Below are positions 1 to 64,000 of a stretch of DNA of 64,000 nucleotides, one piece after another. Each line of letters opens with the position of its first letter. Within the stretch, counting starts at the first letter, position 1. The notes under the pieces were generated by a model. That model was given only the letters and a program-made list of their open reading frames with translations, was not told the DNA's origin and ran no database searches. This stretch comes from Flavobacterium sediminis. GTDB lineage: Bacteria > Bacteroidota > Bacteroidia > Flavobacteriales > Flavobacteriaceae. Made by a program: the position numbers and the translations under genes. Location of the stretch: positions 124,001-188,000 of the forward strand of contig NZ_CP029463.1 of NCBI RefSeq assembly GCF_003148385.1. The letters are read 5' to 3'.

Positions 1-372
<372 letters not shown>

Positions 373-463
373 TTATTAATATTAGTAGTTATATTGATTT
401 ATTCATTACAAAAGTAACGCTTTTTGTATTAATAGGTGTGAATTTATTGGTAATTTATTATAT

Positions 464-922
464 CTAAAATTTAAAGGCTGTGCTGTTTTTTACCTCACCG
501 ATCATAAAGGTACTATGGGTACTTCCGATATGTTGAATTGTCGTTAATTTTGTTACCATAAACTCACGATAAGCCTCCATGTCCTTTACAAATATCTTTA
601 AAATATAATCGTAATCACCGCTTACATGATAACATTCAAGTACCTCATTGATCTTTACTACTTCTTTCTCAAACTGTGAAATAATATCAATATTGTGCTG
701 TGTCAGTTTGATATGACAAAAAACAACAAAATTTTTCTCTATCTTTGCTTTATCCAATAAGGCTACATATTTACTGATTATACCTTCTCGTTCTAACTTT
801 TTAATGCGTTCGTAAACTGCCGTTACTGATAAGTTCAGTTTAAGAGAAAGCTCCTTAGTTGTTTTTTTGGTATCAGCTTGTAACAACTCTAACAGACGCT
901 TATCGATAGTATCTAACTTCAT
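464..922 (-). CDS. Lrp/AsnC family transcriptional regulator
   Basis: A 152-aa protein with the standard family layout: an N-terminal winged helix-turn-helix (about residues 4-60, beginning MKLDTIDKRLLELL) and a C-terminal RAM ligand/oligomerisation domain (about 65-145). Family members sense amino acids or related metabolites and bind DNA as octamers. The gene is divergent from the PLP-dependent sulfur amino acid enzyme starting at 1079, with a 156-bp AT-rich gap, so control of that gene is a natural inference. A TAnnTTTG-type -7 box for this gene lies on the minus strand at 981-988, without a good upstream TTG. Confidence 0.93.
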   Translation of the reverse strand: MKLDTIDKRLLELLQADTKKTTKELSLKLNLSVTAVYERIKKLEREGIISKYVALLDKAKIEKNFVVFCHIKLTQHNIDIISQFEKEVVKINEVLECYHVSGDYDYILKIFVKDMEAYREFMVTKLTTIQHIGSTHSTFMIGEVKNSTAFKF

Positions 923-1078
923 ATTTCTTTAGTTTTAAAGTTATTTTAATTTTTAAATAGTATAAAAATCTATATTTATACAAATTTACAGTTTTTTATT
1001 CTAAATATTTTACTTTATATTGAAAAATAAATTATGTAATTAGAAATTTGAACAATAAAAACTAAACAAAATAACACT

Positions 1079-2281
1079 ATGAATACATTTAATCCGGCTG
1101 ACAAGATTCAGGATCTACAATATTTCGGTGAATTCGGAGGAGTAAATCCTTCTATTTCTGACAGTTCTACTTATACTTTCCTTTCTGCTAAAACTATGTT
1201 TGATACTTTTGAAGGCAATGCAGAAGGATGTTATTTATACTCTCGTCACTCTTCTCCTTCTAATTTATATCTAGGTGAAGCTTTAGCTGCCATGGAAGGA
1301 ACAGAGGCTGCTAATGTTGCAGCGTCCGGAATGGGTGCTATTACTCCGGTTCTGATGCAATTATGCAATGCCGGAGATCACATTGTTTCGAGTCGAACTA
1401 TTTACGGCGGAACCTATGCTTTCCTGAAAAACTTTGCTCCTAAGTTTGCTATTAAAACCTCATTTGTCGATATTACTAAATTAGACAAAGTGGAAGCAGC
1501 AATTACTGCTGATACCAAAGTTTTATACTGCGAAACAGTAAGTAATCCGCTTTTAGAAGTTGCTGATATAGCAGGTTTGGCTCAAATTGCTAAAAAGCAC
1601 AATCTAAAATTAGTTGTAGACAATACTTTTTCTCCGCTTTCGGTAGCACCCGGAAAATTAGGTGCTGATGTTGTGATCCATAGTTTAACCAAATTCATCA
1701 ACGGAAGCAGTGATACCGTTGGCGGTGTCGTTTGCGGAACACAGCAATTCATAGACGATCTGCGCAATGTTAATGATGGTGCCAGTATGCTTTTAGGTCC
1801 GACAATGGATAGTTTACGAGCTGCAAGTATCTTAAAAAATTTAAGAACACTACATATCCGTATGAAACAACACAGTCACAACGCTATGTATTTGGCACAA
1901 AAATTTGAAAAAGACGGCTTAAAAGTTGTTTATCCCGGTTTAGAAAGTCACCCTAGTCATAAACTATATGCCGGAATGATTAATCAGGAATATGGTTTCG
2001 GAGGTATGATGACCATTGATGTAGGTAATTTAGACAAAGCCAATGAGCTTATGGAGCTAATGCAACAAAAAAATCTCGGATATTTAGCCGTAAGTTTAGG
2101 TTTTTACAAAACTTTATTCAGTGCTCCCGGAACTTCTACTTCTTCCGAAATTCCTATGGAAGAACAACAAGAAATGGGCTTAACAGACGGTTTAATCCGT
2201 TTTTCAATAGGTTTAGACAACGATATTGAACGTACTTACCAAATCATGAAACAGTGTATGACGGAATTAAACGTTTTGTAA
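1079..2281 (+). CDS. Cys/Met metabolism PLP-dependent enzyme (methionine gamma-lyase-like)
   Basis: A 400-aa fold-type I PLP enzyme of the Cys/Met metabolism family. The PLP Schiff-base lysine is K205 in SLTKFINGSSD. The Y54-S-R56 pair that contacts phosphate from the neighbouring subunit and the SGMGAI loop (83-88) are present. Members include methionine gamma-lyase and cystathionine gamma-lyase/synthase. The position held by a reactive Cys in characterised methionine gamma-lyases (YGCT) is Gly here (TIYGGT), so the substrate is uncertain: methionine, cystathionine or O-acetylhomoserine are possible. Divergent from an Lrp-type regulator and followed by a strong terminator, so probably monocistronic. 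Confidence 0.88.
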   Translation: MNTFNPADKIQDLQYFGEFGGVNPSISDSSTYTFLSAKTMFDTFEGNAEGCYLYSRHSSPSNLYLGEALAAMEGTEAANVAASGMGAITPVLMQLCNAGDHIVSSRTIYGGTYAFLKNFAPKFAIKTSFVDITKLDKVEAAITADTKVLYCETVSNPLLEVADIAGLAQIAKKHNLKLVVDNTFSPLSVAPGKLGADVVIHSLTKFINGSSDTVGGVVCGTQQFIDDLRNVNDGASMLLGPTMDSLRAASILKNLRTLHIRMKQHSHNAMYLAQKFEKDGLKVVYPGLESHPSHKLYAGMINQEYGFGGMMTIDVGNLDKANELMELMQQKNLGYLAVSLGFYKTLFSAPGTSTSSEIPMEEQQEMGLTDGLIRFSIGLDNDIERTYQIMKQCMTELNVL

Positions 2282-2302
2282 ACTAATATCAAATAATTAA
2301 AT

Positions 2303-2336
2303 AAAAAGTCCCGATAAAATTTATCGGGACTTTTTT
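2303..2336 (+). terminator. Rho-independent terminator
   Basis: An 11-bp perfect stem (agtcccgataa / ttatcgggact, 2307-2317 and 2321-2331) with a 3-base loop, A-run before and T-run after. It lies between convergent genes ending at 2281 (+) and 2345 (-) and can serve both. Confidence 0.9.
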
Positions 2337-2344
2337 ATGAATTC

Positions 2345-3907
2345 TTATTTTAATTCTTCTCTATCTTCGAGTTTTATAGCCGGTTTAATTTCTTTATCGT
2401 CATCCGACAATAAATTTTCCGCTATTGGCTTAACTTCAATACGTCTGAATCTTTCAGGAGCATTAAAAGCCTCCATACCGTCTTTACCTGAGAATGCTCT
2501 CGTAGCTCTTGACGCTACTATAGAATAAGAAAAAGCAACATCAGATGTTCCATGACCTAATTCTACCACCTCAAATCCTTCAGCTGATTTATTCGTAACA
2601 TAAACCCCATTACAGTCTCCTTCTAACTGGATAAAAACTTTCAAAGGATGCTCTTTATCTACTAAGATATTTTCACTTAAAATAGGATCTATAGTCACCG
2701 TTGCTCTTCCGTTCACTAACTTTTCTGTTCCGTAATCTTGCAATAAGCTTTCAGGAGCAGAAACAGCAGGCATTACATACGTTTTATCATCCTTCTTAAC
2801 AGTTGTTGCATTAATTCCGGGGCCTACAACATTGAACATCATTTTTGTTTCTTCTTCTTTACCGGGTGCTGATTTATAAACATCATACAAAGTTCCTCCG
2901 GTAACTAAAGTATAACCAAACCAAGCTCCTGAATAGTTCGTAGCATACCCTATAAAAGCTGCTCCACTGGTTCCCGGAAAACTTGAATATGTTCCTACAG
3001 GATTTCCCTGAACAACTGCACCGTAACGGTTGTTCCCCGTAAAAACATTGATCGGAGAAAGAGAGGCTGTTCCAGCTCCGTTAAATTGCGCTGCCGTTCC
3101 TTGCGTAGCATTCAGATAACCTGCAAATGCCGACCCGGAAGCCGTTTGACTCATAGAACGAATTCCTATCGCTCCAATGGCATCAATAGCAGCACCGCCA
3201 CCTGTTCTGAAATTATACACTGTCATAGCATTAGCTGCTCCGGAGGCTGCGTCTGCCTCAACAGCAATAGAAGGTCCTGCCGCATTTGTAGTTGATAAAA
3301 TACCTGAACCGTTTGCCGAATAATTCGTTATTTGCAAACCCGCATAAGGGTTATTGGTATCATTATGGTCAATGAGCACCCCTACACCATTTGCATCAAC
3401 ATTAGCGACAACACCTATCGTATTATCATTGATCACAAAATTAGATTGTCCGGAATAGCCCGCAGAAGTTGTATTATTTACAACCAAAAGTCCTGTTGAA
3501 GCCGAGTTATTGTTTGTAATAGATACTGCTCCGGCATCAGCATTAATAACTCTTCCGGCACCTGCACCACCTTCATCATAGGCCATGTCAAGTGTATTAT
3601 GAGAACCGCCTCCTGTTCCGGCTGCCATTCTCACCCAAATTGTCCCGTTCCAATAATAATAACCGGGTGTTACATCATTTACTGTTGCTGTATTGTACAC
3701 AATAGTTCCTGCTGTCAAAGCTCCGCCGGCAGGATTTACTACGGGGGTGTCAATCGTTGTATCAGTCAAAGCAATTTGCGGAGCTAAAAAACCATTAGTT
3801 GTAGAATTAACTTCTAAAGCAGCTCTTGGGGTCGTAGTCCCCACCCCTACCTGGGCAGTAACAGTAATACTTATTCCCGAAAGAATAAAAAGTAGCGTTT
3901 TTTTCAT
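2345..3907 (-). CDS. Secreted surface protein of the GVGTTTP-type, function unknown
   Basis: A 520-aa exported protein. The start ATG at 3905-3907 (MKKTLLFILSG) is preferred over an in-frame TTG four codons upstream. A signal peptide (about 1-18, ending TVTAQ) is followed by VGVGTTTPRAALEVNS, a beginning seen in many Flavobacteriaceae surface proteins of tail-fibre-like repeat type. The middle is rich in Gly, Ala, Ser, Thr and Asn with beta-strand-like stretches (about 90-340). The C-terminus (about 390-520) is a distinct domain rich in charged residues (EVKPIAENLLSDDDKEIK). No T9SS sorting domain is visible. Monocistronic by appearance, sharing the bidirectional terminator at 2303-2336. Confidence 0.75.
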   Translation of the reverse strand: MKKTLLFILSGISITVTAQVGVGTTTPRAALEVNSTTNGFLAPQIALTDTTIDTPVVNPAGGALTAGTIVYNTATVNDVTPGYYYWNGTIWVRMAAGTGGGSHNTLDMAYDEGGAGAGRVINADAGAVSITNNNSASTGLLVVNNTTSAGYSGQSNFVINDNTIGVVANVDANGVGVLIDHNDTNNPYAGLQITNYSANGSGILSTTNAAGPSIAVEADAASGAANAMTVYNFRTGGGAAIDAIGAIGIRSMSQTASGSAFAGYLNATQGTAAQFNGAGTASLSPINVFTGNNRYGAVVQGNPVGTYSSFPGTSGAAFIGYATNYSGAWFGYTLVTGGTLYDVYKSAPGKEEETKMMFNVVGPGINATTVKKDDKTYVMPAVSAPESLLQDYGTEKLVNGRATVTIDPILSENILVDKEHPLKVFIQLEGDCNGVYVTNKSAEGFEVVELGHGTSDVAFSYSIVASRATRAFSGKDGMEAFNAPERFRRIEVKPIAENLLSDDDKEIKPAIKLEDREELK

Positions 3908-4161
3908 AATAAAAATCAAATAAAGGGGTTAAAAACGCATAAATTAACTAAAATAAAAACAGAATGACAAATTTTTAATCTTAAAGACAATAAAACTTTA
4001 TTTTTTTTACTAAAAAAAAGCTCTTTCTGTACTACCTAAAAAAAATCTTTTAGCTTTTAAGAAAAAAGCAAATTCTATTAAAATCTTTTAACACTTGTCC
4101 CGTTTTGTTATTTAATATGGAAAACTTCAAGGATAAATTTTCCTTTTCAATAATTTAAAGT

Positions 4162-4169
4162 TATTTTTG
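4162..4169 (+). promoter_or_regulatory. Candidate -7 box of the S9 peptidase gene
   Basis: TATTTTTG matches the Bacteroidetes -7 consensus TAnnTTTG, 24 bp before the start at 4193. No TTG at the expected -33 distance was found, so this is a weak call. Confidence 0.35.
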
Positions 4170-4192
4170 GATTTCGTAATCAAAAATTAAAT

Positions 4193-6364
4193 ATGAGAAA
4201 AATTATAATCAGTGCTTTTGCATTATTCTTTCATTTAGTATCATTTTCCCAAAATTTCACTATTGAAGAAACCGTAACCGGTTCTCGAAAATATGCTCCT
4301 GAAAACCTATTGTTTTCGCAATGGAAAAAAAATGAAAATGCTATTGTTTATGTAAGTAAAGATTTCCAATCACTACTGGAAAGAAATGATTCCGACAATT
4401 GGAAAGAACATACTTTAGCTTCAACTTCCGAACTTTCAAAAAACCTACAAGCTGCAATTCCTAATGAAACCTTCGAATTGCGTTTTTTCCCTTACAACTT
4501 TAATTGGGAGACAAAAGAGGTCATTTCTTTTGATGTTGACGGAAAGAGCAACAAATATTTTGTTCACTACAACTTAAAAAATAAAAAAGTAATACATAGT
4601 GTTGCTACTCCGCTAACAGCAAATGAACCGGCAGTCTCTAAAAACTCCGATGTTGCTTGGTTAGAAGATAACAACATCAAAATTACGCGTCAGGACGGCT
4701 CTTCTATTTCCGTAACTAATGATAGTAATAAAGGAATTGTAAACGGGAGCAGTTACGTTCACCGTCAAGAATTTGGTATTCACAAAGGAATGTGGTGGAA
4801 TGAGAACGGTACAAAACTAGCCTATTATCGCAAAGATGAAACAATGGTAGGAGATTATCCTATCATTAACTGGAATGAACGCGAAGCAGTAAATAATAAC
4901 ATTAAGTACCCTATGGCGGGTATGAAAAGTGAAGAAGTGACACTTCAAGTTTTTGATCTGAAAACACAAAATACTGTTCAAATCCAAACCGGTGAACCAA
5001 AAGAACAATATTTAACGATGGTTTCCTGGCATCCGAACGGGAAAAGTATATTTATAGGTGTTCTGAATCGGGAACAAAATCATTTACGATTCAATCAATA
5101 CAACGCCCAAACCGGAGCTTTGATAAAAACATTGTTTGAAGAAAAGTCCCTAACTTGGGTTGAGCCTCAACATACTATTATTTTTGTGCCGAATGATCCG
5201 GAACAATTTATTTATCAAACTGATAACAACGGTTACAACCAGATGTATTTATACAGTATTTCTGGCAAATTAATTAAAGACCTAGGTTTTAAAGACGTTA
5301 TTGTTCAGGAGTTCCTTGGTTTTAGTTCAGATAATAAATCGGTTTACTACACCGGAATTACCAATCAAGGATTAGACCGTCAATTGTTCAATGTTGTCCT
5401 TAAATCAGGAAAAACAACACAATTAACCTCTGATAGCGGAACTCATCTTGCCGCTGTTTCTTCTGACGGAAAATATATTTTAGATACGTTCAGTAATACA
5501 GAAACACCTAACAAAATTGAGATTCTAAATACTAAAACAAAAAAAGAAACGGTTTTAGTCAATGCTCAAAATCCGTTTACCGGAAAAATTGATTTACCTA
5601 AAACAGAACTGGTTACTTTAACTTCTGCTGATGGCAAAACACCTTTAAACGGAAGAATTCTATATCCGGCAAACTTTGATCCTACCCGGAAATATCCGGT
5701 AATGATCTATGTATACGGAGGATCTCATGCACAATTGATCAAGAACAAATGGTTAGCCGGTGCCGCCTTCTTTGATTACTATATGGCGCAACAAGGCTAT
5801 GTGGTATTTTCATTGGACAACAGAGGAAGTGAAGCCAGAGGCAAACACTTTTGTGATGTAAACCACAGACAACTGGGAATCAATGAAATGGCAGACCAGC
5901 TAAAAGGTGTAGAATTCTTAAAATCAAAAACATTTGTAGACAGTGACAGAATCGGTGTTTTCGGTTGGAGTTTCGGAGGATTTATGACTACTTCTTTATT
6001 AACTACTTATCCGGAACTGTTTAAAACAGGTGTAGCCGGAGGACCGGTTATTGACTGGAAATATTATGAAGTAATGTACGGAGAACGCTATATGGACACT
6101 CCTCAAGAAAATCCTGAAGGTTATGAAAAAGCATCCTTATTAAATAAAGCTACCAATTTAAAGGCTCGTTTATTAGTGATACACGGTGCACAAGACCCTG
6201 TAGTCGTACAACAAAATAGCATGAACTTTATTGAAGCCTGTATCAAAGCCGGAAAGCAAGTAGATTATTTCTTATACCCTAATCATGAACACAATGTAAG
6301 AGGAACTGATCGTATTCACATGTATGCTAAAATTGCTGACTACTTCAACACGTTTCTTAAATAA
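4193..6364 (+). CDS. S9 family peptidase, dipeptidyl peptidase IV-like
   Basis: A 723-aa exported serine peptidase. A signal peptide (1-19) is followed by a DPP-IV-type beta-propeller (about 60-480, with IIYQTDNNGYNQMYLY-like blades) and a C-terminal alpha/beta hydrolase peptidase domain (about 500-723). The catalytic triad is visible: S593 in GWSFGGF, D668 in HGAQDPVV, and probably H700 in NHEHNV. Such enzymes release N-terminal dipeptides, often Xaa-Pro, in the periplasm. The length fits the family (about 720). The next gene starts 27 bp later on the same strand, so co-transcription with nhaC is likely. Confidence 0.92.
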   Translation: MRKIIISAFALFFHLVSFSQNFTIEETVTGSRKYAPENLLFSQWKKNENAIVYVSKDFQSLLERNDSDNWKEHTLASTSELSKNLQAAIPNETFELRFFPYNFNWETKEVISFDVDGKSNKYFVHYNLKNKKVIHSVATPLTANEPAVSKNSDVAWLEDNNIKITRQDGSSISVTNDSNKGIVNGSSYVHRQEFGIHKGMWWNENGTKLAYYRKDETMVGDYPIINWNEREAVNNNIKYPMAGMKSEEVTLQVFDLKTQNTVQIQTGEPKEQYLTMVSWHPNGKSIFIGVLNREQNHLRFNQYNAQTGALIKTLFEEKSLTWVEPQHTIIFVPNDPEQFIYQTDNNGYNQMYLYSISGKLIKDLGFKDVIVQEFLGFSSDNKSVYYTGITNQGLDRQLFNVVLKSGKTTQLTSDSGTHLAAVSSDGKYILDTFSNTETPNKIEILNTKTKKETVLVNAQNPFTGKIDLPKTELVTLTSADGKTPLNGRILYPANFDPTRKYPVMIYVYGGSHAQLIKNKWLAGAAFFDYYMAQQGYVVFSLDNRGSEARGKHFCDVNHRQLGINEMADQLKGVEFLKSKTFVDSDRIGVFGWSFGGFMTTSLLTTYPELFKTGVAGGPVIDWKYYEVMYGERYMDTPQENPEGYEKASLLNKATNLKARLLVIHGAQDPVVVQQNSMNFIEACIKAGKQVDYFLYPNHEHNVRGTDRIHMYAKIADYFNTFLK

Positions 6365-6391
6365 TTAATTACAAGCCAATAACACTATTTT

Positions 6392-7851
6392 ATGAGTACA
6401 AAAATCATCAAAAATAAAGAACTAAGCATCTTTGAAGCCCTGATCCCTGTCATAGCCTTAATCGGTATGTTAGCCTTTAACGTATATGTTTTCGGTGATG
6501 AAGCCCTAAGCGGAACAAACCAGTTTGTCCTTCTTTTAGGAGCTTCGGTTGCAGCAATTGTAGGTTTCCTAAACAAAGTTACCTATAAAAAAATGCTGGA
6601 TGAAGTTGCTGAAAATATCAAATCAACTGCAGGAGCCATATTGATCTTGTTAATGGTAGGATCCCTTGCCGGAACCTGGCTCGTTAGCGGTGTAATTCCT
6701 TCTATGATCTATTACGGACTAAAAATTCTAAGTCCGGCTATCTTTTTACCGGCCACATTAATTATTTGTTCGGTAATCTCTATAGCCACAGGAAGTTCTT
6801 GGACTACTTCAGCTACTGTAGGTATAGCTCTAATAGGAATAGGAGGAGCTTTAGGCTTTGATTTAGGTATGGTTGCCGGTGCCGTAATTTCCGGTGCTTA
6901 TTTCGGTGATAAGTTATCACCAATGTCAGATACAACCAATTTAGCCCCTGCTATGGCCGGAACAGATCTGTTTACGCATATCAAGTATATGACCTTAACT
7001 ACTGTTCCTACCTACATCATCACATTGATTATTTTTATCATTTTCGGGCTAACCGTAGAGACGCACGGAATTGCTAATACTGACGGACTTTTAGCAGATA
7101 TCGAAAAATCGTTTACCATCACACCGTGGTTATTCTTAGTTCCGGTTATTGTGATCGGATTGATCGTCAAAAAAACAGAACCGCTTATTGCCCTTTTAAT
7201 AGGAACCTTACTGGGAGCTATCTTTGCTATTATCTTTCAGCCCAATATTGTACTGATGCTTTCCGGAGGAACTGAACTGAACTTCGTAAATGCTTATAAA
7301 GGCGTAATGAATGCAATCACTGTTGAATCTGTGATCCCAACTGATAATGAAACGTTAAAGGACCTTTTCAAAGCCGGAGGAATGCAAAAGATGTTAGGTA
7401 CTATTTGGCTGATCCTTTGTGCTATGGTTTTCGGAGGAATCATGGATGCAATCGGAGCATTAGCGCGCATTAGCCAATCCTTATTAAAACTGGCTCATTC
7501 AACAGCCGGATTGTTTGCTTCTACAGTAGGAAGCTGCCTTGCTTTAAACGTCACTGCATCTGACCAATACCTGGCCATAGTAGTTCCCGGAAAAATGTTT
7601 GCCAAAGCTTATAAAGATCGAGGCTTAGCGCCTGAGAACTTAAGTAGAACTCTTGAAGATTCAGGAACTGTAACTTCAGTCCTTATTCCTTGGAACACAT
7701 GCGGGCTTATCAATCAGGAGCTTTAGGTGTGGCCACTTTTGATTATTTGCCTTATGCTATTTTCAATTATTTGAGTCCGTTAATGACATTACTTTTTGCA
7801 GCTTTGAACATAAAAATAAGACAATTAGTCTCAAAAAAAGAGACAGAATAA
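6392..7851 (+). pseudogene. nhaC: Na+/H+ antiporter NhaC family, frameshifted near the 3' end
   Basis: An NhaC-type sodium/proton antiporter with about 11-12 membrane segments, predicted 486 aa. The first frame runs 6392-7726 and ends in VLIPWNTCG followed by an out-of-frame LINQEL. Adding one G in the run at 7703-7705 restores NTCGAYQSGALGVATFDY and a further about 43 residues to a TAA at 7849-7851 (ending VSKKETE). The restored text is exactly what the family needs: the conserved PWN-C-A motif and the last membrane segment. I therefore regard the gene as intact in the organism with a sequencing or assembly indel, or as very recently mutated. A conserved GSSWTTSATVG region near residue 135 is present. 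Confidence 0.85.
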
Positions 7852-7886
7852 GCAGTATAAATAAAACTTATTCTCTAATAAAAATT

Positions 7887-7918
7887 AACCATGACTTAAC
7901 TATAGTTATGGTTTTTTT
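7887..7918 (+). terminator. Terminator after nhaC
   Basis: Stem aaccatgac / gttatggtt (7887-7895, 7905-7913, one G-T pair) followed by seven T. It sits just after the corrected nhaC stop at 7851, supporting that as the real gene end. Confidence 0.75.
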
Positions 7919-7923
7919 ATTTG

Positions 7924-7931
7924 TAAATTTG
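7924..7931 (+). promoter_or_regulatory. Candidate -7 box of the peroxiredoxin operon
   Basis: TAAATTTG matches TAnnTTTG, 40 bp before the peroxiredoxin start and directly after the nhaC terminator. No clear -33 TTG. Confidence 0.45.
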
Positions 7932-7970
7932 CTATCAGAAAATTAGTAATAACTTTAAAATAAAAACTTT

Positions 7971-8606
7971 ATGGCACTAGTAGGTAAAAAATTTCCTAAC
8001 ATTACTGTTGACGCGATCTCTGAAATGGGTGACAACTTAAAAATCAACGTTTTTGAAGAAGCTGTTAACAACAAGAAAAAAGTCCTTTTATTTTGGTATC
8101 CAAAAGACTTTACTTTTGTGTGCCCTACAGAAATTCATGCTTTCCAAGAAGCTTTAGCTGAATTTGAAAAAAGAAACACTATGGTAATCGGTGCTTCATG
8201 TGATACAAATGAAGTTCACTTTGCATGGTTAAACACTCCGAAAGATAACGGTGGTATCGAAGGAGTTACTTACCCGATCCTTGCTGACACAACTCGTAAC
8301 TTGTCAAGTGCATTAGGAATTCTAGAAGCTGAAGATATTTTCAACGAAGAAACCGGTGAATATCAAATCGAAGGTTCTAATGTAACGTACCGTGCGACTT
8401 ATTTAGTTGACGAAGACGGTAAAATTTTCCACGAAAGTGTAAACGATATGCCTTTAGGAAGAAATGTACACGAGTACTTAAGATTAATTGATGCTTATTC
8501 ACACGTTCAAACACACGGAGAAGTTTGTCCTGCAAACTGGGAAGAAGGAAAAGACGCTATGAAAGCTGACAGAAAAAGTACTGCTGAATACTTAGCTTCT
8601 CACTAA
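7971..8606 (+). CDS. Peroxiredoxin, typical 2-Cys (AhpC/Prx1 type)
   Basis: A 211-aa cytosolic thiol peroxidase that reduces H2O2 and alkyl hydroperoxides. The peroxidatic Cys is C51 in DFTFVCPTE. The resolving Cys is C186 in HGEVCPANW, in the C-terminal arm that swaps between subunits. Length is normal for the class. The next two genes encode a thioredoxin-fold protein and a DUF6952 protein, a grouping I know from Flavobacteriaceae; the thioredoxin is a plausible reductant. The ATG start at 7971 (MALVGKKFPN) follows a TAnnTTTG box by 40 bp. Confidence 0.95.
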   Translation: MALVGKKFPNITVDAISEMGDNLKINVFEEAVNNKKKVLLFWYPKDFTFVCPTEIHAFQEALAEFEKRNTMVIGASCDTNEVHFAWLNTPKDNGGIEGVTYPILADTTRNLSSALGILEAEDIFNEETGEYQIEGSNVTYRATYLVDEDGKIFHESVNDMPLGRNVHEYLRLIDAYSHVQTHGEVCPANWEEGKDAMKADRKSTAEYLASH

Positions 8607-8698
8607 TAAAAAAATCAATAATAAATCTCAATAGCAATGTCAAGATCAGTAATTGAAATCTGATATTGTTATTGAGATTGAAATTACAACAATTAATT

Positions 8699-9007
8699 AT
8701 GTTCCAAGAATTAGATCAAGATAACTTACAGGAAGTTGTAAACACTAATGATATTGTATTGGTACAATTTTCAGCTTCATGGTGCGGTAACTGTAGAATT
8801 ATGAAGCCTAAATTTAAAAAATTAGCTTCTGAACATGAAAATGTACCGTTTTTAGTAGTAGATGCAGAAAAATTCCCTGAATCCAGAAAGTTAGTAAAAG
8901 TGGATAATTTACCTACTTTCGCAGCATTCAAAAACGGACAACTGGTCGATCAGACTCAGACAAACAAAGCAGAAGTTTTGGCAGAATTAGCAAGCAAAGT
9001 ATTGTAA
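8699..9007 (+). CDS. Thioredoxin family protein
   Basis: A 102-aa single-domain thioredoxin fold. The start ATG at 8699-8701 (MFQELDQDNL) is preferred to an upstream TTG at 8666, which would add a non-thioredoxin tail. The active site is W-C29-G-N-C32 (usual: WCGPC); the Pro to Asn change should alter redox potential. The cis-Pro loop NLPTF is present near residue 75. It lies 92 bp after the peroxiredoxin and 32 bp before a DUF6952 gene, so it probably recycles the peroxiredoxin or handles disulfides in oxidative stress. Confidence 0.9.
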   Translation: MFQELDQDNLQEVVNTNDIVLVQFSASWCGNCRIMKPKFKKLASEHENVPFLVVDAEKFPESRKLVKVDNLPTFAAFKNGQLVDQTQTNKAEVLAELASKVL

Positions 9008-9039
9008 TCTGGCAAACAGGAACTATTAAATCTATCCAA

Positions 9040-9300
9040 ATGAAACTCCCTGTAATTAAACAATTAACTCAGTTTATTGAGGAAAATGATCAGGATTATC
9101 TGGTTGAAACTATAGAAGTTTTAGAAAACCTTACTGAAGTTCCTTCTCTTAAAGACGAAGAACTTGATGTAATCGGTGAATTGATTTCCAACATGTACGG
9201 TGCCCTTGAAGTTCATAAAATGATCAAAGAAGGAAAAGACAAGAAAACAGCTCTTAACGATTTTATGAAGCGGGTACTGGGTTCAATCGATAAAGAATAA
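9040..9300 (+). CDS. DUF6952 family small protein
   Basis: An 86-aa acidic, mostly helical, cytosolic protein (MKLPVIKQLTQFIEENDQDY). I recognise the sequence type as the flavobacterial DUF6952 family found after peroxiredoxin-thioredoxin pairs. There are no Cys residues, so it is not itself a thiol redox enzyme; a role as partner or regulator of the pair is inferred from position only. It is the last gene of the three-gene unit and is followed by a hairpin at 9300-9330. Confidence 0.8.
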   Translation: MKLPVIKQLTQFIEENDQDYLVETIEVLENLTEVPSLKDEELDVIGELISNMYGALEVHKMIKEGKDKKTALNDFMKRVLGSIDKE

Positions 9301-9330
9301 ATACTCTCATTAAAAAGAGAGTATTTATTT
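9300..9330 (+). terminator. Terminator after the peroxiredoxin operon
   Basis: Stem atactctc / gagagtat (9301-9308, 9317-9324) with an 8-base loop, followed by a weak T-rich tract. Confidence 0.65.
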
Positions 9331-9403
9331 ACACTATTTTTTACTACATTATTATTATTTTGTTAAAAAATTATATATTGCATAAAAATTCAATATATAA
9401 TTT

Positions 9404-11125
9404 ATGAAACAACTATATTTTTTCTCGACTCTCTTTTTATTGACCTCATCGGTTTATGCACAAGTTGTTTTTAAACCCAGAGCTACTCAGCTTGAATATT
9501 TGGAATTTCACAATGATGAAATAATTGTATTAAAAACACCTCAAGCTAACCTTCAAACATTTACCAGCAAACTTCCCTACCCTATTATCTTTGTACACGG
9601 ATTAAATTCCAGCTCAGATACTTGGAATACTTCTACCAATTATTTTGACAACCAGTACAATTTTACTTTTGGTGGCCGACTGGATTATTGTCTCAATGCA
9701 GATTCAAATAATGTACTTGCCAATACCGATTTCTACCCTGTTGCAAATGCTGATATTGCCGCATTTTCTACAAACTTTCAAAACGGAGATTATTATTACG
9801 TCAACTTTAATCTAAATCCTGACGGCACAATTGATACTAATGTATTGAGTAACCAGGCCGCCGTTACCAAACAAGGAGCAGCCATGAAAGATGCCGTACA
9901 GCGTGTTTTACAAATAACCGGAAAAGACAAAGTTATTCTGGTAGGTCACAGCATGGGAGGTTTGGCTTCCAGAGAATATCTTCAGAATACAAACAACTGG
10001 CAGGCTGACAACCTGCACCACGTAGCCAAATTGCTGACTTTAGGAACACCACACGGCGGAAGTAATGCCAGCGATAATCCTCTAGCCTTCTTTACCAGTG
10101 TTAATGTTCGTTCAGAAGCTATCCGGGATCTTAAAGAAACCTACTATTACAGCGGTGAGCCTAGCGTTTATTTATTCGGAGGAACAGAAATACAGAACAG
10201 CAGTAGCATGAATGATAATTCTTATTCTCCTGATTTTTATAATGTTGATATTAATTGCAATGGTGTCACAGGAGAAAGTATTATAGGGTTGAATCAAAAA
10301 GTCCTGGATAATTATATTGACTTTTCTTGTGTTATCGGTAGAATTACAGGAGGAACAACTGATGGTGTCGTAGCAGAGCCTTCTTCACTTTTAAATACAT
10401 ACATAACAGGTCTGCTTTATCCTGCTAAGTATTTTTACTTTAACTCTTCTTTTGATTTTATTGAAAATCACACCGAACTTCCCGGTAAATATTACCAGAT
10501 CCTTCAAGGTTTAGACGAACCCAATTATAAAGAGTTAGCTTACGGTATTTCAACAAATCAAAATTACATTGGTTTTACCACCGTTCAGGCTAATTCCGGT
10601 ACTTCAGACATCGATTATTTTAAGTTTACCGTTTCTGATAATGTCAATGCTACAGTAGATATGAGTTCTATTGTTACGAGTAATATGAATGCCGCATTTT
10701 TAGATGCCAACGGAAATTTAATCGGTTCTGCCCATAATAACAGCGGAAGTACATTAAACTTTACTGAAACATTAAGTCCCGGCAATTACTTTTTAAGAAT
10801 AACCAGTGTAAGTCCTAGTACCTCTAACTACCAAACTCCTTATCAGTTTGCTATTACAACGGTATTGGATAACAAAACATTTAACACTACAGTAAACAGC
10901 ATTCAAGTATATCCTAATCCCACAACAGATCTTTTAACTATTTACGGAACAAGTATTGATGCGATTATGATATATGACATTTCAGGAAAAAATGTATACC
11001 ATATTGAATTTACAGACAAAACACCTAAACAAACTATTGATGTTTCTTCATTAAAAAAAGGAATATACTTTCTGACCCTTGAACAAAAAGGTCAAAAATC
11101 AGTTTTTAAAATTTTAAAAGAATAG
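9404..11125 (+). CDS. Secreted lipase-like alpha/beta hydrolase with T9SS type A sorting domain
   Basis: A 573-aa exported protein. Signal peptide 1-19 (ending SSVYAQ). The hydrolase domain (about 50-360) begins with the oxyanion-type PIIFVHGLNSSSDTW and has the nucleophile elbow GHS183MGG, as in PGAP1-like and lipase families. A pre-peptidase-type beta domain (about 390-485, DIDYFKFTVSDN to GNYFLRITSVS) follows. The last about 75 residues (VYPNPTTDLLTI to YFLTLEQKGQKSVFKILKE) are a T9SS type A C-terminal domain, which directs secretion across the outer membrane with cleavage. Probably an extracellular esterase; the substrate is unknown. Confidence 0.88.
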   Translation: MKQLYFFSTLFLLTSSVYAQVVFKPRATQLEYLEFHNDEIIVLKTPQANLQTFTSKLPYPIIFVHGLNSSSDTWNTSTNYFDNQYNFTFGGRLDYCLNADSNNVLANTDFYPVANADIAAFSTNFQNGDYYYVNFNLNPDGTIDTNVLSNQAAVTKQGAAMKDAVQRVLQITGKDKVILVGHSMGGLASREYLQNTNNWQADNLHHVAKLLTLGTPHGGSNASDNPLAFFTSVNVRSEAIRDLKETYYYSGEPSVYLFGGTEIQNSSSMNDNSYSPDFYNVDINCNGVTGESIIGLNQKVLDNYIDFSCVIGRITGGTTDGVVAEPSSLLNTYITGLLYPAKYFYFNSSFDFIENHTELPGKYYQILQGLDEPNYKELAYGISTNQNYIGFTTVQANSGTSDIDYFKFTVSDNVNATVDMSSIVTSNMNAAFLDANGNLIGSAHNNSGSTLNFTETLSPGNYFLRITSVSPSTSNYQTPYQFAITTVLDNKTFNTTVNSIQVYPNPTTDLLTIYGTSIDAIMIYDISGKNVYHIEFTDKTPKQTIDVSSLKKGIYFLTLEQKGQKSVFKILKE

Positions 11126-11168
11126 GGCTAAATAAGATTATGCTATTACTTTTAACATAACTAAATAT

Positions 11169-11205
11169 ACCGGATTCTTTAAGCCCTAAAGAATCCGGTT
11201 TTTTA
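11169..11205. terminator. Bidirectional terminator
   Basis: A 13-bp stem (accggattcttta 11169-11181 with its complement 11187-11199) and T-runs on both strands between convergent genes ending at 11125 (+) and 11218 (-). Confidence 0.88.
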
Positions 11206-11217
11206 ATATATTTTATT

Positions 11218-12276
11218 CTAAAAGTATTTCTTCTTAAACCAGAAAGCCAGATTAACCAGAGCTATCAAAGCCGGAACCTCTACTAAAGGACCTATTACAC
11301 CGGCAAAAGCCTGACCGCTATTAATCCCGAAAACACCAATAGAAACTGCAATTGCTAATTCAAAATTATTTCCGGTTGCCGTAAATGCAATGGCTGTAGC
11401 CTTAGAATAATCGGCACCGAAATATTTCCCGATAAAAAAGCTCATCACAAACATCAAGGCAAAATAAATTACCAAAGGAATGGCAATTCGAACTACATCC
11501 ATCGGAATCTGAACGATCAATTCGCCTTTCAAACTAAACATCAAAACAATCGTAAACAATAATGCGATGAGCGTTATTGGCGATATAAACGGAACATATT
11601 TTTCCTGAAACCACTTTTCGCCTTTTAAACGAATCAAACCAAATCGGCTGATGATTCCCAAAGCAAACGGGATTCCTAAATAAATTCCGACACTTTCTGC
11701 AATCTGACCAATACTAATATTGACTTCAAACCCTTTATAACCAAAAACCGGAGGCAGCACTGTTATAAAAAAATAAGCATATACACTATACAAAAGCACT
11801 TGAAAAATACTGTTCAAAGCAATTAATCCGGCACCGTATTCCCGATTTCCCTCTGCCAGATCATTCCACACAACTACCATTGCAATACAACGCGCTAAAC
11901 CAATGAGAATAACTCCAATCATATATTCCGGATAACCTTTTAGAAATAAAATAGCGAGAAGAAACATCAAAACCGGACCTATAATCCAGTTCAGGATAAG
12001 GGAAGCACTCAATACTTTAGTATTTTTAAATACTTCACCCATTTTAGCGTAATTAACTTTTGCCAAAGGCGGATACATCATCAGGATCAATCCGATTGCT
12101 AAAGGAATATTCGTCGTTCCGCTTGAAAAAGAATTGATAAAACCACTACTTGAAGGAATAAAATACCCTATCCCGACTCCGACCAACATGGCTATAAAAA
12201 TCCATAACGTTAAATACCGGTCTAAAAAGCCTAATTTTTTTCTTTCTACAACAGGAGCACAATTTGTAACCGACAT
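11218..12276 (-). CDS. acr3: ACR3 family arsenite efflux transporter
   Basis: A 352-aa inner-membrane protein with about ten transmembrane segments, the size of ACR3 permeases. It exports arsenite, and in some members antimonite, using the proton motive force. The essential ACR3 cysteine is C130 in [14 protein letters not shown], within the fourth helix. It is the last gene of an arsenic operon running from 14324 down to 11218, one base after the arsenate reductase-like gene. The Cys-containing N-terminus ([12 protein letters not shown]) precedes the first helix at about residue 21. Confidence 0.95.
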
Positions 12277-12277
12277 A

Positions 12278-12889
12278 TTATTTTTTTATTTGTGAGAAAA
12301 CATAATACATTTCAGAGGCAATTTCTAAACTTCGCTGTTCATATTTAGCGTTCATTAATTCCGTTCCGTCAAAAGCTTTCGGATCCTCGTAAGTAATAGG
12401 AATTCGCTTTTCTGCTCCTGCTATAAAAGGACAGCCACCATCAGCCTGAGAACAAGTCATAATAGCCGCAAAACCTTTTTCCGGATTAAACGTATCATCA
12501 TATTTTTTTGAAAACCCGATAACAGCCGCTTCACTACTATCGAATTTTACAGCATAAACCGGATTAGTACTCTCACTTAATTTTTCAATATTAAATCCTT
12601 GATGCGTTAAAGTTTCCACTATTTTAGAAAACATTGCTGTAGCTTCTGTCCCACCTGAATAAGAATAAACATTCGGAATTCCGAAATGAAAAGCCATAGT
12701 TTGTGCCCAGATTTGCCCTAAATGACTTCTACGTGAATTATGTGTACAGATAAAATTTAATCGGATCTCGTCTTTTGAATTGACTTTGTTCTGAATAAAA
12801 TCAATTAAAGATTGTAAGACCTCTTTTCGTTTGTTTGAAACAGAAATATCTGTTATTTTTTCAAGTGTTTGCAATAATTTTGAATACAT
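12278..12889 (-). CDS. Arsenate reductase-like low-molecular-weight protein tyrosine phosphatase
   Basis: A 203-aa cytosolic protein. The ATG at 12887-12889 ([11 protein letters not shown]) is chosen because the longer frame would overlap the upstream methyltransferase gene. The phosphatase loop CX5R is C48-THNSR-R54, and C-SQADGG-C lies downstream, giving the Cys residues used in thioredoxin-coupled arsenate reduction. The reaction would be arsenate to arsenite for export by the adjacent ACR3 pump. A helical N-terminal extension of about 40 residues is present before the phosphatase fold, as in other Bacteroidetes proteins annotated as protein-tyrosine-phosphatase in ars operons. Confidence 0.88.
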
Positions 12890-12890
12890 A

Positions 12891-13508
12891 TTATTTCTTT
12901 TGGAAGGAACAAAAAATAAAATTTTGAATTGTATCAAACGGTGTTTGATGGTTCGTTGTAAAACAGTTTAGTTTCTGAAAATTGTTTTGAAAAAGAAGTC
13001 CTATTTTAGGTTCATCATATTGCGTAACGGTCAATCCACTGCATTTCAACGGACCATTGGCAGAAAAGGTTGCCAAAAATAAAAATCCGTCTTGTGTCAA
13101 GGCTTCGGAAGCTAAATCAACATATTTCTGAATATCATTGGTTTCCGTTAGAAAATGAAAACTTGCGCGATCATGCCAAACATCATAACGTTCTGTCGGT
13201 TGAAAATCTAACACATCTGAAACTATAAAATTTACATTTTTAGCTTTATCGCCTAATCTTGTCTTTAATCTTTCAATGGCTTTTTCAGAAATATCTAAAA
13301 CCGTCAGATCTTCGTAACCTAAAAGCAACAAATGATCTATCAAATAACTGTCACCGCCACCAATCTCGATTATTTTAGCTTTTTTATCAATACCATACCT
13401 TTCAAAAAGCTGTAAAGAAGTTTCAGGATTGGGTTGGTACCAACTCACTTCATTTACAGCCTTTGTAGCAAAAACATTTTCCCAATGTTCTTTCTTCGAA
13501 AGCTCCAT
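12891..13508 (-). CDS. Class I SAM-dependent methyltransferase in the ars operon
   Basis: A 205-aa Rossmann-fold methyltransferase. The SAM-binding motif I is KIIEIGGGDSYL (about residues 44-55) and the acidic end of strand 2 is VLDISEKAIERL. The N-terminus (HWENVFATKAVNEVSWYQPNP) is typical of a small family related to thiopurine/arsenic-linked methyltransferases. The C-terminus is rich in bulky residues and has two late Cys residues, but it lacks the length and CCC features of ArsM, so true arsenite methylation is not shown. It stops one base before the phosphatase start and begins right after DUF6428, so it is co-transcribed. Confidence 0.82.
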   Translation of the reverse strand: MELSKKEHWENVFATKAVNEVSWYQPNPETSLQLFERYGIDKKAKIIEIGGGDSYLIDHLLLLGYEDLTVLDISEKAIERLKTRLGDKAKNVNFIVSDVLDFQPTERYDVWHDRASFHFLTETNDIQKYVDLASEALTQDGFLFLATFSANGPLKCSGLTVTQYDEPKIGLLFQNNFQKLNCFTTNHQTPFDTIQNFIFCSFQKK

Positions 13509-13982
13509 TTAACAACAGCCGGAATTTGGTGTACAACAACTTGTTTTGGCTTCCAGGTCTTTTAAAGAAATTTTCATTTTTTCCGGTGGTATGCCACAAT
13601 GATCAGATGCTAAACAAGTAGTCTCTTTTTTAGTCAGTTTAAAGATTCCGTTTTCAAAAGCCAAACCAAATTTCCCGATGGTTTGTTCCATTTGATATTC
13701 CACTTCCAATTCCAGATCCTGCTCTTGGAACAAATTCTCAGAGGCTTTAATGATCTTAAACACCTTATCAGCCGTTAAACGATGTTCCAGATCGCCGGCA
13801 AACCAAACTTGAAACGTGATCAACTTTTCTTCACGAATGGTATTTCCGCAATCGATAAAATTCTTACTCAACAATCCCATTTCTGTAATATGAAAATGGT
13901 TCGGAACGAAAGTTCCGTCAGGTAACTGAATAGTAAATTCAGTTATCGTTTCTAAAGCTGTTCTAAATTCTGATAATTTCAT
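13509..13982 (-). CDS. DUF6428 family protein, Cys-rich tail
   Basis: A 157-aa protein matching the DUF6428 type found in flavobacterial ars operons. The N-terminal two thirds look like a compact alpha/beta domain (MKLSEFRTALETI to GKFGLAF). The C-terminus carries a CLASDHCG motif (about 126-133) and ends KTSCCTPNSGCC, so seven Cys residues lie in the last 35 positions. This can bind arsenite or another soft metal, suggesting a chaperone or sensor; that is inference. It lies 18 bp after arsR and directly abuts the methyltransferase gene. Confidence 0.8.
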   Translation of the reverse strand: MKLSEFRTALETITEFTIQLPDGTFVPNHFHITEMGLLSKNFIDCGNTIREEKLITFQVWFAGDLEHRLTADKVFKIIKASENLFQEQDLELEVEYQMEQTIGKFGLAFENGIFKLTKKETTCLASDHCGIPPEKMKISLKDLEAKTSCCTPNSGCC

Positions 13983-14000
13983 TTTTTATGTTTTTTAAAA

Positions 14001-14324
14001 TTAACAACATTTCTTTTGTAGTTTACTTGATATTTCACCAAAGTAATGCTGGATCTTCTGCATAGTTTCCAGATTCAAGCAATAGCAAATCGCTGTTCCC
14101 TCTATATTTCCCTGAATAACACCTGCATTCTTCAACTCTTTTAAATGCTGCGAAACCGTTGGCTGCGCCAATGGTAATTCGTTCACAATATCACCGCAAA
14201 TACAGCTATCTACACTCAATAAATACTGAATAATAGCAATACGCGCCGGATGCGACATGGCTTTGAATAAACCTGCTAAATCATTTTGTTCTTTGGTAAA
14301 AAAATCGGCTTTTGAAGCTCCCAT
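14001..14324 (-). CDS. arsR: ArsR/SmtB family arsenic-responsive repressor
   Basis: A 107-aa winged-helix repressor. The ATG at 14322-14324 (MGASKADFF) is preferred over a TTG seven codons upstream, which lies inside the palindromic operator. The metal-site cysteines are C41 and C43 in SVDSCICGDI, equivalent to the ELCVCD site of ArsR, and a further CC pair ends the protein. The recognition helix is AQPTVSQHLKEL. Arsenite binding should release it from DNA and derepress the five-gene operon. It heads the operon and is probably autoregulated through the palindrome at 14331-14362. Confidence 0.93.
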   Translation of the reverse strand: MGASKADFFTKEQNDLAGLFKAMSHPARIAIIQYLLSVDSCICGDIVNELPLAQPTVSQHLKELKNAGVIQGNIEGTAICYCLNLETMQKIQHYFGEISSKLQKKCC

Positions 14325-14330
14325 AGTTAA

Positions 14331-14362
14331 ATTATTATATTGCAATATTACGATATAATAAT
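14331..14362. promoter_or_regulatory. Candidate ArsR operator (32-bp palindrome)
   Basis: Perfect 10-bp arms ATTATTATAT and ATATAATAAT flank a 12-base centre that is itself partly symmetric (28 of 32 positions match the reverse complement). It begins 7 bp upstream of the arsR ATG. A near-consensus minus-strand -7 box TAATATTG (14343-14350) lies in the centre, so binding would block transcription. Confidence 0.7.
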
Positions 14363-14381
14363 TGAATAAAAAAATTTAGGC

Positions 14382-14415
14382 AAAAAAAAAATCCCGCATG
14401 AATCATGCGGGATTT
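14382..14415 (-). terminator. Terminator of rpsA
   Basis: An 11-bp stem atcccgcatga / tcatgcgggat (14391-14401, 14403-14413) followed on the minus strand by a run of nine T. It lies 22 bp after the rpsA stop. Confidence 0.9.
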
Positions 14416-14436
14416 AATTTATTAGAAAAGGAAAAA

Positions 14437-16200
14437 TTAGTTTCCTCCTTTTTCCATTTTAGCTTTTAATTCTGCTAAAGCATCGATATCACCTAAAGTT
14501 GATTTTTCAACTGTGTTAGATGAAGTTGACGCTGCAGCTTCTTTAACTACTTTTTCTTCTTCTTCACGGAAGATAGCAGTGTGAGACGCTACTACTCTTT
14601 TGAATTCTTTGTTGAACTCAATTACTTTGAAGTCAGCAGTTTCTCCTTTTTTCAATTTTTTACCATCTTCTTTTTCTAAGTGACGAGACGGAATGAAAGC
14701 AACTACATCATCACCGAAATCTACAGTAGCACCTTTGTCTACGATCTCAGCAATTGTTCCATTGTGAATAGTACCTACAGCGAAAGCTTCTTCGTGTTTA
14801 TCCCAAGGGTTTTCAGTAGTTTGTTTGTGACCTAAAGACAATTTACGTCCTTCAACATCCAACTCTAATACAACAACGTCTAATTTATCACCAACGTTAA
14901 CAAATTCAGACGGGTGTTTGATTTTCTTAGTCCAAGATAAGTCAGAAATATACACTAAACCATCAACACCTTCTTCTAATTCAACGAAGATACCGAAGTT
15001 AGTAAAGTTTCTAACAGTTCCTGTGTGACGAGAACCTACTGGGTATTTAGTAGTGATATCAGTCCAAGGATCCGGAGTTAATTGTTTGATACCTAATGAC
15101 ATTTTACGCTCATCCCTGTCTAAAGTTAAGATAACCGCTTCTACTTCATCACCGATCTTCATGAAATCCTGAGCTGATCTTAAGTGAGTAGACCAAGACA
15201 TTTCTGAAACGTGGATCAATCCTTCAACACCGTCAGCAACTTCAATGAAAGCACCGTAATCCGCTAAAACTACTACTTTACCTTTTACTTTATCTCCAAC
15301 TTGTAAGTTAGTATCTAAAGCATCCCACGGATGAGGGTGTAATTGTTTTAAACCTAATTGGATACGTGTTTTCTCATCATCAAAGTCTAAAATTACAACG
15401 TTTAATTTTTGATCTAATTCTAATACTTCGCTTGGGTGGTTGATACGAGACCAAGATAAGTCAGTGATGTGGATTAATCCGTCAACACCACCTAAGTCAA
15501 TGAACACACCATAAGAAGTGATGTTTTTCACAACTCCTTCTAATACTTGTCCTTTTTCTAATTGACCAATGATTTCTTTCTTTTGTTCTTCGATATCTGC
15601 CTCGATAAGCGCTTTGTGAGAAACCACAACGTTTTTGAATTCGTGGTTGATTTTAACCACTTTGAATTCCATAGTTTTGTTTACGTATTGATCGTAATCA
15701 CGGATTGGTTTAACATCAATTTGAGAACCTGGTAAGAATGCTTCGATTCCGAATACGTCAACGATCATACCACCTTTAGTTCTACATTTAACGAAACCGT
15801 TAACGATTTCACCAGTTTCATGAGCAGCGATAACTCTATCCCATGCTTTGATAGTTCTGGCTTTTCTGTGAGACAATACTAATTGCCCTGTTTTATCTTC
15901 ACGAACGTCGATTAAAACTTCTACTTTATCACCAACTTGTAAGTTAGGATTGTAACGAAATTCGTTTAAAGAAATAACACCTTCTGATTTAGCATTGATA
16001 TCAACGATTGCGTCTCTATCTGTAATTCTTACCACAACTCCTTCTACAACTTCTTGATCGTCAGTAGATACGAAAGTTTTTGCTACTAAATCTTCAAATT
16101 CCTGCAAGTTTTTCTCATCTACCGCATCAATACCTTCTGCGTAATTGTGCCAGTTAAAGTTTGCTAAAAACTCTTCTTGTGTTTTGTTAATTTCAGCCAT
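14437..16200 (-). CDS. rpsA: 30S ribosomal protein S1
   Basis: A 587-aa protein with six S1/OB-fold RNA-binding domains, at about residues 55-120, 140-205, 220-290, 305-375, 390-465 and 480-550. S1 helps mRNA binding on the 30S subunit, which matters in Bacteroidetes where Shine-Dalgarno sequences are rarely used. The ATG at 16198-16200 (MAEINKTQEEF) is the usual start; an upstream frame extension of 14 codons is not convincing. A promoter TTG-N18-TATCTTTG lies at 16324-16352, giving a leader of roughly 115 bases that could hold autogenous control. It is downstream of cmk, as in many bacteria, but has its own promoter. Confidence 0.97.
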   Translation of the reverse strand: MAEINKTQEEFLANFNWHNYAEGIDAVDEKNLQEFEDLVAKTFVSTDDQEVVEGVVVRITDRDAIVDINAKSEGVISLNEFRYNPNLQVGDKVEVLIDVREDKTGQLVLSHRKARTIKAWDRVIAAHETGEIVNGFVKCRTKGGMIVDVFGIEAFLPGSQIDVKPIRDYDQYVNKTMEFKVVKINHEFKNVVVSHKALIEADIEEQKKEIIGQLEKGQVLEGVVKNITSYGVFIDLGGVDGLIHITDLSWSRINHPSEVLELDQKLNVVILDFDDEKTRIQLGLKQLHPHPWDALDTNLQVGDKVKGKVVVLADYGAFIEVADGVEGLIHVSEMSWSTHLRSAQDFMKIGDEVEAVILTLDRDERKMSLGIKQLTPDPWTDITTKYPVGSRHTGTVRNFTNFGIFVELEEGVDGLVYISDLSWTKKIKHPSEFVNVGDKLDVVVLELDVEGRKLSLGHKQTTENPWDKHEEAFAVGTIHNGTIAEIVDKGATVDFGDDVVAFIPSRHLEKEDGKKLKKGETADFKVIEFNKEFKRVVASHTAIFREEEEKVVKEAAASTSSNTVEKSTLGDIDALAELKAKMEKGGN

Positions 16201-16323
16201 GCTGATTAAAAAAATTTGTATGCCGGGTTTTTTGAGTTTCAATTTGCAGATTAAACCACAACAGTGTTTTTTACATAATTACTTGATACCCAATCGGAAA
16301 CTCTACTCTGCCAAAAAGGTGTG

Positions 16324-16352
16324 CAAAGATAGTCATTTTTTCTGAAATCCAA
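16324..16352 (-). promoter_or_regulatory. Promoter of rpsA
   Basis: On the minus strand, TTG (16350-16352), 18 bp spacer, TATCTTTG (16324-16331). This fits the Bacteroidetes primary sigma consensus TTG / TAnnTTTG. Confidence 0.7.
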
Positions 16353-16401
16353 ATACTTATTTTTAAAAAAAAGTTTTATTACCGCTCTTATTCTAAACTT
16401 G

Positions 16402-17088
16402 TTAGCTTATTTTTTGTTTGACCAATTCCATAACTTTTGCAAACTGCTCTTCACGGGTCAGATCTGAATTATCGATCACAACAGCATCTTCAGCCTGTAC
16501 TAAAGGTGAATCTTCACGATGCGTATCAATATAATCCCGTTGTTCCACATTTTCCAATACTTCTTCATACGTTACCGTTTGTCCTTTTTCTAACAACTCT
16601 TTATACCTTCTCTCAGCTCTTGTCTCTGCCGATGCCGTCATGAAAATTTTTAACTCTGCTTCCGGAAATACAACCGTTCCTATATCTCTGCCATCCATTA
16701 CGATTCCTTTATCCTGCCCCATTTCCTGTTGTTGTTGTACTAATTTAGCACGTACTTCCGAAATTTCAGCTATACGGCTTACTTTTTGGGACACCTCCAG
16801 AGTTCTGATCTCTTTTTCAACATTTTCACCATTCAAATACATTTCAGCAAATCCCAAAGCGTCATTGAACTGGAAACGCAACTGAACTTTATTCAGGTTT
16901 TGAACGACCTGCTCTTTGTCTAAATACTCTTCAAAAACCCAATGGTTTTGCATGGCAAAATAGGTCACGGCTCTGTACATCGCTCCGGTATCTACATAAA
17001 CATATCCTAATTCTTTAGCTAACTGTTTGGCTAAGGTACTTTTTCCGGTCGACGAGAAGCCGTCGATTGCAATAATGATCTTTTTCAT
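16402..17088 (-). CDS. cmk: Cytidylate kinase
   Basis: A 228-aa cytosolic kinase converting CMP and dCMP to the diphosphates. The P-loop is GFSSTGKST (residues 10-18), followed by the CMP-binding DTGAMYRAVTY (about 37-48) and the VMDGRDIGTVVFP segment (about 132-145) that are diagnostic of Cmk. Length is normal. The gene lies upstream of rpsA and 15 bp downstream of tcdA, so it is likely the last gene of a tatD-tcdA-cmk transcript. Confidence 0.96.
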   Translation of the reverse strand: MKKIIIAIDGFSSTGKSTLAKQLAKELGYVYVDTGAMYRAVTYFAMQNHWVFEEYLDKEQVVQNLNKVQLRFQFNDALGFAEMYLNGENVEKEIRTLEVSQKVSRIAEISEVRAKLVQQQQEMGQDKGIVMDGRDIGTVVFPEAELKIFMTASAETRAERRYKELLEKGQTVTYEEVLENVEQRDYIDTHREDSPLVQAEDAVVIDNSDLTREEQFAKVMELVKQKIS

Positions 17089-17103
17089 ATCTGAATATAA
17101 AAG

Positions 17104-17841
17104 CTATTCGCTTTCTTTAACGTCTTTCTTTTTTAAAATATGCAGAATAACCGTTTGTGCTGCATGCAGTCCGAACAATCCCGGCATCCAGCTATTCGTT
17201 CCGTAAAACGACTTTTTAAAGTTGGTCCCGTCGGTCATTTTTACGCTATCGTAATCCGGTCGTTCATCTGAATACACTACTTTCACGCCACCGGAAATCC
17301 CTTCTTTCTTTAAGCGTTTGCGCACTTGTTTGGCTAACGGACAATAATCGGTTTTACTAATGTCGCGAACCTTTACCTTTTCTGCCAGAAACTTTCCGCC
17401 GGCTCCCATATTACTGATGATCTTTACTTTTTTTCTTTTGGCTGCCAGGATCAAATTCAACTTAGGTGTTAAGCTGTCAATACAATCCAGTACATAATCA
17501 AAATCCTGAGTAACCAATTCAAACGCTCTTTCCGGAGAAAGAAATTCCTGAACACGGGTTAAATTGAGTTCCGGATTGATATCCAGTAAACGATCACCCA
17601 CTACTTGTACCTTTGGTTTATCTACGGTAGAGTGCAATGCCGGTAATTGGCGGTTTATATTGGTAATATCAACCGTATCGCCATCTACAATAGTCATATT
17701 CCCTACTCCGGCGCGAGCTAAAAATTCTGCTGCAAAACTTCCTACTCCACCTAAACCTACTACCATTACATTTGCATTTGTCAATTTTGCCATCCCTTCC
17801 GGCTTAAACAATAATTCTGCGCGTTCTTGCCACTTTGCCAT
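17104..17841 (-). CDS. tcdA: tRNA threonylcarbamoyladenosine dehydratase
   Basis: A 245-aa ThiF/E1-like ATP-dependent enzyme that cyclises t6A37 of tRNA to ct6A. The nucleotide-binding motif is VVGLGGVGSFAAE (about 26-38), then the E1-type DxD..N..RQ element (VDGDTVDITNINRQLPAL). The Cys of SKTDYCPLAKQVRK is near residue 170. It precedes cmk on the same strand by 15 bp, and a TatD-like gene lies 23 bp upstream. Confidence 0.93.
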   Translation of the reverse strand: MAKWQERAELLFKPEGMAKLTNANVMVVGLGGVGSFAAEFLARAGVGNMTIVDGDTVDITNINRQLPALHSTVDKPKVQVVGDRLLDINPELNLTRVQEFLSPERAFELVTQDFDYVLDCIDSLTPKLNLILAAKRKKVKIISNMGAGGKFLAEKVKVRDISKTDYCPLAKQVRKRLKKEGISGGVKVVYSDERPDYDSVKMTDGTNFKKSFYGTNSWMPGLFGLHAAQTVILHILKKKDVKESE

Positions 17842-17864
17842 ACCTTATTCTATTGATTTATTTT

Positions 17865-18518
17865 TTATTTATTTCTTTTGAAAACCGCTTCAAAATTTTG
17901 TATCACTTGTTGCTGTAGTTGCTCTACTGTCAAATTTTTTACAGTTGCCGCTTTTTGGTAAACCTGAGCAATCCCCTCTTCAATAGTATCCGTCTCTAAA
18001 AAAAAACAATTTTCGGGCACAAATTTAAAAACCTTTTCTAAATCAGGATTACGCAACAGGTATTTTCCGAAAGAAAGATACAGTCCATTATCTAGTAAAC
18101 TTTTGGCGACCTGCTCATTTTTTGAGAAACCGTGAACGATCATCGGGTTCTGAATATCCATTTCTTTTTTAATAGCAATGAGTTCCTGATAAGCCGCTAC
18201 ACAATGTAAAATAATAGGCTTTGTTGTTTGCTGTACCAATTCTATCTGCTGTTGAAAGACTTCCGTTTGTAGCGATAACGGAATTTCAATTCGCTTATCT
18301 AAACCACATTCTCCCAATGCCAGACATTTTTCGTCTTTTAATTTCTCTTCTATTAGCTGCAGATCACTTGATAAGCGATCTTCCTTTATATACCACGGAT
18401 GAATTCCTATGGAATACTGAGGGATCTTCGCAGAAAACTCCCACGGGTATTGGTTAACCACTTCCAGAATTTCCGGATCAGCTGTGTACTGATGTGTATG
18501 TAGGTTAATGAACGGCAT
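17865..18518 (-). CDS. TatD family metal-dependent hydrolase
   Basis: A 217-aa TIM-barrel hydrolase of the amidohydrolase superfamily. Metal-binding residues visible: H7/H9 (NLHTH), E in LGECGLD, H in ILHC, H in MIVHGFS and D in FLETDT. TatD proteins are deoxyribonucleases or D-aminoacyl-tRNA deacylases; the substrate of this short form is not known. It is about 40 residues shorter than E. coli TatD, as in other Bacteroidetes. It overlaps the upstream DUF1684 gene by one base and is followed by tcdA. Confidence 0.88.
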   Translation of the reverse strand: MPFINLHTHQYTADPEILEVVNQYPWEFSAKIPQYSIGIHPWYIKEDRLSSDLQLIEEKLKDEKCLALGECGLDKRIEIPLSLQTEVFQQQIELVQQTTKPIILHCVAAYQELIAIKKEMDIQNPMIVHGFSKNEQVAKSLLDNGLYLSFGKYLLRNPDLEKVFKFVPENCFFLETDTIEEGIAQVYQKAATVKNLTVEQLQQQVIQNFEAVFKRNK

Positions 18519-19111
18519 TAGTCATGAAACTTTTTTACTCCTGCTTCAATAGCAATATCCAGATCGTTTTCCCGGGGTACTATCGGACAAGAATAGTTGT
18601 GATTGTAGGCGCAATACGGATTGTATGCTTTGTTGAAGTTTATAACTACCGTATCGGTTTCCGGAATCCTCATGTCCAGATACCGTCCGCCTGCATACGT
18701 TGCTTCTCCGTTGGTCAAATCTAAAAAGGGCAGAAAAAGATAATCTTTGAATCCCGGTTTCTTACTCAATTCTATATTTTGGTATACATTTAAAACGAAT
18801 TGCTTTCCGTTTAACTCAAAATGCAGTTCTCCGTATTTTTTATACAACGGAGTTCGGGAAGTCGACGTTCTCATCTTAAACTTCTTTGTATTCTTTACTT
18901 GCACAAAAGTTGCCTGAACTATGAATTCCTGTGAAACCGGATAAAAATCCAATTGTTCAAAATGCACTAAATCTTCCTTTTCTAACGGACTTGAAACAGA
19001 ATCTCTGAATTCTTCATTCAAATGCTCCTGAAATTCCTGAGCCGACCTCATTTCGCTTTCCTGAGCAAATGTATAGCACGAAACCAATAAGGCTATGATG
19101 ATCTTATACAT
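18518..19111 (-). CDS. DUF1684 domain-containing secreted protein
   Basis: A 197-aa exported protein with a signal peptide (1-16, ending CYTFAQE). The DUF1684 signature is clear in the C-terminal half: YLDMRIPETDTVVINFNKAYNPYCAYN, then CPIVPRENDLDIAIEAGVK. Members are common in Bacteroidetes and actinobacteria with no established function. The minus-strand promoter at 19126-19157 should drive this gene and the overlapping TatD-like gene, perhaps on to tcdA and cmk. Confidence 0.88.
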   Translation of the reverse strand: MYKIIIALLVSCYTFAQESEMRSAQEFQEHLNEEFRDSVSSPLEKEDLVHFEQLDFYPVSQEFIVQATFVQVKNTKKFKMRTSTSRTPLYKKYGELHFELNGKQFVLNVYQNIELSKKPGFKDYLFLPFLDLTNGEATYAGGRYLDMRIPETDTVVINFNKAYNPYCAYNHNYSCPIVPRENDLDIAIEAGVKKFHD

Positions 19112-19125
19112 GAATATTTTTTCAG

Positions 19126-19157
19126 CAAAAATACTGAATTTTACGCTTTCTGTCCAA
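19126..19157 (-). promoter_or_regulatory. Promoter of the DUF1684-tatD-tcdA-cmk unit
   Basis: On the minus strand TTG (19155-19157), 21 bp spacer, TATTTTTG (19126-19133), 14 bp before the DUF1684 start codon. Confidence 0.65.
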
Positions 19158-19239
19158 TTTATGGTATACTGTATACCCCGAGAGTGACTTCCATTGTATT
19201 ACACCTTATTCCTCCTGACCAACTTCTCAATTCTATTCG

Positions 19240-19247
19240 TATCTTTG
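19240..19247 (+). promoter_or_regulatory. Candidate -7 box of mnmE
   Basis: TATCTTTG matches TAnnTTTG, 18 bp before the mnmE ATG. No TTG at -33; weak call. Confidence 0.45.
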
Positions 19248-19265
19248 CGGTAAGATTAAAAAGCT

Positions 19266-20657
19266 ATGATTCCACAAGAAACTATCGTTGCCTTGGCTAC
19301 ACCTTCCGGTGCCGGTGCTATTGCTGTTATCCGCCTGTCGGGTAAAGAGGCTATTGCTATTGCGGCACAAGTATTTCAATCGGTTTCCGGTAAAGAACTG
19401 AGCCGACAAAAGACGCATACAATCCACTTAGGACATATTACAGACGAAGGAAAGGTTTACGATCAGGTTTTAGTATCTATCTTTAAAGGACCACATTCGT
19501 ATACCGGCGAAAATGTGGTTGAAATTTCCTGTCACGGTTCTACTTTCATCCAGCAGCAGATCATTCAATTATTGCTTCGTAAAGGAGCCAAAATGGCTCA
19601 GGCAGGTGAATTTACCTTACGCGCTTTTTTGAATGGAAAACTGGATCTATCACAAGCAGAAGCTGTAGCTGACCTTATTGCCAGCGATAATGAAGCGAGT
19701 CACCAGATTGCCATGCAGCAGATGCGTGGTGGTTTTAGTAATGAGATTGCCAAATTGCGTGAAGAATTACTCAATTTTGCTTCCTTAATTGAATTGGAAT
19801 TAGATTTTAGCGAAGAAGATGTAGAATTTGCAGACAGAACGGCTTTTCATGAACTCTTAAACCGCATTGAATTTGTTTTAAAGCGTTTAATCGATTCGTT
19901 TGCTGTGGGGAATGTGATTAAAAATGGTATTCCGGTAGCAATTGTGGGCGAACCCAATGTAGGGAAATCGACTTTATTGAATGCCTTGCTGAACGAGGAA
20001 CGCGCTATTGTTTCGGACATTGCCGGAACGACCCGTGATACCATTGAAGACGAATTGGTCATCAACGGTATTGGTTTCCGATTCATCGATACGGCCGGAA
20101 TCCGAGAAACAAAAGATCATGTGGAAAGCATCGGGATTCAGAAGACTTTTGAAAAGATCGAACAGGCTCAGGTTGTCCTTTTTTTGGTTGACAGTTCTCA
20201 GCTAACAGTTGATAGCTTAGAACCTCTTAAAAATGAAGCCGAGCGTATCAAAAATAAATACCCGCAAAAAGCACTGTTGGTTTTATTTAACAAAAAAGAT
20301 TTATTGTCGGAAGAACTGATTTCGGATCTGAGATCTCAAATTCCGAATAGTCTATTCATTTCCGCAAAAAATAAAGAGGGTATTGACGAACTGAAGAATG
20401 CTTTGCTTTCGTTTGTGAATACAGGTGCCTTGCGCAACAATGAAACCATTGTTACCAATACGCGTCATTATGACTCGTTGTTAAAAGCACTGGAAGAGAT
20501 CCAAAAAGTAAAATGGGGTTTAAATGCCGGTATTTCATCGGACTTAATGGCGATCGACATCCGCTCGGCATTACATTATTTTGGTGAGATTACGGGCGAA
20601 GTGACCAATGATGAATTACTAGGTAATATTTTTGCTAATTTTTGTATTGGGAAGTAA
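19266..20657 (+). CDS. mnmE: tRNA modification GTPase MnmE
   Basis: A 463-aa protein that, with MnmG, adds carboxymethylaminomethyl groups to U34 of certain tRNAs. The folate-binding N-terminal domain (about 1-120) begins IVALATPSGAGAIAVIR. The G domain has GEPNVGKS (228-235), DTAG (about 276) and NKKD (about 342). The catalytic C-terminus is CIGK (460-463). The codons for FCIGK-stop form the left copy of a 25-bp repeat found again at 22396-22420; the gene is intact. The 3' end of this gene is a known integration site in other bacteria (SGI1 in Salmonella). Confidence 0.96.
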   Translation: MIPQETIVALATPSGAGAIAVIRLSGKEAIAIAAQVFQSVSGKELSRQKTHTIHLGHITDEGKVYDQVLVSIFKGPHSYTGENVVEISCHGSTFIQQQIIQLLLRKGAKMAQAGEFTLRAFLNGKLDLSQAEAVADLIASDNEASHQIAMQQMRGGFSNEIAKLREELLNFASLIELELDFSEEDVEFADRTAFHELLNRIEFVLKRLIDSFAVGNVIKNGIPVAIVGEPNVGKSTLLNALLNEERAIVSDIAGTTRDTIEDELVINGIGFRFIDTAGIRETKDHVESIGIQKTFEKIEQAQVVLFLVDSSQLTVDSLEPLKNEAERIKNKYPQKALLVLFNKKDLLSEELISDLRSQIPNSLFISAKNKEGIDELKNALLSFVNTGALRNNETIVTNTRHYDSLLKALEEIQKVKWGLNAGISSDLMAIDIRSALHYFGEITGEVTNDELLGNIFANFCIGK

Positions 20658-20658
20658 T
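20634..20658 (+). repeat. Left copy of an att-like 25-bp direct repeat (mnmE 3' end)
   Basis: GCTAATTTTTGTATTG, then GG, then AAGTAAT. It matches 22396-22420 at 23 of 25 positions (GG versus TA). It spans the last codons and stop of mnmE, the place used by SGI1-type integrases elsewhere. The two copies bracket 1.76 kb of accessory-looking DNA. Confidence 0.6.
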
Positions 20659-20692
20659 TAAAACAATTTGCTTATTCTAAAATTATCCAACA

Positions 20693-20836
20693 TCAAGAAT
20701 TGTATTTTTGATTTAATAATTGTACTATTTGCTCTAATTCCTGAATAGGTAAAATGGCTGCGCATTGGATAGATTGATTATTTGAAGCAGTGAAAATCAA
20801 TACACCTTTTTGTTCTTTTTTAAAACCTAAGCTGAT
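20693..20836 (-). pseudogene. Gene remnant, C-terminal fragment of an unknown protein
   Basis: An open frame of 47 residues ending in TGA with no ATG and a stop just upstream (ISLGFKKEQKGVLIFTA to LNQKYNS). The composition is that of a real protein (a hydrophobic strand, then an amphipathic helix), so it looks like the 3' end of a truncated gene. The family is not recognised. It lies immediately inside the left att-like repeat. Confidence 0.4.
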
Positions 20837-20869
20837 TTAGTAAAAATTGTGTGCTATAATCAGTGATCT

Positions 20870-21505
20870 TTACCTTAATTCCCGTTTACATTTTTCACAC
20901 AAGGCTAAGTCAGCATTATCTATCGTTTTTATAGATTCCACAGCATCAGTCATCACACATTTTTTATCATTACAATGGGGTAATCCTAAATTATGCCCGA
21001 ACTCATGAACTATAATCTTTTTAAAACGGTTAAAATATATTCTTTTATTAGGAGACTGGATTCTAAATGTTGAAATTATGCAACTATTACCCGGACAATA
21101 CGCTAATCCCATAATTCCCCAATCTTCGTATTTGTAAACTGGTTTTTTGATATTTCCATCTTTATCCCTTTTTGTAGTAGAGATATCTTTATTCGTTAAT
21201 CCTAAAACGTATTGTATACTATCTTTTAAATCCATTTTCTGAAATTTAATAATTGAATCTGCTCTGTATCGTGGTGATTTAATTAGAACAAAAGCTTCTT
21301 TATACAATTCTTGATTTTCGTTAATATGAACCTTTACCTCATAGAACTTTTCAAGACACAATTTAGCTGTATCTAATTCAGCTTTTGGAAGTCCTTTATA
21401 CTGCTTTAATAAGACAACTGTATTGGAATCGATTTTGTTTGTACAACCCGAAAAAAGCAGCAACATTACGCTGCAAATCAAACTTAAAAAATATTTTTTT
21501 TTCAA
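20870..21505 (-). CDS. Archaemetzincin-like zinc metalloprotease, predicted lipoprotein
   Basis: A 211-aa exported protein. Lipobox LLFSGC with C21 as the lipidated residue. The zinc site is H167-E-F-G-H171-N-L-G174-L-P-H177-C178, then C183, M185 (the Met-turn CVM), and after exactly 17 residues C203-E-K-C206. This spacing reproduces the full archaemetzincin (peptidase M54) signature, including the four-Cys second zinc site, rather than the simpler matrixin pattern. Archaemetzincins are usually cytosolic; a lipid-anchored form is unusual. No neighbour suggests a substrate. It lies within the mnmE repeat-flanked patch and is followed by no clear terminator. Confidence 0.82.
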   Translation of the reverse strand: MKKKYFLSLICSVMLLLFSGCTNKIDSNTVVLLKQYKGLPKAELDTAKLCLEKFYEVKVHINENQELYKEAFVLIKSPRYRADSIIKFQKMDLKDSIQYVLGLTNKDISTTKRDKDGNIKKPVYKYEDWGIMGLAYCPGNSCIISTFRIQSPNKRIYFNRFKKIIVHEFGHNLGLPHCNDKKCVMTDAVESIKTIDNADLALCEKCKRELR

Positions 21506-21546
21506 ACCATGCTTCTTACAATATTACCAATATGAATTAGAAATAA

Positions 21547-22158
21547 TTATTCTGAAATAATATTAACAATCCTTTCCCAATCTTTATATCCAAAATAAAT
21601 TTTAATTGGAAGAATACTAGCTATTTCTCTATTCTCTTCAATAAATTTAGGAAAACAATAAGAATCTAACTTAGTATCCTTTCTAAAGTTTTCAGGCACA
21701 GTTATAAACTCTTCTTTTTTCCTATTTTCAAAAGAATAATAACTTCCTGAAAAATTAAAATTCCAATCTAAAATTTGTCCTTTAGCAAACTTTTTTCTCA
21801 TTATTGGGTCAATATGTTTAAGATCTCTATTATTGAATAATAATTTATTTCGTTCTAAAAAAAGGCTTGAAGCCAATTCTCTATATTCTGCCTCATATTT
21901 TTTAAAAAAACTCAAATTTTTCAGAACTTCTTCTTTAGTAATTTTCTTAAAAATAGAGATACTTTCATCAACAGTATCTATTTCAATCGAATAGTCTAAA
22001 AACCTTTCTTTCCACTCTTCTGCTTTTGTCTTCTTTTCTGGCGAACTAAACTTATCATAATAAATTATTAATTTATCTCCCCTATTTAATTTAAACAATA
22101 CACTTTCAGATGGGAAATCCTCAATTGACTTTATAACAGTGATATTTTTATTTTCCAT
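21547..22158 (-). CDS. Hypothetical protein, 203 aa
   Basis: I do not recognise this protein. It is cytosolic by appearance (no signal peptide or membrane segment), Lys/Glu-rich, with a predicted alpha/beta N-terminus (about 1-70), a helical middle (KKITKEEVLKNLSFFKKYEAEY) and an aromatic-rich C-terminus (LDWNFNFSGSYYSF; KIYFGYKDWERIVNI). The coding sequence is more AT-rich than the housekeeping genes nearby, which fits an accessory origin. It lies 41 bp upstream of the archaemetzincin-like gene on the same strand and may be co-transcribed with it. Confidence 0.65.
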   Translation of the reverse strand: MENKNITVIKSIEDFPSESVLFKLNRGDKLIIYYDKFSSPEKKTKAEEWKERFLDYSIEIDTVDESISIFKKITKEEVLKNLSFFKKYEAEYRELASSLFLERNKLLFNNRDLKHIDPIMRKKFAKGQILDWNFNFSGSYYSFENRKKEEFITVPENFRKDTKLDSYCFPKFIEENREIASILPIKIYFGYKDWERIVNIISE

Positions 22159-22252
22159 ACTAATTATAATTCAACAATATACTTCAAATTTGAATATCTT
22201 TTAAAATTAATATTCACTATTCGGCTCAAAATAAGTTTTATTATTTAAATTT

Positions 22253-22384
22253 TTAAATAAAATCAACCTGATTGGAGAAATTAAAAGGGGGTTCACTAGT
22301 GTTGTAATTTTTGCTTTTGTTCATAAAAAAATCGAAAATAAAATTAGTAGTCAATTTTGTACCTCCGTTTGCGACATCCTGTAA
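22253..22384 (-). pseudogene. Short open frame, possible gene remnant
   Basis: A minus-strand frame without a start codon, reading YLQDVANGGTKLTTNFI to SNQVDFI and ending in TAA. The residue pattern looks protein-like but is too short to assign. It sits just inside the right att-like repeat and may be a scar of an earlier gene. Confidence 0.25.
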
Positions 22385-22395
22385 ATACTACCATC

Positions 22396-22420
22396 GCTAA
22401 TTTTTGTATTGTAAAGTAAT
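22396..22420 (+). repeat. Right copy of the att-like 25-bp direct repeat
   Basis: GCTAATTTTTGTATTG, then TA, then AAGTAAT; 23/25 identical to the mnmE 3' end at 20634-20658. Read as codons it would give NFCIVK-stop, so it is a copy of the mnmE terminus with the catalytic Gly codon altered and no gene upstream. Confidence 0.6.
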
Positions 22421-22438
22421 GTTTTAGCTCTTTAGAAT

Positions 22439-23260
22439 TCACTCCTCTAAACTATTTCTCCCGTTCATTCCTTGTATAATTTCTTGAGCCAATGTATAGG
22501 GAAAGATGTTCATTGTAGCATAGAATTCCAGTTTATTGTGATCTAGTACTTGAGCTCTGGCTGTTTTATAATCTGAATCAGATAGATCAATAATATCTTT
22601 TTTGGAATAAACCCTTTTTATTTCCTTGTTGTTCTTATCGAACAAATTTTGAAAATGCTTTCTGTTGTGCTCAAAATTAAATGATGTTGCATCAGAAAAA
22701 ACAAAACACCTTATGTATAAATCTAAATATTCTGAAAATCGGATCTCTTTATCTTTGAATTTATCAAAACCGTATATTTGAGTAATCCATAGATTCAGGG
22801 TTTTGTTTTCAATTCCGAATTCTGTTGCAATTTCGTCTCTTGAAACTTTGATAACAGTATCCATTTTCCTGAGCAATAAGTCTTTGGTCAAACGTTGCGA
22901 TCTTTTAATCTTAAATATTTTATTGAAAACATAACGTCCTATTTTTGCTTTTATGATATCTAATCTCTCTAAGGCATATCCTAACTCTTCCTTTTTGAGA
23001 TCTGTCTGCATAACCCAATTTGAAATTTTATCCGTCTGACTATTTCTTTTAAACAATTCGGACAATGTTTCAGTGACAACACAACTAAATAGAAAATTAA
23101 AATCGATTACTACATAATTTGAAGTGTTCCCGATCTCTTCTAATGAACCTATCGGCTCCGTATTTTCACCTGCAATGTGGTAGAGTTCCGATCGGAAATC
23201 CGGATCGTTATAAAGCGACGTTAATTCGGACTGTATAAAATGATATAGTTTTAAAAACAT
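22439..23260 (-). CDS. Hypothetical protein, 273 aa, with a possible HTH segment
   Basis: Not recognised. It is a cytosolic, charged, mostly helical protein. A segment near residues 138-165 (KVSRDEIATEFGIENKTLNLWITQIYG) resembles a helix-turn-helix, so DNA binding is possible but unproven. A conserved-looking C-terminus (YATMNIFPYTLAQEIIQ) follows. The gene begins 10 bp after a terminator-like hairpin (23270-23312), leaving little room for a separate promoter. It lies just outside the right att-like repeat. Confidence 0.65.
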   Translation of the reverse strand: MFLKLYHFIQSELTSLYNDPDFRSELYHIAGENTEPIGSLEEIGNTSNYVVIDFNFLFSCVVTETLSELFKRNSQTDKISNWVMQTDLKKEELGYALERLDIIKAKIGRYVFNKIFKIKRSQRLTKDLLLRKMDTVIKVSRDEIATEFGIENKTLNLWITQIYGFDKFKDKEIRFSEYLDLYIRCFVFSDATSFNFEHNRKHFQNLFDKNNKEIKRVYSKKDIIDLSDSDYKTARAQVLDHNKLEFYATMNIFPYTLAQEIIQGMNGRNSLEE

Positions 23261-23269
23261 ACGAATGCA

Positions 23270-23312
23270 AAAAAGGAGTTTTTAATAAAATTAATCAAAA
23301 ACTCCTTTTTTC
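23270..23312 (-). terminator. Terminator of the 47-aa small protein gene
   Basis: Long A/T-flanked hairpin: aaaaaggagttttt and its complement aaaaactcctttttt separated by about 13 bases, with T-runs in both orientations. It lies just after the stop at 23316. Confidence 0.75.
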
Positions 23313-23315
23313 TTT

Positions 23316-23459
23316 TTATTTTTTACCCTTATATTCCGGATTGTTAGGGTTTAATTGATTAGAACGATTGTCTAATTGTGCCTGATACGTTTCATTTGTA
23401 CCTGATGTACCTTTGTTAGCATTGTGACTGTCCGCATTGTGATTTTTTGTTGTACTCAT
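23316..23459 (-). CDS. Small hydrophilic protein, 47 aa
   Basis: A short gene with ATG at 23457-23459 and TAA at 23316-23318. The protein is very hydrophilic and Asn-rich (MSTTKNHNADSHNANKG at the start, RSNQLNPNNPEYKGKK at the end) with no Cys, Trp or hydrophobic core, so it is probably disordered. A -7 box TATCTTTG lies on the minus strand at 23487-23494 and a strong hairpin follows the stop, so it looks like a complete monocistronic unit. I believe similar short proteins occur in other flavobacteria; the function is unknown, perhaps stress related. Confidence 0.65.
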   Translation of the reverse strand: MSTTKNHNADSHNANKGTSGTNETYQAQLDNRSNQLNPNNPEYKGKK

Positions 23460-23677
23460 AACATTACGATTTTAAAAATTATACTACAAAGATAAATGTA
23501 TGCTAAAATTAAATGCTAAACAATCCCTTTTAGATAAATAAAACACTATTTAACAAACAATTACAAATCAAATACTGTTTTAATCAGGTACAACTAAATA
23601 GAAGCATTCCGGTTTACCGAATCACAACGTCAAACCTTTTTCTATTCAATGGTTTTCAAGTGTTGCCCTACCGCATT

Positions 23678-24283
23678 TCAGCCTCTTAAGCTGTCAATAG
23701 TATACAGATCCTTTCTTTCGTTTGCTGAGAGATTTTTTATCTCATATTTCATTTCCATTATTTGACTCGGATGAGAGAAACAAAAGAAAACCAACTTTTT
23801 CTTAAAAAGGCCTTTTTCTATTTTTTTAAAAAAGACGTTAAATTCTATATCCGTTTCCTTTACTTGTTTAAGGGATTCATCTAACATTGCTTTCAGCTTA
23901 TTCGATACACTCTCAACCACTTGATCGTTCAATTTGTTGTCGAAAATGTGAATTTTTTCAACTAACTCAGGATAAGAATGGACTTCCCGGTATATATAAC
24001 CGTTTTTCTTAAATTCATTCAGGGTTTCTGCTTTCCGCTCATCTTGCTCATCTGAAACTTTTACTTCAAACATTAATCGGTTCTCCATATCGTGATAGAG
24101 CAGTCCGGAAAAAATAGTGATCTCTTTGCGACAGTTAGTACACTTTTTACTATTCAGTGTCCCGCTTAAAACCTCTTCTTTTAAATTGGGTTCCAATGTA
24201 ACATTGACTGTCTGATAATATTTGATCTCTTGTATAGCATTACAATGCGGGCAGTTTTCCTGTATAACTTTAAATAAACTCAT
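23678..24283 (-). CDS. CpXC domain-containing protein
   Basis: A 201-aa protein starting at the ATG 24281-24283 (MSLFKVIQENCPHC); a longer frame adds 37 unconvincing residues. Two CxxC pairs, C11/C14 and C48/C51, form a zinc-ribbon-like site, and the text between and after them (NLKEEVLSGTLN; LLYHDMENRLMFEV) matches the CpXC domain. The C-terminal half (about 100-201) is Lys/Glu-rich and helical and unassigned. No function is established for CpXC proteins. A -7 box TATATTTG is at 24329-24336 on the minus strand. Confidence 0.75.
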   Translation of the reverse strand: MSLFKVIQENCPHCNAIQEIKYYQTVNVTLEPNLKEEVLSGTLNSKKCTNCRKEITIFSGLLYHDMENRLMFEVKVSDEQDERKAETLNEFKKNGYIYREVHSYPELVEKIHIFDNKLNDQVVESVSNKLKAMLDESLKQVKETDIEFNVFFKKIEKGLFKKKLVFFCFSHPSQIMEMKYEIKNLSANERKDLYTIDSLRG

Positions 24284-24592
24284 CTTGTTTTTACCATTTA
24301 AAAATAGTGTGTCCCTTTTTCTTATTGCCAAATATATACCTCTTTTCTGTAAGAACAGAAAATTTGTTATTGTAAAGATAGGATTTGTACACAATTATTC
24401 TTTATCCGATGTAAAAATGTACAAATTCAACTTTATCTGATCTGATTTTTGTATTGAGCATTCTTCTCTTCTTTTATCCAACACCTTTTAAGCCCTAAAA
24501 AACAACCCCAAAAGAATCAGCCTGTGCACGATCCTTTTGGGGTAATTATCTTTTTTATCCTTTTTTTCTATCGAAAAGAGAAAAACATATTT
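24284..24592. other. Intergenic region upstream of the CpXC gene
   Basis: About 309 bp without a gene. It holds a minus-strand TATATTTG box (24329-24336) for the CpXC gene and the SprF-gene terminator at 24503-24545. I see nothing else supportable. Confidence 0.5.
24503..24545 (-). terminator. Terminator of the adhesin-SprF operon
   Basis: Stem ccccaaaagaatc / gatccttttgggg (24507-24519 and 24530-24542, one mismatch), with a T-rich tract on the minus strand. It lies about 50 bp after the SprF-like stop at 24593. Confidence 0.8.
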
Positions 24593-25468
24593 TTAAAATT
24601 CAAAACATATTCCCAGTTCGTGGGTTCCGTTCTCATACTTGTTTATGTTTGTAACATTCGATTCAAAAGCATAGCTCAACTGCAAGCGGTTTTTTATCTT
24701 AATATTGAATAAGCCTCCTACAGCGCGGTCTATTCTGTAATTTGCTCCGAGATCGAGAACATCAAAAAAGTTAAACGTTCCCGTTACGTCGGTAATGGTT
24801 TCTTCGCTCGAATAGCGAACCAATGTTGAGGGGATGAACTTTATCTGATCGCTGATCGTAAAATTATAACCACCGCTTATGTAAAGCTGCGCTTTATTAT
24901 TAGCAGTCGTGGCAATTCCGTTCTTATCGGCTACCCGATCCGTTTCAAATATTCTGGGAACAGACAGTGACGCAAAATAGTTGTCGTTCTTCAGATAAAA
25001 ACCGGCTCCTATGTTCGGATTAAAATAATTGGTGTTCTGAGATAAGAACGGATCTGCCGGTAAATTCAACCGTTCAAAGTCAATATTCACAAATGTTCCT
25101 CCTGCCTGAACTCCGAACAATACATCCGTAGACTCGCTGATTTTTAACGCATAAGAAAAACTACCGAACAAAGAGGTTGTTCGCTCAATGAACACTTTGT
25201 CTGCTATAACAATTCCGCCAATGCTGATCTTGTCATTAACCGGGACCGACAAATTCAGGCTTTGTGTTTCAGGTGCTTCTGCAATACCGATGAACTGACT
25301 TCTGAAATTGGCTCTGACCGTAGCGCGTTCATCAAGTCCGAATGCTGACGGGTTAAAAAAACTGGTATTGTATCGGTACAGAGAATAACTCGGTTCTGCT
25401 TGTGCTAAAACTTTTAATGATGATGTTAAAAGCAATAGTATTAAAAATAATAATTTATATAATTTCAT
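24593..25468 (-). CDS. PorP/SprF family type IX secretion system membrane protein
   Basis: A 291-aa outer-membrane beta-barrel protein with a signal peptide (1-22, ending KVLAQ). The beginning AEPSYSLYRYNTSFFNPSAFG and the alternating aromatic/polar strands are typical of PorP/SprF. Members assist secretion or surface retention of proteins with type B T9SS sorting domains (SprF for SprB). It lies 12 bp downstream of a large adhesin that carries exactly such a domain, so it is probably its dedicated partner. Confidence 0.92.
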   Translation of the reverse strand: MKLYKLLFLILLLLTSSLKVLAQAEPSYSLYRYNTSFFNPSAFGLDERATVRANFRSQFIGIAEAPETQSLNLSVPVNDKISIGGIVIADKVFIERTTSLFGSFSYALKISESTDVLFGVQAGGTFVNIDFERLNLPADPFLSQNTNYFNPNIGAGFYLKNDNYFASLSVPRIFETDRVADKNGIATTANNKAQLYISGGYNFTISDQIKFIPSTLVRYSSEETITDVTGTFNFFDVLDLGANYRIDRAVGGLFNIKIKNRLQLSYAFESNVTNINKYENGTHELGICFEF

Positions 25469-25480
25469 TTTATTGATTTA

Positions 25481-28400
25481 TTAGTAATTTATATACAACC
25501 ACCCTTTAAGGTATAAGGAAGCATCTCCGAAAACATCAATACTGTAAAAGTAAGAGCCCACCGGTACTAAGTCTCCCGTTCCGTTTCTATGGCCGTCCCA
25601 ATCGTTTTGATAATTTACCGTATGGAACACCGCTACCCCATTCCTGTCAAAAACTTCAATCTTTGCTTGAGGATAATTGGTGATATTTTCAATTACCCAA
25701 GTATCGTTCTGACCGTCATTATTAGGCGATAAACCTAAAATAGGGGTAATATCAGGGTTTTGCTCAGCATCACAAGGATCAGCTATATGGTCCATATCCC
25801 TATCCGGTCCCGTAAAGCTAACGGTTGCATGTGCCTGGCTACTGTTACCGCTTGCATCTGTTAGGGTTAGTGTCACCATTTCAGCTTCGTCAAGTCCCGG
25901 ACAGTTAAAAGAACTCATATCCAAAGACATACTTACGATACCACAATTATCATAACTTCCGTTATCGATCATTTCAGGCGTAATAAAAGCACTCCCTGAA
26001 TTGTCTAATTGTACGGTAATATCTTGTGTTATCACTACCGGATCAATAGTGTCTTCAACCGTTACCAAAGCAGTAGTACTATCGCTATTGCCCACACCGT
26101 CAGTAACGGTCAGAACTACAGTGACCGGTGTCCCTATATCCGAGCAATCAAAAGAAGTTCTATCCAGTTGCCAAGAAGCAATAGTACAGTTATCGCTACT
26201 TCCGTTGTCGATCATTGCCGGTGTAAGGGTTGCATTGCCGGAAGCATCTAAAGAAACCGTAATATCCTGAGCAATAGCAACAGGACTTTCAACATCAGTC
26301 ACTGTTACTACTTGCGTACAAGTTGCCGTGTTCCCTGCTCCGTCCGTAGCTGTCCAGGTTACAGTAGTGGTTCCGATCGGAAAAGCCGTCGGTGCATCAT
26401 TGGTTACTGTTGGGGTACCGCAATTATCCGTGGCTGTAGCCGTTCCTATGGATGCTGTAGCCGTACATTGACCCGCAGCTGCATTGAGCGTAATCGCTCC
26501 CGGACATGTAATTACCGGATCTTCGGCATCGGTCACGGTTACTACTTGCGTACAAGTTGCCGTGTTCCCTGCTCCGTCCGTAGCCGTCCAGGTTACAGTA
26601 GTGGTTCCGATTGGAAAAGCCGTCGGTGCATCATTGGTTACTGTTGGGCTACCGCAATTATCCGTAGCTGTAGCGGTTCCTATGGATGCTGTAGCTGTAC
26701 ATTGACCCGCATTTGCATTGAGTGTGATCGCTCCCGGACACGTGATCACAGGGTCTTCGGCATCGGTCACGGTTACCAGTTGCGTACAAGTTGCCGTGTT
26801 CCCTGCTCCGTCCGTAGCTGTCCAAGTAACGGTAGTGGTTCCGATCGGAAAAGCCGTTGGTGCATCATTGGTTACTGTTGGGCTACCGCAATTATCCGTA
26901 GCTGTAGCGGTTCCTATGGATGCTGTAGCTGTACATTGACCCGCATTTGCATTGAGTGTGATCGCTCCCGGACATGTAATTACCGGATCTTCAGCATCGG
27001 TCACGGTTACTACTTGCGTACAAGTTGCCGTGTTCCCTGCTCCGTCCGTAGCTGTCCAGGTTACAGTAGTGGTTCCTATCGGAAAAGCCGTCGGTGCATC
27101 ATTGGTTACTGTTGGGGTACCGCAATTATCCGTGGCTGTAGCCGTTCCTATGGATGCTGTAGCCGTACATTGACCTGCAGCTGCATTGAGTGTAATTGCT
27201 CCCGGACATGTAATTACCGGATCTTCAACATCGGTCACTGTTACTACTTGCGTACAAGTTGCCGTGTTCCCTGCTCCGTCCGTAGCTGTCCAGGTTACAG
27301 TAGTGGTTCCGATCGGAAAAGCCGTCGGTGCATCATTGGTTACTGTTGGGGTACCACAATTATCCGTGGCTGTAGCGGTTCCTATGGATGCTGTAGCCGT
27401 ACATTGACCTGCAGCTGCATTGAGTGTAATCGCCCCCGGACATGTAATTACCGGATCTTCAGCATCGGTCACGGTTACTATCTGTGTACAGTTACTTATA
27501 TTCCCCTGCCCGTCATCTATGGTCCAGTTCACTGTTGTGTCCCCTATAGGATAAGTCCCTGATGCATTGTTCGTTCCTGTATAATCATTTACCGCTGAGG
27601 CTCCGCATGTAATGGTACCATTCGTCCAAACTGTCGAACTGTCCATATTATTCAAAGTACAATCATAACCGTTTCCGGTTGCATCAGCTGCGGTAAGGCT
27701 TCCGCTTGTTTCATCAAAATGATAATAAGCTATTAATCCGGTGCTTGTTTCAGGTATACAAGTATTCATTGAGCCTACAATCTCCGAATTACTTCTTAAG
27801 GTATCCCATATCCGGAATTCATCTATTTTTCCGTTAAAAACCTGCATCCCGTCACTTCGGCTACCTATCGTCATCCGATTGTTAGTTCCTAATGAACTTG
27901 AACCTCCTGAAATAGAAGGTGCAAGTGTTCCGTTTATCAGTACTTGAATAGCCTTTGTGGAAGCCACCCAGCGAAATGCAATATGTGTCCACTGATTTAG
28001 GGAAACTACTGTTTGCGTGTTTGTACTATAAACAGTAGAATTGTCTCGTACAAAAACATATACTACACCGGAGGAATTGATTAAGATCGTCATAAAATTG
28101 AATTGATCGTATTGTGCAAAAAACACACGTCTTGAAGATCCGTGAGACGACGGATTAACCCAGGTCTCTACTGTAAAATCAGTCGTTCCTATAGCAGCAA
28201 ATGCTGTAGGCAGCGTGGCTGACAGATAATCGTTTGTTCCGTCAAAGGCAATTGCATTACCCGAAACATCATAATCCGGAAGTACAACATTTGCCTGACA
28301 TTGCCCCGCATCGTTATTCACCGTCACATTCCCGGGACAGGCTAAGTTTATCAAATTATAATTTTCCGCTCGGTCATGGATTTGCGAAGCGGTTGCATGA

Positions 28401-28489
28401 GTACTCATAGCGGGATGGGATTTGGTTTGAGCAACTACCATTACCTCCATAAGTGACACAAGGGTATACAACAATATTTTAATTTTCAT
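25481..28489 (-). CDS. Large HYR/LamG adhesin with T9SS type B sorting domain
   Basis: A 1002-aa secreted surface protein starting at the ATG 28487-28489 (MKIKILLYTL). Signal peptide about 1-21. A LamG/concanavalin-like domain (about 85-290) is inserted inside the first HYR-like domain, whose halves are NLACPGNVTVNNDAGQC and YPIGDTTVNWTIDDGQGN. Five near-identical 78-residue HYR repeats follow (about 345-735; DPVITCPGAITLN to TQVVTVTDAE), then two Ig-like repeats (DITVSLDASGN; DITVQLDNSGS), a short Asp-rich DMDHIADPCDAEQNPD linker and a type B C-terminal domain (about 913-1002; LSPNNDGQNDTW to GWLYINY). Likely an adhesin displayed by the T9SS with the adjacent SprF-like partner. Confidence 0.92.
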   Translation of the reverse strand: MKIKILLYTLVSLMEVMVVAQTKSHPAMSTHATASQIHDRAENYNLINLACPGNVTVNNDAGQCQANVVLPDYDVSGNAIAFDGTNDYLSATLPTAFAAIGTTDFTVETWVNPSSHGSSRRVFFAQYDQFNFMTILINSSGVVYVFVRDNSTVYSTNTQTVVSLNQWTHIAFRWVASTKAIQVLINGTLAPSISGGSSSLGTNNRMTIGSRSDGMQVFNGKIDEFRIWDTLRSNSEIVGSMNTCIPETSTGLIAYYHFDETSGSLTAADATGNGYDCTLNNMDSSTVWTNGTITCGASAVNDYTGTNNASGTYPIGDTTVNWTIDDGQGNISNCTQIVTVTDAEDPVITCPGAITLNAAAGQCTATASIGTATATDNCGTPTVTNDAPTAFPIGTTTVTWTATDGAGNTATCTQVVTVTDVEDPVITCPGAITLNAAAGQCTATASIGTATATDNCGTPTVTNDAPTAFPIGTTTVTWTATDGAGNTATCTQVVTVTDAEDPVITCPGAITLNANAGQCTATASIGTATATDNCGSPTVTNDAPTAFPIGTTTVTWTATDGAGNTATCTQLVTVTDAEDPVITCPGAITLNANAGQCTATASIGTATATDNCGSPTVTNDAPTAFPIGTTTVTWTATDGAGNTATCTQVVTVTDAEDPVITCPGAITLNAAAGQCTATASIGTATATDNCGTPTVTNDAPTAFPIGTTTVTWTATDGAGNTATCTQVVTVTDVESPVAIAQDITVSLDASGNATLTPAMIDNGSSDNCTIASWQLDRTSFDCSDIGTPVTVVLTVTDGVGNSDSTTALVTVEDTIDPVVITQDITVQLDNSGSAFITPEMIDNGSYDNCGIVSMSLDMSSFNCPGLDEAEMVTLTLTDASGNSSQAHATVSFTGPDRDMDHIADPCDAEQNPDITPILGLSPNNDGQNDTWVIENITNYPQAKIEVFDRNGVAVFHTVNYQNDWDGHRNGTGDLVPVGSYFYSIDVFGDASLYLKGWLYINY
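26288..27457 (-). repeat. Five tandem 234-bp repeats encoding HYR domains
   Basis: Exact 234-bp periodicity, five copies (boundaries at 27457, 27223, 26989, 26755, 26521, 26288), each 78 codons. Copies differ at few positions, some shared between pairs (NANAGQC in copies 3 and 4), showing recent duplication or gene conversion. Such arrays can change copy number by recombination. Confidence 0.93.
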
Positions 28490-28966
28490 GATTGGTTTTA
28501 AGTTTATCAATTAGTCTCATAATAAAATTTAAGTACGACTATTCCTTATCAGGTAATCTGCGGAATGGCCTTACTTTTCAAAAAACGTCAGACGTTAAAA
28601 GGAGCTGTTCTCTCGTAAAAGAGTTCCTATTCGGATCGTCCTACGGATCAAAAAACACCCCGAGCCGGTTGGCGGACTGCTCTTAACTCAACTTCGTGTT
28701 GCCACCTTATAAGTACAGGCAGGTCATACAGGATACTACGCAAACTATTTCTCATCATAAATAGGATTTAATTTCAACTACAAGATTAAGACAATCAGGA
28801 ATGCTAAAACATACGTGGAACGTGCAAATATTACGTAGGGTACTTAGTTAATTGTAACTTGAAAAATCCGGAAAAAATACATTCTCCATTTTTGCTATAA
28901 CTTTTGTGGCAAAATTTTTGTTTGGAAAAAATGTGAAAATATTTCGTTCAAAAAATTTGTCAAATT
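28490..28966. other. Long intergenic region between the adhesin and HTH genes
   Basis: 477 bp separate the divergent genes. The part at about 28560-28740 is richer in GC than its surroundings and contains short inverted repeats (aacgtctgacgtt followed by T on the minus strand at about 28582-28596). It may be a structured leader of the adhesin mRNA. No known riboswitch or promoter was recognised. Confidence 0.4.
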
Positions 28967-29479
28967 ATGAAAGATAGATCAAGCTTAAGCGGAACATTAG
29001 GGTTATCCCAACATGAGATAGCTTTGCTTTTAGGGATCAGCAGAAGTCAATGGTCAATGTTTGTGAGCGGAAAACGTAATTTACCTTTAACTGCTAAAAA
29101 AAAGCTTATGGCTATTCTTATTTATCTGCAACAGCTAAAAGAGAAGGATATCTTCAATACCAAAAAATTATTGCAGACAGATCAAAGGAAGAATGGAGAA
29201 TTAGTATTACAGCGAAAGTTAGAGAGACTAAGATACGAACAACTGCTTCTGGAAAAGAAAATAGCGGTATCGGAACAAAAACGGGCTAAAAATCTGGCTG
29301 CTTTGCACGTTATCCGATTTTTAGAAATGCAGAAAAAGGATCCTGCCTCTTTATTAAAGAATATTCGGGACAAAGTGGAACGCAATCTGGCAACAGAAAA
29401 TATCCGACGACTTGATCGCTTGCGGCTTAGATTGGAAGCAGTGATAACGTTGCAGAATATTATTCAGGGGAAGATGTAA
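28967..29479 (+). CDS. Helix-turn-helix (XRE-like) protein with coiled coil
   Basis: A 170-aa protein. The N-terminus has an XRE-type HTH (about 10-45: LGLSQHEIALLLGISRSQWSMFVSGKRNLP). The rest is charged and helical, with a probable coiled coil (about 70-110, RKLERLRYEQLLLEKKIAVSEQKR). It is divergent from the adhesin operon across 477 bp, so control of that operon is a fair guess from position only. It ends before a strong terminator and is monocistronic. Confidence 0.82.
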   Translation: MKDRSSLSGTLGLSQHEIALLLGISRSQWSMFVSGKRNLPLTAKKKLMAILIYLQQLKEKDIFNTKKLLQTDQRKNGELVLQRKLERLRYEQLLLEKKIAVSEQKRAKNLAALHVIRFLEMQKKDPASLLKNIRDKVERNLATENIRRLDRLRLRLEAVITLQNIIQGKM

Positions 29480-29515
29480 TAAAACCGTTTGCTGAATTAA
29501 TGAGTATACTATATC

Positions 29516-29546
29516 AAAAAGTCCCGGAAGTTTCCGGGACTTTTTT
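29516..29546 (+). terminator. Terminator after the HTH gene
   Basis: Stem gtcccgga / tccgggac (29521-29528, 29533-29540) with flanking A- and T-runs; it can act in both directions. Confidence 0.85.
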
Positions 29547-29610
29547 AACTTAACCAAATACATGACTTTTCAATAAAAAAATCTGATCGTTTTATACTGT
29601 ATACAGTTCG

Positions 29611-30825
29611 TTACATCGCATTAGCGCAATCCATCAATTGTCCGTAAGGCATTTGTCCGTGTATGATTCCGCCAAATTGAGAACTTCCGTAACCGCTTCC
29701 GTTGTATTCCTGTTTGATCAAAAATCCTTGTAACATACAATCTTTGTTTTTGTTCTTTTCGGTAAAGGATCCTTTTATCCAACGGTATAAAATATGCCCT
29801 GTATATTTATTCTTAACAATAGACCAGTCGCTAGATTCTATGTTCAGTTTTAACAATTGAGCACCGTCTCTAGCTATTGTTTCTTTTACTTTGGCTATGG
29901 CAAAGTTTTTCAACTCGCTATTTCCATTCATGGTTCCGGCTTTAGGCATTTTTATACTCGCCATACTTGCTTTTGCGGCTTTGTCGTAATTGGCTTTTAA
30001 AGTAGCTTCAAACTCTTTTACAATCGGTTTGGCTTTTTCTAACCATTCCAAATGAAATTGTTGGTCACCTTTTCCCACGATATTCATAATGGTAATATCG
30101 TCTTGATCCATATACGAAGGAACATTAAAAGCATGTCCTCCTTGATGCGAACCTGCATAGATGACAAATACATCTTCTGCTATCAGCATTCCTCTGGTTA
30201 AAACCGGCATTCCGGTTCCTAATTCCATAGTTTGAGATCTGTCAGCTCCTATTTTGGTAACATAAGAACCTGAAACCAATTCGTACCCGATATAACCATC
30301 CGGCGACATCATTTCTAATTCGGGAGTGGTCAAAAATCGCAGCCAGGCATACTCTGTATCTTGCTTAGGCAAAATATCGACATTATCTCCCCTATCGGTC
30401 ATTTGTCGTCGTAATTTAACCTGGTCTACCGCATAGCTGTTAACTCCTGAAGACATCCCGAATGTATAGGAAAGATACAAGAAGCCTTCATCAGAATCAG
30501 CAGTATTAACGATAGCGTTTGACTTAGATTCTTTTGCTTTTTTCTCCAGGTATTTCTGATAGTACAAATCTTGCTTTGCTTGATCATTCGGATACTTTTT
30601 CTCTAATTCTTTTTTAAATTCTTCATCTGAATATTCTGCAGTAGAACGCTCTGCCATTCCTGCATTTGAAGACGAATCAGAACCGGACGAAGATGTTGTA
30701 GTATCCGCTGAATTTATTTTTTTCTCAACGGCTTTTTTTGCCTTGTCTTTTAACATCTTTCCAAATTGTGCCTGACCGGTCAATGAAGCAAGAGAAAAAA
30801 ATAAAATGCTATAAAAAACTTTCAT
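29611..30825 (-). CDS. Hypothetical secreted protein, 404 aa
   Basis: Not recognised. Signal peptide 1-19 (ending LTGQAQ), then FGKMLKDKAKKAVEKKI, a Ser/Asp-rich linker (about 38-62) and a charged helical region. The body (about 105-404) has mixed strands and a late C-terminal YGSSQFGGIIHGQMPYGQLMDCANAM. No sorting domain is present, so it is likely periplasmic or outer-membrane associated. It is 15 bp downstream of a lipoprotein gene on the same strand and probably co-transcribed. Confidence 0.75.
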   Translation of the reverse strand: MKVFYSILFFSLASLTGQAQFGKMLKDKAKKAVEKKINSADTTTSSSGSDSSSNAGMAERSTAEYSDEEFKKELEKKYPNDQAKQDLYYQKYLEKKAKESKSNAIVNTADSDEGFLYLSYTFGMSSGVNSYAVDQVKLRRQMTDRGDNVDILPKQDTEYAWLRFLTTPELEMMSPDGYIGYELVSGSYVTKIGADRSQTMELGTGMPVLTRGMLIAEDVFVIYAGSHQGGHAFNVPSYMDQDDITIMNIVGKGDQQFHLEWLEKAKPIVKEFEATLKANYDKAAKASMASIKMPKAGTMNGNSELKNFAIAKVKETIARDGAQLLKLNIESSDWSIVKNKYTGHILYRWIKGSFTEKNKNKDCMLQGFLIKQEYNGSGYGSSQFGGIIHGQMPYGQLMDCANAM

Positions 30826-30840
30826 TTTTAAGGTTTTAAA

Positions 30841-31368
30841 TTAGTCTATCGGACTAAATGTAAGATTTCCGTTGTAATACATTTCAAAAGGAAGCGCCGG
30901 AGTATCTGTTGATTCTCCTGAAACGTTAATTGTAGCACTATCACCATTTTTAGCAATAGATAGACTAAATGTATCTAACACATAGTTTTCCGGAGCCGGA
31001 GCTCTACCATTACCTAAATTGTCAAAATCATATAATGGAAAAAAAACAATATATACATCATCTGTTTGTGTGTAATTTCCGGAAAAATCTTGCGTCGGAT
31101 GACTATCCATTTCTATTACAGCTAAACTACCTTGACCTGTAAACTCGTCATTTACCTCATCATAAGTAATTCCTTCCGAATAAATAAATAGTATAGATTC
31201 ATAAGTACCATCATTATTTGTGTCAGTATAGTATAGACTAGTTTTTAAACTATAGCTTTCATCGTTAAGCTTAGCGTAGTTTTCTTTAGTGTTATCATCA
31301 TCCTTATTACAAGAAGTAAACGATAGACTTGATAAAATTAAGAATGCGAATAGAATTACTTTTTTCAT
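30841..31368 (-). CDS. Hypothetical lipoprotein, 175 aa
   Basis: A predicted lipoprotein: MKKVILFAFLILSSLSFTSC with lipidated C20, then an acidic KDDDNTKE segment of the kind linked to surface export of Bacteroidetes lipoproteins. The mature part is a probable beta-sandwich with an Asp-rich loop (YTDTNNDGTYESILF) that could bind calcium. No family recognised. It lies between a T9SS cargo gene (17 bp upstream) and another secreted protein gene. Confidence 0.75.
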   Translation of the reverse strand: MKKVILFAFLILSSLSFTSCNKDDDNTKENYAKLNDESYSLKTSLYYTDTNNDGTYESILFIYSEGITYDEVNDEFTGQGSLAVIEMDSHPTQDFSGNYTQTDDVYIVFFPLYDFDNLGNGRAPAPENYVLDTFSLSIAKNGDSATINVSGESTDTPALPFEMYYNGNLTFSPID

Positions 31369-31385
31369 GTTATGATATTTAAAAT

Positions 31386-34157
31386 TTATTTTTTAATGAT
31401 TTTTTGAACACCTACCCCGTTTTCTGAGTAAATTTTAACCAAATAAAGCCCTGCATTTAAAGAAGATATATTTACTTGAGTTTGATTCGTTTCCATAACT
31501 TTTGCTCCTGTTAAGTTATAAACCTCAACTTTTTCGATTGCCTCATTAGCATCTATTGTAAAGAGATCTGTTACCGGATTAGGATACAGTTTGAAATCGT
31601 TTGTAGAAAAACTTGAACTACTTAATGTTGCATTGTATTCATAAGCACCTAAATCAATTGTGGTGTTTACAATTCTTGGGTTTCCTGAAGCATCTAACGT
31701 TCCGAATAAACCTGAGTTATAAAATGAATTAGTTCCTTGATCTATAACTGCTGTAGAAGTTGACGTAGGTTTATATTCAGCATCTAAATTAGGATTTGCT
31801 GTACTGATATTAAAAGCATCTGCATCAATATTAGATGTATAAGGATAAATTGTAGGTGCAATACAATTATCAATATCTAAATCTCCGTAAATACCTTCTG
31901 AAATTTTAGAATTATCAAAAACATTATCACTAACTATAGATGAATTGTAGTAATTATTATAAAAAATAGAGTTATAAACATCTACAACATTTTCCAATGA
32001 ACCAGATGAACTGATATTGATTAAATGTTTAATTGTTGATGTTGAATAATCATTAGTGTTGTTTACAAATGTTGAATTTACAATTGTTGTGTTCATATTT
32101 GAAGTTCCTGTTTCTCTGAACCAAATAGCTCCAAAGTCAGAATTAAACTGATTATCACTAAACTCAAAATTCACAAAATTAAAATCGATAGGCGTATTAC
32201 TACTTGAACTTTGGAACAAACAAATTCCGTTATTAACTAAATTGTCTTTGATGGCAACATTAATAAACTCAATAGTATCCGTAAAATACCTGTAATCCAT
32301 TAATAAACCACTCGCAGCATAATTGTTTCTAATGATACTGTTTTTTAGCGTAAAATATGATGTGTTGCCTGTTACTGAGAAATAAATAATAGGATTACTA
32401 CCACTAGGTTTATGAGCGTTTTCAAAAATAAAACCATCAATGGTTACTGAATTTGTATTAACCATCATTAATTGTGCTAAATTATCAGCCTTGTTTGAAG
32501 AAAAATCTCCTACAATATCATCGCCATTAACATCCCCTGAAATAATGGTAGCATTTGTCGTGTAAATCAACGACATATCTCTGTCATTTTCATCAGTTTC
32601 CGTACCATCAAAACCTCCGAAAATTTGAACAGAATCATCAGTTACCGTGAACCCTCCGGCTGTTGGGTAATACGTTCCTGCTTTTACAAATACTTTTCCT
32701 CCAGGTGTTAGACTCATAGAGTTTAAAGCATCATATAAAGAGTTATAAGCATCTGCCCAGCTTGTTCCATCATTATTACCTGTTGCACTTGCATCTACAA
32801 AAATATCTCCTGCCGGGGTTGGTGTTGATGAATTCGCAATATCTCCAGGTCCGTGAAACATCGCTGTATTTGAATGTTGAATAGCTCCTAAACCAATGAT
32901 CGTTCCGCTAGAATACGTTCTTCCGTTTTGGAAACAATCGGTCGCTGGATAATTAGTTAAATCATAACCTGCTCCCATAGTTCCGTTTTGACGATAGGCT
33001 GCTAAGGGTTCAAAATTTCCTGCAGTAATATCTACAAAAGGACTTGTAGATAAATAAACAGAGTTTGGCACATCATAAACGGGTAATGAAAAATCTCTGG
33101 CATTTGTATTACCTGCAACAATCCCAGCAGTTGAATAAGATGTACTACCCACATACTCATTTGTTCCGATGTTATTGTAATACATGTTATTATACCAAAA
33201 ACCTTGAACATTCCCGTTTACTCGCTCTAAGCGAATACAACTTGCAACAGAGCCGCCTGTTACGCCATTGCCTTCTTGATTTAACGCCAATGTATTATTA
33301 GAAAATCTAACTTTTAAAGTATGATAATTAACAGAAATTAAACGCGCCACACTACCTGAATAACCTGCATTTTCTACTTTATTAGCAATAAACAAGTTAT
33401 TAGCAATGAAAATTTCATCGTCATCTTGAAGCGTTCTATATTCAAAAGCATACCCAACTTGCGACACATTTTCATCTACAATACTATTGAGCAAAGAAAA
33501 AGTTTTAATTGGACTTGAACTACTTCCTCCAAATATATTAGCCCAAATATCAAAAGCTGGTCTTGTAGACGCATAATTTCTAGAAAAACGACAATTTATA
33601 AGTGTTATTTCATTTTGCGTATAGTTAGCTGAACTTGGGTGACTGTACAAAGCGCTTCCGCCGTAAGCCTTCACAAAATTGATACGATCAATAACAATGC
33701 TCTCATTTACATGATTTAAAGTTGCACCACCAAGAGTTGTTGGTTCAATTTGTAAAATACGTGTTGCATTATCACTTTTATTAGCCGAACTAGCACTTGG
33801 CACTTCATTTAAATCATCTCCGTTGATATCTCCGGATAAATACACCGGATGTAACCAAGGGTCAACATTACGATCAGCTTTTGTGTTTTCTGTTCCCACA
33901 AAACCACCGTAGATATTAACTCCATACTGATTTAAAAAAGGTGTAGTAGCATTAATTGGTTTATAAGTTCCTTCGGCTACCCAAATTTCAGCACCGGCAA
34001 TATTTGTATTGGTTAACGCATCGTGCAAAGAGTTGTAGGCATTAGCCCAACTGGTTCCGTCATTGTTTCCGGTAGCATCGGTATCAACATACACTACGGT
34101 TTGCGCCTTTAGACTAAAAACGAATAAACTAAGCGCTAAAAGTAAAATTTTCTTCAT
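31386..34157 (-). CDS. T9SS type A cargo with two parallel beta-helix modules
   Basis: A 923-aa secreted protein. Signal peptide 1-18. Two tandem modules each begin with the polymorphic outer membrane/pectate-lyase-like header: VYVDTDATGNNDGTSWANAY (about 22) and FVDASATGNNDGTSWADAYN (about 450), followed by repeated short strands (INGDD, NNTN turns) of a right-handed beta-helix. The last about 72 residues (KLYPNPVTDLFTID to GVGVQKIIKK) are a type A T9SS sorting domain. It may bind or cleave polysaccharide; no catalytic residues can be assigned. It sits downstream of a LytTR two-component pair. Confidence 0.88.
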   Translation of the reverse strand: MKKILLLALSLFVFSLKAQTVVYVDTDATGNNDGTSWANAYNSLHDALTNTNIAGAEIWVAEGTYKPINATTPFLNQYGVNIYGGFVGTENTKADRNVDPWLHPVYLSGDINGDDLNEVPSASSANKSDNATRILQIEPTTLGGATLNHVNESIVIDRINFVKAYGGSALYSHPSSANYTQNEITLINCRFSRNYASTRPAFDIWANIFGGSSSSPIKTFSLLNSIVDENVSQVGYAFEYRTLQDDDEIFIANNLFIANKVENAGYSGSVARLISVNYHTLKVRFSNNTLALNQEGNGVTGGSVASCIRLERVNGNVQGFWYNNMYYNNIGTNEYVGSTSYSTAGIVAGNTNARDFSLPVYDVPNSVYLSTSPFVDITAGNFEPLAAYRQNGTMGAGYDLTNYPATDCFQNGRTYSSGTIIGLGAIQHSNTAMFHGPGDIANSSTPTPAGDIFVDASATGNNDGTSWADAYNSLYDALNSMSLTPGGKVFVKAGTYYPTAGGFTVTDDSVQIFGGFDGTETDENDRDMSLIYTTNATIISGDVNGDDIVGDFSSNKADNLAQLMMVNTNSVTIDGFIFENAHKPSGSNPIIYFSVTGNTSYFTLKNSIIRNNYAASGLLMDYRYFTDTIEFINVAIKDNLVNNGICLFQSSSSNTPIDFNFVNFEFSDNQFNSDFGAIWFRETGTSNMNTTIVNSTFVNNTNDYSTSTIKHLINISSSGSLENVVDVYNSIFYNNYYNSSIVSDNVFDNSKISEGIYGDLDIDNCIAPTIYPYTSNIDADAFNISTANPNLDAEYKPTSTSTAVIDQGTNSFYNSGLFGTLDASGNPRIVNTTIDLGAYEYNATLSSSSFSTNDFKLYPNPVTDLFTIDANEAIEKVEVYNLTGAKVMETNQTQVNISSLNAGLYLVKIYSENGVGVQKIIKK

Positions 34158-34274
34158 TTGTGTTTCTTTTTATTACAACAACAAAGAAAATTCATTACGT
34201 AAAGTCAGCATTTTGTTATCTTATAAAGACTGCTGATTTACTTCTGAAACTGCTCGTTTTATTGCTAAAGGATT

Positions 34275-35030
34275 TTACCAAAAAGTATCTTTGATAACTG
34301 CCATAAATTCGTCTTTTTTAGATTTAGCGATCGGTATTGTTTTTTTGTTCTCGAGGATCAGGTAATCACCGTCGCTCTTAACAAGTTCTTTAACGTACAT
34401 CAGGTTGACCAGAAAGCTTCGGTGGCATTTAAAAAAGATAGGTTTATTCTCTAATTGGTCACTAAAGAACTTCAAAGGTTTGCTGACCAGTTTGGTCTCA
34501 TCGGTTTTTAAATGCACTTTGGTATACATGCCGTCTGCTTCAAAATATACAATATCGTCTAAGTTCATGAACAGGATTCCTTTGGGTACATCGAGTGCTA
34601 TTTTAGTAACCGCAATTTGTTCTAAAGCTTCTTTTAAACTTTCAAGCTTCGTGCCTAGCTCATTTTTTTCAATTTCGGCAATAGCTTTTTGGGTAGCTTT
34701 AATAAGCTCCTGCTCATCAATAGGCTTCAACAAATAATCCAAAGCATTCAGCTTGAACGCATCAACTGCATATTGATGATACGCTGTGGTAAAGATGATC
34801 TTAAAGTTCATTGCTTCAGTATCAAAATAATTGATGATCTCTAAACCGCTTTCGCCGGGCATCTGAATATCGAGATACACTATATCTATCTTTTCTTTTT
34901 TCAAAAGAGCAACTCCTTCTTCTAAATTGGACGCTTCAAAAAAAGAATCAAACTGCGCAAAGTTCTCTTTTACAAAGGTTTTTATTAAGCTTCTCGCGCT
35001 CTTCTCGTCATCTATTATAATGCAATTCAT
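34275..35030 (-). CDS. LytTR family response regulator
   Basis: A 251-aa two-component response regulator. The receiver domain (1-120) has the acidic pair D7/D8, phosphoacceptor D54 (VYLDIQMPG) and K in LLKPID. The LytTR DNA-binding domain follows (about 145-248, with YFEADGMYTKVHL and CHRSFLVNL). It starts one base after the histidine kinase stop, so the two form a translationally coupled pair. Targets are unknown; the T9SS beta-helix gene 117 bp downstream is one candidate. Confidence 0.95.
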   Translation of the reverse strand: MNCIIIDDEKSARSLIKTFVKENFAQFDSFFEASNLEEGVALLKKEKIDIVYLDIQMPGESGLEIINYFDTEAMNFKIIFTTAYHQYAVDAFKLNALDYLLKPIDEQELIKATQKAIAEIEKNELGTKLESLKEALEQIAVTKIALDVPKGILFMNLDDIVYFEADGMYTKVHLKTDETKLVSKPLKFFSDQLENKPIFFKCHRSFLVNLMYVKELVKSDGDYLILENKKTIPIAKSKKDEFMAVIKDTFW

Positions 35031-35031
35031 T

Positions 35032-37911
35032 TTAGTAATTGGATATTTGTATAATTACGGTTGTTCCTGTCGGACGACTGAATTCATCGTGTTTATCGAC
35101 TATGGTAACCGAAATGTTTTTATTGTAATTCTTATTCAGTAATTCCACTCGCTTAGCAGTGGCTTTGGTGGCAAAGGACTTGTATTTGTTCTCTTTATTT
35201 TGGGTGGCCTGTCGCCCTACTCCGTTATCATCGATCATGATTTCGAAAAAAGAATCTTTTTCCTGAAAACTGACCTTTATCTTTTTTAGTCCTTTTTTAT
35301 TGCTCAATCCGTGTTTTATGGCATTCTCTATAAATGGCTGTAACAATAAAGATGGTATTTTGAGATCAGAGCCTAACAAATTTTTATCGTACAGTATTTC
35401 GTATTCAAAATCGGTCTCAAATCGTATCTTTTCAAGGAACAAGTATAGCTCTAAAGTTTCTATTTCTTCTTTTAAAAAGATTTCACTTACCTGACTGTGT
35501 TCCAGATACAAACGCATTAAACGGGAGAACTTAACCAGATAGGAACTGGCTAATTTTCGTTCGTTGTGAACAATATAATCCTGTATAGAATTCATTGCGT
35601 TAAAGATAAAATGAGGGTTCATTTGGGAACGCAAATTTTCTAATTGCAATGCGGTTATCTTTTTATCCACGAGTAATTGTGAGATCTCCCGGTTCTTTTT
35701 TTCGATTTTTATTTTGTTGGAAATCGTTACGATCCCATATAAAATTAAGACTAGCAGTACACTTATCATAAAAACAAAACCTTTGGTTTTCCAGAAAGGT
35801 TCATTGACAACCACTTCAATGGAAACTATTTTATTATTGGTCCGGGCTACTTCATCAATATAGAATGGAAAAACTTCAAAGACATAATTTCCGGGCGGAA
35901 TGGATAAGTATTTTACGGAGCGCTCTGCCTCTTCAATTTCCCGCCACGTATTGTCGTAATTTTTCAGTCGGTATTTGTACGATATATTTTCTGCATTATT
36001 AAAAGCATTGGTATTAAATGAAAATTTAATATTGTTCTTTTCGTGTGTTAATTCAATTTTTTTACTAATATCAATTTCCTTATCTAAAACGGTCACTGCT
36101 GTAAAATATGCATCAGGAATTTTTGTTTTTTTTGTACTTAAAAGTTCCTTTTTTATAGAAAATATTTCTTTATTACTGGTGTAAATGATCTTATCCTTAA
36201 AAACTTCCAGAGAAACTATAGAACCGCTGATACCACTGTTCCGTGTATTGTAAAGGGTTTCCTTGAATTTGTCACTCCGATCGATCATTAGCAACCCTTT
36301 TTCAGAAACTATCCAAAGTTCATTCTTATAGGCTTTTAGGAATTTAATTTCTTTAGGTTCAAAATCTTTAAAGCGATAATTAAAAACTTCATTGTTTTTT
36401 AAGTAGTATAGCTTGTTCTGAACTCCGGAAAACCAAATGGTACCGTCATCCGTTTCTGCGATCGAAGTAGCGTTAAATATCTCATTCTTAAATTGCAATA
36501 GCTTTTTTTTGCCACTGCTAAACTTATATACACCACTGGCTGTCGCTATAAAAAAGTCTTGAGTTGTTTTACTGACATGGGCTGTATACGCCCGGGAATC
36601 ATCTACTGTATCTTCCTGAATACGGTTGTACTTTTCGGTATATAAAACCGATTTGTTATACGTTAAATACAATACTTTATCGCCGACAACCTGAATATCT
36701 TTGGCTACATTGAACAGTGAAGTTTTTTGAAACGTATGTTTTTTAAGATCATATATAAAGCTCTCGTTATTATTTACACCGATGTAAACAATATCTTTCT
36801 TCGGATCCACTTCTATGGCTGAAAGAATATTCTTTGTCGGTACTTTCAAAACTTTGGTAATGCCTTTTATTACATCAAAAAACAGCAAATAACCTGAATC
36901 CGTGTAAAAAATAAGTTCTCGGTCATTTTTAGCTTTAGAGCCAACAATATATCCATAGCTTTCATAATTAAAATTATTAGAAAGCAGGTTGATATTGGGC
37001 ACTACTTTTATTCCGTCTTTTAGCGTTGCAAACCAATAGTTGTCTTCTGAATCTTTAAAAAGATGGCTTACTTTATTCTCTTTAAAAAAAGTATTTCTGT
37101 AAACAAAAGAATCTTCTTTATACTCGTATACCTGTGTTCCGTTGTACGTAAATACAAAAACCTTATGATCCACTACCTTTACATTGATCAACCGCTCAAA
37201 AGCTATATCTTCGGGACTATTGATCTTTAAATGACCGGAATCGGTAATCTTAAAGAATTGTCCTTTTGATCTGTTTTCAGCAAATAAAAAACAAGTTGTA
37301 TCTAAAACAAAGAAAACAGGTTTTGAAGAGGAGTTCTCTATTTCTAATTGCGATAGTTGTGTGATCTTATCCGTAGAAAAATCAATTGTAAAGATTCGGC
37401 TTTCATTGTCAATAAAATATCCTTTTTCTCCCGTATAACAAGACGTTAATACTTTTGCGTCACTTATTTTCCGGATGGTCTCTGCATCTGATCTGTAAAT
37501 TCCTTTAGACGAAAACAAATAAACGATATCTTCGCCTTTAACAATAAACTGACTCAACCCTCCTTTCAGAACGGAATTGAAATCCTTATAGAACTGAATA
37601 CTATCGTTCTTTACATAAAAAAACTGTCCGTACAGGTTGTTGAACCATAACTTTCCTTTTTTATCGATTTGAAGATTGAAAACAGTATTTCCTTTTTGTT
37701 CCTCGTTTCTTACTTTTTCAAACTTTCTGCCATCATATTTTAAAAGACCATTCTCAGAAGATATCCATTTTGTTCCGTTCGGAGTCTCAATGATGTCATA
37801 AAACTCATTACTATATTTATTTAACTCATCGCCAAAGTCAAAAACAACCGGATTTTGAGCCGAACCATAAACGCAGAAAAATATAAATAGTATTCTGATG
37901 TAAACATTCAT
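35032..37911 (-). CDS. LytS-type sensor histidine kinase with beta-propeller sensor
   Basis: A 959-aa membrane kinase starting at the ATG 37909-37911 (MNVYIRILFIFF), with a signal peptide ending GSAQ. The periplasmic part (about 20-700) consists of two-component regulator propeller repeats and a Y_Y_Y-like domain (YKYRLKNYDNTWREI). One membrane span lies near 707-730. The cytoplasmic part is a His_kinase/LytS domain with the phosphoacceptor region QMNPHFIFNAMNSI near 765 and the ATPase motif QPFIENAIKHGL near 855. It phosphorylates the adjacent LytTR regulator. The ligand is unknown. Confidence 0.93.
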   Translation of the reverse strand: MNVYIRILFIFFCVYGSAQNPVVFDFGDELNKYSNEFYDIIETPNGTKWISSENGLLKYDGRKFEKVRNEEQKGNTVFNLQIDKKGKLWFNNLYGQFFYVKNDSIQFYKDFNSVLKGGLSQFIVKGEDIVYLFSSKGIYRSDAETIRKISDAKVLTSCYTGEKGYFIDNESRIFTIDFSTDKITQLSQLEIENSSSKPVFFVLDTTCFLFAENRSKGQFFKITDSGHLKINSPEDIAFERLINVKVVDHKVFVFTYNGTQVYEYKEDSFVYRNTFFKENKVSHLFKDSEDNYWFATLKDGIKVVPNINLLSNNFNYESYGYIVGSKAKNDRELIFYTDSGYLLFFDVIKGITKVLKVPTKNILSAIEVDPKKDIVYIGVNNNESFIYDLKKHTFQKTSLFNVAKDIQVVGDKVLYLTYNKSVLYTEKYNRIQEDTVDDSRAYTAHVSKTTQDFFIATASGVYKFSSGKKKLLQFKNEIFNATSIAETDDGTIWFSGVQNKLYYLKNNEVFNYRFKDFEPKEIKFLKAYKNELWIVSEKGLLMIDRSDKFKETLYNTRNSGISGSIVSLEVFKDKIIYTSNKEIFSIKKELLSTKKTKIPDAYFTAVTVLDKEIDISKKIELTHEKNNIKFSFNTNAFNNAENISYKYRLKNYDNTWREIEEAERSVKYLSIPPGNYVFEVFPFYIDEVARTNNKIVSIEVVVNEPFWKTKGFVFMISVLLVLILYGIVTISNKIKIEKKNREISQLLVDKKITALQLENLRSQMNPHFIFNAMNSIQDYIVHNERKLASSYLVKFSRLMRLYLEHSQVSEIFLKEEIETLELYLFLEKIRFETDFEYEILYDKNLLGSDLKIPSLLLQPFIENAIKHGLSNKKGLKKIKVSFQEKDSFFEIMIDDNGVGRQATQNKENKYKSFATKATAKRVELLNKNYNKNISVTIVDKHDEFSRPTGTTVIIQISNY

Positions 37912-38016
37912 ATTCGGTAAAAATACAAATAATAGAAGAATGGCAGATTTTAACTTCTGAAATGAAGTCAAAAACTTCTAAATGAATTAACTTTACCGTT
38001 CTATTCCTGATTTGAA

Positions 38017-39063
38017 ATGAAAGATCTGTTCAGACAACTGGGGGAATCTCCCAAAACCAAACAAAAAGAACAATTCAATACTTTTTCCAATTATGCCAAC
38101 GGAAAGTTTCAGAATATCACAACAACTCCGGCACTCCGGGAAGGTGAAAGCATGCTAAAGGTATTATGGGAATTCTTTAAAAAACATCCGGAAACCGAAC
38201 CGAAATTTCCGATTCCTTCCGTTCGTACCGATCTGAAAGCAATTTCTAAAAACGACGAGGTTTTGGTGTGGTTCGGTCACAGTTCGTATTTCTTTCAGAC
38301 ACATGGAAAAACCTTTTTGGTCGATCCGGTTTTCAGTGGTAATGCTTCGCCCATCCCCGGCTCAGTAAAAGCTTTTAAAGGTGCTGATGATTACAATGCG
38401 GAAGATATGCCGGATATTGATTTTCTACTTATTTCACATGATCATTGGGATCATTTAGATTATCATACGATTCAAAAATTGCAAACCAAAGTAAGCACTG
38501 TGATCTGCGGAATGGGTGTTAAACAGCATTTTGAATACTGGGGCTGGGATCGTAATATGATACATGAAAAAAATTGGTACGAATCTGTTAATCTCGAAAA
38601 CGGATTTTCCATAACCTTAACTCCGGCACGTCATTTTTCAGGGAGGTTATTCACACGGAATATCTCTTTATGGACCTCTTTTGTATTGGAAACACCTTCT
38701 CAAAAACTATTCTTAGGTGGCGACAGTGGCTACGGTCCGCATTTTGATGAGATCGGAGCACAATTCGGTCCTTTTGATCTGGCAATTCTCGAATGCGGAC
38801 AGTATAACGAAAAATGGCCATACATTCATTCCCTTCCGGAAGAGATCATAACGGAAACCAAAGCCTTAAAAGCTCAGTTCGTTTTACCGGTTCATCATTC
38901 CAAATTCAAGTTGGCGCAACACCCTTGGTACGAACCGCTGCAACGGATTACTGAATTAGCCGAAAAAGAAAACTATCCGGTTATTACACCAAAGATAGGC
39001 GAAAAGGTAATTTTGGATCAATTGAGTACCGTTTGGGAAAAATGGTGGGAACAACTACTATAA
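38017..39063 (+). CDS. MBL fold metallo-hydrolase (NAPE-PLD/UlaG-like)
   Basis: A 348-aa metallo-beta-lactamase-fold hydrolase. Metal ligands are H141, H143, D145 and H146 in SHDHWDHLD, then further ligands in PARHFSG, LGGDSGYGPHF and PVHHSKF. The family includes N-acyl phosphatidylethanolamine phospholipase D and UlaG lactonases; the WFGHSSYFF opening fits that group. There is no clear signal peptide, so it is cytosolic or peripheral. The substrate cannot be read from the sequence. It is divergent from the histidine kinase with a 105-bp gap. Confidence 0.9.
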   Translation: MKDLFRQLGESPKTKQKEQFNTFSNYANGKFQNITTTPALREGESMLKVLWEFFKKHPETEPKFPIPSVRTDLKAISKNDEVLVWFGHSSYFFQTHGKTFLVDPVFSGNASPIPGSVKAFKGADDYNAEDMPDIDFLLISHDHWDHLDYHTIQKLQTKVSTVICGMGVKQHFEYWGWDRNMIHEKNWYESVNLENGFSITLTPARHFSGRLFTRNISLWTSFVLETPSQKLFLGGDSGYGPHFDEIGAQFGPFDLAILECGQYNEKWPYIHSLPEEIITETKALKAQFVLPVHHSKFKLAQHPWYEPLQRITELAEKENYPVITPKIGEKVILDQLSTVWEKWWEQLL

Positions 39064-39297
39064 TCCACACAATAACAATAACTTAACACTATTGTCATAC
39101 CCTATAAATTCTACTCAAAAATAAAAACAGGTATTTCTGCCTGTACTCATCTTGTAGCGATTTTCTACTTTTACTATTGAGTATTAGTACCGATACGTAC
39201 TGCTTACTTTAGTCACTGTTATTACCTAAACCGATTTGTGTAACCTTTTACATCATGTAAAACTTTACCTGAGATACAACTCTTAAAACTCAATATT

Positions 39298-41036
39298 ATG
39301 ACAATGACTAAATTTGACACTCCGGCGTATCAGGGAGAAAAAGATTTCCAAAACCAACCTGATAAACTAAAAGAACAATTTTTAGCTTCCTGGAGCAATT
39401 ATGTTAACTATTGCACCATTAATTCTCAAATGGGAAATCCCTGGACCAGCCTTTACGACCATCCCAGAAGTTGGTATTACGACCCGCTGGTAACTCCTGT
39501 TATTCCGGCTTCCAGTAATACCGTTCCGATCCAATGGACTGCCTTTCCGAATCGGATCAATCATTATTTCCAAGGGCTTTTCAGTCATACTTTCGGAGAA
39601 GATGCTACTGATAAACTTCATGAACTGGCCGATATAGGTCCGGATGCTTTTAGTCAAAAATACAATATCACTCTTGATGTTCCCGCTAATCCATGCGATC
39701 CGAACAATACTCAAACAAAATCCTTTGGTCCCAAAGGACCGAGAGGCTGGCAGGACGAATACTGCGAATGGTCAGTAACACGTGATGAGAACGGCAACAT
39801 CACAGCGGTTGACTTTACGCATGAAAATCCTGAATATTGGTTCCATTTATGGCGTGTATCTCCCGATCTGGTATTGTCTCTGTACCAAGAGATCTTAAGC
39901 CAACCAAATATTAAACTGGAAGATCTTTACCTGTATGATGCCAACAATAATCCGGTGATCGTACGCGAAACCGGAAAACCGGCCTATAATCCTATCAACA
40001 AATGGAACAGCGGTTCGGCTACCACAGGTTTAAGCGGTGGTGCTATTCACCTTACCAGTCCGCCGAATTCTTTAGGTGCGGAAATTTATCTGGGGCTGCT
40101 GCCACTATTTTGAGACAAGTGAACGGAACCATTCTCAAAGATGCCAACCAACTTATCTGTGCTTCTCAATACGGACAAATTTACCGCAATAGTGATCCGC
40201 GTATCGGGCAATCGGTAAATTTATTGGTACAAGATCATGATCTATTGATCACGCTTACTAACCCTATTGCTTTATACGGGCAAAAACCCGACCTAAGTAT
40301 GTTTGAAATGCCTGCCAATGCTAATAAAACAATTCAAGATTGTTATACGATCGTCAGAGGATTAGAAAATAATTCCGGTAAGGCTTATTACCCGAACAAT
40401 ATGATCTTACATTCCCGCTTTTTTGTACCGGAAGGTGCTAACTTTACACTAAGCGATATTAAAATAAACGGAGTGCCTATGAAATGGGGTTCTCAAATTG
40501 CAGATACATTTCAGGTACAATTAGCCGGAACCGGTATACCGGCAAGCAGTGGCCAGAAACCTGAAATATTTCCTCCGGTAGCCGATGCTCCTGTTCTTTT
40601 ACCTAATATCCAGTACGTTTTAGATTATGACGTTTTATCGGCTAGCTTATACAATAAGCTCAATTCGCTCTCTAACCTGACTTCCTGCATTACTCAGGTA
40701 GAAGTAGGTAAAACAACAGATAATATTGCCATTCTTACTTATAATGCCACAAAAAACACGCAATTTGATTTTGGTCCCGGTATTACAACAACGATCAATT
40801 CGTATCAGGATTTGGGAAACAATGGACAGTTATTTGTTGTAAGCCTGGAAGTGGACAGTTCTGCTTCAACTGGACAAAAACCACTGGCTTTGTACAATAC
40901 CTCAACTGATCCGAAATATCCTATTGCCGGAGTATTAGAAGTGGTTCCTGCCGGAACTTTACCTACACTAAGTACTAAAAAGAATGCTACGGCTCTTTCA
41001 GAAGCGCAAGTTGAACACTTAAAAGCTATTCTGTAA
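39298..41036 (+). pseudogene. Unrecognised 579-aa protein, frameshifted by one base
   Basis: Two overlapping frames (39298-40113 and 40002-41036) join into one protein if one G is added to the run at 40092-40095: the text then reads AEIYLGAAATILRQVNG with no break. There is no signal peptide. The N-terminal half is Trp/Tyr/Pro-rich (WTSLYDHPRSWYYDP; GPRGWQDEYCEWSVTRDENG); the C-terminal half looks like a beta-rich domain (GTILKDANQLICASQYG; YVLDYDVLSASLYNKL). The family is not recognised. It ends one base before the start of a cytochrome-like lipoprotein gene, so the two are a coupled pair. The break is probably a sequencing or assembly error. Confidence 0.75.
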
Positions 41037-41037
41037 T

Positions 41038-42399
41038 ATGAGAAAAACACTATTATGGGGATTGAGTTTGCTTCTCTTACTAACCTCATGTAAAAAAGAG
41101 AAAAATACGGAAGAAATGACCGAAGTGGCTGCAACACAAGAAATAGAACAGGAAACTATAGATTGCGGTGCTTTCTGTAATCCTCCGGAAGTTTCCTATG
41201 TGCTGCCGGAAGATGCCTGTAACCTGAGTTCACAAAAGACGATGAACTGTTTTGCCTGGAGTAGCTTTTTAGCCCTTAACTGGAAAGCGGGCGGACAAGG
41301 AGTTCCGGATAGTACAGCAACGGCTTCGACCTATGGAACACCCGGCGATTTCAGTCCGACAGTATGGGAAAGCTGTCCAAGTGTTGATGCTATTTTTTCG
41401 GCACAAGGAAAAAGCTTAAAAGCATTGAACCCGCTAACGTCAATTAAACGTATCCATAAGCTAAGTAAGATCGGTTTGTTACTGAATAAAGTAAACAAAA
41501 AATCGCTCAAAGCATCTAAAGACAGTAAACTTGAAGAGATCTTTCAGGCAAAAGGGACCTGGCTTACCGATCAGGGAGGAAATCTGGTATGGTATGAGGT
41601 ACTTGTTGATATGACTGAAGCCGATTTTATCAATGCAAACCAATTGTATACAATGGCTAACTTGAAAAATTATGCTTCCCAACACAATGGTGTTTGGCTG
41701 CCGACAGGTTCAATTGAGTTTAAAGCCGCCTGGAAAGTAGTTCCTGAAAAAGAGGTAGATTCTGTACAGAAGTATTATAAAATGTCTCAGGCTCTAGTTC
41801 CTACTGTAACCGGTTTTGACGCTAATAATCAGCCTATTTACGGAAAATATACACAGCAATACCTTGCGTTGGTAGGTTTGCATATTATTCGTAAAACGTC
41901 TTTAGCTTCACAATTCGTCTGGATGACATTTGAACATGTACATAATGCACCAACAGCCGGTCAGGTTGACAATTCTGTGAATTATAGCTTTTTTAACCCA
42001 AACAGTACGGCTATTCCTAACCAATCGCCTGTGCCGAATAAAGATAGCCTTTCTACTCCTGTACAAGTAGTACGGATCGCTAATAATGCCTTAACTACCG
42101 ATATTCAAACATTAAATGCTCAGGTACAAGATCTGATTCGCCAAAGCAATCCGCAATCGGTATGGCAATATTATCAACTGGTTAATGTGCAATGGCCTCA
42201 GAACCCGGTACAGGACGGAAACAACAATAAACAGATCCCGCTGCAAATGGGAGGTATAACTCCTTCCAATATTGCTAATACAACTATGGAAACCTACGCT
42301 CAAAGTACGCAATGTATGTCGTGCCATCAATACGGCAGCATTAACGGTACACAATACCCTACCGACTATAGTTTTGTGTTCTTACAGGTAAAACAGTAG
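41038..42399 (+). CDS. Lipoprotein with a C-terminal c-type haem motif, function unknown
   Basis: A 453-aa predicted lipoprotein (LLLLLTSC, lipidated C18) with an acidic linker (KKEKNTEEMTE). A Cys-rich start (DCGAFCNPPE; CNLSSQKTMNCFAWSSFLALNWKA) is followed by a mixed domain (about 90-410). The end has one haem c site, C426-M-S-C429-H430, within STQCMSCHQYGS. It therefore likely carries a covalent haem in the periplasm. It starts two bases after the preceding 579-aa protein and ends before a terminator, making a two-gene unit. A redox role is inferred; substrate and partner are unknown. Confidence 0.78.
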   Translation: MRKTLLWGLSLLLLLTSCKKEKNTEEMTEVAATQEIEQETIDCGAFCNPPEVSYVLPEDACNLSSQKTMNCFAWSSFLALNWKAGGQGVPDSTATASTYGTPGDFSPTVWESCPSVDAIFSAQGKSLKALNPLTSIKRIHKLSKIGLLLNKVNKKSLKASKDSKLEEIFQAKGTWLTDQGGNLVWYEVLVDMTEADFINANQLYTMANLKNYASQHNGVWLPTGSIEFKAAWKVVPEKEVDSVQKYYKMSQALVPTVTGFDANNQPIYGKYTQQYLALVGLHIIRKTSLASQFVWMTFEHVHNAPTAGQVDNSVNYSFFNPNSTAIPNQSPVPNKDSLSTPVQVVRIANNALTTDIQTLNAQVQDLIRQSNPQSVWQYYQLVNVQWPQNPVQDGNNNKQIPLQMGGITPSNIANTTMETYAQSTQCMSCHQYGSINGTQYPTDYSFVFLQVKQ

Positions 42400-42453
42400 A
42401 ATACAGGCTATAATTAAAGCAGGCCATAATAGAGGTTTATATTAACTCCTATT

Positions 42454-42487
42454 AAAAAAGGTTGTCTTCTATTGAGACAACCTTTTT
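42454..42487. terminator. Bidirectional terminator
   Basis: Stem aaaaaggttgtct / agacaacctttttat with a six-base loop, between genes ending at 42399 (+) and 42514 (-). Confidence 0.85.
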
Positions 42488-42513
42488 ATTTTAGTCATTA
42501 TCTCCGTAAAATT

Positions 42514-43161
42514 TTATTGTATTACAACTTTTTCTCCTAAAAACTTGGGTTTTACATTAAATAGAAAATCGATAAAAACTTTATCTCTTGCTAAAAACTC
42601 CCTTAACTGTGTCTTAAATCCTGCATAAGCATTCACGTCTTTTGCATTAAAAGCAATAGCTTTTATTCCGTAATGTTCCGCAATATAAACGGCTCTTTCG
42701 TTGTGAAATTGCTGAGACACAATAATGATCTGATCCTGACCGAATATCTCTTTGCACCTTACGACGGAATCCAATGTTCTAAAGCCTGCAAAATCCAAAT
42801 AGATCCGTTCTTCCGGAACACCTCTGTTCATCAGTTCCTGCTTCATATCTTCCGGTTCGTTATAATCTGCACGACTGTTGTCGCCACTTATGATCACATT
42901 TTTGATCTTTCCTGCTTGATACAAGGCTACAACAGCTTCAATTCTATTAAAGAAATAAGCATTGGGTTGACCACTTTTTAGTGTTTTACCGGTTCCCAAT
43001 AACAGGGCTGTTTGTGTCTCCGGAACTTCCGAAACAGAACCATACACTTTAGGAGCTGCCTCCCTTTGAATCGTTTTATAGGCTACTACAGTACAAATTA
43101 CAAATAGTAAGACTAAAAAGCCTAAATATCGTTTTTTTGCTTTGATCTTTTTTCCGAACAT
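42514..43161 (-). CDS. SanA/YdcF-like (DUF218) membrane protein
   Basis: A 215-aa inner-membrane protein with one N-terminal membrane span (about 11-28) and a periplasmic DUF218 domain: ALLLGTGKTLKSGQPN, AVALYQAGKIKNVIISGDN, DFAGFRTLDSVVRCKEIFG, IIVSQQFHNERAVYIAEHYG. This pattern is that of SanA, which affects envelope permeability (vancomycin exclusion) in E. coli; its chemistry is not known. Divergent from the thioesterase gene. Confidence 0.9.
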   Translation of the reverse strand: MFGKKIKAKKRYLGFLVLLFVICTVVAYKTIQREAAPKVYGSVSEVPETQTALLLGTGKTLKSGQPNAYFFNRIEAVVALYQAGKIKNVIISGDNSRADYNEPEDMKQELMNRGVPEERIYLDFAGFRTLDSVVRCKEIFGQDQIIIVSQQFHNERAVYIAEHYGIKAIAFNAKDVNAYAGFKTQLREFLARDKVFIDFLFNVKPKFLGEKVVIQ

Positions 43162-43257
43162 CGATCGTTTATTTAATAAGTCTACAAATTAACCTAATTT
43201 TTGTCTATTTGTAAACCAATGAGTACCTTTATTCGCTCAATTGATAAAATATTTTGT

Positions 43258-43713
43258 ATGTCAAAAGCGATCCAAGACTTATATCCTGATAATTTAGCCC
43301 ATTGCTACGGCTGCGGTAAAAATAACCCTGATGGCTATCAGCTTAAAACCTATTTAGTAGGTGATGAAACTATAGCTCATTTTACACCGGAAGAAAAATA
43401 TACTTCTATTCCGGGAAATGTTTACGGCGGTTTGATCGCTTCGCTCTTAGATTGTCACGGCACCGGATCGGCTGCTGCTTTTGCCTGTCAGGCAGAAGGC
43501 ATTTCTTTAGAAGAAGCTCCTATACCGGTTCGTTGTGTAACAGCTTCCTTAAAAGTTGATTTCAAAGCATTGACTCCTATGGGTGTTGAATTAGAACTGA
43601 AAGGTAAACTCCGAAGTATAGAAGGAAGAAAGATCTGGGTCGATATGACGCTGAGTGCCAACGGTACGGTTTGTGCCACAGGAGAAATTCTGGCAATCCG
43701 GTTAAAGGATTAG
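43258..43713 (+). CDS. PaaI family thioesterase (hotdog fold)
   Basis: A 151-aa protein starting at the ATG 43258-43260 (MSKAIQDLYPDNL); earlier starts at 43219 or 43201 add non-homologous text. A CYGCGKNNPDG motif near the N-terminus and YTSIPGNVYGGLIASLLDCHGTGSAAA are typical of PaaI-like 4HBT thioesterases, with the long hotdog helix following the GGxxA segment. It likely hydrolyses an acyl-CoA; the substrate is unknown. It overlaps the end of the convergent gene at 43710 by four bases. Confidence 0.88.
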   Translation: MSKAIQDLYPDNLAHCYGCGKNNPDGYQLKTYLVGDETIAHFTPEEKYTSIPGNVYGGLIASLLDCHGTGSAAAFACQAEGISLEEAPIPVRCVTASLKVDFKALTPMGVELELKGKLRSIEGRKIWVDMTLSANGTVCATGEILAIRLKD

Positions 43714-44267
43714 TAATACAACCGGAATCCCAGACTTTTGCACAAGGCATAACGCTGTCGGAATAATTCTTCCACTAATTCCGTAACCTCGTCGTATTCC
43801 TGATACAGTGCGAAGAACAAATTGTCCAGCACCGTACTCAATACAGGAACGGCATTACCATAGCCGGAAATGGCTTTGGCTCCGGTTACGTCTAAGAAAT
43901 ATTGGAAGGATTCTTCTTCCAGGTCTAATTGCATGGTGTTGGCAAAATGGACGATCTTTCCGGTGAGCTTTCCCTCGAAAAATTCGGCGATCTCTTCCAG
44001 TGTATAATAGTAATGGTCTAACGTAATTTGGTTGCCTCTTCCTTCGAACACGAGATACAAAATAGAATAGTCTTTAAAATGGCGGTCTTCGTATAACAGA
44101 GTGCTTAAACTTTCTTCTAATCCTTCTAAACTGTCGCACGTCTTATAGACATTGGTTACTCCGTAATGTGACGCTAGATTTTCTAACGAAGGTAAAATTA
44201 AACTTTTATTAGGTACTGAAATATCGGCAACGCCTTCGAGGCAATAGAGGTAGTGGTTGTCGTTCAT
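43710..44267 (-). CDS. DUF6642-like hypothetical protein
   Basis: A 185-aa acidic cytosolic protein. It resembles the family I know as DUF6642 (YCLEGVADISVPNKSLILPSLENLA; LYLVFEGRGNQITL), with no known function. The alternating strands and helices suggest an alpha/beta Rossmann-like or caspase-like core; I see no catalytic His-Cys pair. A -7 box TATGTTTG lies on the minus strand at 44299-44306, 32 bp before the start, without a well-spaced TTG. Confidence 0.72.
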   Translation of the reverse strand: MNDNHYLYCLEGVADISVPNKSLILPSLENLASHYGVTNVYKTCDSLEGLEESLSTLLYEDRHFKDYSILYLVFEGRGNQITLDHYYYTLEEIAEFFEGKLTGKIVHFANTMQLDLEEESFQYFLDVTGAKAISGYGNAVPVLSTVLDNLFFALYQEYDEVTELVEELFRQRYALCKSLGFRLYY

Positions 44268-44326
44268 AAAAAACTTCTCAGGAAATTAATTGGCTGTCCA
44301 AACATACATAAAACATTTGTTTTTTA

Positions 44327-44676
44327 CTATTCCAATTGGATTTCCTCTTCTTTTTTAACAATGATCTCAGGAGAGCCTTTGTATAGTTTTACTTTTCCCG
44401 TTACACATATTTCCTTATTCTTGAGAAAAGTTTCCGGAACATAGCTAAAATTCGTCAAATTCTGAGCAAAGATAACTACAGTAAAAGTTTGTTCCGGATA
44501 GGGTTTACCGAAATTCAACATGATCGTGTTGTTCTTTGTTTTAAATGTCCCTGCACTTTTGCACATATTGTTACGGTTTGCCCTTCGTATTGAATTACAC
44601 TATCAAGCAGGATTACATTTTGTTCTTGGAAGTTTAGCCCTATTACAAATACGATCAAACAATATATTTTTGTCAT
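44327..44676 (-). pseudogene. Small secreted OB-fold-like protein, frameshifted
   Basis: Two frames join into one 116-aa protein if one G (C on the plus strand) is added to the run at 44549-44551: VTICAKVQG then continues as TFKTKNNTIMLNFGKPYPEQTF. The start is the ATG 44674-44676 (MTKIYCLIVFVIGLN), a signal peptide. The mature part has the look of an OB-fold nucleic-acid/ligand-binding domain (YEGQTVTICAKVQG; GKVKLYKGSPEIIVKKEEEI). Known OB-fold proteins of this size are common in Bacteroidetes; function unassigned. The break is probably an assembly artefact. Confidence 0.65.
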
Positions 44677-44764
44677 ATTACTTATAATCAACTTCTTTTT
44701 CTTTTAATACTAATTTATAGCTAATTTTAATAGTGCCTTTCTACAGATTATTCATCTCTCATTT

Positions 44765-45358
44765 TTAGTTATTTCTAAAGCCCTTAAGTTTATAAATAAT
44801 TTCAATGCCTGAAAGAAAAGAAATATATCGCCAATTTTCAGGAAACTTTACAGCTAATTCATGAGCCTCTTGATTTCTCTGTTCGCGTAAAAGATTTGAA
44901 AAATTATATTCATTTTGATCAATCCAATTGAAATTTAATGCGCCTTGTAACATTTTAAAAAGCTGTGGACACGATTTGGTATCACTAGCTTTACCTTCTG
45001 CAATATATTTATCTTTCAATAAGTTTTCAATAACTTTAGTAAGTTTAGCAATAGCTGTTTCTTCCTGACCTCCTTCTATTAATTCTGTTATTGATTTCAA
45101 TTCAATTGCAACGGCATCATTTATACCTTCATAATTTTTTCTTAACTCTACTAATTGTCTTTTTATTTCTTCAGTAAAACTACTTTGGTGCTTAGTATAA
45201 TCATTTAATAATTTTAGATAACTTGTCTGACTTTTTTGTAAAGCTGAGGTTAGCTGACTTACCTTGTTCTTTTCATTTATTGCCCATACAAACCCTCCCA
45301 ATGCTAAACATCCCAACAAAAAATTCATTCCACTATCATTATTAGTATTATCTTCCAT
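44765..45358 (-). CDS. Hypothetical membrane-anchored coiled-coil protein
   Basis: A 197-aa protein with one short membrane span near the N-terminus (about 11-25, FLLGCLALGGFVWAI), a coiled-coil segment (about 30-90) and a helical C-terminal domain (about 95-197: AIAKLTKVIENLLKDKY; LLREQRNQEAHEL) similar in style to DUF4145-like domains. No function is recognised. It is AT-rich, unlike the flanking enzyme genes. Confidence 0.65.
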   Translation of the reverse strand: MEDNTNNDSGMNFLLGCLALGGFVWAINEKNKVSQLTSALQKSQTSYLKLLNDYTKHQSSFTEEIKRQLVELRKNYEGINDAVAIELKSITELIEGGQEETAIAKLTKVIENLLKDKYIAEGKASDTKSCPQLFKMLQGALNFNWIDQNEYNFSNLLREQRNQEAHELAVKFPENWRYISFLSGIEIIYKLKGFRNN

Positions 45359-45520
45359 CTGATATTTATTTTGATTTCTTACTATATTTTCGCTTTAACC
45401 CCAAACCTAACAAAACCCTACAAATCTTACAATACCTAATTTTAGGTATTTTTAATACACTTTTTAGCAAAAATTAAAAATACTAACATTTATTTTTACG
45501 GTTTCCCATAATTCCCAATA

Positions 45521-45549
45521 AAAAAGGCTGCCTTTCGGCAACCTTTTAA
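45521..45549 (-). terminator. Terminator of the DUF2867 gene
   Basis: Stem aaaggctgcc / ggcaaccttt with one mismatch and a short loop, T-run on the minus strand, just after the stop at 45565. Confidence 0.75.
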
Positions 45550-45564
45550 TTATTACAATGGAAA

Positions 45565-46071
45565 CTATTGGACTTTCTCACAAAACGCATTCTTCACCAT
45601 ACGGGCAACAACCAAGCGATGAAAAGGTTGGATCACCTTCATATACCATTTCCCTTTTGCATTGTTAAAATGAACCAAAGTGGTGACTTTGATATTATAC
45701 TGATTAGCATAATCATTTGTCACAACAGCTCTAAAGTTCAGATGCGAATCGTCGGCACCCAATATAACCTCATTTGCTGTAATGGAAAATATCTTAAAGA
45801 ATTTGATGTAACCTCCCACCTCAAACCGGGTATGGTAACCGGAAGGTAGATCGGATCGCAAACCGATCAGTTGTACCAGCTTGTTCCTGATCTTAAAAAG
45901 TGCATCCACCCATCGGGAAGAAGAATTGAAAATGAGCCGGGTGATCTCTTCCATTGAATGAAAATGGTTGGTGGTAGAAAACGTATCGTAAAAATCAATG
46001 GTTGCCAAAAGTTCCTGCATAGCGAGTGTTGGTCTGATTTTTTCTTCTTTTACTTTTCTCATGGTATTCAT
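45565..46071 (-). CDS. DUF2867 domain-containing protein
   Basis: A 168-aa cytosolic protein with a DUF2867 domain (YDTFSTTNHFHSMEEITRLIFN; NVILGADDSHLNFRAVV-like text; VTTLVHFNNAKGKWYMKVIQPFHRLVV). Members resemble START/SRPBCC-type small-molecule-binding proteins and often sit beside oxidoreductases. It overlaps the upstream FAD monooxygenase by four bases, so both are made from one mRNA and probably act in one pathway. Confidence 0.85.
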   Translation of the reverse strand: MNTMRKVKEEKIRPTLAMQELLATIDFYDTFSTTNHFHSMEEITRLIFNSSSRWVDALFKIRNKLVQLIGLRSDLPSGYHTRFEVGGYIKFFKIFSITANEVILGADDSHLNFRAVVTNDYANQYNIKVTTLVHFNNAKGKWYMKVIQPFHRLVVARMVKNAFCEKVQ

Positions 46072-47207
46072 CTTAGTTTAAAATCAAGCGCATAAAGCCT
46101 TTTACTTTGTCGGTCAGCAACAGTTTGCGGCAATCGTTTCATTAGAAAATTTCTTAGACTGCAAGCCCAACTTTTCTCTAATTGTGCCATTTTACCTAAT
46201 GCCCAACTGGTTCTTACAACATAATGTGCTTTGGCTATTCTTTGTTGGCGGTATTTTTCAAAAGCCAAACTAATATCTTGCTCTGAGGCTAAACACTCTG
46301 CCAAAACATAAGCGCTTTCTACTGCCTGACAGGCACCTTGTCCCAGATTAGGTGTTGTGGCATGAGCTGCATCGCCTAACAGTACTATGTTTCCTTTGTA
46401 CCAGATATCTATAGGTTTTAAATCCCTGATCTCATTACAGATTATGGCTTCTTCCGGTGTTTCCCCAAGGATCTGCTGTACTACCTGCGGATAATTTTTA
46501 AATAAAGATAATCCATTTTCAGATAAATTGTTTCGTTTATCTTTACGAATCAAAGCAAACCAATAGACCTCATCTGAACTAATGGGTACAAAACCAAAAC
46601 GACTGCCAACTCCCCAAATCTCGTTCAATTCCTTTTGAAAAGCTTCTGCAAGTGTCGCTTTAGAAATACCTCTCCAACAAATTTGTCCGGCATCGCGGCT
46701 TTTGACTTCGGGAACAACTGCTTCACGTACTACCGATCTTATTCCGTCGGCACCGATCACAATCGCGGCAGTATGTGTTGTGCCGTCTTCGAACACTAAT
46801 TCTACCTGTTCCCCTTTTTGGCAAAGCGAACGCAGTTTTTTATTCAGATAGACCGGTGTGTCTCCCAATTCGTCCAACAAAATACTATGCAGTCTGGCTC
46901 GATATATGGCCACTGCCCTGACTGAATAAAGGGCTGCTAATTCTTTAATCGGAGAAGATGCCAACAGATCCAACTTCAGATCTCTGACATTCATTGCCTT
47001 TAAGGAATGTCCGCTTTGTTCTATCTTTTCCGAAATTCCCAGATGTTTAAAGAGCTGCATAGCATTTAATGCCAGATTAATTCCGGAGCCGGCTTCAGTG
47101 AATTGTGGGGTATGCTCGAAGATCTCAACTTCAAATCCTTTCCGGCGCAAAGCAATTGCGGTAGTCAGACCTCCGATACCCGCTCCTATGATCGTTATTT
47201 TATTCAT
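46068..47207 (-). CDS. FAD-dependent monooxygenase (PHBH/salicylate hydroxylase type)
   Basis: A 379-aa flavoprotein. The FAD-binding motif is GAGIGG (8-13) in a MNKITIIGAGIGGLTTAIAL start; the second FAD motif is LLGDAAHATTPNLGQGACQA (about 270-290), and the DG motif is IGADGIRSVVR. These enzymes hydroxylate aromatic or cyclic substrates with NAD(P)H and O2; TetX-like drug-modifying members share the pattern, but the substrate cannot be read here. Divergent from a TetR regulator, with paired direct repeats between them, and translationally coupled to a DUF2867 gene. Confidence 0.9.
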   Translation of the reverse strand: MNKITIIGAGIGGLTTAIALRRKGFEVEIFEHTPQFTEAGSGINLALNAMQLFKHLGISEKIEQSGHSLKAMNVRDLKLDLLASSPIKELAALYSVRAVAIYRARLHSILLDELGDTPVYLNKKLRSLCQKGEQVELVFEDGTTHTAAIVIGADGIRSVVREAVVPEVKSRDAGQICWRGISKATLAEAFQKELNEIWGVGSRFGFVPISSDEVYWFALIRKDKRNNLSENGLSLFKNYPQVVQQILGETPEEAIICNEIRDLKPIDIWYKGNIVLLGDAAHATTPNLGQGACQAVESAYVLAECLASEQDISLAFEKYRQQRIAKAHYVVRTSWALGKMAQLEKSWACSLRNFLMKRLPQTVADRQSKRLYALDFKLR

Positions 47208-47213
47208 GATTTA

Positions 47214-47263
47214 TTTTTTAGGTCAAATGTACTAAAAAATATTTTTTTAGGTCATATTTACTA
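47214..47263. promoter_or_regulatory. Paired 21-bp direct repeats, candidate TetR operator
   Basis: Two copies (47214-47234 and 47243-47263) match at 19 of 21 positions; cores are TAGGTCAAATGTACTA and TAGGTCATATTTACTA, 29 bp apart. The first copy overlaps a minus-strand -7 box TACATTTG (47224-47231) of the monooxygenase gene. A plus-strand TATTTTTG (47271-47278) lies next to the tetR start. The region is the only gap between the divergent genes. Confidence 0.6.
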
Positions 47264-47282
47264 TTTTTTATATTTTTGACTC

Positions 47283-47915
47283 ATGGATAAGATAAAAACC
47301 AAAGACAAGATTGTAATAACAGCTTTGAACCTTTTTAATCAAAAAGGCTTATCACAGGTTACTTTAAGAACGATCGCTCAGGAAATGGGAATAAGTCAGG
47401 GTAATCTGAACTACCATTTTAAAAAAAGAGAAGAAATTATAGAGACTTTATACTTCCAACTGGTTGAATCTATTGATAAAGGAATTGCCGAACATGAGGA
47501 AGAAAACAATTTGCAGTCTTTCTTCCAGGTTTTTCAGGTCATTATGGATAGTTTTTATACGTATCGTTTCTTTTTACTGGATTTTGTTCAGATCATGAGA
47601 GAGCATAAAAAGATCAAAGTACATTATGCCCAACTAAATGCTATTCGTACCGAACAATTCCAGACCTTATTTGCAACTTTGATAGCTAACGACATCATTA
47701 GAAAAGAGGAATTGCCACACGAATACGAATATTTATACAAGCGATTGCAGATCTTAATTGATTTCTGGATCTCCGGTAGCGCCATAGCTAAAGAAAGACT
47801 TTCTAAAAAAACTATTTCCTATTATTATGAGGTGATCGGTCAATCGCTCTATCCTTACTTAACACCCAAAGGAAAAACAGAATATCTCTTAGCGATGAAA
47901 ATAAAAAAGGCCTAA
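47283..47915 (+). CDS. TetR/AcrR family transcriptional regulator
   Basis: A 210-aa one-component regulator. The N-terminal TetR HTH (about 6-52) reads KDKIVITALNLFNQKGLSQVTLRTIAQEMGISQGNLNYHFKKREEII. The C-terminal ligand domain (about 60-200) is aromatic-rich and helical. Divergent from the FAD monooxygenase-DUF2867 operon; by usual logic it represses that operon until a small aromatic ligand binds. Confidence 0.93.
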   Translation: MDKIKTKDKIVITALNLFNQKGLSQVTLRTIAQEMGISQGNLNYHFKKREEIIETLYFQLVESIDKGIAEHEEENNLQSFFQVFQVIMDSFYTYRFFLLDFVQIMREHKKIKVHYAQLNAIRTEQFQTLFATLIANDIIRKEELPHEYEYLYKRLQILIDFWISGSAIAKERLSKKTISYYYEVIGQSLYPYLTPKGKTEYLLAMKIKKA

Positions 47916-47942
47916 CAACATATATATTGTTAAGCCCTTTTC
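47905..47942. terminator. Weak bidirectional terminator
   Basis: Imperfect stem (aaggcctaacaa / ttgttaagccctt) overlapping the end of the tetR gene, before the convergent reductase gene ending at 47964. Confidence 0.55.
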
Positions 47943-47963
47943 GTCCTATGAAAAATTAAAATC

Positions 47964-48806
47964 TTATAATGCAGCTTTTAATACTGTTGCTAAAGGCGTT
48001 GTAGGTCTGCCAATTAATTTTGACAATTCTTTGCTATCGTCAAATAAATCTCCTTTTTCGGTTCCAACGTGTGTTCCTGCTAAAAATTGGGCTATTCCTT
48101 CCGGTAAACCAACGCTTACTAAAACTTTAGCATAGTCGTCAACCGGTAAATTTTGATATTTTACTTCTTTTCCGGCCACTTCTGATAGTGTTTTAGCAAA
48201 ATCAGCTAAAGTATAGGTTTCATCACCTGCTAATTCGTATGTTTTACCTTCATGACCTTCTGTTACCAAAACTGCTACATCAGCATCCGCAAAATCAGCT
48301 CTTGAAGCCGAAGAAATTTTTCCTTCACCAGCACTACCATATAATGTTCCGTGAGCAACCACATCACTTAAACCGCCCACATAGTTTTCAGTATACCAAC
48401 CGTGACGTAAAATAACATACGGAATCCCGGATGTTTTTAATAGCTTTTCAGTTTCTAAATGCTCTCCGGCTAATACTAATGATGAAGTATCAGTGTGCAA
48501 TAAGCTAGTATACGCTATTAATTTTACACCCGCTTCTTTAGCGGCTTCAATAACATTAGCATGTTGCTCTACTCGTTTTCCGATTTCACTTCCTGAAATC
48601 AATAATAGTTTATCAATTCCTTTTAAAGATTCTGCTAAAGTTTCCGGTTGGTTGTAATCAAAAACTCTGGCTTCTACTCCTAAATCAGCAGCTTTTTTAG
48701 GATCTCTAACCAATGCTACGATAGTTGCACCTGTGTTTCTCTCTTTTAATTTTTGAACTACTAAATGTCCTAATTGACCTGTAGCTCCTGTGATTCCTAT
48801 TGTCAT
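47964..48806 (-). CDS. NAD(P)H-binding SDR/NmrA-like quinone reductase (QorB-like)
   Basis: A 280-aa atypical short-chain dehydrogenase. The Rossmann motif is GITGATGQLG (3-12), and VALVRDPKKAADLG marks strand 2. The text LLISGSEIGKRVEQHANVIEAAKEAGV and HGWYTENYVGGL matches E. coli QorB (YtfG), an NADPH quinone reductase. In E. coli ytfG sits beside ytfH, an HxlR regulator; the same arrangement is seen here. Likely role: detoxification of quinones or related electrophiles. The minus-strand promoter (48867-48897) has an HxlR-type palindrome over it. Confidence 0.9.
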   Translation of the reverse strand: MTIGITGATGQLGHLVVQKLKERNTGATIVALVRDPKKAADLGVEARVFDYNQPETLAESLKGIDKLLLISGSEIGKRVEQHANVIEAAKEAGVKLIAYTSLLHTDTSSLVLAGEHLETEKLLKTSGIPYVILRHGWYTENYVGGLSDVVAHGTLYGSAGEGKISSASRADFADADVAVLVTEGHEGKTYELAGDETYTLADFAKTLSEVAGKEVKYQNLPVDDYAKVLVSVGLPEGIAQFLAGTHVGTEKGDLFDDSKELSKLIGRPTTPLATVLKAAL

Positions 48807-48830
48807 AACTTAAATTTTTAAAATGATTAA

Positions 48831-48861
48831 TTGCTAACTAAAAGTTTTTTACTTACTTTTG
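48831..48861 (+). promoter_or_regulatory. Promoter of the HxlR regulator gene
   Basis: TTG (48831-48833), 20 bp spacer, TACTTTTG (48854-48861): a full match to the Bacteroidetes consensus. Its -7 box runs into the palindrome at 48855-48873. Confidence 0.7.
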
Positions 48862-48873
48862 GTAACCAAAGGT
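48855..48873. promoter_or_regulatory. Palindromic operator shared by the qorB-like and hxlR promoters
   Basis: ACTTTTGGTAACCAAAGGT is a 19-bp dyad (centre 48864) with one mismatched pair. It lies exactly between and over the -7 boxes of two facing promoters, so one bound HxlR dimer would silence both. Confidence 0.75.
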
Positions 48874-48897
48874 ACTTATAAAAAACAATTCAAACAA
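48867..48897 (-). promoter_or_regulatory. Promoter of the QorB-like reductase gene
   Basis: Minus strand: TTG (48895-48897), 20 bp spacer, TACCTTTG (48867-48874). Full consensus match; the -7 box overlaps the palindrome. Confidence 0.7.
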
Positions 48898-48957
48898 GAA
48901 GTTACCTCAAAATCAACTACTTACCCACAAGTTAGTAATACTAATTTTCAAGCAGTT

Positions 48958-49332
48958 ATGGAAGAAAAAAATAAAAATAAATTTTCAAATGTAGAAGATT
49001 GCCCTATCCGAAACATCATTGATCGTATAGGAGACAAATGGTCTGTACTCGTTTTATTGGTTTTAGAAGAAAAAGGCACTTTACGCTTTAATGAAATCCA
49101 TAAAACCATAGAGTCTATCTCTCAAAAAATGTTGGCAGTTACCTTAAAAACATTAGAAGCAGATGGCCTAGTAAAACGTACGGTTTATCCGCAAATACCG
49201 CCTAAAGTAGAATACGAACTTACCGAAAGGGGAAACTCTCTGTTGCCACATTTACACGGTTTAGTAACCTGGGCCAAAGGAAATATGGAAGCTATTCAAG
49301 TCTCAAGGCATGAATTTGTGGTCAACCAGTAG
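48958..49332 (+). CDS. HxlR family transcriptional regulator
   Basis: A 124-aa winged-helix regulator starting at the ATG 48958-48960 (MEEKNKNKFSNVEDCPIRNII); a longer frame starting at TTG 48859 lies over the promoter and is rejected. The conserved redox/aldehyde-sensing Cys of HxlR/QorR/HypR types is in EDCPIRNIIDRIGDKWSV (Cys about residue 15). The wing follows in ADGLVKRTVYPQIPPKVEYELTERG. Divergent from the QorB-like gene and probably its repressor, with autoregulation through the shared palindrome. Confidence 0.93.
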   Translation: MEEKNKNKFSNVEDCPIRNIIDRIGDKWSVLVLLVLEEKGTLRFNEIHKTIESISQKMLAVTLKTLEADGLVKRTVYPQIPPKVEYELTERGNSLLPHLHGLVTWAKGNMEAIQVSRHEFVVNQ

Positions 49333-49391
49333 TCATTTGTAACTTTTTATACATCTTTGCTACTTATCAGTACATCAAAAAACGAATTATT

Positions 49392-49598
49392 ATGCGCTAT
49401 GTTATTGCCTTTTTCTTTCCGTGGTTAAGCCTCATGCTACAAGGTAAGATCTTATCGGGAATTATTTGTTTGCTATTACAGCTCACCATCATCGGTTGGA
49501 TCCCCGCTTTTTTATGGGCGGTAACTTCATTAAACCGAATGTATGCCGACAGGAGAACGAATAAGATCATTAAAGAAATGAAGTCGAAACACGTCTAA
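49392..49598 (+). CDS. YqaE/Pmp3 family small membrane protein
   Basis: A 68-aa protein with two membrane spans (about 2-21 and 27-46) and the YqaE/Pmp3 pattern (IAFFFPWLSLMLQGKI; LLQLTIIGWIPAFLWAV), ending in a basic tail (RRTNKIIKEMKSK). The family contributes to membrane potential and salt stress tolerance in other organisms. Four bases separate it from the next gene, so it is in one transcript with the 2H phosphoesterase gene. Confidence 0.9.
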   Translation: MRYVIAFFFPWLSLMLQGKILSGIICLLLQLTIIGWIPAFLWAVTSLNRMYADRRTNKIIKEMKSKHV

Positions 49599-49602
49599 TT
49601 GT

Positions 49603-50163
49603 ATGGCGAGATATTCTGTTGTTATCCAACCCGGCGATTTGTGCATTGAACAAATCAGACAGATGAAAGAACAACTGGCCGTTGAGATCGGTTGGTATAA
49701 CAGTAAGAATTCATTAGCACATATCACCGTAAATGAATTTGAAAAAGACGAAAAAGAACTTGAACAAATTAAAAACAAGCTTTCCGACATTGCAAAATTT
49801 TTAAAAGCACAACCCGTCAAATTTGATCATTTCAATACGTTTTCTAACGGTGCATTCTTTTTGGCTCCCGATGACGATTCGAAACGGTATTTAAAAGAAA
49901 TTATGCTTGCTGTTCATCAGCAGTTTCCCTACCCTATAAAAATAAAAAGTAACGAGCCTCATATTTCCATCGGGCGTCGAATTACTCCTGAAAATCTTGC
50001 AAAAGCCGAAGCATTATTTCAGGAAAAACCAAACCTTAGTTTTCTTTGTGATAAGATCGCTTTGCGCATTTTTAATGAAGAAAGAAAACAGTTCGATATT
50101 TTGGAAACCTTTCCCTTTTTAGACGAAAAAAAATCCCGATTGATTCAAGGCAGCTTATTTTAA
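49603..50163 (+). CDS. 2'-5' RNA ligase/2H phosphoesterase family protein
   Basis: A 186-aa protein with the two HxT/S motifs of the 2H superfamily: H40-I-T42 (AHITVNEF) and H120-I-S122 (PHISIGR). Members hydrolyse or join 2'-5' or cyclic phosphodiester bonds in RNA or nucleotides. Length matches LigT-like enzymes. The substrate is unknown. Four bases after the YqaE gene, then 48 bp to the SseB gene. Confidence 0.88.
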   Translation: MARYSVVIQPGDLCIEQIRQMKEQLAVEIGWYNSKNSLAHITVNEFEKDEKELEQIKNKLSDIAKFLKAQPVKFDHFNTFSNGAFFLAPDDDSKRYLKEIMLAVHQQFPYPIKIKSNEPHISIGRRITPENLAKAEALFQEKPNLSFLCDKIALRIFNEERKQFDILETFPFLDEKKSRLIQGSLF

Positions 50164-50211
50164 GCAGTGATTAAAAATATGTAGTTTTGCAACTTCTTAA
50201 ACGAATTTAAA

Positions 50212-50649
50212 ATGAGTACTACCCAACCCGAAATGGAATTTCAACCGAATAATACCAACTTATTAACTTGTATAAAAGCTTTTCGAGAGAACCAAAACCA
50301 AGACACTTTTATGGCTGTTTTGAACGAATTGCAAGGCAATAATGCTTTTTTACTCATTCCAACCACAGAACCTATTGTCGGTAAAGATAGAAATGAAGAA
50401 GGTTGGTCCACTATCGAAAAGGGAACTCAAATGTCATTTACCTCTGTTTTTGAAGTCGACGGACAAAAAGTATTAGGTGCTTTTACTTCTCAGGAAAAAT
50501 TAATGCATTGGGCAAACGAAACCAAACCCTTTGCTTCGCTTCCTGCAAAAGATATATTGGAAATTGCCATGCAAAATGACATCGAGCGTATTGTGATCGA
50601 CAGCAACCAAGAGACGATGTTTGTTTTGGGCAGAAGCATCGCAAAATAA
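50212..50649 (+). CDS. SseB family protein
   Basis: A 145-aa cytosolic protein with the SseB N-terminal-type domain (FMAVLNELQGNNAFLLIPTTE; VLGAFTSQEKLMHWA; DIERIVIDSNQETMFVL). Family function is unclear (SseB was named in E. coli as an enhancer of serine sensitivity). A -7 box TAGTTTTG lies at 50182-50189. It ends one base from the convergent methyltransferase gene. Confidence 0.82.
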   Translation: MSTTQPEMEFQPNNTNLLTCIKAFRENQNQDTFMAVLNELQGNNAFLLIPTTEPIVGKDRNEEGWSTIEKGTQMSFTSVFEVDGQKVLGAFTSQEKLMHWANETKPFASLPAKDILEIAMQNDIERIVIDSNQETMFVLGRSIAK

Positions 50650-50650
50650 A

Positions 50651-52240
50651 CTATCCTTTGAGCAAATTAATACTAACCGTTGCGTAGTCTGCTTCCGGAT
50701 ATTTTTTGAAATACAAAGAATCGGGTTGTAAACCGGCTTCGGCTGCAATTTTGTGTAAAACATCAATTTCAACAATAAATTGATCAGAGAAACCATGCGT
50801 AGCATCATACGCCGTTGCGGCTGTTTTTCCTCTATTTTGCGCGGTTAATTGTGGTGCAATCGTATGCAATTCTATGATTAAAAGTCCGAACTTTTTCACA
50901 TAAGGCGACCATTTTTTAAAATGTTCAAACAGGTTTTCTTCTACCAAATTATTGGAAATTCGGGCGCCGCGATGTGCAAAAGCTCCGGTTGAAGTAGAAA
51001 CCCGACTTGGATTGCTATTCTTTGGATTTTCCCAAATGCGATTATGGTCTAAAAAGGTACGAACGTTCAGCAAATCGGCTAAATCAATCGTGTAATTTTC
51101 TTTTAAATCTTTGGCTAACAAATCGGGTTGACCAATATCACCCCAAACCACTTTTGCCCAAATATCGGCTTTTATCAAATTGGCACGAGTTACTTTCAAA
51201 GCCGCCTGATTGTAATCGGCTCCTACTAAAAACAACGGGTAATCGTCTAACAGTTTGCCGCGTAAGGTTTGGCGTTCAATCACTTCAAAAATATGTTCCA
51301 AAAAAGCACCGTTTCCACATCCCATATCCAAAATACCTTTGGGCTGCTCCTGTATCGGTTTGTTGAATAACTCGATAATAATATCATCAATCACTTTAAA
51401 ATAGGTAGAATGCGCTCCACCACTACCCCAAACATTCATTTCCCGATTCACGTGCTTTTCTTCTTCATGAACCGCTATTTCCCGTAAAACCGATGCATTG
51501 CCAAACAACATTTGGTTCAGGTTCTTAAACATGGGCAAATACGAAACTGTCACTCCGTAAGCAGTTGCTCTTTTAGCAAAAAACAAACCGGTTTCCGTAA
51601 ATTGATAATTTCCGTTTTTTCGGCTAAACCAATCCAACGAAACAAAGAAATCCAAGATCACTTTGAACGCTTCCGGTTCTTTGTGAAATTCTTCTGCACT
51701 GAAAGACGTTTCCATAAAATATTTATGAAACATTCCCGTCATTCCTAAACTCACCGCAATGGGCGCTACCAAATAACCTTCTAAATGTTTAACAATTTGT
51801 TTTTGAACCTCCGTTTGTGCCAAAGCTTTCTTTTGATGATAATCGTCAAACAAATTTTGCAATCGGGATAAATGCTCACTCGTGATCTTTACTGAAGTAA
51901 AAAAATCGGTTTCTTCTAACATTTTAACCGTAGCTTCGTACCAATGAAAATGAGCAAACGCTTCTTTGGAATTGGCATTCAAACTAATCGTGATGACTTC
52001 TTTTGCTGTATCTAAATGATAGTCCAAAAAACCTTGCGAAGCCAAAACCCGTAAAGCCACATTCAGATATCCTTCATTGGCGTTAAACTGTTCGGTAAGC
52101 TTTTGTAAATCGACAGACGTTTGATCGAGCAATTCTTGTAAAACACCACTTTGTAATAAATAATACGCCGTAGGCGCAGTAACCAATCCGTCTAAATGCA
52201 GGAAAAGATGTTGGCGTAAATCATTTTTATGGACAATCAT
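50651..52240 (-). CDS. Class I SAM-dependent methyltransferase with N-terminal winged-helix region
   Basis: A 529-aa protein starting at the ATG 52238-52240 (MIVHKNDLRQHLF); a longer GTG-initiated frame would start inside the upstream terminator. The N-terminal half (about 1-260) has two winged-helix/O-methyltransferase-dimerisation-like segments (HLDGLVTAPTAYYLLQSGVL; HLEGYLVAPIAVSLGMTGMF). The catalytic domain follows, with motif I GILDMGCGNGAFLEHIF near residue 305 and LVGADYNQAAL. It resembles AprA-related methyltransferases, but I cannot confirm. The substrate is unknown; no biosynthetic cluster surrounds it. Confidence 0.8.
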   Translation of the reverse strand: MIVHKNDLRQHLFLHLDGLVTAPTAYYLLQSGVLQELLDQTSVDLQKLTEQFNANEGYLNVALRVLASQGFLDYHLDTAKEVITISLNANSKEAFAHFHWYEATVKMLEETDFFTSVKITSEHLSRLQNLFDDYHQKKALAQTEVQKQIVKHLEGYLVAPIAVSLGMTGMFHKYFMETSFSAEEFHKEPEAFKVILDFFVSLDWFSRKNGNYQFTETGLFFAKRATAYGVTVSYLPMFKNLNQMLFGNASVLREIAVHEEEKHVNREMNVWGSGGAHSTYFKVIDDIIIELFNKPIQEQPKGILDMGCGNGAFLEHIFEVIERQTLRGKLLDDYPLFLVGADYNQAALKVTRANLIKADIWAKVVWGDIGQPDLLAKDLKENYTIDLADLLNVRTFLDHNRIWENPKNSNPSRVSTSTGAFAHRGARISNNLVEENLFEHFKKWSPYVKKFGLLIIELHTIAPQLTAQNRGKTAATAYDATHGFSDQFIVEIDVLHKIAAEAGLQPDSLYFKKYPEADYATVSINLLKG

Positions 52241-52301
52241 AGCATGCTTTTTCTCAAAGTTAGTGATTTTTTTAATTGCCTTTTCAGATTTTATCTCTAA
52301 C

Positions 52302-52330
52302 AAAAAGCTGTCTGTTTCCACAGACAGCTC
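52302..52330 (-). terminator. Terminator of the copA-AKR operon
   Basis: Stem agctgtctg / cagacagct (52306-52314, 52321-52329), six-base loop, T-run on the minus strand, 24 bp after the aldo/keto reductase stop. Confidence 0.85.
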
Positions 52331-52353
52331 TTTATATTTTATAGTTCAGAATT

Positions 52354-53298
52354 TTACAAACTGCTAGTATCTAGCAATTGTAGATCTTCTGCATCCAATT
52401 GTAATTCAGGTGCATCAAACAAAGTTTGTAGTTGATTTTGACTCGTTGCACTAACAATAGGTGCGGTAATTGAAGGGTGAGCCAATAACCAAGCTAAAGC
52501 TACTGTTGCCGGTTGGCTGTTGTGTTTAGCTGAAACCTCATCCAATGCTTTTAAAACCGCTAAGCCTTTGTCGTCCATATATTTTCGAACGCCTTCTCCT
52601 CTGACACTTTTACTGAAATCAGCCTCTGTTCTGTATTTTCCGGTTAAGAATCCTGCGGCTAATGCCCAATACGGAAAAACACTCAAATTGAATTCTTTGA
52701 CCAAAGGCTCATAATCGCTTTCAAATTTTTGACGTTCCACTAAATTATAATGTGGTTGTAAAGCCACATATTTCGGAAAGCCATTTTTTTCGGCTACGTC
52801 AAATGATTCGCGTAAACGTTCCGGTGAAACATTAGACGCCGCTATGTAACGAACTTTTCCGGCTTTTACAATTTCGGCATAGGCTTCCATCGTTTCTTCA
52901 ACCGGTGTTGTGTCATCATCAAAATGCGTATAATACAAATCAATGTGATCGGTTTGTAAACGTTGTAACGATTCGTCCACGGATTTTAAGATATGCTTTT
53001 TACTGATGTCAAATCCATGTTCTTTGGTTTGCGAACCTACTTTGGTTGCAATCACCATTTCGTTGCGGTTTCCGCGTTGTTTCATCCAATTTCCGATGAT
53101 GGTTTCCGATTGCCCTCCTTTTCCGTTTACCCACCATGAATAGGTATCGGCTGTATCAATAAAATTGAAACCCTTGTTGTGAAAGGCATCTAAAATAGAG
53201 AAAGATTGTTTTTCGTCGAGTGTCCAACCGAATACATTTCCACCGAAATTAATCAGTGCAATTTCTAAATCGGTATTTTTAATTATTATTTTTTTCAT
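52354..53298 (-). CDS. Aldo/keto reductase
   Basis: A 314-aa NADPH-dependent TIM-barrel reductase. The catalytic tetrad residues D48 and Y53 lie in FIDTADTYSWW, the Lys in VIATKVGS (about 84), and the His in LYYTHFDDDT (about 125). The family reduces aldehydes and ketones. It is 19 bp downstream of copA on the same strand and before the operon terminator, so it probably shares the copA promoter; a link to copper or electrophile stress is inferred. Confidence 0.93.
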   Translation of the reverse strand: MKKIIIKNTDLEIALINFGGNVFGWTLDEKQSFSILDAFHNKGFNFIDTADTYSWWVNGKGGQSETIIGNWMKQRGNRNEMVIATKVGSQTKEHGFDISKKHILKSVDESLQRLQTDHIDLYYTHFDDDTTPVEETMEAYAEIVKAGKVRYIAASNVSPERLRESFDVAEKNGFPKYVALQPHYNLVERQKFESDYEPLVKEFNLSVFPYWALAAGFLTGKYRTEADFSKSVRGEGVRKYMDDKGLAVLKALDEVSAKHNSQPATVALAWLLAHPSITAPIVSATSQNQLQTLFDAPELQLDAEDLQLLDTSSL

Positions 53299-53317
53299 AT
53301 GATCTATAAAACTCTGA

Positions 53318-55813
53318 TTATTTTATTTTTAAGGATTTTAAGCGTAACGAATTGGTAATTACCGAAACGGAACTAAAACTCATCGCTACAGCGGCCAACA
53401 TTGGTGACAATAAAATACCGAATACCGGAAACAACACGCCAGCCGCTACCGGAACGCCTAATAAATTGTAGAAAAAGGCAAAAAACAGATTTTGTTTGAT
53501 GTTTTTCATCACGGCATTACTCAATTGGTGTGCTTTTACAATATTTTTCAAATCACCGTTAACCAAAGTCACATCAGCACTGTTGATAGCTACATCGGTT
53601 CCGGTTCCCATGGCAATCCCTATTTGGGCTTGTGCCAATGCCGGCGAGTCGTTAATACCATCGCCTGCCATCGCTACAATTTTTCCTTCTTTTTGGTAGT
53701 CTTGAATCACCTGAAGTTTATCTTGCGGTAAACATTCGGCTTTGTATTCGTCCAATCCTAATTCGTTAGCTACAGCTTTTGCCGTAATCGGATTGTCGCC
53801 AGTCAACATTACCACTTTTATACCTTGCTCTTTAAAGTACTGCAAGGCTTCTTTACTGGTTGTTTTAATCGCATCGGCAATGACTACAAAACCCCACAAG
53901 GTTCCGGCAACTGCTAAAAAAGAAACGGTTTTGCCTTGTGCTTGTTTTTCCTTTACTTTTTGCAACACCACATCGGTAATCGAAATTTTGAATTCTTGAA
54001 GTAAACCTATATTTCCGATCAAAACTTGCTGATCGTTCCAAACGGCTTTCACTCCTTTTCCGGTAACCGATTCAAATTGGTGTACCGAATCTAATGCTAT
54101 ATTCTTCTGGTGCGCAAAAGTAACCGTAGCATTTGCCAAAGGATGCTCACTATTTTGATTAACAGATGCTAAGACTTTTGTAAATTCTTTTTCGTTAGTT
54201 CCGTTTACTACTTCAATACTTTCTACAGAAGGTTTTCCTTCGGTTAGTGTTCCGGTTTTATCCACTAAGACTACATCAATTTTGTGTAAGGTTTCCAGCG
54301 CTTCCGCATTCTTGATTAGCACTCCCAACTGAGCCCCTTTACCAATTCCCACCACAACCGACATAGGCGTAGCCAGACCTAAAGCACAAGGACAAGCAAT
54401 GATTAACACCGCAATAGCATTTACAAAAGCATATACCATAGCCGGTTGCGGTCCGAAAATTGCCCAAATGATAAACGTAAGGATGGAAACACCAACAATA
54501 ATGGGTACAAAATATTTAGAAATGGTATCGGCTAATTTTTGAATAGGCGCTTTAGATCGTCCCGCTTGGTTCACCAGTTCAATAATTTGAGACAACAACG
54601 TTTCCGAACCCACTTTTTCGGCTTTCATTAAAAAAGATTGGTTGGTATTGAGTGTTCCGCCGATTAGCTTATCGCCTTCTTTTTTATCAATCGGTAAAGG
54701 TTCTCCGGAAATCATGGATTCGTCAATAGTTGCATTGCCTTCAGTTAATATTCCGTCTACCGGAATTTTTTCGCCCGGCTTAACTCTCAAGATATTTCCC
54801 ACTACAATTTTATCGATAGCGACTCTTTTCTCTGTTCCGTTTTCCCAAAGCGTTGCTTCGGATGGCGCTAATTTCAACAATTCTTTTAAAGCCGTATGGG
54901 TTTGCGTATGCGCTCTGGCTTCTAACAATTGTCCGAGCAGAACTAAAGTCAGGATAACAGCCGTAGCTTCAAAATACAAATGTACACTGCCATCGTGTGC
55001 TTTTAATTCGTCCGGAAAAATGGTCGGAAAGAACAAACCGATGAGACTGAATACAAATGCGGCTCCTGCCCCGATCCCAATTAAGGTAAACATATTCAAA
55101 TTCCATGTGATAATGGATTTCCAAGCTCGTGTAAAGAACATCCAACAAGTGTAAAACACAACGGGTAACGTAAGCAAGAACTGAATGTAATTCCAATAGC
55201 TTACATCCATAATATCATACAACGGATTGTGTGGCAACATACCACTCATGGAGATAATAAAAACGGGAATGGTGAAACAAAGCGACAGAATAAATTTGCA
55301 CCTTAAGGAATTGTAAACTGTATTCTCTTCTTCATCTTTGGGTTGTTGTAACACTAAATCCATTCCGCAGATGCTGCAACTTCCCGGTTCGTCGGAAACA
55401 ATCTCGGGATGCATCGGACAAGCATACAAAGCCTTTGGTTTAGCAGCAGGTTGTTCTACTAAATCCATTCCGCAAACCGGACAACTTCCGGGTTTGTCGT
55501 ATACTTTATCGCCTTCGCAAAACATGGGGCAATAATACACTCCATTGCCTTTCTTTTTGGGTTGTTGCGGTTGGTGATGGTGGTGTGGCATAGCATGCTC
55601 ATGGTATTCTGAAATCGAATAATGCAATCCATCTCTCAAAAAAGCATCTTGTAATTGCTTAATGGTAATATGAGAAGACATTTCAATTTCGGTTTTACCT
55701 GTGGCAAGGTCAATAGTGATATTTTGTATTTCCGGAAAAGACTGCAAGGTTTTTTCCACGCTTGCCTGACATCCTTTGCAGGACATTCCGGTGACTTGAT
55801 ATTGATGTTTCAT
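53318..55813 (-). CDS. copA: Copper-exporting P1B-type ATPase
   Basis: An 831-aa inner-membrane pump for Cu(I). An N-terminal HMA domain (1-66) has C12/C15 in GMSCKGC. A His-rich linker (HAMPHHHHQPQQP) follows, then two heavy-metal-binding modules with CPxCGMDL-type ends (about 73-100 and 109-135). The ATPase core has CPCALGLATP in the sixth helix, DKTGTLTEG (phosphorylated Asp), GDGINDSPAL and the HP motif NSEHPLANA. The promoter TTG-N20-TAACTTTG lies at 55872-55902. The gene is followed by an aldo/keto reductase. The extra metal modules fit Bacteroidetes CopA proteins. Confidence 0.95.
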   Translation of the reverse strand: MKHQYQVTGMSCKGCQASVEKTLQSFPEIQNITIDLATGKTEIEMSSHITIKQLQDAFLRDGLHYSISEYHEHAMPHHHHQPQQPKKKGNGVYYCPMFCEGDKVYDKPGSCPVCGMDLVEQPAAKPKALYACPMHPEIVSDEPGSCSICGMDLVLQQPKDEEENTVYNSLRCKFILSLCFTIPVFIISMSGMLPHNPLYDIMDVSYWNYIQFLLTLPVVFYTCWMFFTRAWKSIITWNLNMFTLIGIGAGAAFVFSLIGLFFPTIFPDELKAHDGSVHLYFEATAVILTLVLLGQLLEARAHTQTHTALKELLKLAPSEATLWENGTEKRVAIDKIVVGNILRVKPGEKIPVDGILTEGNATIDESMISGEPLPIDKKEGDKLIGGTLNTNQSFLMKAEKVGSETLLSQIIELVNQAGRSKAPIQKLADTISKYFVPIIVGVSILTFIIWAIFGPQPAMVYAFVNAIAVLIIACPCALGLATPMSVVVGIGKGAQLGVLIKNAEALETLHKIDVVLVDKTGTLTEGKPSVESIEVVNGTNEKEFTKVLASVNQNSEHPLANATVTFAHQKNIALDSVHQFESVTGKGVKAVWNDQQVLIGNIGLLQEFKISITDVVLQKVKEKQAQGKTVSFLAVAGTLWGFVVIADAIKTTSKEALQYFKEQGIKVVMLTGDNPITAKAVANELGLDEYKAECLPQDKLQVIQDYQKEGKIVAMAGDGINDSPALAQAQIGIAMGTGTDVAINSADVTLVNGDLKNIVKAHQLSNAVMKNIKQNLFFAFFYNLLGVPVAAGVLFPVFGILLSPMLAAVAMSFSSVSVITNSLRLKSLKIK

Positions 55814-55871
55814 GGTTAGCTTTTTAGAATTTCGTTGTAACGAAATGTTTTAGGTTGAAAAACTATTCCCT

Positions 55872-55902
55872 CAAAGTTACCAAAAATGAAACAGCCTGAC
55901 AA
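55872..55902 (-). promoter_or_regulatory. Promoter of copA
   Basis: Minus strand TTG (55900-55902), 20 bp spacer, TAACTTTG (55872-55879), about 58 bp before the copA start. No clear copper-repressor box was recognised. Confidence 0.65.
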
Positions 55903-55927
55903 AAATTTAGCGTTCTGTTAAGATTAT

Positions 55928-55964
55928 AAAAAAACACCGCTTCTTTAATTTTTTGAAGCGGTGC
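55928..55964 (-). terminator. Terminator of the DoxDA gene
   Basis: Stem caccgcttc / gaagcggtg (55935-55943, 55955-55963) with a T-run on the minus strand, just after the stop at 55970. Confidence 0.85.
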
Positions 55965-55969
55965 ATTTA

Positions 55970-56983
55970 TTAGAATTTAGTTTCCCATTGCAAACCACTG
56001 ATATCTACTAACTGTATCTTAGCTACCTGATTTTTTATTTTCTGAAAATCATCGGAAACAAAATTCAAAGTAGCTTTGGCACCTAACGGCAATACCAAAC
56101 TATGCTTTCCGGCTTTTACCTGAGCTATATAATAATTCTGAATAGCGTTAGCTTTTAGTTCGGCAAGTTCTTCCTGAGTCTTGGTCCAAAGCACTTCATT
56201 TTTTTCATCTAATAAGTTAATCGCAATTACAAATGAACCGTATACATCGGCTCCTTCTACCCGATAAACATCCAGTTGCAGAGCATTTGATGTCAGAACT
56301 ACATTGGAAATTTCGACTTTAGGTTTTACAGATTTGTTGTGCAACGTTCCCCAGAGTCCTCCGTGAAAAACCTGATTTGTATATAAGGTAAGACCAAAGA
56401 TAAACAAGGCTATAAGCGGCACAACTTTATTCAATGTTGCTGTTGACCAAGGTAATTTTCCTGAGAAAAAATAAGGATACCAACGTTTCTTTGTAAAAGT
56501 GCTTCCCTTTTGTTCAAGCAAAGCATCTACAGAAAATAAACCTCCGCCAGCGAAAAACAATACGGCTCCGGATGCCACACCCAGCACTCCTATCTGCCAT
56601 TCGTCCAAACAGGTAGTGCCCAACCAACCGGAACCCAATAAAATTCCCATAGCTAAACTCAGTACGCCTATACTCATTACACGTGTTGCTATCCCTAAAA
56701 TGATCCCTAAACCGACTAAGGCTTCTATGATCGTAAAAGTGACCATTGCCCGGTGAAGTGCCTCCGGATGGGTTACCAGATATTCAATGATAGGTTGAAT
56801 ACCAATGGCATTAGGTAAAAAATGATTGAACTTTTGTCCGATGTAACCCGGTAATTCCGGATCTAATTTGTTTTCTAAAACAACTCTGCGCCAAAAGGCA
56901 GAAAAATAGGTCCAGCCCACTACTAATCGCAGACTTAATGCGAAAAGTGCAGCTAGATTATATGAAGATTCCTGTGTTTTCAT
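55970..56983 (-). CDS. DoxD-DoxA fusion (thiosulfate:quinone oxidoreductase-like)
   Basis: A 337-aa membrane protein. The DoxD part (about 10-155) has four helices and the text LRLVVGWTYFSAFWRRVVLENKLDPELPGY and GSGWLGTTCLDEWQIG. A linker (about 160-190) precedes a membrane span (VVPLIALFIFGLTLYTNQVFHGG), then a periplasmic DoxA domain (about 215-337, with VYRVEGADVYGSFVIAI). In Acidianus, DoxD and DoxA form thiosulfate:quinone oxidoreductase; in Bacteroidetes they are fused. It may pass electrons from thiosulfate or related sulfur species to quinone. Genes for persulfide metabolism lie about 5 kb downstream in this window. Confidence 0.88.
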   Translation of the reverse strand: MKTQESSYNLAALFALSLRLVVGWTYFSAFWRRVVLENKLDPELPGYIGQKFNHFLPNAIGIQPIIEYLVTHPEALHRAMVTFTIIEALVGLGIILGIATRVMSIGVLSLAMGILLGSGWLGTTCLDEWQIGVLGVASGAVLFFAGGGLFSVDALLEQKGSTFTKKRWYPYFFSGKLPWSTATLNKVVPLIALFIFGLTLYTNQVFHGGLWGTLHNKSVKPKVEISNVVLTSNALQLDVYRVEGADVYGSFVIAINLLDEKNEVLWTKTQEELAELKANAIQNYYIAQVKAGKHSLVLPLGAKATLNFVSDDFQKIKNQVAKIQLVDISGLQWETKF

Positions 56984-57047
56984 ATACTCTTGATTTTATT
57001 ATTACTCTTTTTATCTCCCTAAGAATAGGGATAATCCAGGGTTCTAA

Positions 57048-57419
57048 CTACACAAGATGAATTTTCAACTGTTGAAATAACACATAATAAGGAACTGTTA
57101 TACCGGATTTCTGCTGAGGTAGAAAAGTAACTTTTTTTCCCGGTTCTTTAATTGAGATAAAACCCGTATAAAAGATATCGGCAGGTTCGTCTCCGCTAAT
57201 TACAGGCAATACCTTTTTAACCTGCCATTGTTGTTTTTGATATACCTGTATTTGACATTCCTTTTTACAGGTTGTCTTAATTTGAAGGTTTGGCTTGGAA
57301 ATTTCTAGATCAAAACTTTTTTCAATGAAATTGCGAACTTTACACGGAACCAGTAATAATAGCATTGCTAAAGCTACTACCTTGAAAAAAGAGAGTTGTC
57401 GTGTTTTCGTCTGTTTCAT
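57048..57419 (-). CDS. Hypothetical membrane-anchored protein, 123 aa
   Basis: Not recognised. One N-terminal membrane span or signal (about 9-25, FFKVVALAMLLLLVPC) then a small domain with CKKEC, strand-like text (IQVYQKQQWQVKKVLP) and a hydrophobic end (TVPYYVLFQQLKIHLV). It is 64 bp upstream of the DoxDA gene and 27 bp downstream of another hypothetical gene, so all may be one transcript. Confidence 0.6.
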   Translation of the reverse strand: MKQTKTRQLSFFKVVALAMLLLLVPCKVRNFIEKSFDLEISKPNLQIKTTCKKECQIQVYQKQQWQVKKVLPVISGDEPADIFYTGFISIKEPGKKVTFLPQQKSGITVPYYVLFQQLKIHLV

Positions 57420-57446
57420 TCAATTACAAGTATTTGCTTTTTAATT

Positions 57447-57959
57447 TTACCAAGGGGTTTCGGTGTTTACCAATTCTTCTAAAAGTTGTGTTCTGGCTTT
57501 TTCAACATTTACGATGTCCAAATATTTAGCCCAATCGTCCTGATAGAGGATGTTCTTTATTTCTTTGATCCGTTTTGCAGTTTCAGAAGCGGTTCGCAGC
57601 AATCGCTCTTGATCGTTTGAAGCGTCTTTATGTTGGTAACTCACTTTTTGCTGAGTGAGATCCAACGTTATAAAAAACAACGCTGCCGTTTCATTATTGG
57701 TATAAAAATCCGTCCAATTGGCATAGCCGCAAACTACATTCTGATTTTTATATGCTGTTGTTTCAGATAATATCCAACGACACTTAGCTGCTCTGCCCCA
57801 ATGGCTGGATCGTCTGTATACACCTTGCTCCGTAAAACAATATTCACTGCCCGATTTGCTTTTATATGTAAAATTCAGACTGGTCTCTTCTGTTGCTGTG
57901 ATCTGCCTGAAAATACAAAATGTATGCTTATGGAAATTACTTCTATTGTACTGCTTCAT
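57447..57959 (-). CDS. Hypothetical protein, 170 aa
   Basis: Not recognised. A cytosolic protein with mixed strands in the first half (TSLNFTYKSKSGSEYCFTEQG; WGRAAKCRWILSETTAYKN) and a charged helical second half (ERLLRTASETAKRIKEIKN). It starts 8 bp after the acyl-CoA synthetase stop and is therefore in that operon; similar small genes beside AMP-binding enzymes occur in flavobacteria, from memory. Confidence 0.62.
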   Translation of the reverse strand: MKQYNRSNFHKHTFCIFRQITATEETSLNFTYKSKSGSEYCFTEQGVYRRSSHWGRAAKCRWILSETTAYKNQNVVCGYANWTDFYTNNETAALFFITLDLTQQKVSYQHKDASNDQERLLRTASETAKRIKEIKNILYQDDWAKYLDIVNVEKARTQLLEELVNTETPW

Positions 57960-57967
57960 ACAAAAGT

Positions 57968-59608
57968 TTAACTGGTTTTGATCTTTAACAGCTCTTCTAG
58001 TCCCAGTTCTTTGATGGATATTTCTCTCATTTCTACTTTTCTGATCTTTCCGGTAATGGTCATCGGAAAGTTGTCTACAAATTTCCAGAACTTCGGCACT
58101 TTATAATGGGCTATCTGATCTTTACAGAACAACATTAGTTCGTGCTGCGACAAATCGGCTTCAGCTTTTAACTTTACCCAAGCCATGATCTCTTCACCGT
58201 ATTTCTCATGCGGGATTCCGATTACCTGTACGTCTTCGATCAAATCGTGAGTATATAAAAATTCCTCAATTTCTCTCGGTGAAATATTTTCACCACCCCT
58301 GATGATCACATCTTTTATCCTTCCGGCTATATTGATATAACCTTCATCATCCATTACGGCTAAATCACCGGTGTGCATCCATCCTGCGTCATCCAGTACC
58401 TGATCGGTAGCTTCCGGGTTCTCCCAATATTTTAACATCACAGAATAACCGCGGGTACATAATTCGCCGGCTTCTCCTCGCTGTACAATTTCACCGTTCT
58501 CCGGGTTAACAATTTTAATTTCTAAATGATCCTGTACCGTTCCTACCGTACTTACCTGTTTTTCTAACGGTGCTCCTATAACCGTTTGTGTGGAAACGGG
58601 AGAGGTTTCGGTCATTCCGTAACAGATAGAGACTTCTTTCATATACATTTTAGACTGCACCTGTTTCATCACTTCTACCGGACAAGGCGAACCTGCCATT
58701 ACCCCTGTACGTAAACTTTTCAGGTTGAAAGAATTAAAATCCGGCAACTGCAATTCGGCAATAAACATAGTCGGCACGCCGTAAAGCGATGTACATTGTT
58801 CTTTTTCTACTGCTTCCAAGGTTAATCGAGGTTCAAAACTTTCGGCCGGAATAACCATAGTTGCCCCCGATGTGGTACAGGCTAAATTTCCGATCACCAT
58901 CCCGAAACAATGATAAAAAGGCACGGGAATACATACTTTATCACTATTAGTATAGTGTAACCGTTTCGCAATGAAATAGCCGTTATTCAAAATATTATGA
59001 TGAGAAAGCGTCACTCCTTTAGGGAAACCGGTTGTACCGGAAGTATATTGAATATTAACCGGATCATCGAACTGAACTCCAGACTCGGCTTGTACTAACG
59101 TTTCATCGGAAACCGTTGTCGCCAAATCCAGAATCTTTTGCCAATCCTGATCCAGATATAAAGCCTGTTTTAACCTTTTACAGTATTTCTCAGACTTTTT
59201 AACTATTTTTTTATAATCGCTTGTTTTGAACTGTAATGCAGATATCAACAATTTAATACCGGATTGATTGACAACATAGATCAACTCGTTCGAGCGGTAA
59301 GCCGGATTTATGTTTACCAGTATTACTCCGATCCTTGCTGTAGCATATTGTAATAAAACCCATTCGTAACGATTAGGAGACCAGATCCCGACCCTGTCTC
59401 CAGATTGGACACCCAATGCTAAAAGTCCTTTGGCTAATTCTGTTGTTTGATCCCAAAATTCCTGATACGTAGCACGGTAATTTTGCTGAAGTGATACCAA
59501 TGCCGTATTTTGGGGGTAATTCTCTACTGTTCGTTTTAAATTCTGACCAATGTTTTCTCCCAATAACGGAGTATCCGAAGGTCCGTTCACATATGCTATT
59601 GATGTCAT
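57968..59608 (-). CDS. AMP-binding acyl-CoA synthetase (FadD-like)
   Basis: A 546-aa adenylate-forming enzyme that activates fatty acids or related acids as CoA esters. The ATP-binding P-loop is [18 protein letters not shown] (about 187-204). The [12 protein letters not shown] motif (about 330), TGD (HTGDLAVMD), [21 protein letters not shown] hinge and the C-terminal catalytic Lys in [12 protein letters not shown] (K about 528) are present. The pattern fits medium/long-chain FadD3/AlkK-type enzymes. It heads an operon with hypothetical genes and has a good promoter at 59632-59663. Confidence 0.93.
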
Positions 59609-59631
59609 CCTGTGTATTTTTATAAGGATAA

Positions 59632-59663
59632 CAAATTTATAGTTATTTAACTAAAAATTACAA
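59632..59663 (-). promoter_or_regulatory. Promoter of the acyl-CoA synthetase operon
   Basis: Minus strand TTG (59661-59663), 21 bp spacer, TAAATTTG (59632-59639), 23 bp before the start codon. Confidence 0.65.
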
Positions 59664-59705
59664 TTATTAACAGTTTTTATTGGTTTATAACAGCCGAAAC
59701 TATCA

Positions 59706-60806
59706 TTATAGTTCATAACTATTAAAAATATTTTGACCTACTCCACTGTTTTTCAACAAATAAAAGTGTGATTTTACGGCTTCAATAGCCGGATAACAAG
59801 TATAAGGTAAATTGTACTCTGCGGCATATTTCTTTATAATAGGGGTAATATAAGGATAATAAGTATGACCTACTGTGGGAAACAAATGGTGTGCTACGTG
59901 GTGCGTAAAGCCTCCGTACAGAAAATCAGCTATCGGATTTCCGGCACTGAAATCTTTTGTTACCAGCATTTGGTGTTCAGCCCAAGTCAAATCAAATCTC
60001 CCATCTTCCGGTGGCAACGGAAAAACAGCATGTTCATCAACATGAGTTGATATCAAAGCTACCACGCCTAAAGCACTCGACAACAAATGCATTACAAACC
60101 AAGCTAAAAATACGGTTGAAAACTGTTGGTCCAATACCCAATAAGGGATCAATAACATATAGAAAATATTGAACACTTTGGCTGCAAAAAGTTTTACATA
60201 CTCAAGAACGGGAATGGTATAAATTCTCTTCAGGTAATTGTCTTTTGTTCCAAAAAAATCTTTAAAATCCCTGCTAAACAACCATATTATGGTATAAAAA
60301 GGATATAAGAACCACATATAAATATGCTGGAATTTGTGAAACTTATACCACTTACTGTTCGGAAAAAGTCTCACCAGATCGCTTTGCTTGATATCACAAT
60401 CCCAATTTTGCACATTCGGATAAGGATGATGCAATTCTATATGACGTCTTATCCATATTTCACTGTTAGAACCGAAAAGCTCCAATACATAACAGAACCA
60501 TCTGTTTTGCTTAGGTGTAAAAAATACCGCTCCGTGGGCTGCATCATGAAATGAATTCACAAATAGCACGATCATTGTCCATCCCATCAGAATATAGAAA
60601 GTATATAAAAGCGGAGTACTGTTCCCAAACAACAGGATACATCCGTAGAATACAAAAAACAAAGCTAAGAGCCCCAGGGCTTTATAAATACTTTTATATT
60701 GTATCTTTTTATTTTTTAAAACGGTTTCCTGAACTTCTTTAACCAGTTTCTTAAAAAAATCATCTTTAGAAGCTCTAGCAAACATTGGCCTTTTTAAAGC
60801 GTCCAT
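59706..60806 (-). CDS. Membrane fatty acid desaturase
   Basis: A 366-aa protein starting at the ATG 60804-60806 (MDALKRPMFARAS). Four or more membrane spans and the three His boxes of acyl-lipid/acyl-CoA desaturases: HDAAH (about 88), HIELHH (about 120) and HHVAHHLFP (about 297). It inserts a double bond using two irons and O2. The position and length fit the delta-type desaturases of Bacteroidetes. A -7 box TAAATTTG lies at 60852-60859 on the minus strand, but the upstream TTG is only 14 bp away. Confidence 0.93.
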   Translation of the reverse strand: MDALKRPMFARASKDDFFKKLVKEVQETVLKNKKIQYKSIYKALGLLALFFVFYGCILLFGNSTPLLYTFYILMGWTMIVLFVNSFHDAAHGAVFFTPKQNRWFCYVLELFGSNSEIWIRRHIELHHPYPNVQNWDCDIKQSDLVRLFPNSKWYKFHKFQHIYMWFLYPFYTIIWLFSRDFKDFFGTKDNYLKRIYTIPVLEYVKLFAAKVFNIFYMLLIPYWVLDQQFSTVFLAWFVMHLLSSALGVVALISTHVDEHAVFPLPPEDGRFDLTWAEHQMLVTKDFSAGNPIADFLYGGFTHHVAHHLFPTVGHTYYPYITPIIKKYAAEYNLPYTCYPAIEAVKSHFYLLKNSGVGQNIFNSYEL

Positions 60807-60930
60807 ACAATAATATATAATTGATATCAGAGAAGTATTATTTCTAAGAGACAAATTTATTGTAATTGCCTGTCAAAAAAAAATAATATTTCGTTAATTT
60901 TATGTTTTGCGAACACCAAACAAAAGTTAA

Positions 60931-60946
60931 TGTAACCGTTGTTACA
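60931..60946. promoter_or_regulatory. Crp/Fnr-type box before the regulator gene
   Basis: TGTAAC-CGTT-GTTACA, a perfect 6+4+6 dyad (7+4+7 with flanking A/T). A -7-like box TATCTTTA begins at 60969, 30.5 bp from the dyad centre, which puts the centre near -41.5 of the regulator promoter, the class II activator position. Confidence 0.75.
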
Positions 60947-61015
60947 TACAATTAACCCCAGAAAAAACTATCTTTACATACCAATAACTCAAAACAGACT
61001 TGTAACTATAAAAAA

Positions 61016-61648
61016 ATGGAAGAACTTCTAAAACAGGCATACGGCTATATTTTTGAAGAAGAATTATTAGACGAAATAGGCAAAGTTGCCATCTACAAAG
61101 AATTCAAAGCCGATGATTACTTAATTGAGATCGGCGATTATATAAAAACCATGCCCTTACTTTTAAACGGAGCCATCAAGATCCTGAGAGAAGACGACAA
61201 TGGCGATGAATTGTTGCTTTATTTTCTGGAGCGCGGCGACACTTGTGCCATGACCCTGACTTGTTGCATGGGACAAGCTAAAAGTAAAATAAGAGCAGTT
61301 GCTGAAACTGATGGAACATTGCTTATGATCCCGGTTGAAAAAATGGAAGAATGGCTCACCAAATACAAAACCTGGCGCAACTTTGTTTTTGACAGTTACA
61401 ACATTCGCCTTAAGGAAATGCTGGAAGCCATAGATACTTTAGCTTTCATGAACTTGGATGAACGCCTGTACAAATACCTGACAGACAAAGCAAAAGTATT
61501 AGGCAATACGGAGATCAATACTACTCATCAGGAGATCGCTTATGAGATGCACACTTCCAGAGTGGTTGTTTCCCGACTTTTGAAAAGTTTAGAACTTAAA
61601 GGAAAAATAAAACTGAACCGCAATAAAATCGAAATCCTAGAACTTTAA
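61016..61648 (+). CDS. Crp/Fnr family transcriptional regulator
   Basis: A 210-aa regulator with an N-terminal cyclic-nucleotide-type sensor domain (about 20-125, ALLLNGAIKILREDDNGDELLLYFLERGD) and a C-terminal Crp HTH (about 150-205, THQEIAYEMHTSRVVVSRLLKSLELKG). It has Cys residues in the AMTLTCCMG segment (CC near residues 82-83), which could sense persulfide or nitric oxide; this is inference. It overlaps tauE by one base (TAATG) and shares a DNA box with the downstream dioxygenase gene, so it probably controls this sulfur unit and itself. Confidence 0.92.
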   Translation: MEELLKQAYGYIFEEELLDEIGKVAIYKEFKADDYLIEIGDYIKTMPLLLNGAIKILREDDNGDELLLYFLERGDTCAMTLTCCMGQAKSKIRAVAETDGTLLMIPVEKMEEWLTKYKTWRNFVFDSYNIRLKEMLEAIDTLAFMNLDERLYKYLTDKAKVLGNTEINTTHQEIAYEMHTSRVVVSRLLKSLELKGKIKLNRNKIEILEL

Positions 61649-62427
61649 TGGAAATACTAGGTTATTTAGGAGCATTACTGATCGGTTTGGTTTTAGGATT
61701 AACCGGCGGAGGCGGTTCTATGCTGACGGTTCCGGTTTTAACCTATCTGTTGCATATCAATCCGGTTACTGCTACTGCCTATTCTTTGTTCATTGTGGGG
61801 ACGACTTCCGTAGTGGGTGCCATACATAATTACCAAAAAAAATTAGTAGACGTTAAAAACGGGATCATTTTTGCCATTCCGTCATTTATCGGTGTATATC
61901 TCACCCGAAAATTTTTAGTGCCTTTGTTGCCGGATGTGATCTTTCAAAACGAATGGATGACTCTGAGCAAAGGTTCTTTCTTAATGTTGCTCTTTGCGGT
62001 TATCATGCTCTTTGCCTCCTATTCCATGCTTAAAGCAAAAGAAACGAGCGAACAGCCCAAAGAGGTTTCCCTGTTTACCTTACTGATACAAACCTTCTTT
62101 ATCGGGGTTCTTATCGGTTTTGTAGGAGCCGGAGGCGGATTTTTGATCATTCCGACACTGGTTTTATTCGCACATCTTTCAATGAAAAAAGCCATCGGAA
62201 CCTCTTTATTTGTCATTTCCATGAACTCCCTGATCGGCTTTTTAGGAGACGTCCAGAACTTAGAGATCGACTGGAAATTCTTACTCAGTTTTACATTGGT
62301 TTCCATTGCCGGAATTTTTATAGGAACGTACCTTAATAAATTCATCAATGAAAAACAACTGAAAAAAGGATTTGCCTATTTTGTTTTAGCAATGGCGGTC
62401 TTTATTTTATTTAAAGAAATGTTATAA
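61648..62427 (+). CDS. TauE/SafE family sulfite exporter-like permease
   Basis: A 259-aa membrane protein with about eight helices and the family's two-fold repeat: GLTGGGGSMLTVPVLTYLL (about 20-38) and GFVGAGGGFLIIPTLVLFA (about 158-176). TauE/SafE proteins export sulfite, sulfoacetate or similar anions. The stop-start overlap with the Crp/Fnr gene shows co-transcription. It precedes the persulfide dioxygenase-rhodanese gene, whose reaction yields sulfite or thiosulfate, so it may export that product. Confidence 0.93.
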   Translation: MEILGYLGALLIGLVLGLTGGGGSMLTVPVLTYLLHINPVTATAYSLFIVGTTSVVGAIHNYQKKLVDVKNGIIFAIPSFIGVYLTRKFLVPLLPDVIFQNEWMTLSKGSFLMLLFAVIMLFASYSMLKAKETSEQPKEVSLFTLLIQTFFIGVLIGFVGAGGGFLIIPTLVLFAHLSMKKAIGTSLFVISMNSLIGFLGDVQNLEIDWKFLLSFTLVSIAGIFIGTYLNKFINEKQLKKGFAYFVLAMAVFILFKEML

Positions 62428-62443
62428 TGTAACAGGAGTTACT
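62428..62443. promoter_or_regulatory. Crp/Fnr-type box before the persulfide dioxygenase gene
   Basis: TGTAAC-AGGA-GTTACT, one mismatch from the box at 60931-60946. A -7-like box TAATTTTA begins at 62465, 29.5 bp from the centre, the same spacing as at the regulator gene. Confidence 0.75.
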
Positions 62444-62497
62444 GCTTTTTTACTAAAAGTTGACTAATTTTACACTTGAAAACTAAAAAATTGAATT

Positions 62498-63907
62498 ATG
62501 AAAGTAGAACAAATTTATACCGGATGTATAGCACATGCTGCTTACTATATTGAAAGCAACGGCGAAGCTGCCGTGTTTGATCCGCTGAGAGAAGTACAAC
62601 CCTATATAGACAGAGCTGAAAAAGATAATGCTAAAATTAAATATATTTTTGAAACGCATTTTCATGCTGATTTCGTTTCAGGACATTTAGATCTGGCTAA
62701 AAAAACAGGAGCACAAATAGTTTACGGTCCTACTGCTAAGCCGAATTTTGAAGCGATCATTGCTGAAGACGGACAAGAGTTCAAAATCGGTAACTATACC
62801 ATTAAAGCCATTCATACTCCGGGACATACACTGGAAAGTACTTGTTACCTGCTAACGGATGAAAACGGCAAACAAAACGGAATTATTACCGGTGATACTT
62901 TATTCATCGGTGATGTAGGTCGACCGGATCTGGCGCAAAAGTTAGTGGAAGACCTTACTCAGGAAGTTTTAGCCGAAAAATTATTCCATTCGCTACGCGA
63001 TAAGATCATGCCACTGGCAGACGACCTGATCGTATACCCGAACCACGGTGCCGGAAGTGCCTGCGGTAAAAACATGAGTAAAGAAACCACAGATACTTTA
63101 GGCAATCAAAAGAAAACCAATTATGCTCTGAGAGCTGATATGACCGTTGAGGAATTCAAAAAAGAATTACTGGAAGGTTTAACTCCTCCTCCGGCCTATT
63201 TCCCTCAGAATGTACTAATGAACATACAAGGCTATGAAAGTCTGGATAATGTAATGCAAAAAGCGAACAAACCGCTTTCTCCTGCTGAATTTGAAGCCGT
63301 AGCCAATCAAACAGATGCTATCGTTCTGGATGTCAGAAACGAAAGCGAATTTGTCAAAGAACACGTTCCGGGGTCTATATTCATCGGTTTACACGGTCAA
63401 TTTGCACCGTGGGTAGGAGCTTTAATTAAAGATGTAAAACAACCGATCCTCCTCATTGCGCCGGAAGGAAAAGAAGAAGAAACCGTAACCCGTTTATCAA
63501 GAGTAGGTTTTGATCATACTTTAGGCTACCTGAACGGAGGCGTTGAAGCCTGGAAAAAAGCCGGTTTTGAAACTGATTCTCTACAATCCGTAAGCCCTGA
63601 AGAGTTTGCTAAGCATTACAAAGACGCTATTGTTATCGATGCCCGAAGACCGGGCGAATTTACGGCAGAGCATATTGTAAATGCTAAAAGTATTCCGTTA
63701 GATTACTTAAACGAACACTTAGCAGAAGTTCCTAAAGCCGAACCGTTCTATGTACACTGTGCGGGCGGTTATCGCTCAGTGATCTGGGCTTCGATCATGA
63801 AAGCCAGAGGCTATCACAACATGATCAATGTTGAAAAAGGGATGGGCGGTATTCGCGATACAAATGTTGAACTGACTCAATATGTTTGTCCGACCACTTT
63901 AAAGTAA
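62498..63907 (+). CDS. Persulfide dioxygenase (ETHE1-like)-rhodanese fusion
   Basis: A 469-aa cytosolic protein. The N-terminal MBL domain (about 1-235) has H54-F-H56-A-D58 and H62 in THFHADFVSGH, HTPGHT and ITGDTLFIGDVGRPDL, as in ETHE1 glutathione persulfide dioxygenases, which use one iron. Two rhodanese domains follow (about 258-355 and 365-460). The first has no Cys in its active loop (LLIAPEGKEEE) and is probably inactive; the second has C421 in CAGGYRS. Together they would oxidise persulfide to sulfite and move sulfane sulfur. The Crp-type box at 62428-62443 is upstream. Confidence 0.93.
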   Translation: MKVEQIYTGCIAHAAYYIESNGEAAVFDPLREVQPYIDRAEKDNAKIKYIFETHFHADFVSGHLDLAKKTGAQIVYGPTAKPNFEAIIAEDGQEFKIGNYTIKAIHTPGHTLESTCYLLTDENGKQNGIITGDTLFIGDVGRPDLAQKLVEDLTQEVLAEKLFHSLRDKIMPLADDLIVYPNHGAGSACGKNMSKETTDTLGNQKKTNYALRADMTVEEFKKELLEGLTPPPAYFPQNVLMNIQGYESLDNVMQKANKPLSPAEFEAVANQTDAIVLDVRNESEFVKEHVPGSIFIGLHGQFAPWVGALIKDVKQPILLIAPEGKEEETVTRLSRVGFDHTLGYLNGGVEAWKKAGFETDSLQSVSPEEFAKHYKDAIVIDARRPGEFTAEHIVNAKSIPLDYLNEHLAEVPKAEPFYVHCAGGYRSVIWASIMKARGYHNMINVEKGMGGIRDTNVELTQYVCPTTLK

Positions 63908-63926
63908 AAAGATTCATTTTAAATAG

Positions 63927-63954
63927 AAAATCAGGCGATTTGCCTGATTTTTTT
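63927..63954 (+). terminator. Terminator after the persulfide dioxygenase gene
   Basis: Stem aatcaggc / gcctgatt (63929-63936, 63942-63949) followed by a seven-T run, 20 bp after the stop at 63907. Confidence 0.88.
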
Positions 63955-64000
63955 ATGAAAAAATTAATACCGATCATACTTCCAAAACCATCTAAAATGG
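63955..64000 (+). CDS. Possible gene start, cut by window edge
   Basis: An ATG at 63955 opens MKKLIPIILPKPSKM and runs off the window after 15 codons. It begins right after the terminator's T-run with no room for a promoter, so the true start, if any, may be further on. Too short to assign. Confidence 0.25.
   Translation, partial: MKKLIPIILPKPSKM

Follow-up and report, generated by a model that had tools for sequence, protein, structure and literature searches.

A putative right-end remnant of an integrative element at the mnmE 3' end in Flavobacterium sediminis

The mnmE locus and its accessory genes

The window analyzed here is a 64,000-nucleotide stretch of the Flavobacterium sediminis genome (NZ_CP029463.1, positions 124,001 to 188,000), and all coordinates below are those of the window. 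The mnmE gene (19266 to 20657, forward strand) was recognized from the open reading frame (ORF) list and by its homologs, which were present at 78% to 90% identity in most of the genomes searched within the genus. It encodes a protein of 463 amino acids, and its 3' end is the predicted attachment site. The final codons and the stop form the attL core TTTTGTATTGGGAAGTAAT (20640 to 20658, forward strand), which was assigned from the repeat described below, the genus core pattern, and the sequence itself. The core leads into a patch of 1.77 kb (20658 to 22420) with a GC content of 27%, the 1-kb steps flanking the patch having 40 and 36% before it and 31 and 35% after it.

The patch contains two intact cargo genes, both on the minus strand. 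The first (20870 to 21505; ORF list, Pfam, and NCBIfam) encodes a 211-amino-acid protein with the motif HEFGHNLGLPHC, a match to Pfam Peptidase_M54 at 1.1e-15, and a lipoprotein signal with a lipobox, in agreement with the archaemetzincin-like lipoprotein of the initial annotation; with the NCBIfam archaemetzincin model, the protein scored 104 bits, which is under the cutoff of 145. Homologs of this protein were found in 41 of 150 genus genomes (1e-6), and the F. sediminis genome itself has only one. As 8 of the 14 relatives compared have the same gene next to their M54 gene, and this neighbor is not mnmE, the copy in the window is, judging from gene order, out of place. A DNA-level query of the F. 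sediminis genome for a native M54 locus, using the neighbor gene of G012, gave no match, a negative that carries no weight.

The second cargo gene (21547 to 22158) is AT rich and encodes a 203-amino-acid protein. It had been called unknown, and it indeed has no match in Pfam, NCBIfam, PHROGs, or PADLOC. Homolog alignment suggests a divergent relative of DUF6896, as this model matched 8 of the 11 aligned members of the protein group but not the window protein. Matches to the gene were found in 10 of 398 genus genomes, including its own, and the two database homologs of the protein are 88 and 55% identical to it. For the 88% homolog (P0001), the longest contig is 2,666 bp. A role in Rhs immunity was considered and rejected, since inspection by eye revealed no Rhs gene beside the homologs. 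Instead of the two gene remnants proposed earlier, we found a single candidate of 47 open codons (20693 to 20836, minus strand) with no significant match. An ORF scan of the patch detected no integrase-like ORF, as had also been noted.

Direct repeat at the end of mnmE

The end of mnmE had been suggested to recur downstream as a 25-bp repeat, and a repeat search of the window recovered this pair (20634 to 20658 and 22396 to 22420) with 23 of 25 positions identical and a spacing of 1762. Such identity was not reached in any of 2000 simulated 5-kb stretches (first-order Markov, next 5 kb), the best of which had 21 of 25. Within the 3,441,304-bp genome, the core pattern AATTTTTGTATTGNNAAGTAAT is matched exactly at two places, both at the mnmE patch; the other four matches contain three mismatches each. 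On the basis of the simulations and the genome-wide count, the repeat is real, and chance similarity in AT-rich DNA, which the 27% GC of the patch and the many weak repeats listed for the window might otherwise favor, has next to no probability. The GCTAAT preceding the second core, which is part of the 25-bp match, may belong to an attR arm rather than being copied mnmE sequence. No tRNA gene that could serve as a target was found in the window.

The second copy as an attR site

In at least several genomes, the strand of mnmE carries a second copy of the core TTYTGYATHGKNAARTA farther downstream. In most of the genomes inspected, the second core is preceded by a pair of TTGTACC repeats (TTGTTGC-like in a few) and by an AAACCC..TAAA-like stretch; among the fetched sites, those of G087 and G079 and two sites of G007 are exceptions. 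The second copy in the window has the same layout. Its predicted right arm (22340 to 22401, forward strand), delimited by sequence, hidden Markov models (HMMs), and arm comparison, contains one of the two TTGTACC repeats, at 22357, and the stretch CCTGTAAATACT. The arm is followed by the attR core TTTTGTATTGTAAAGTAAT (22402 to 22420, forward strand; repeat, pattern, and HMMs), in which the window reads GTAAAGTAA where GGnAARTA is usual at mnmE ends.

A right-end HMM of 14 sites from other genomes, with the window excluded, matched positions 22353 to 22419 at an E value of 1.9e-5 and the mnmE end at 0.15. A second model (R1), built from sequence only on 17 sites and again without the window, placed this spot first among its 34 hits (up to an E value of 10) in the whole genome, with an E value of 2.3e-4. 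The next two hits, one of which is mnmE, had E values of 0.019. The R1 score was 23 bits, close to the lowest in the genus list, in which the best site scored 78. A third att copy considered near 24441 (18 of 25 identical) is absent from the 34 hits and was rejected. We also compared the 62 nucleotides before the core, at fixed positions, with the arms of 27 relatives (27 of the 30 fetched loci had a recognizable core). Of 4000 GC-matched window segments, only one was equally close to all arms on average, and four were equally close to the best eight arms. When the arm was searched without the core, another place in the window matched better, and the arm ranked second (E value, 0.88).

The locus thus has an attL core at the mnmE end, a same-strand attR core downstream, and before the latter the conserved right arm, which is weak without the core. 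Since the bases preceding the second copy resemble the right arm of islands, and since the best genome hit of a model that never included the window falls there, the second copy is, by these comparisons, an attR site. Local duplication, insertion sequence activity, or illegitimate recombination might also have produced the copy as a by-product, as the right arm is degraded and the genes beyond the patch are also unlike those of relatives, which would fit a generally unstable region. However, the arm-like sequence matches the attR sites of other species' islands in both position and spacing, the independent model ranks this very copy first genome wide, and no transposase gene was recognized in the patch, which makes a by-product very improbable.

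Integrase-bearing islands downstream of mnmE in relatives

In eight of the first 21 mnmE loci of relatives (seven within the genus and one from another family), mnmE precedes, on its own strand, genes for an ~190-amino-acid protein and then an ~380-amino-acid tyrosine recombinase. The ~190-amino-acid proteins have an N-terminal Cys motif; both of the two that were scanned match HTH_17, and the one scanned with NCBIfam matched an excisionase domain model. Arm-DNA-bind_5, SAM_5, and Phage_integrase domains were identified in both recombinases scanned. An alignment of the eight recombinases (A1), which favors the mnmE-adjacent kind yet was searched against whole genomes, gave 71 matches in 56 of 150 genus genomes at an E value of 1e-60.

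The initial annotation had proposed searching for tyrosine recombinases next to mnmE in flavobacteria. A homolog search detected mnmE in 142 of the 150 genus genomes, and a join of coordinates showed that 47 of the 150 have a recombinase on the mnmE strand and downstream of that gene, at a distance of 152 to 1330 bp in 46 genomes and 4448 bp in one. In G122, which is among the 47, the recombinase copy is partial and contains stops. One integrase-bearing island, of 17.6 kb (G127), encodes HTH_17, BT4734-like, and DUF3987/PriCT_2 proteins together with a type III restriction pair and a Piwi protein. Related integrase-bearing islands are, as judged from these sequences, users of the mnmE end in many Flavobacterium species. 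The remaining 24 A1 matches lie elsewhere than behind mnmE. The recombinase family is not strictly confined to the mnmE site, as the A1 alignment and the attR model R1 each have a hit ~2.6 Mb from mnmE in G048.

Among the best 80 of at least 476 confirmed places that A1 matched on GTDB contigs, 69 had an mnmE-type 3' end upstream of the recombinase, such an end (F, 1 to 3 residues, FC[IVL]GK, 0 to 4 residues, stop) being judged by motif rather than by full mnmE alignment. In the DNA examined, the remaining 11 lacked the end motif and gave no mnmE match at 1e-10. Labels among the 69 include Flavobacterium, Algibacter, Cellulophaga, Lutibacter, Pontibacter, Mucilaginibacter, Spirosoma, Chryseobacterium, Pedobacter, Bacteroides, and Segatella, and it appears from these matches that the site is used across the phylum Bacteroidota. 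Two of the 69 are bins labeled outside the phylum (Chloracidobacterium and Methylotenera), perhaps misbinned. Relatives of the integrase in phage and plasmid records (41 and 32 records, respectively) were all <60% identical.

The left end and integrase-less patches

The left ends of integrase-bearing islands contain some form of arm motif in 42 of 46 cases and a pair of TTGTACC repeats 11 bp apart in 32 of 46, a few genomes being counted twice in these 46 because two collections were used. The pair is located 110 to 146 bp after the mnmE stop. In the window, motif, HMM, and ORF scans of the left end of the patch (20659 to 20869) detected no TTGTACC pair, HTH gene, or integrase gene, no left-arm repeats were recognized, and the left-end HMM matched the core region only. 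Being part of mnmE itself, this core has presumably been kept by selection on the gene. As the patch has neither a tyrosine recombinase nor an HTH/excisionase gene of its own, we consider it a remnant and not a complete member of the group. The A1 search of the whole F. sediminis genome gave no recombinase match at 1e-60; the best match was at 1.1e-36, and none of the matches was near mnmE.

At an E value of 0.001, R1 had hits in 72 of the 150 genus genomes. An attR site downstream of mnmE, on the same contig and strand and within 200 kb, was present in 38 of the 150, of which 25 have an adjacent recombinase and 13, including the genome of the window, do not; 11 of the 38 supplied R1 sequences and match by construction. 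This census excludes 13 left-end hits and, in 39 genomes that overlap in part with the 38, hits that are distant from mnmE or on another contig or strand. Distances from mnmE to the nearest attR range from 1.7 to 139 kb, and that in the window (1766 bp) is the second smallest after G056 (1721 bp). A second core at +5.7 kb in G087 was not counted, being a core only, with no right-arm match. In other genomes, then, the segment from the mnmE end to a matching attR contains different cargo, an arrangement predicted for an insertion site.

Thirteen integrase-less patches were examined whole, namely, those of ten of the 13 integrase-less census genomes, of G087, and of G020 and G021, which belong to other families. 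For G108, only the first island was included, and G078 (seen for its first ~19 kb only), G114, and G124 are outside this set. The G087 patch, having no right arm, may not be a member. No integrase-like ORF was detected at an E value of 0.01 in any of the 13. TTGTACC or TTGTTGC within the first 220 bp was present in G031, G108, and G121 and absent from the other 10, including the window patch. Several small integrase-less units are bounded by attR: a 1.7-kb unit with two RhuM-family fragments (G056), a 2.6-kb unit with the N and C parts of HipA (G084), and a 2.1-kb unit between two attR sites (G159). The cargo also includes a HipA/HTH module in the second unit of G159, nSTAND3 in G020, and TonB_C in G021. 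G031 and G159 share integrase-less island DNA that is 96.9% identical over 4.9 kb, and a 291-bp block extending into attR is 98.6% identical. As this near-identical DNA is located behind mnmE genes that are only 78% identical, it points to a recent spread into this one site.

When the window genes at 20870 to 30825 were compared with the available DNA downstream of relatives' mnmE, a single weak hit was obtained, with the repeat-rich window gene at 25481 to 28510 as the query. The same genes with both repeats in synteny, which would speak against an inserted element, were therefore not seen in relatives. The flanking gene at 22439 to 23260 is present in only 2 of 398 genus genomes, including that of the window (relatives being one genome per species), and for this reason no true empty site with the right flank of the window was found among the genus genomes. 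Likewise, neither an excision product nor an intact parent element of the patch was found. A defense annotation of four window genes was rejected, as three have no PADLOC hit and the fourth (23678 to 24394) has two weak ones (E values, 0.01 and 0.025).

Origin of the patch

The patch probably represents the stranded right end of a decayed, left-truncated element that integrated at the mnmE 3' end, a reading to which we assign a probability of roughly 0.83. The two cores, the attR-like right arm, the integrase-bearing islands with the same ends elsewhere, the attR sites behind mnmE in 38 of 150 genomes, the near-identical island DNA of G031 and G159, and the low GC content of the patch are in its favor. 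The weak arm without the core, the single TTGTACC, the low R1 score, the deviating second core, and the failure to find an empty site or an intact parent element count against it. The initial annotation had also suggested an integrated and decayed element, and the other cargo before matching attR sites and the recombinases behind mnmE in 47 of 150 genomes lend support to this. The element would have entered the mnmE end by means of a tyrosine recombinase of the family that many Flavobacterium species use there. Recombination between attP of the element and attB at the mnmE end would have kept a complete mnmE at attL and, in the same event, created attR by joining a displaced copy of the mnmE end to the right arm of the element. 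The two intact cargo genes would have remained after the left arm had later been lost together with the integrase and the excisionase-like gene. We infer this order of events, the loss by deletion, and the inability of the remnant to excise itself.

Alternatively, the patch could be a nonautonomous, integrase-less cassette that depends on the mnmE-specific integrases of other elements acting in trans on its att sites, with small units being added and stacked behind mnmE. The small attR-bounded units of G056, G084, and G159 would suit such a cassette, as would the island common to G031 and G159. However, that island may have arrived with an integrase that was lost later, and the absence of the left-arm motif from the first 220 bp of the window patch and of nine others of the 13 suggests that attL is probably not a full substrate, so that we regard a cassette as unlikely. 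It is equally doubtful that the mnmE 3' end of Bacteroidota is an accretion site, where one integrase family adds, stacks, and strands integrase-less units in trans. If it were, the end of a protein-coding gene would host an integron-like cassette economy of toxin-antitoxin, restriction, and protease units, and the window unit would be among the smallest.

Comparison with known elements

SGI1-type islands of Gammaproteobacteria are described as using the 3' end of trmE/mnmE/thdF, with a tyrosine recombinase, short imperfect direct repeats at either end, and tandem islands (PMC2297512, PMC9035990). The initial annotation had pointed to an SGI1-like target site, and the window agrees with these accounts in its mnmE/trmE 3' end and direct repeat; the Flavobacterium islands also have tyrosine recombinases at this gene end. 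However, the phylum is different, the Flavobacterium recombinases have the Arm-DNA-bind_5/SAM_5/Phage_integrase architecture and follow an HTH gene, and the window unit has two genes only and no integrase. The likeness to SGI1 shown here concerns the target site only.

A CIME is defined as a cis-mobilizable element that has lost its integration and transfer genes and retains attL and attR, and a table there gives trmE as a target of Salmonella and Vibrio elements (PMC5704250). By that description, the window patch, located between an attL core and attR with no integrase or transfer genes, resembles a CIME, but its left arm is not recognized despite cores at both ends, and attL would be incomplete. 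PvCTn-like conjugative transposons of Bacteroidota are reported to target the 3' end of ppdK, where they regenerate the stop codon and produce imperfect direct repeats (PMC11005914). Insertion into the 3' end of a protein-coding gene in this phylum, with a regenerated stop codon and imperfect repeats, is shared with the elements so described; the target differs, being ppdK and not mnmE, and the words mnmE and trmE are absent from PMC11005914.

The mnmE/trmE islands in the literature searched are those of Gammaproteobacteria. Full-text searches, from which subscription journals are largely absent, gave, judging by titles and the first lines of abstracts, no report on the use of this site in Bacteroidota, consistent with the earlier remark that it had not been described in the lineage. 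An odd 25-bp repeat would thereby become a marker of an island site widely used in Bacteroidota. Islands can be delimited by the pair of mnmE end and attR even where they have no integrase and so escape integrase-based searches. At one site in a conserved gene, they range from intact to decayed and thereby form a natural series. The islands inspected carry defense-like and toxin-antitoxin-like genes, as in G127, the HipA modules of G084 and G159, and nSTAND3 in G020.

With 89% identity between their mnmE genes, genome G012 is a near relative of the F. sediminis genome studied here. In G012, the counterparts of window genes 49603 to 63907 begin 3.4 kb after mnmE, whereas the matching interval in the window covers 29 kb (20658 to 49600), and the difference between the two genomes therefore extends beyond the 1.77-kb patch behind mnmE (20658 to 22420). 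Immediately to the right of attR, which comprises the core repeated from the mnmE 3' end and the right arm of the element, lies a gene of unknown family encoding a 273-amino-acid protein (22439 to 23260). Matches to this gene were identified in 2 of 398 genomes of the genus, including that of the window itself, and 15 database proteins matched its product (best match, 96%); the gene may itself be accessory DNA. Farther to the right, at 24593 to 28510, a PorP/SprF-family gene adjoins a gene for a repeat-rich 1,009-amino-acid protein, and the GC content locally climbs to 47% to 50%.

In G135 (locus L109), a repeat (27/29) located 14.1 kb after mnmE begins within the core and extends rightward. 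The ORF that follows it resembles the HTH gene carried by the first element, an arrangement suggestive of two elements in tandem. In G130 (L086; C2:2054-2144, + strand), a good attR match ~3 kb past the mnmE end is on the strand opposite mnmE, possibly reflecting an inversion. G048 contains matches to both the tyrosine recombinase and attR ~2.6 Mb away from mnmE (C1:170894-178619), perhaps a secondary attachment site. In gut Bacteroidales, including loci L244, L248, and L273, a related recombinase gene begins ~1.2 to 1.5 kb behind mnmE, and TGATTAC or a similar sequence is often present shortly past the stop codon; these loci probably represent a separate subgroup of elements.
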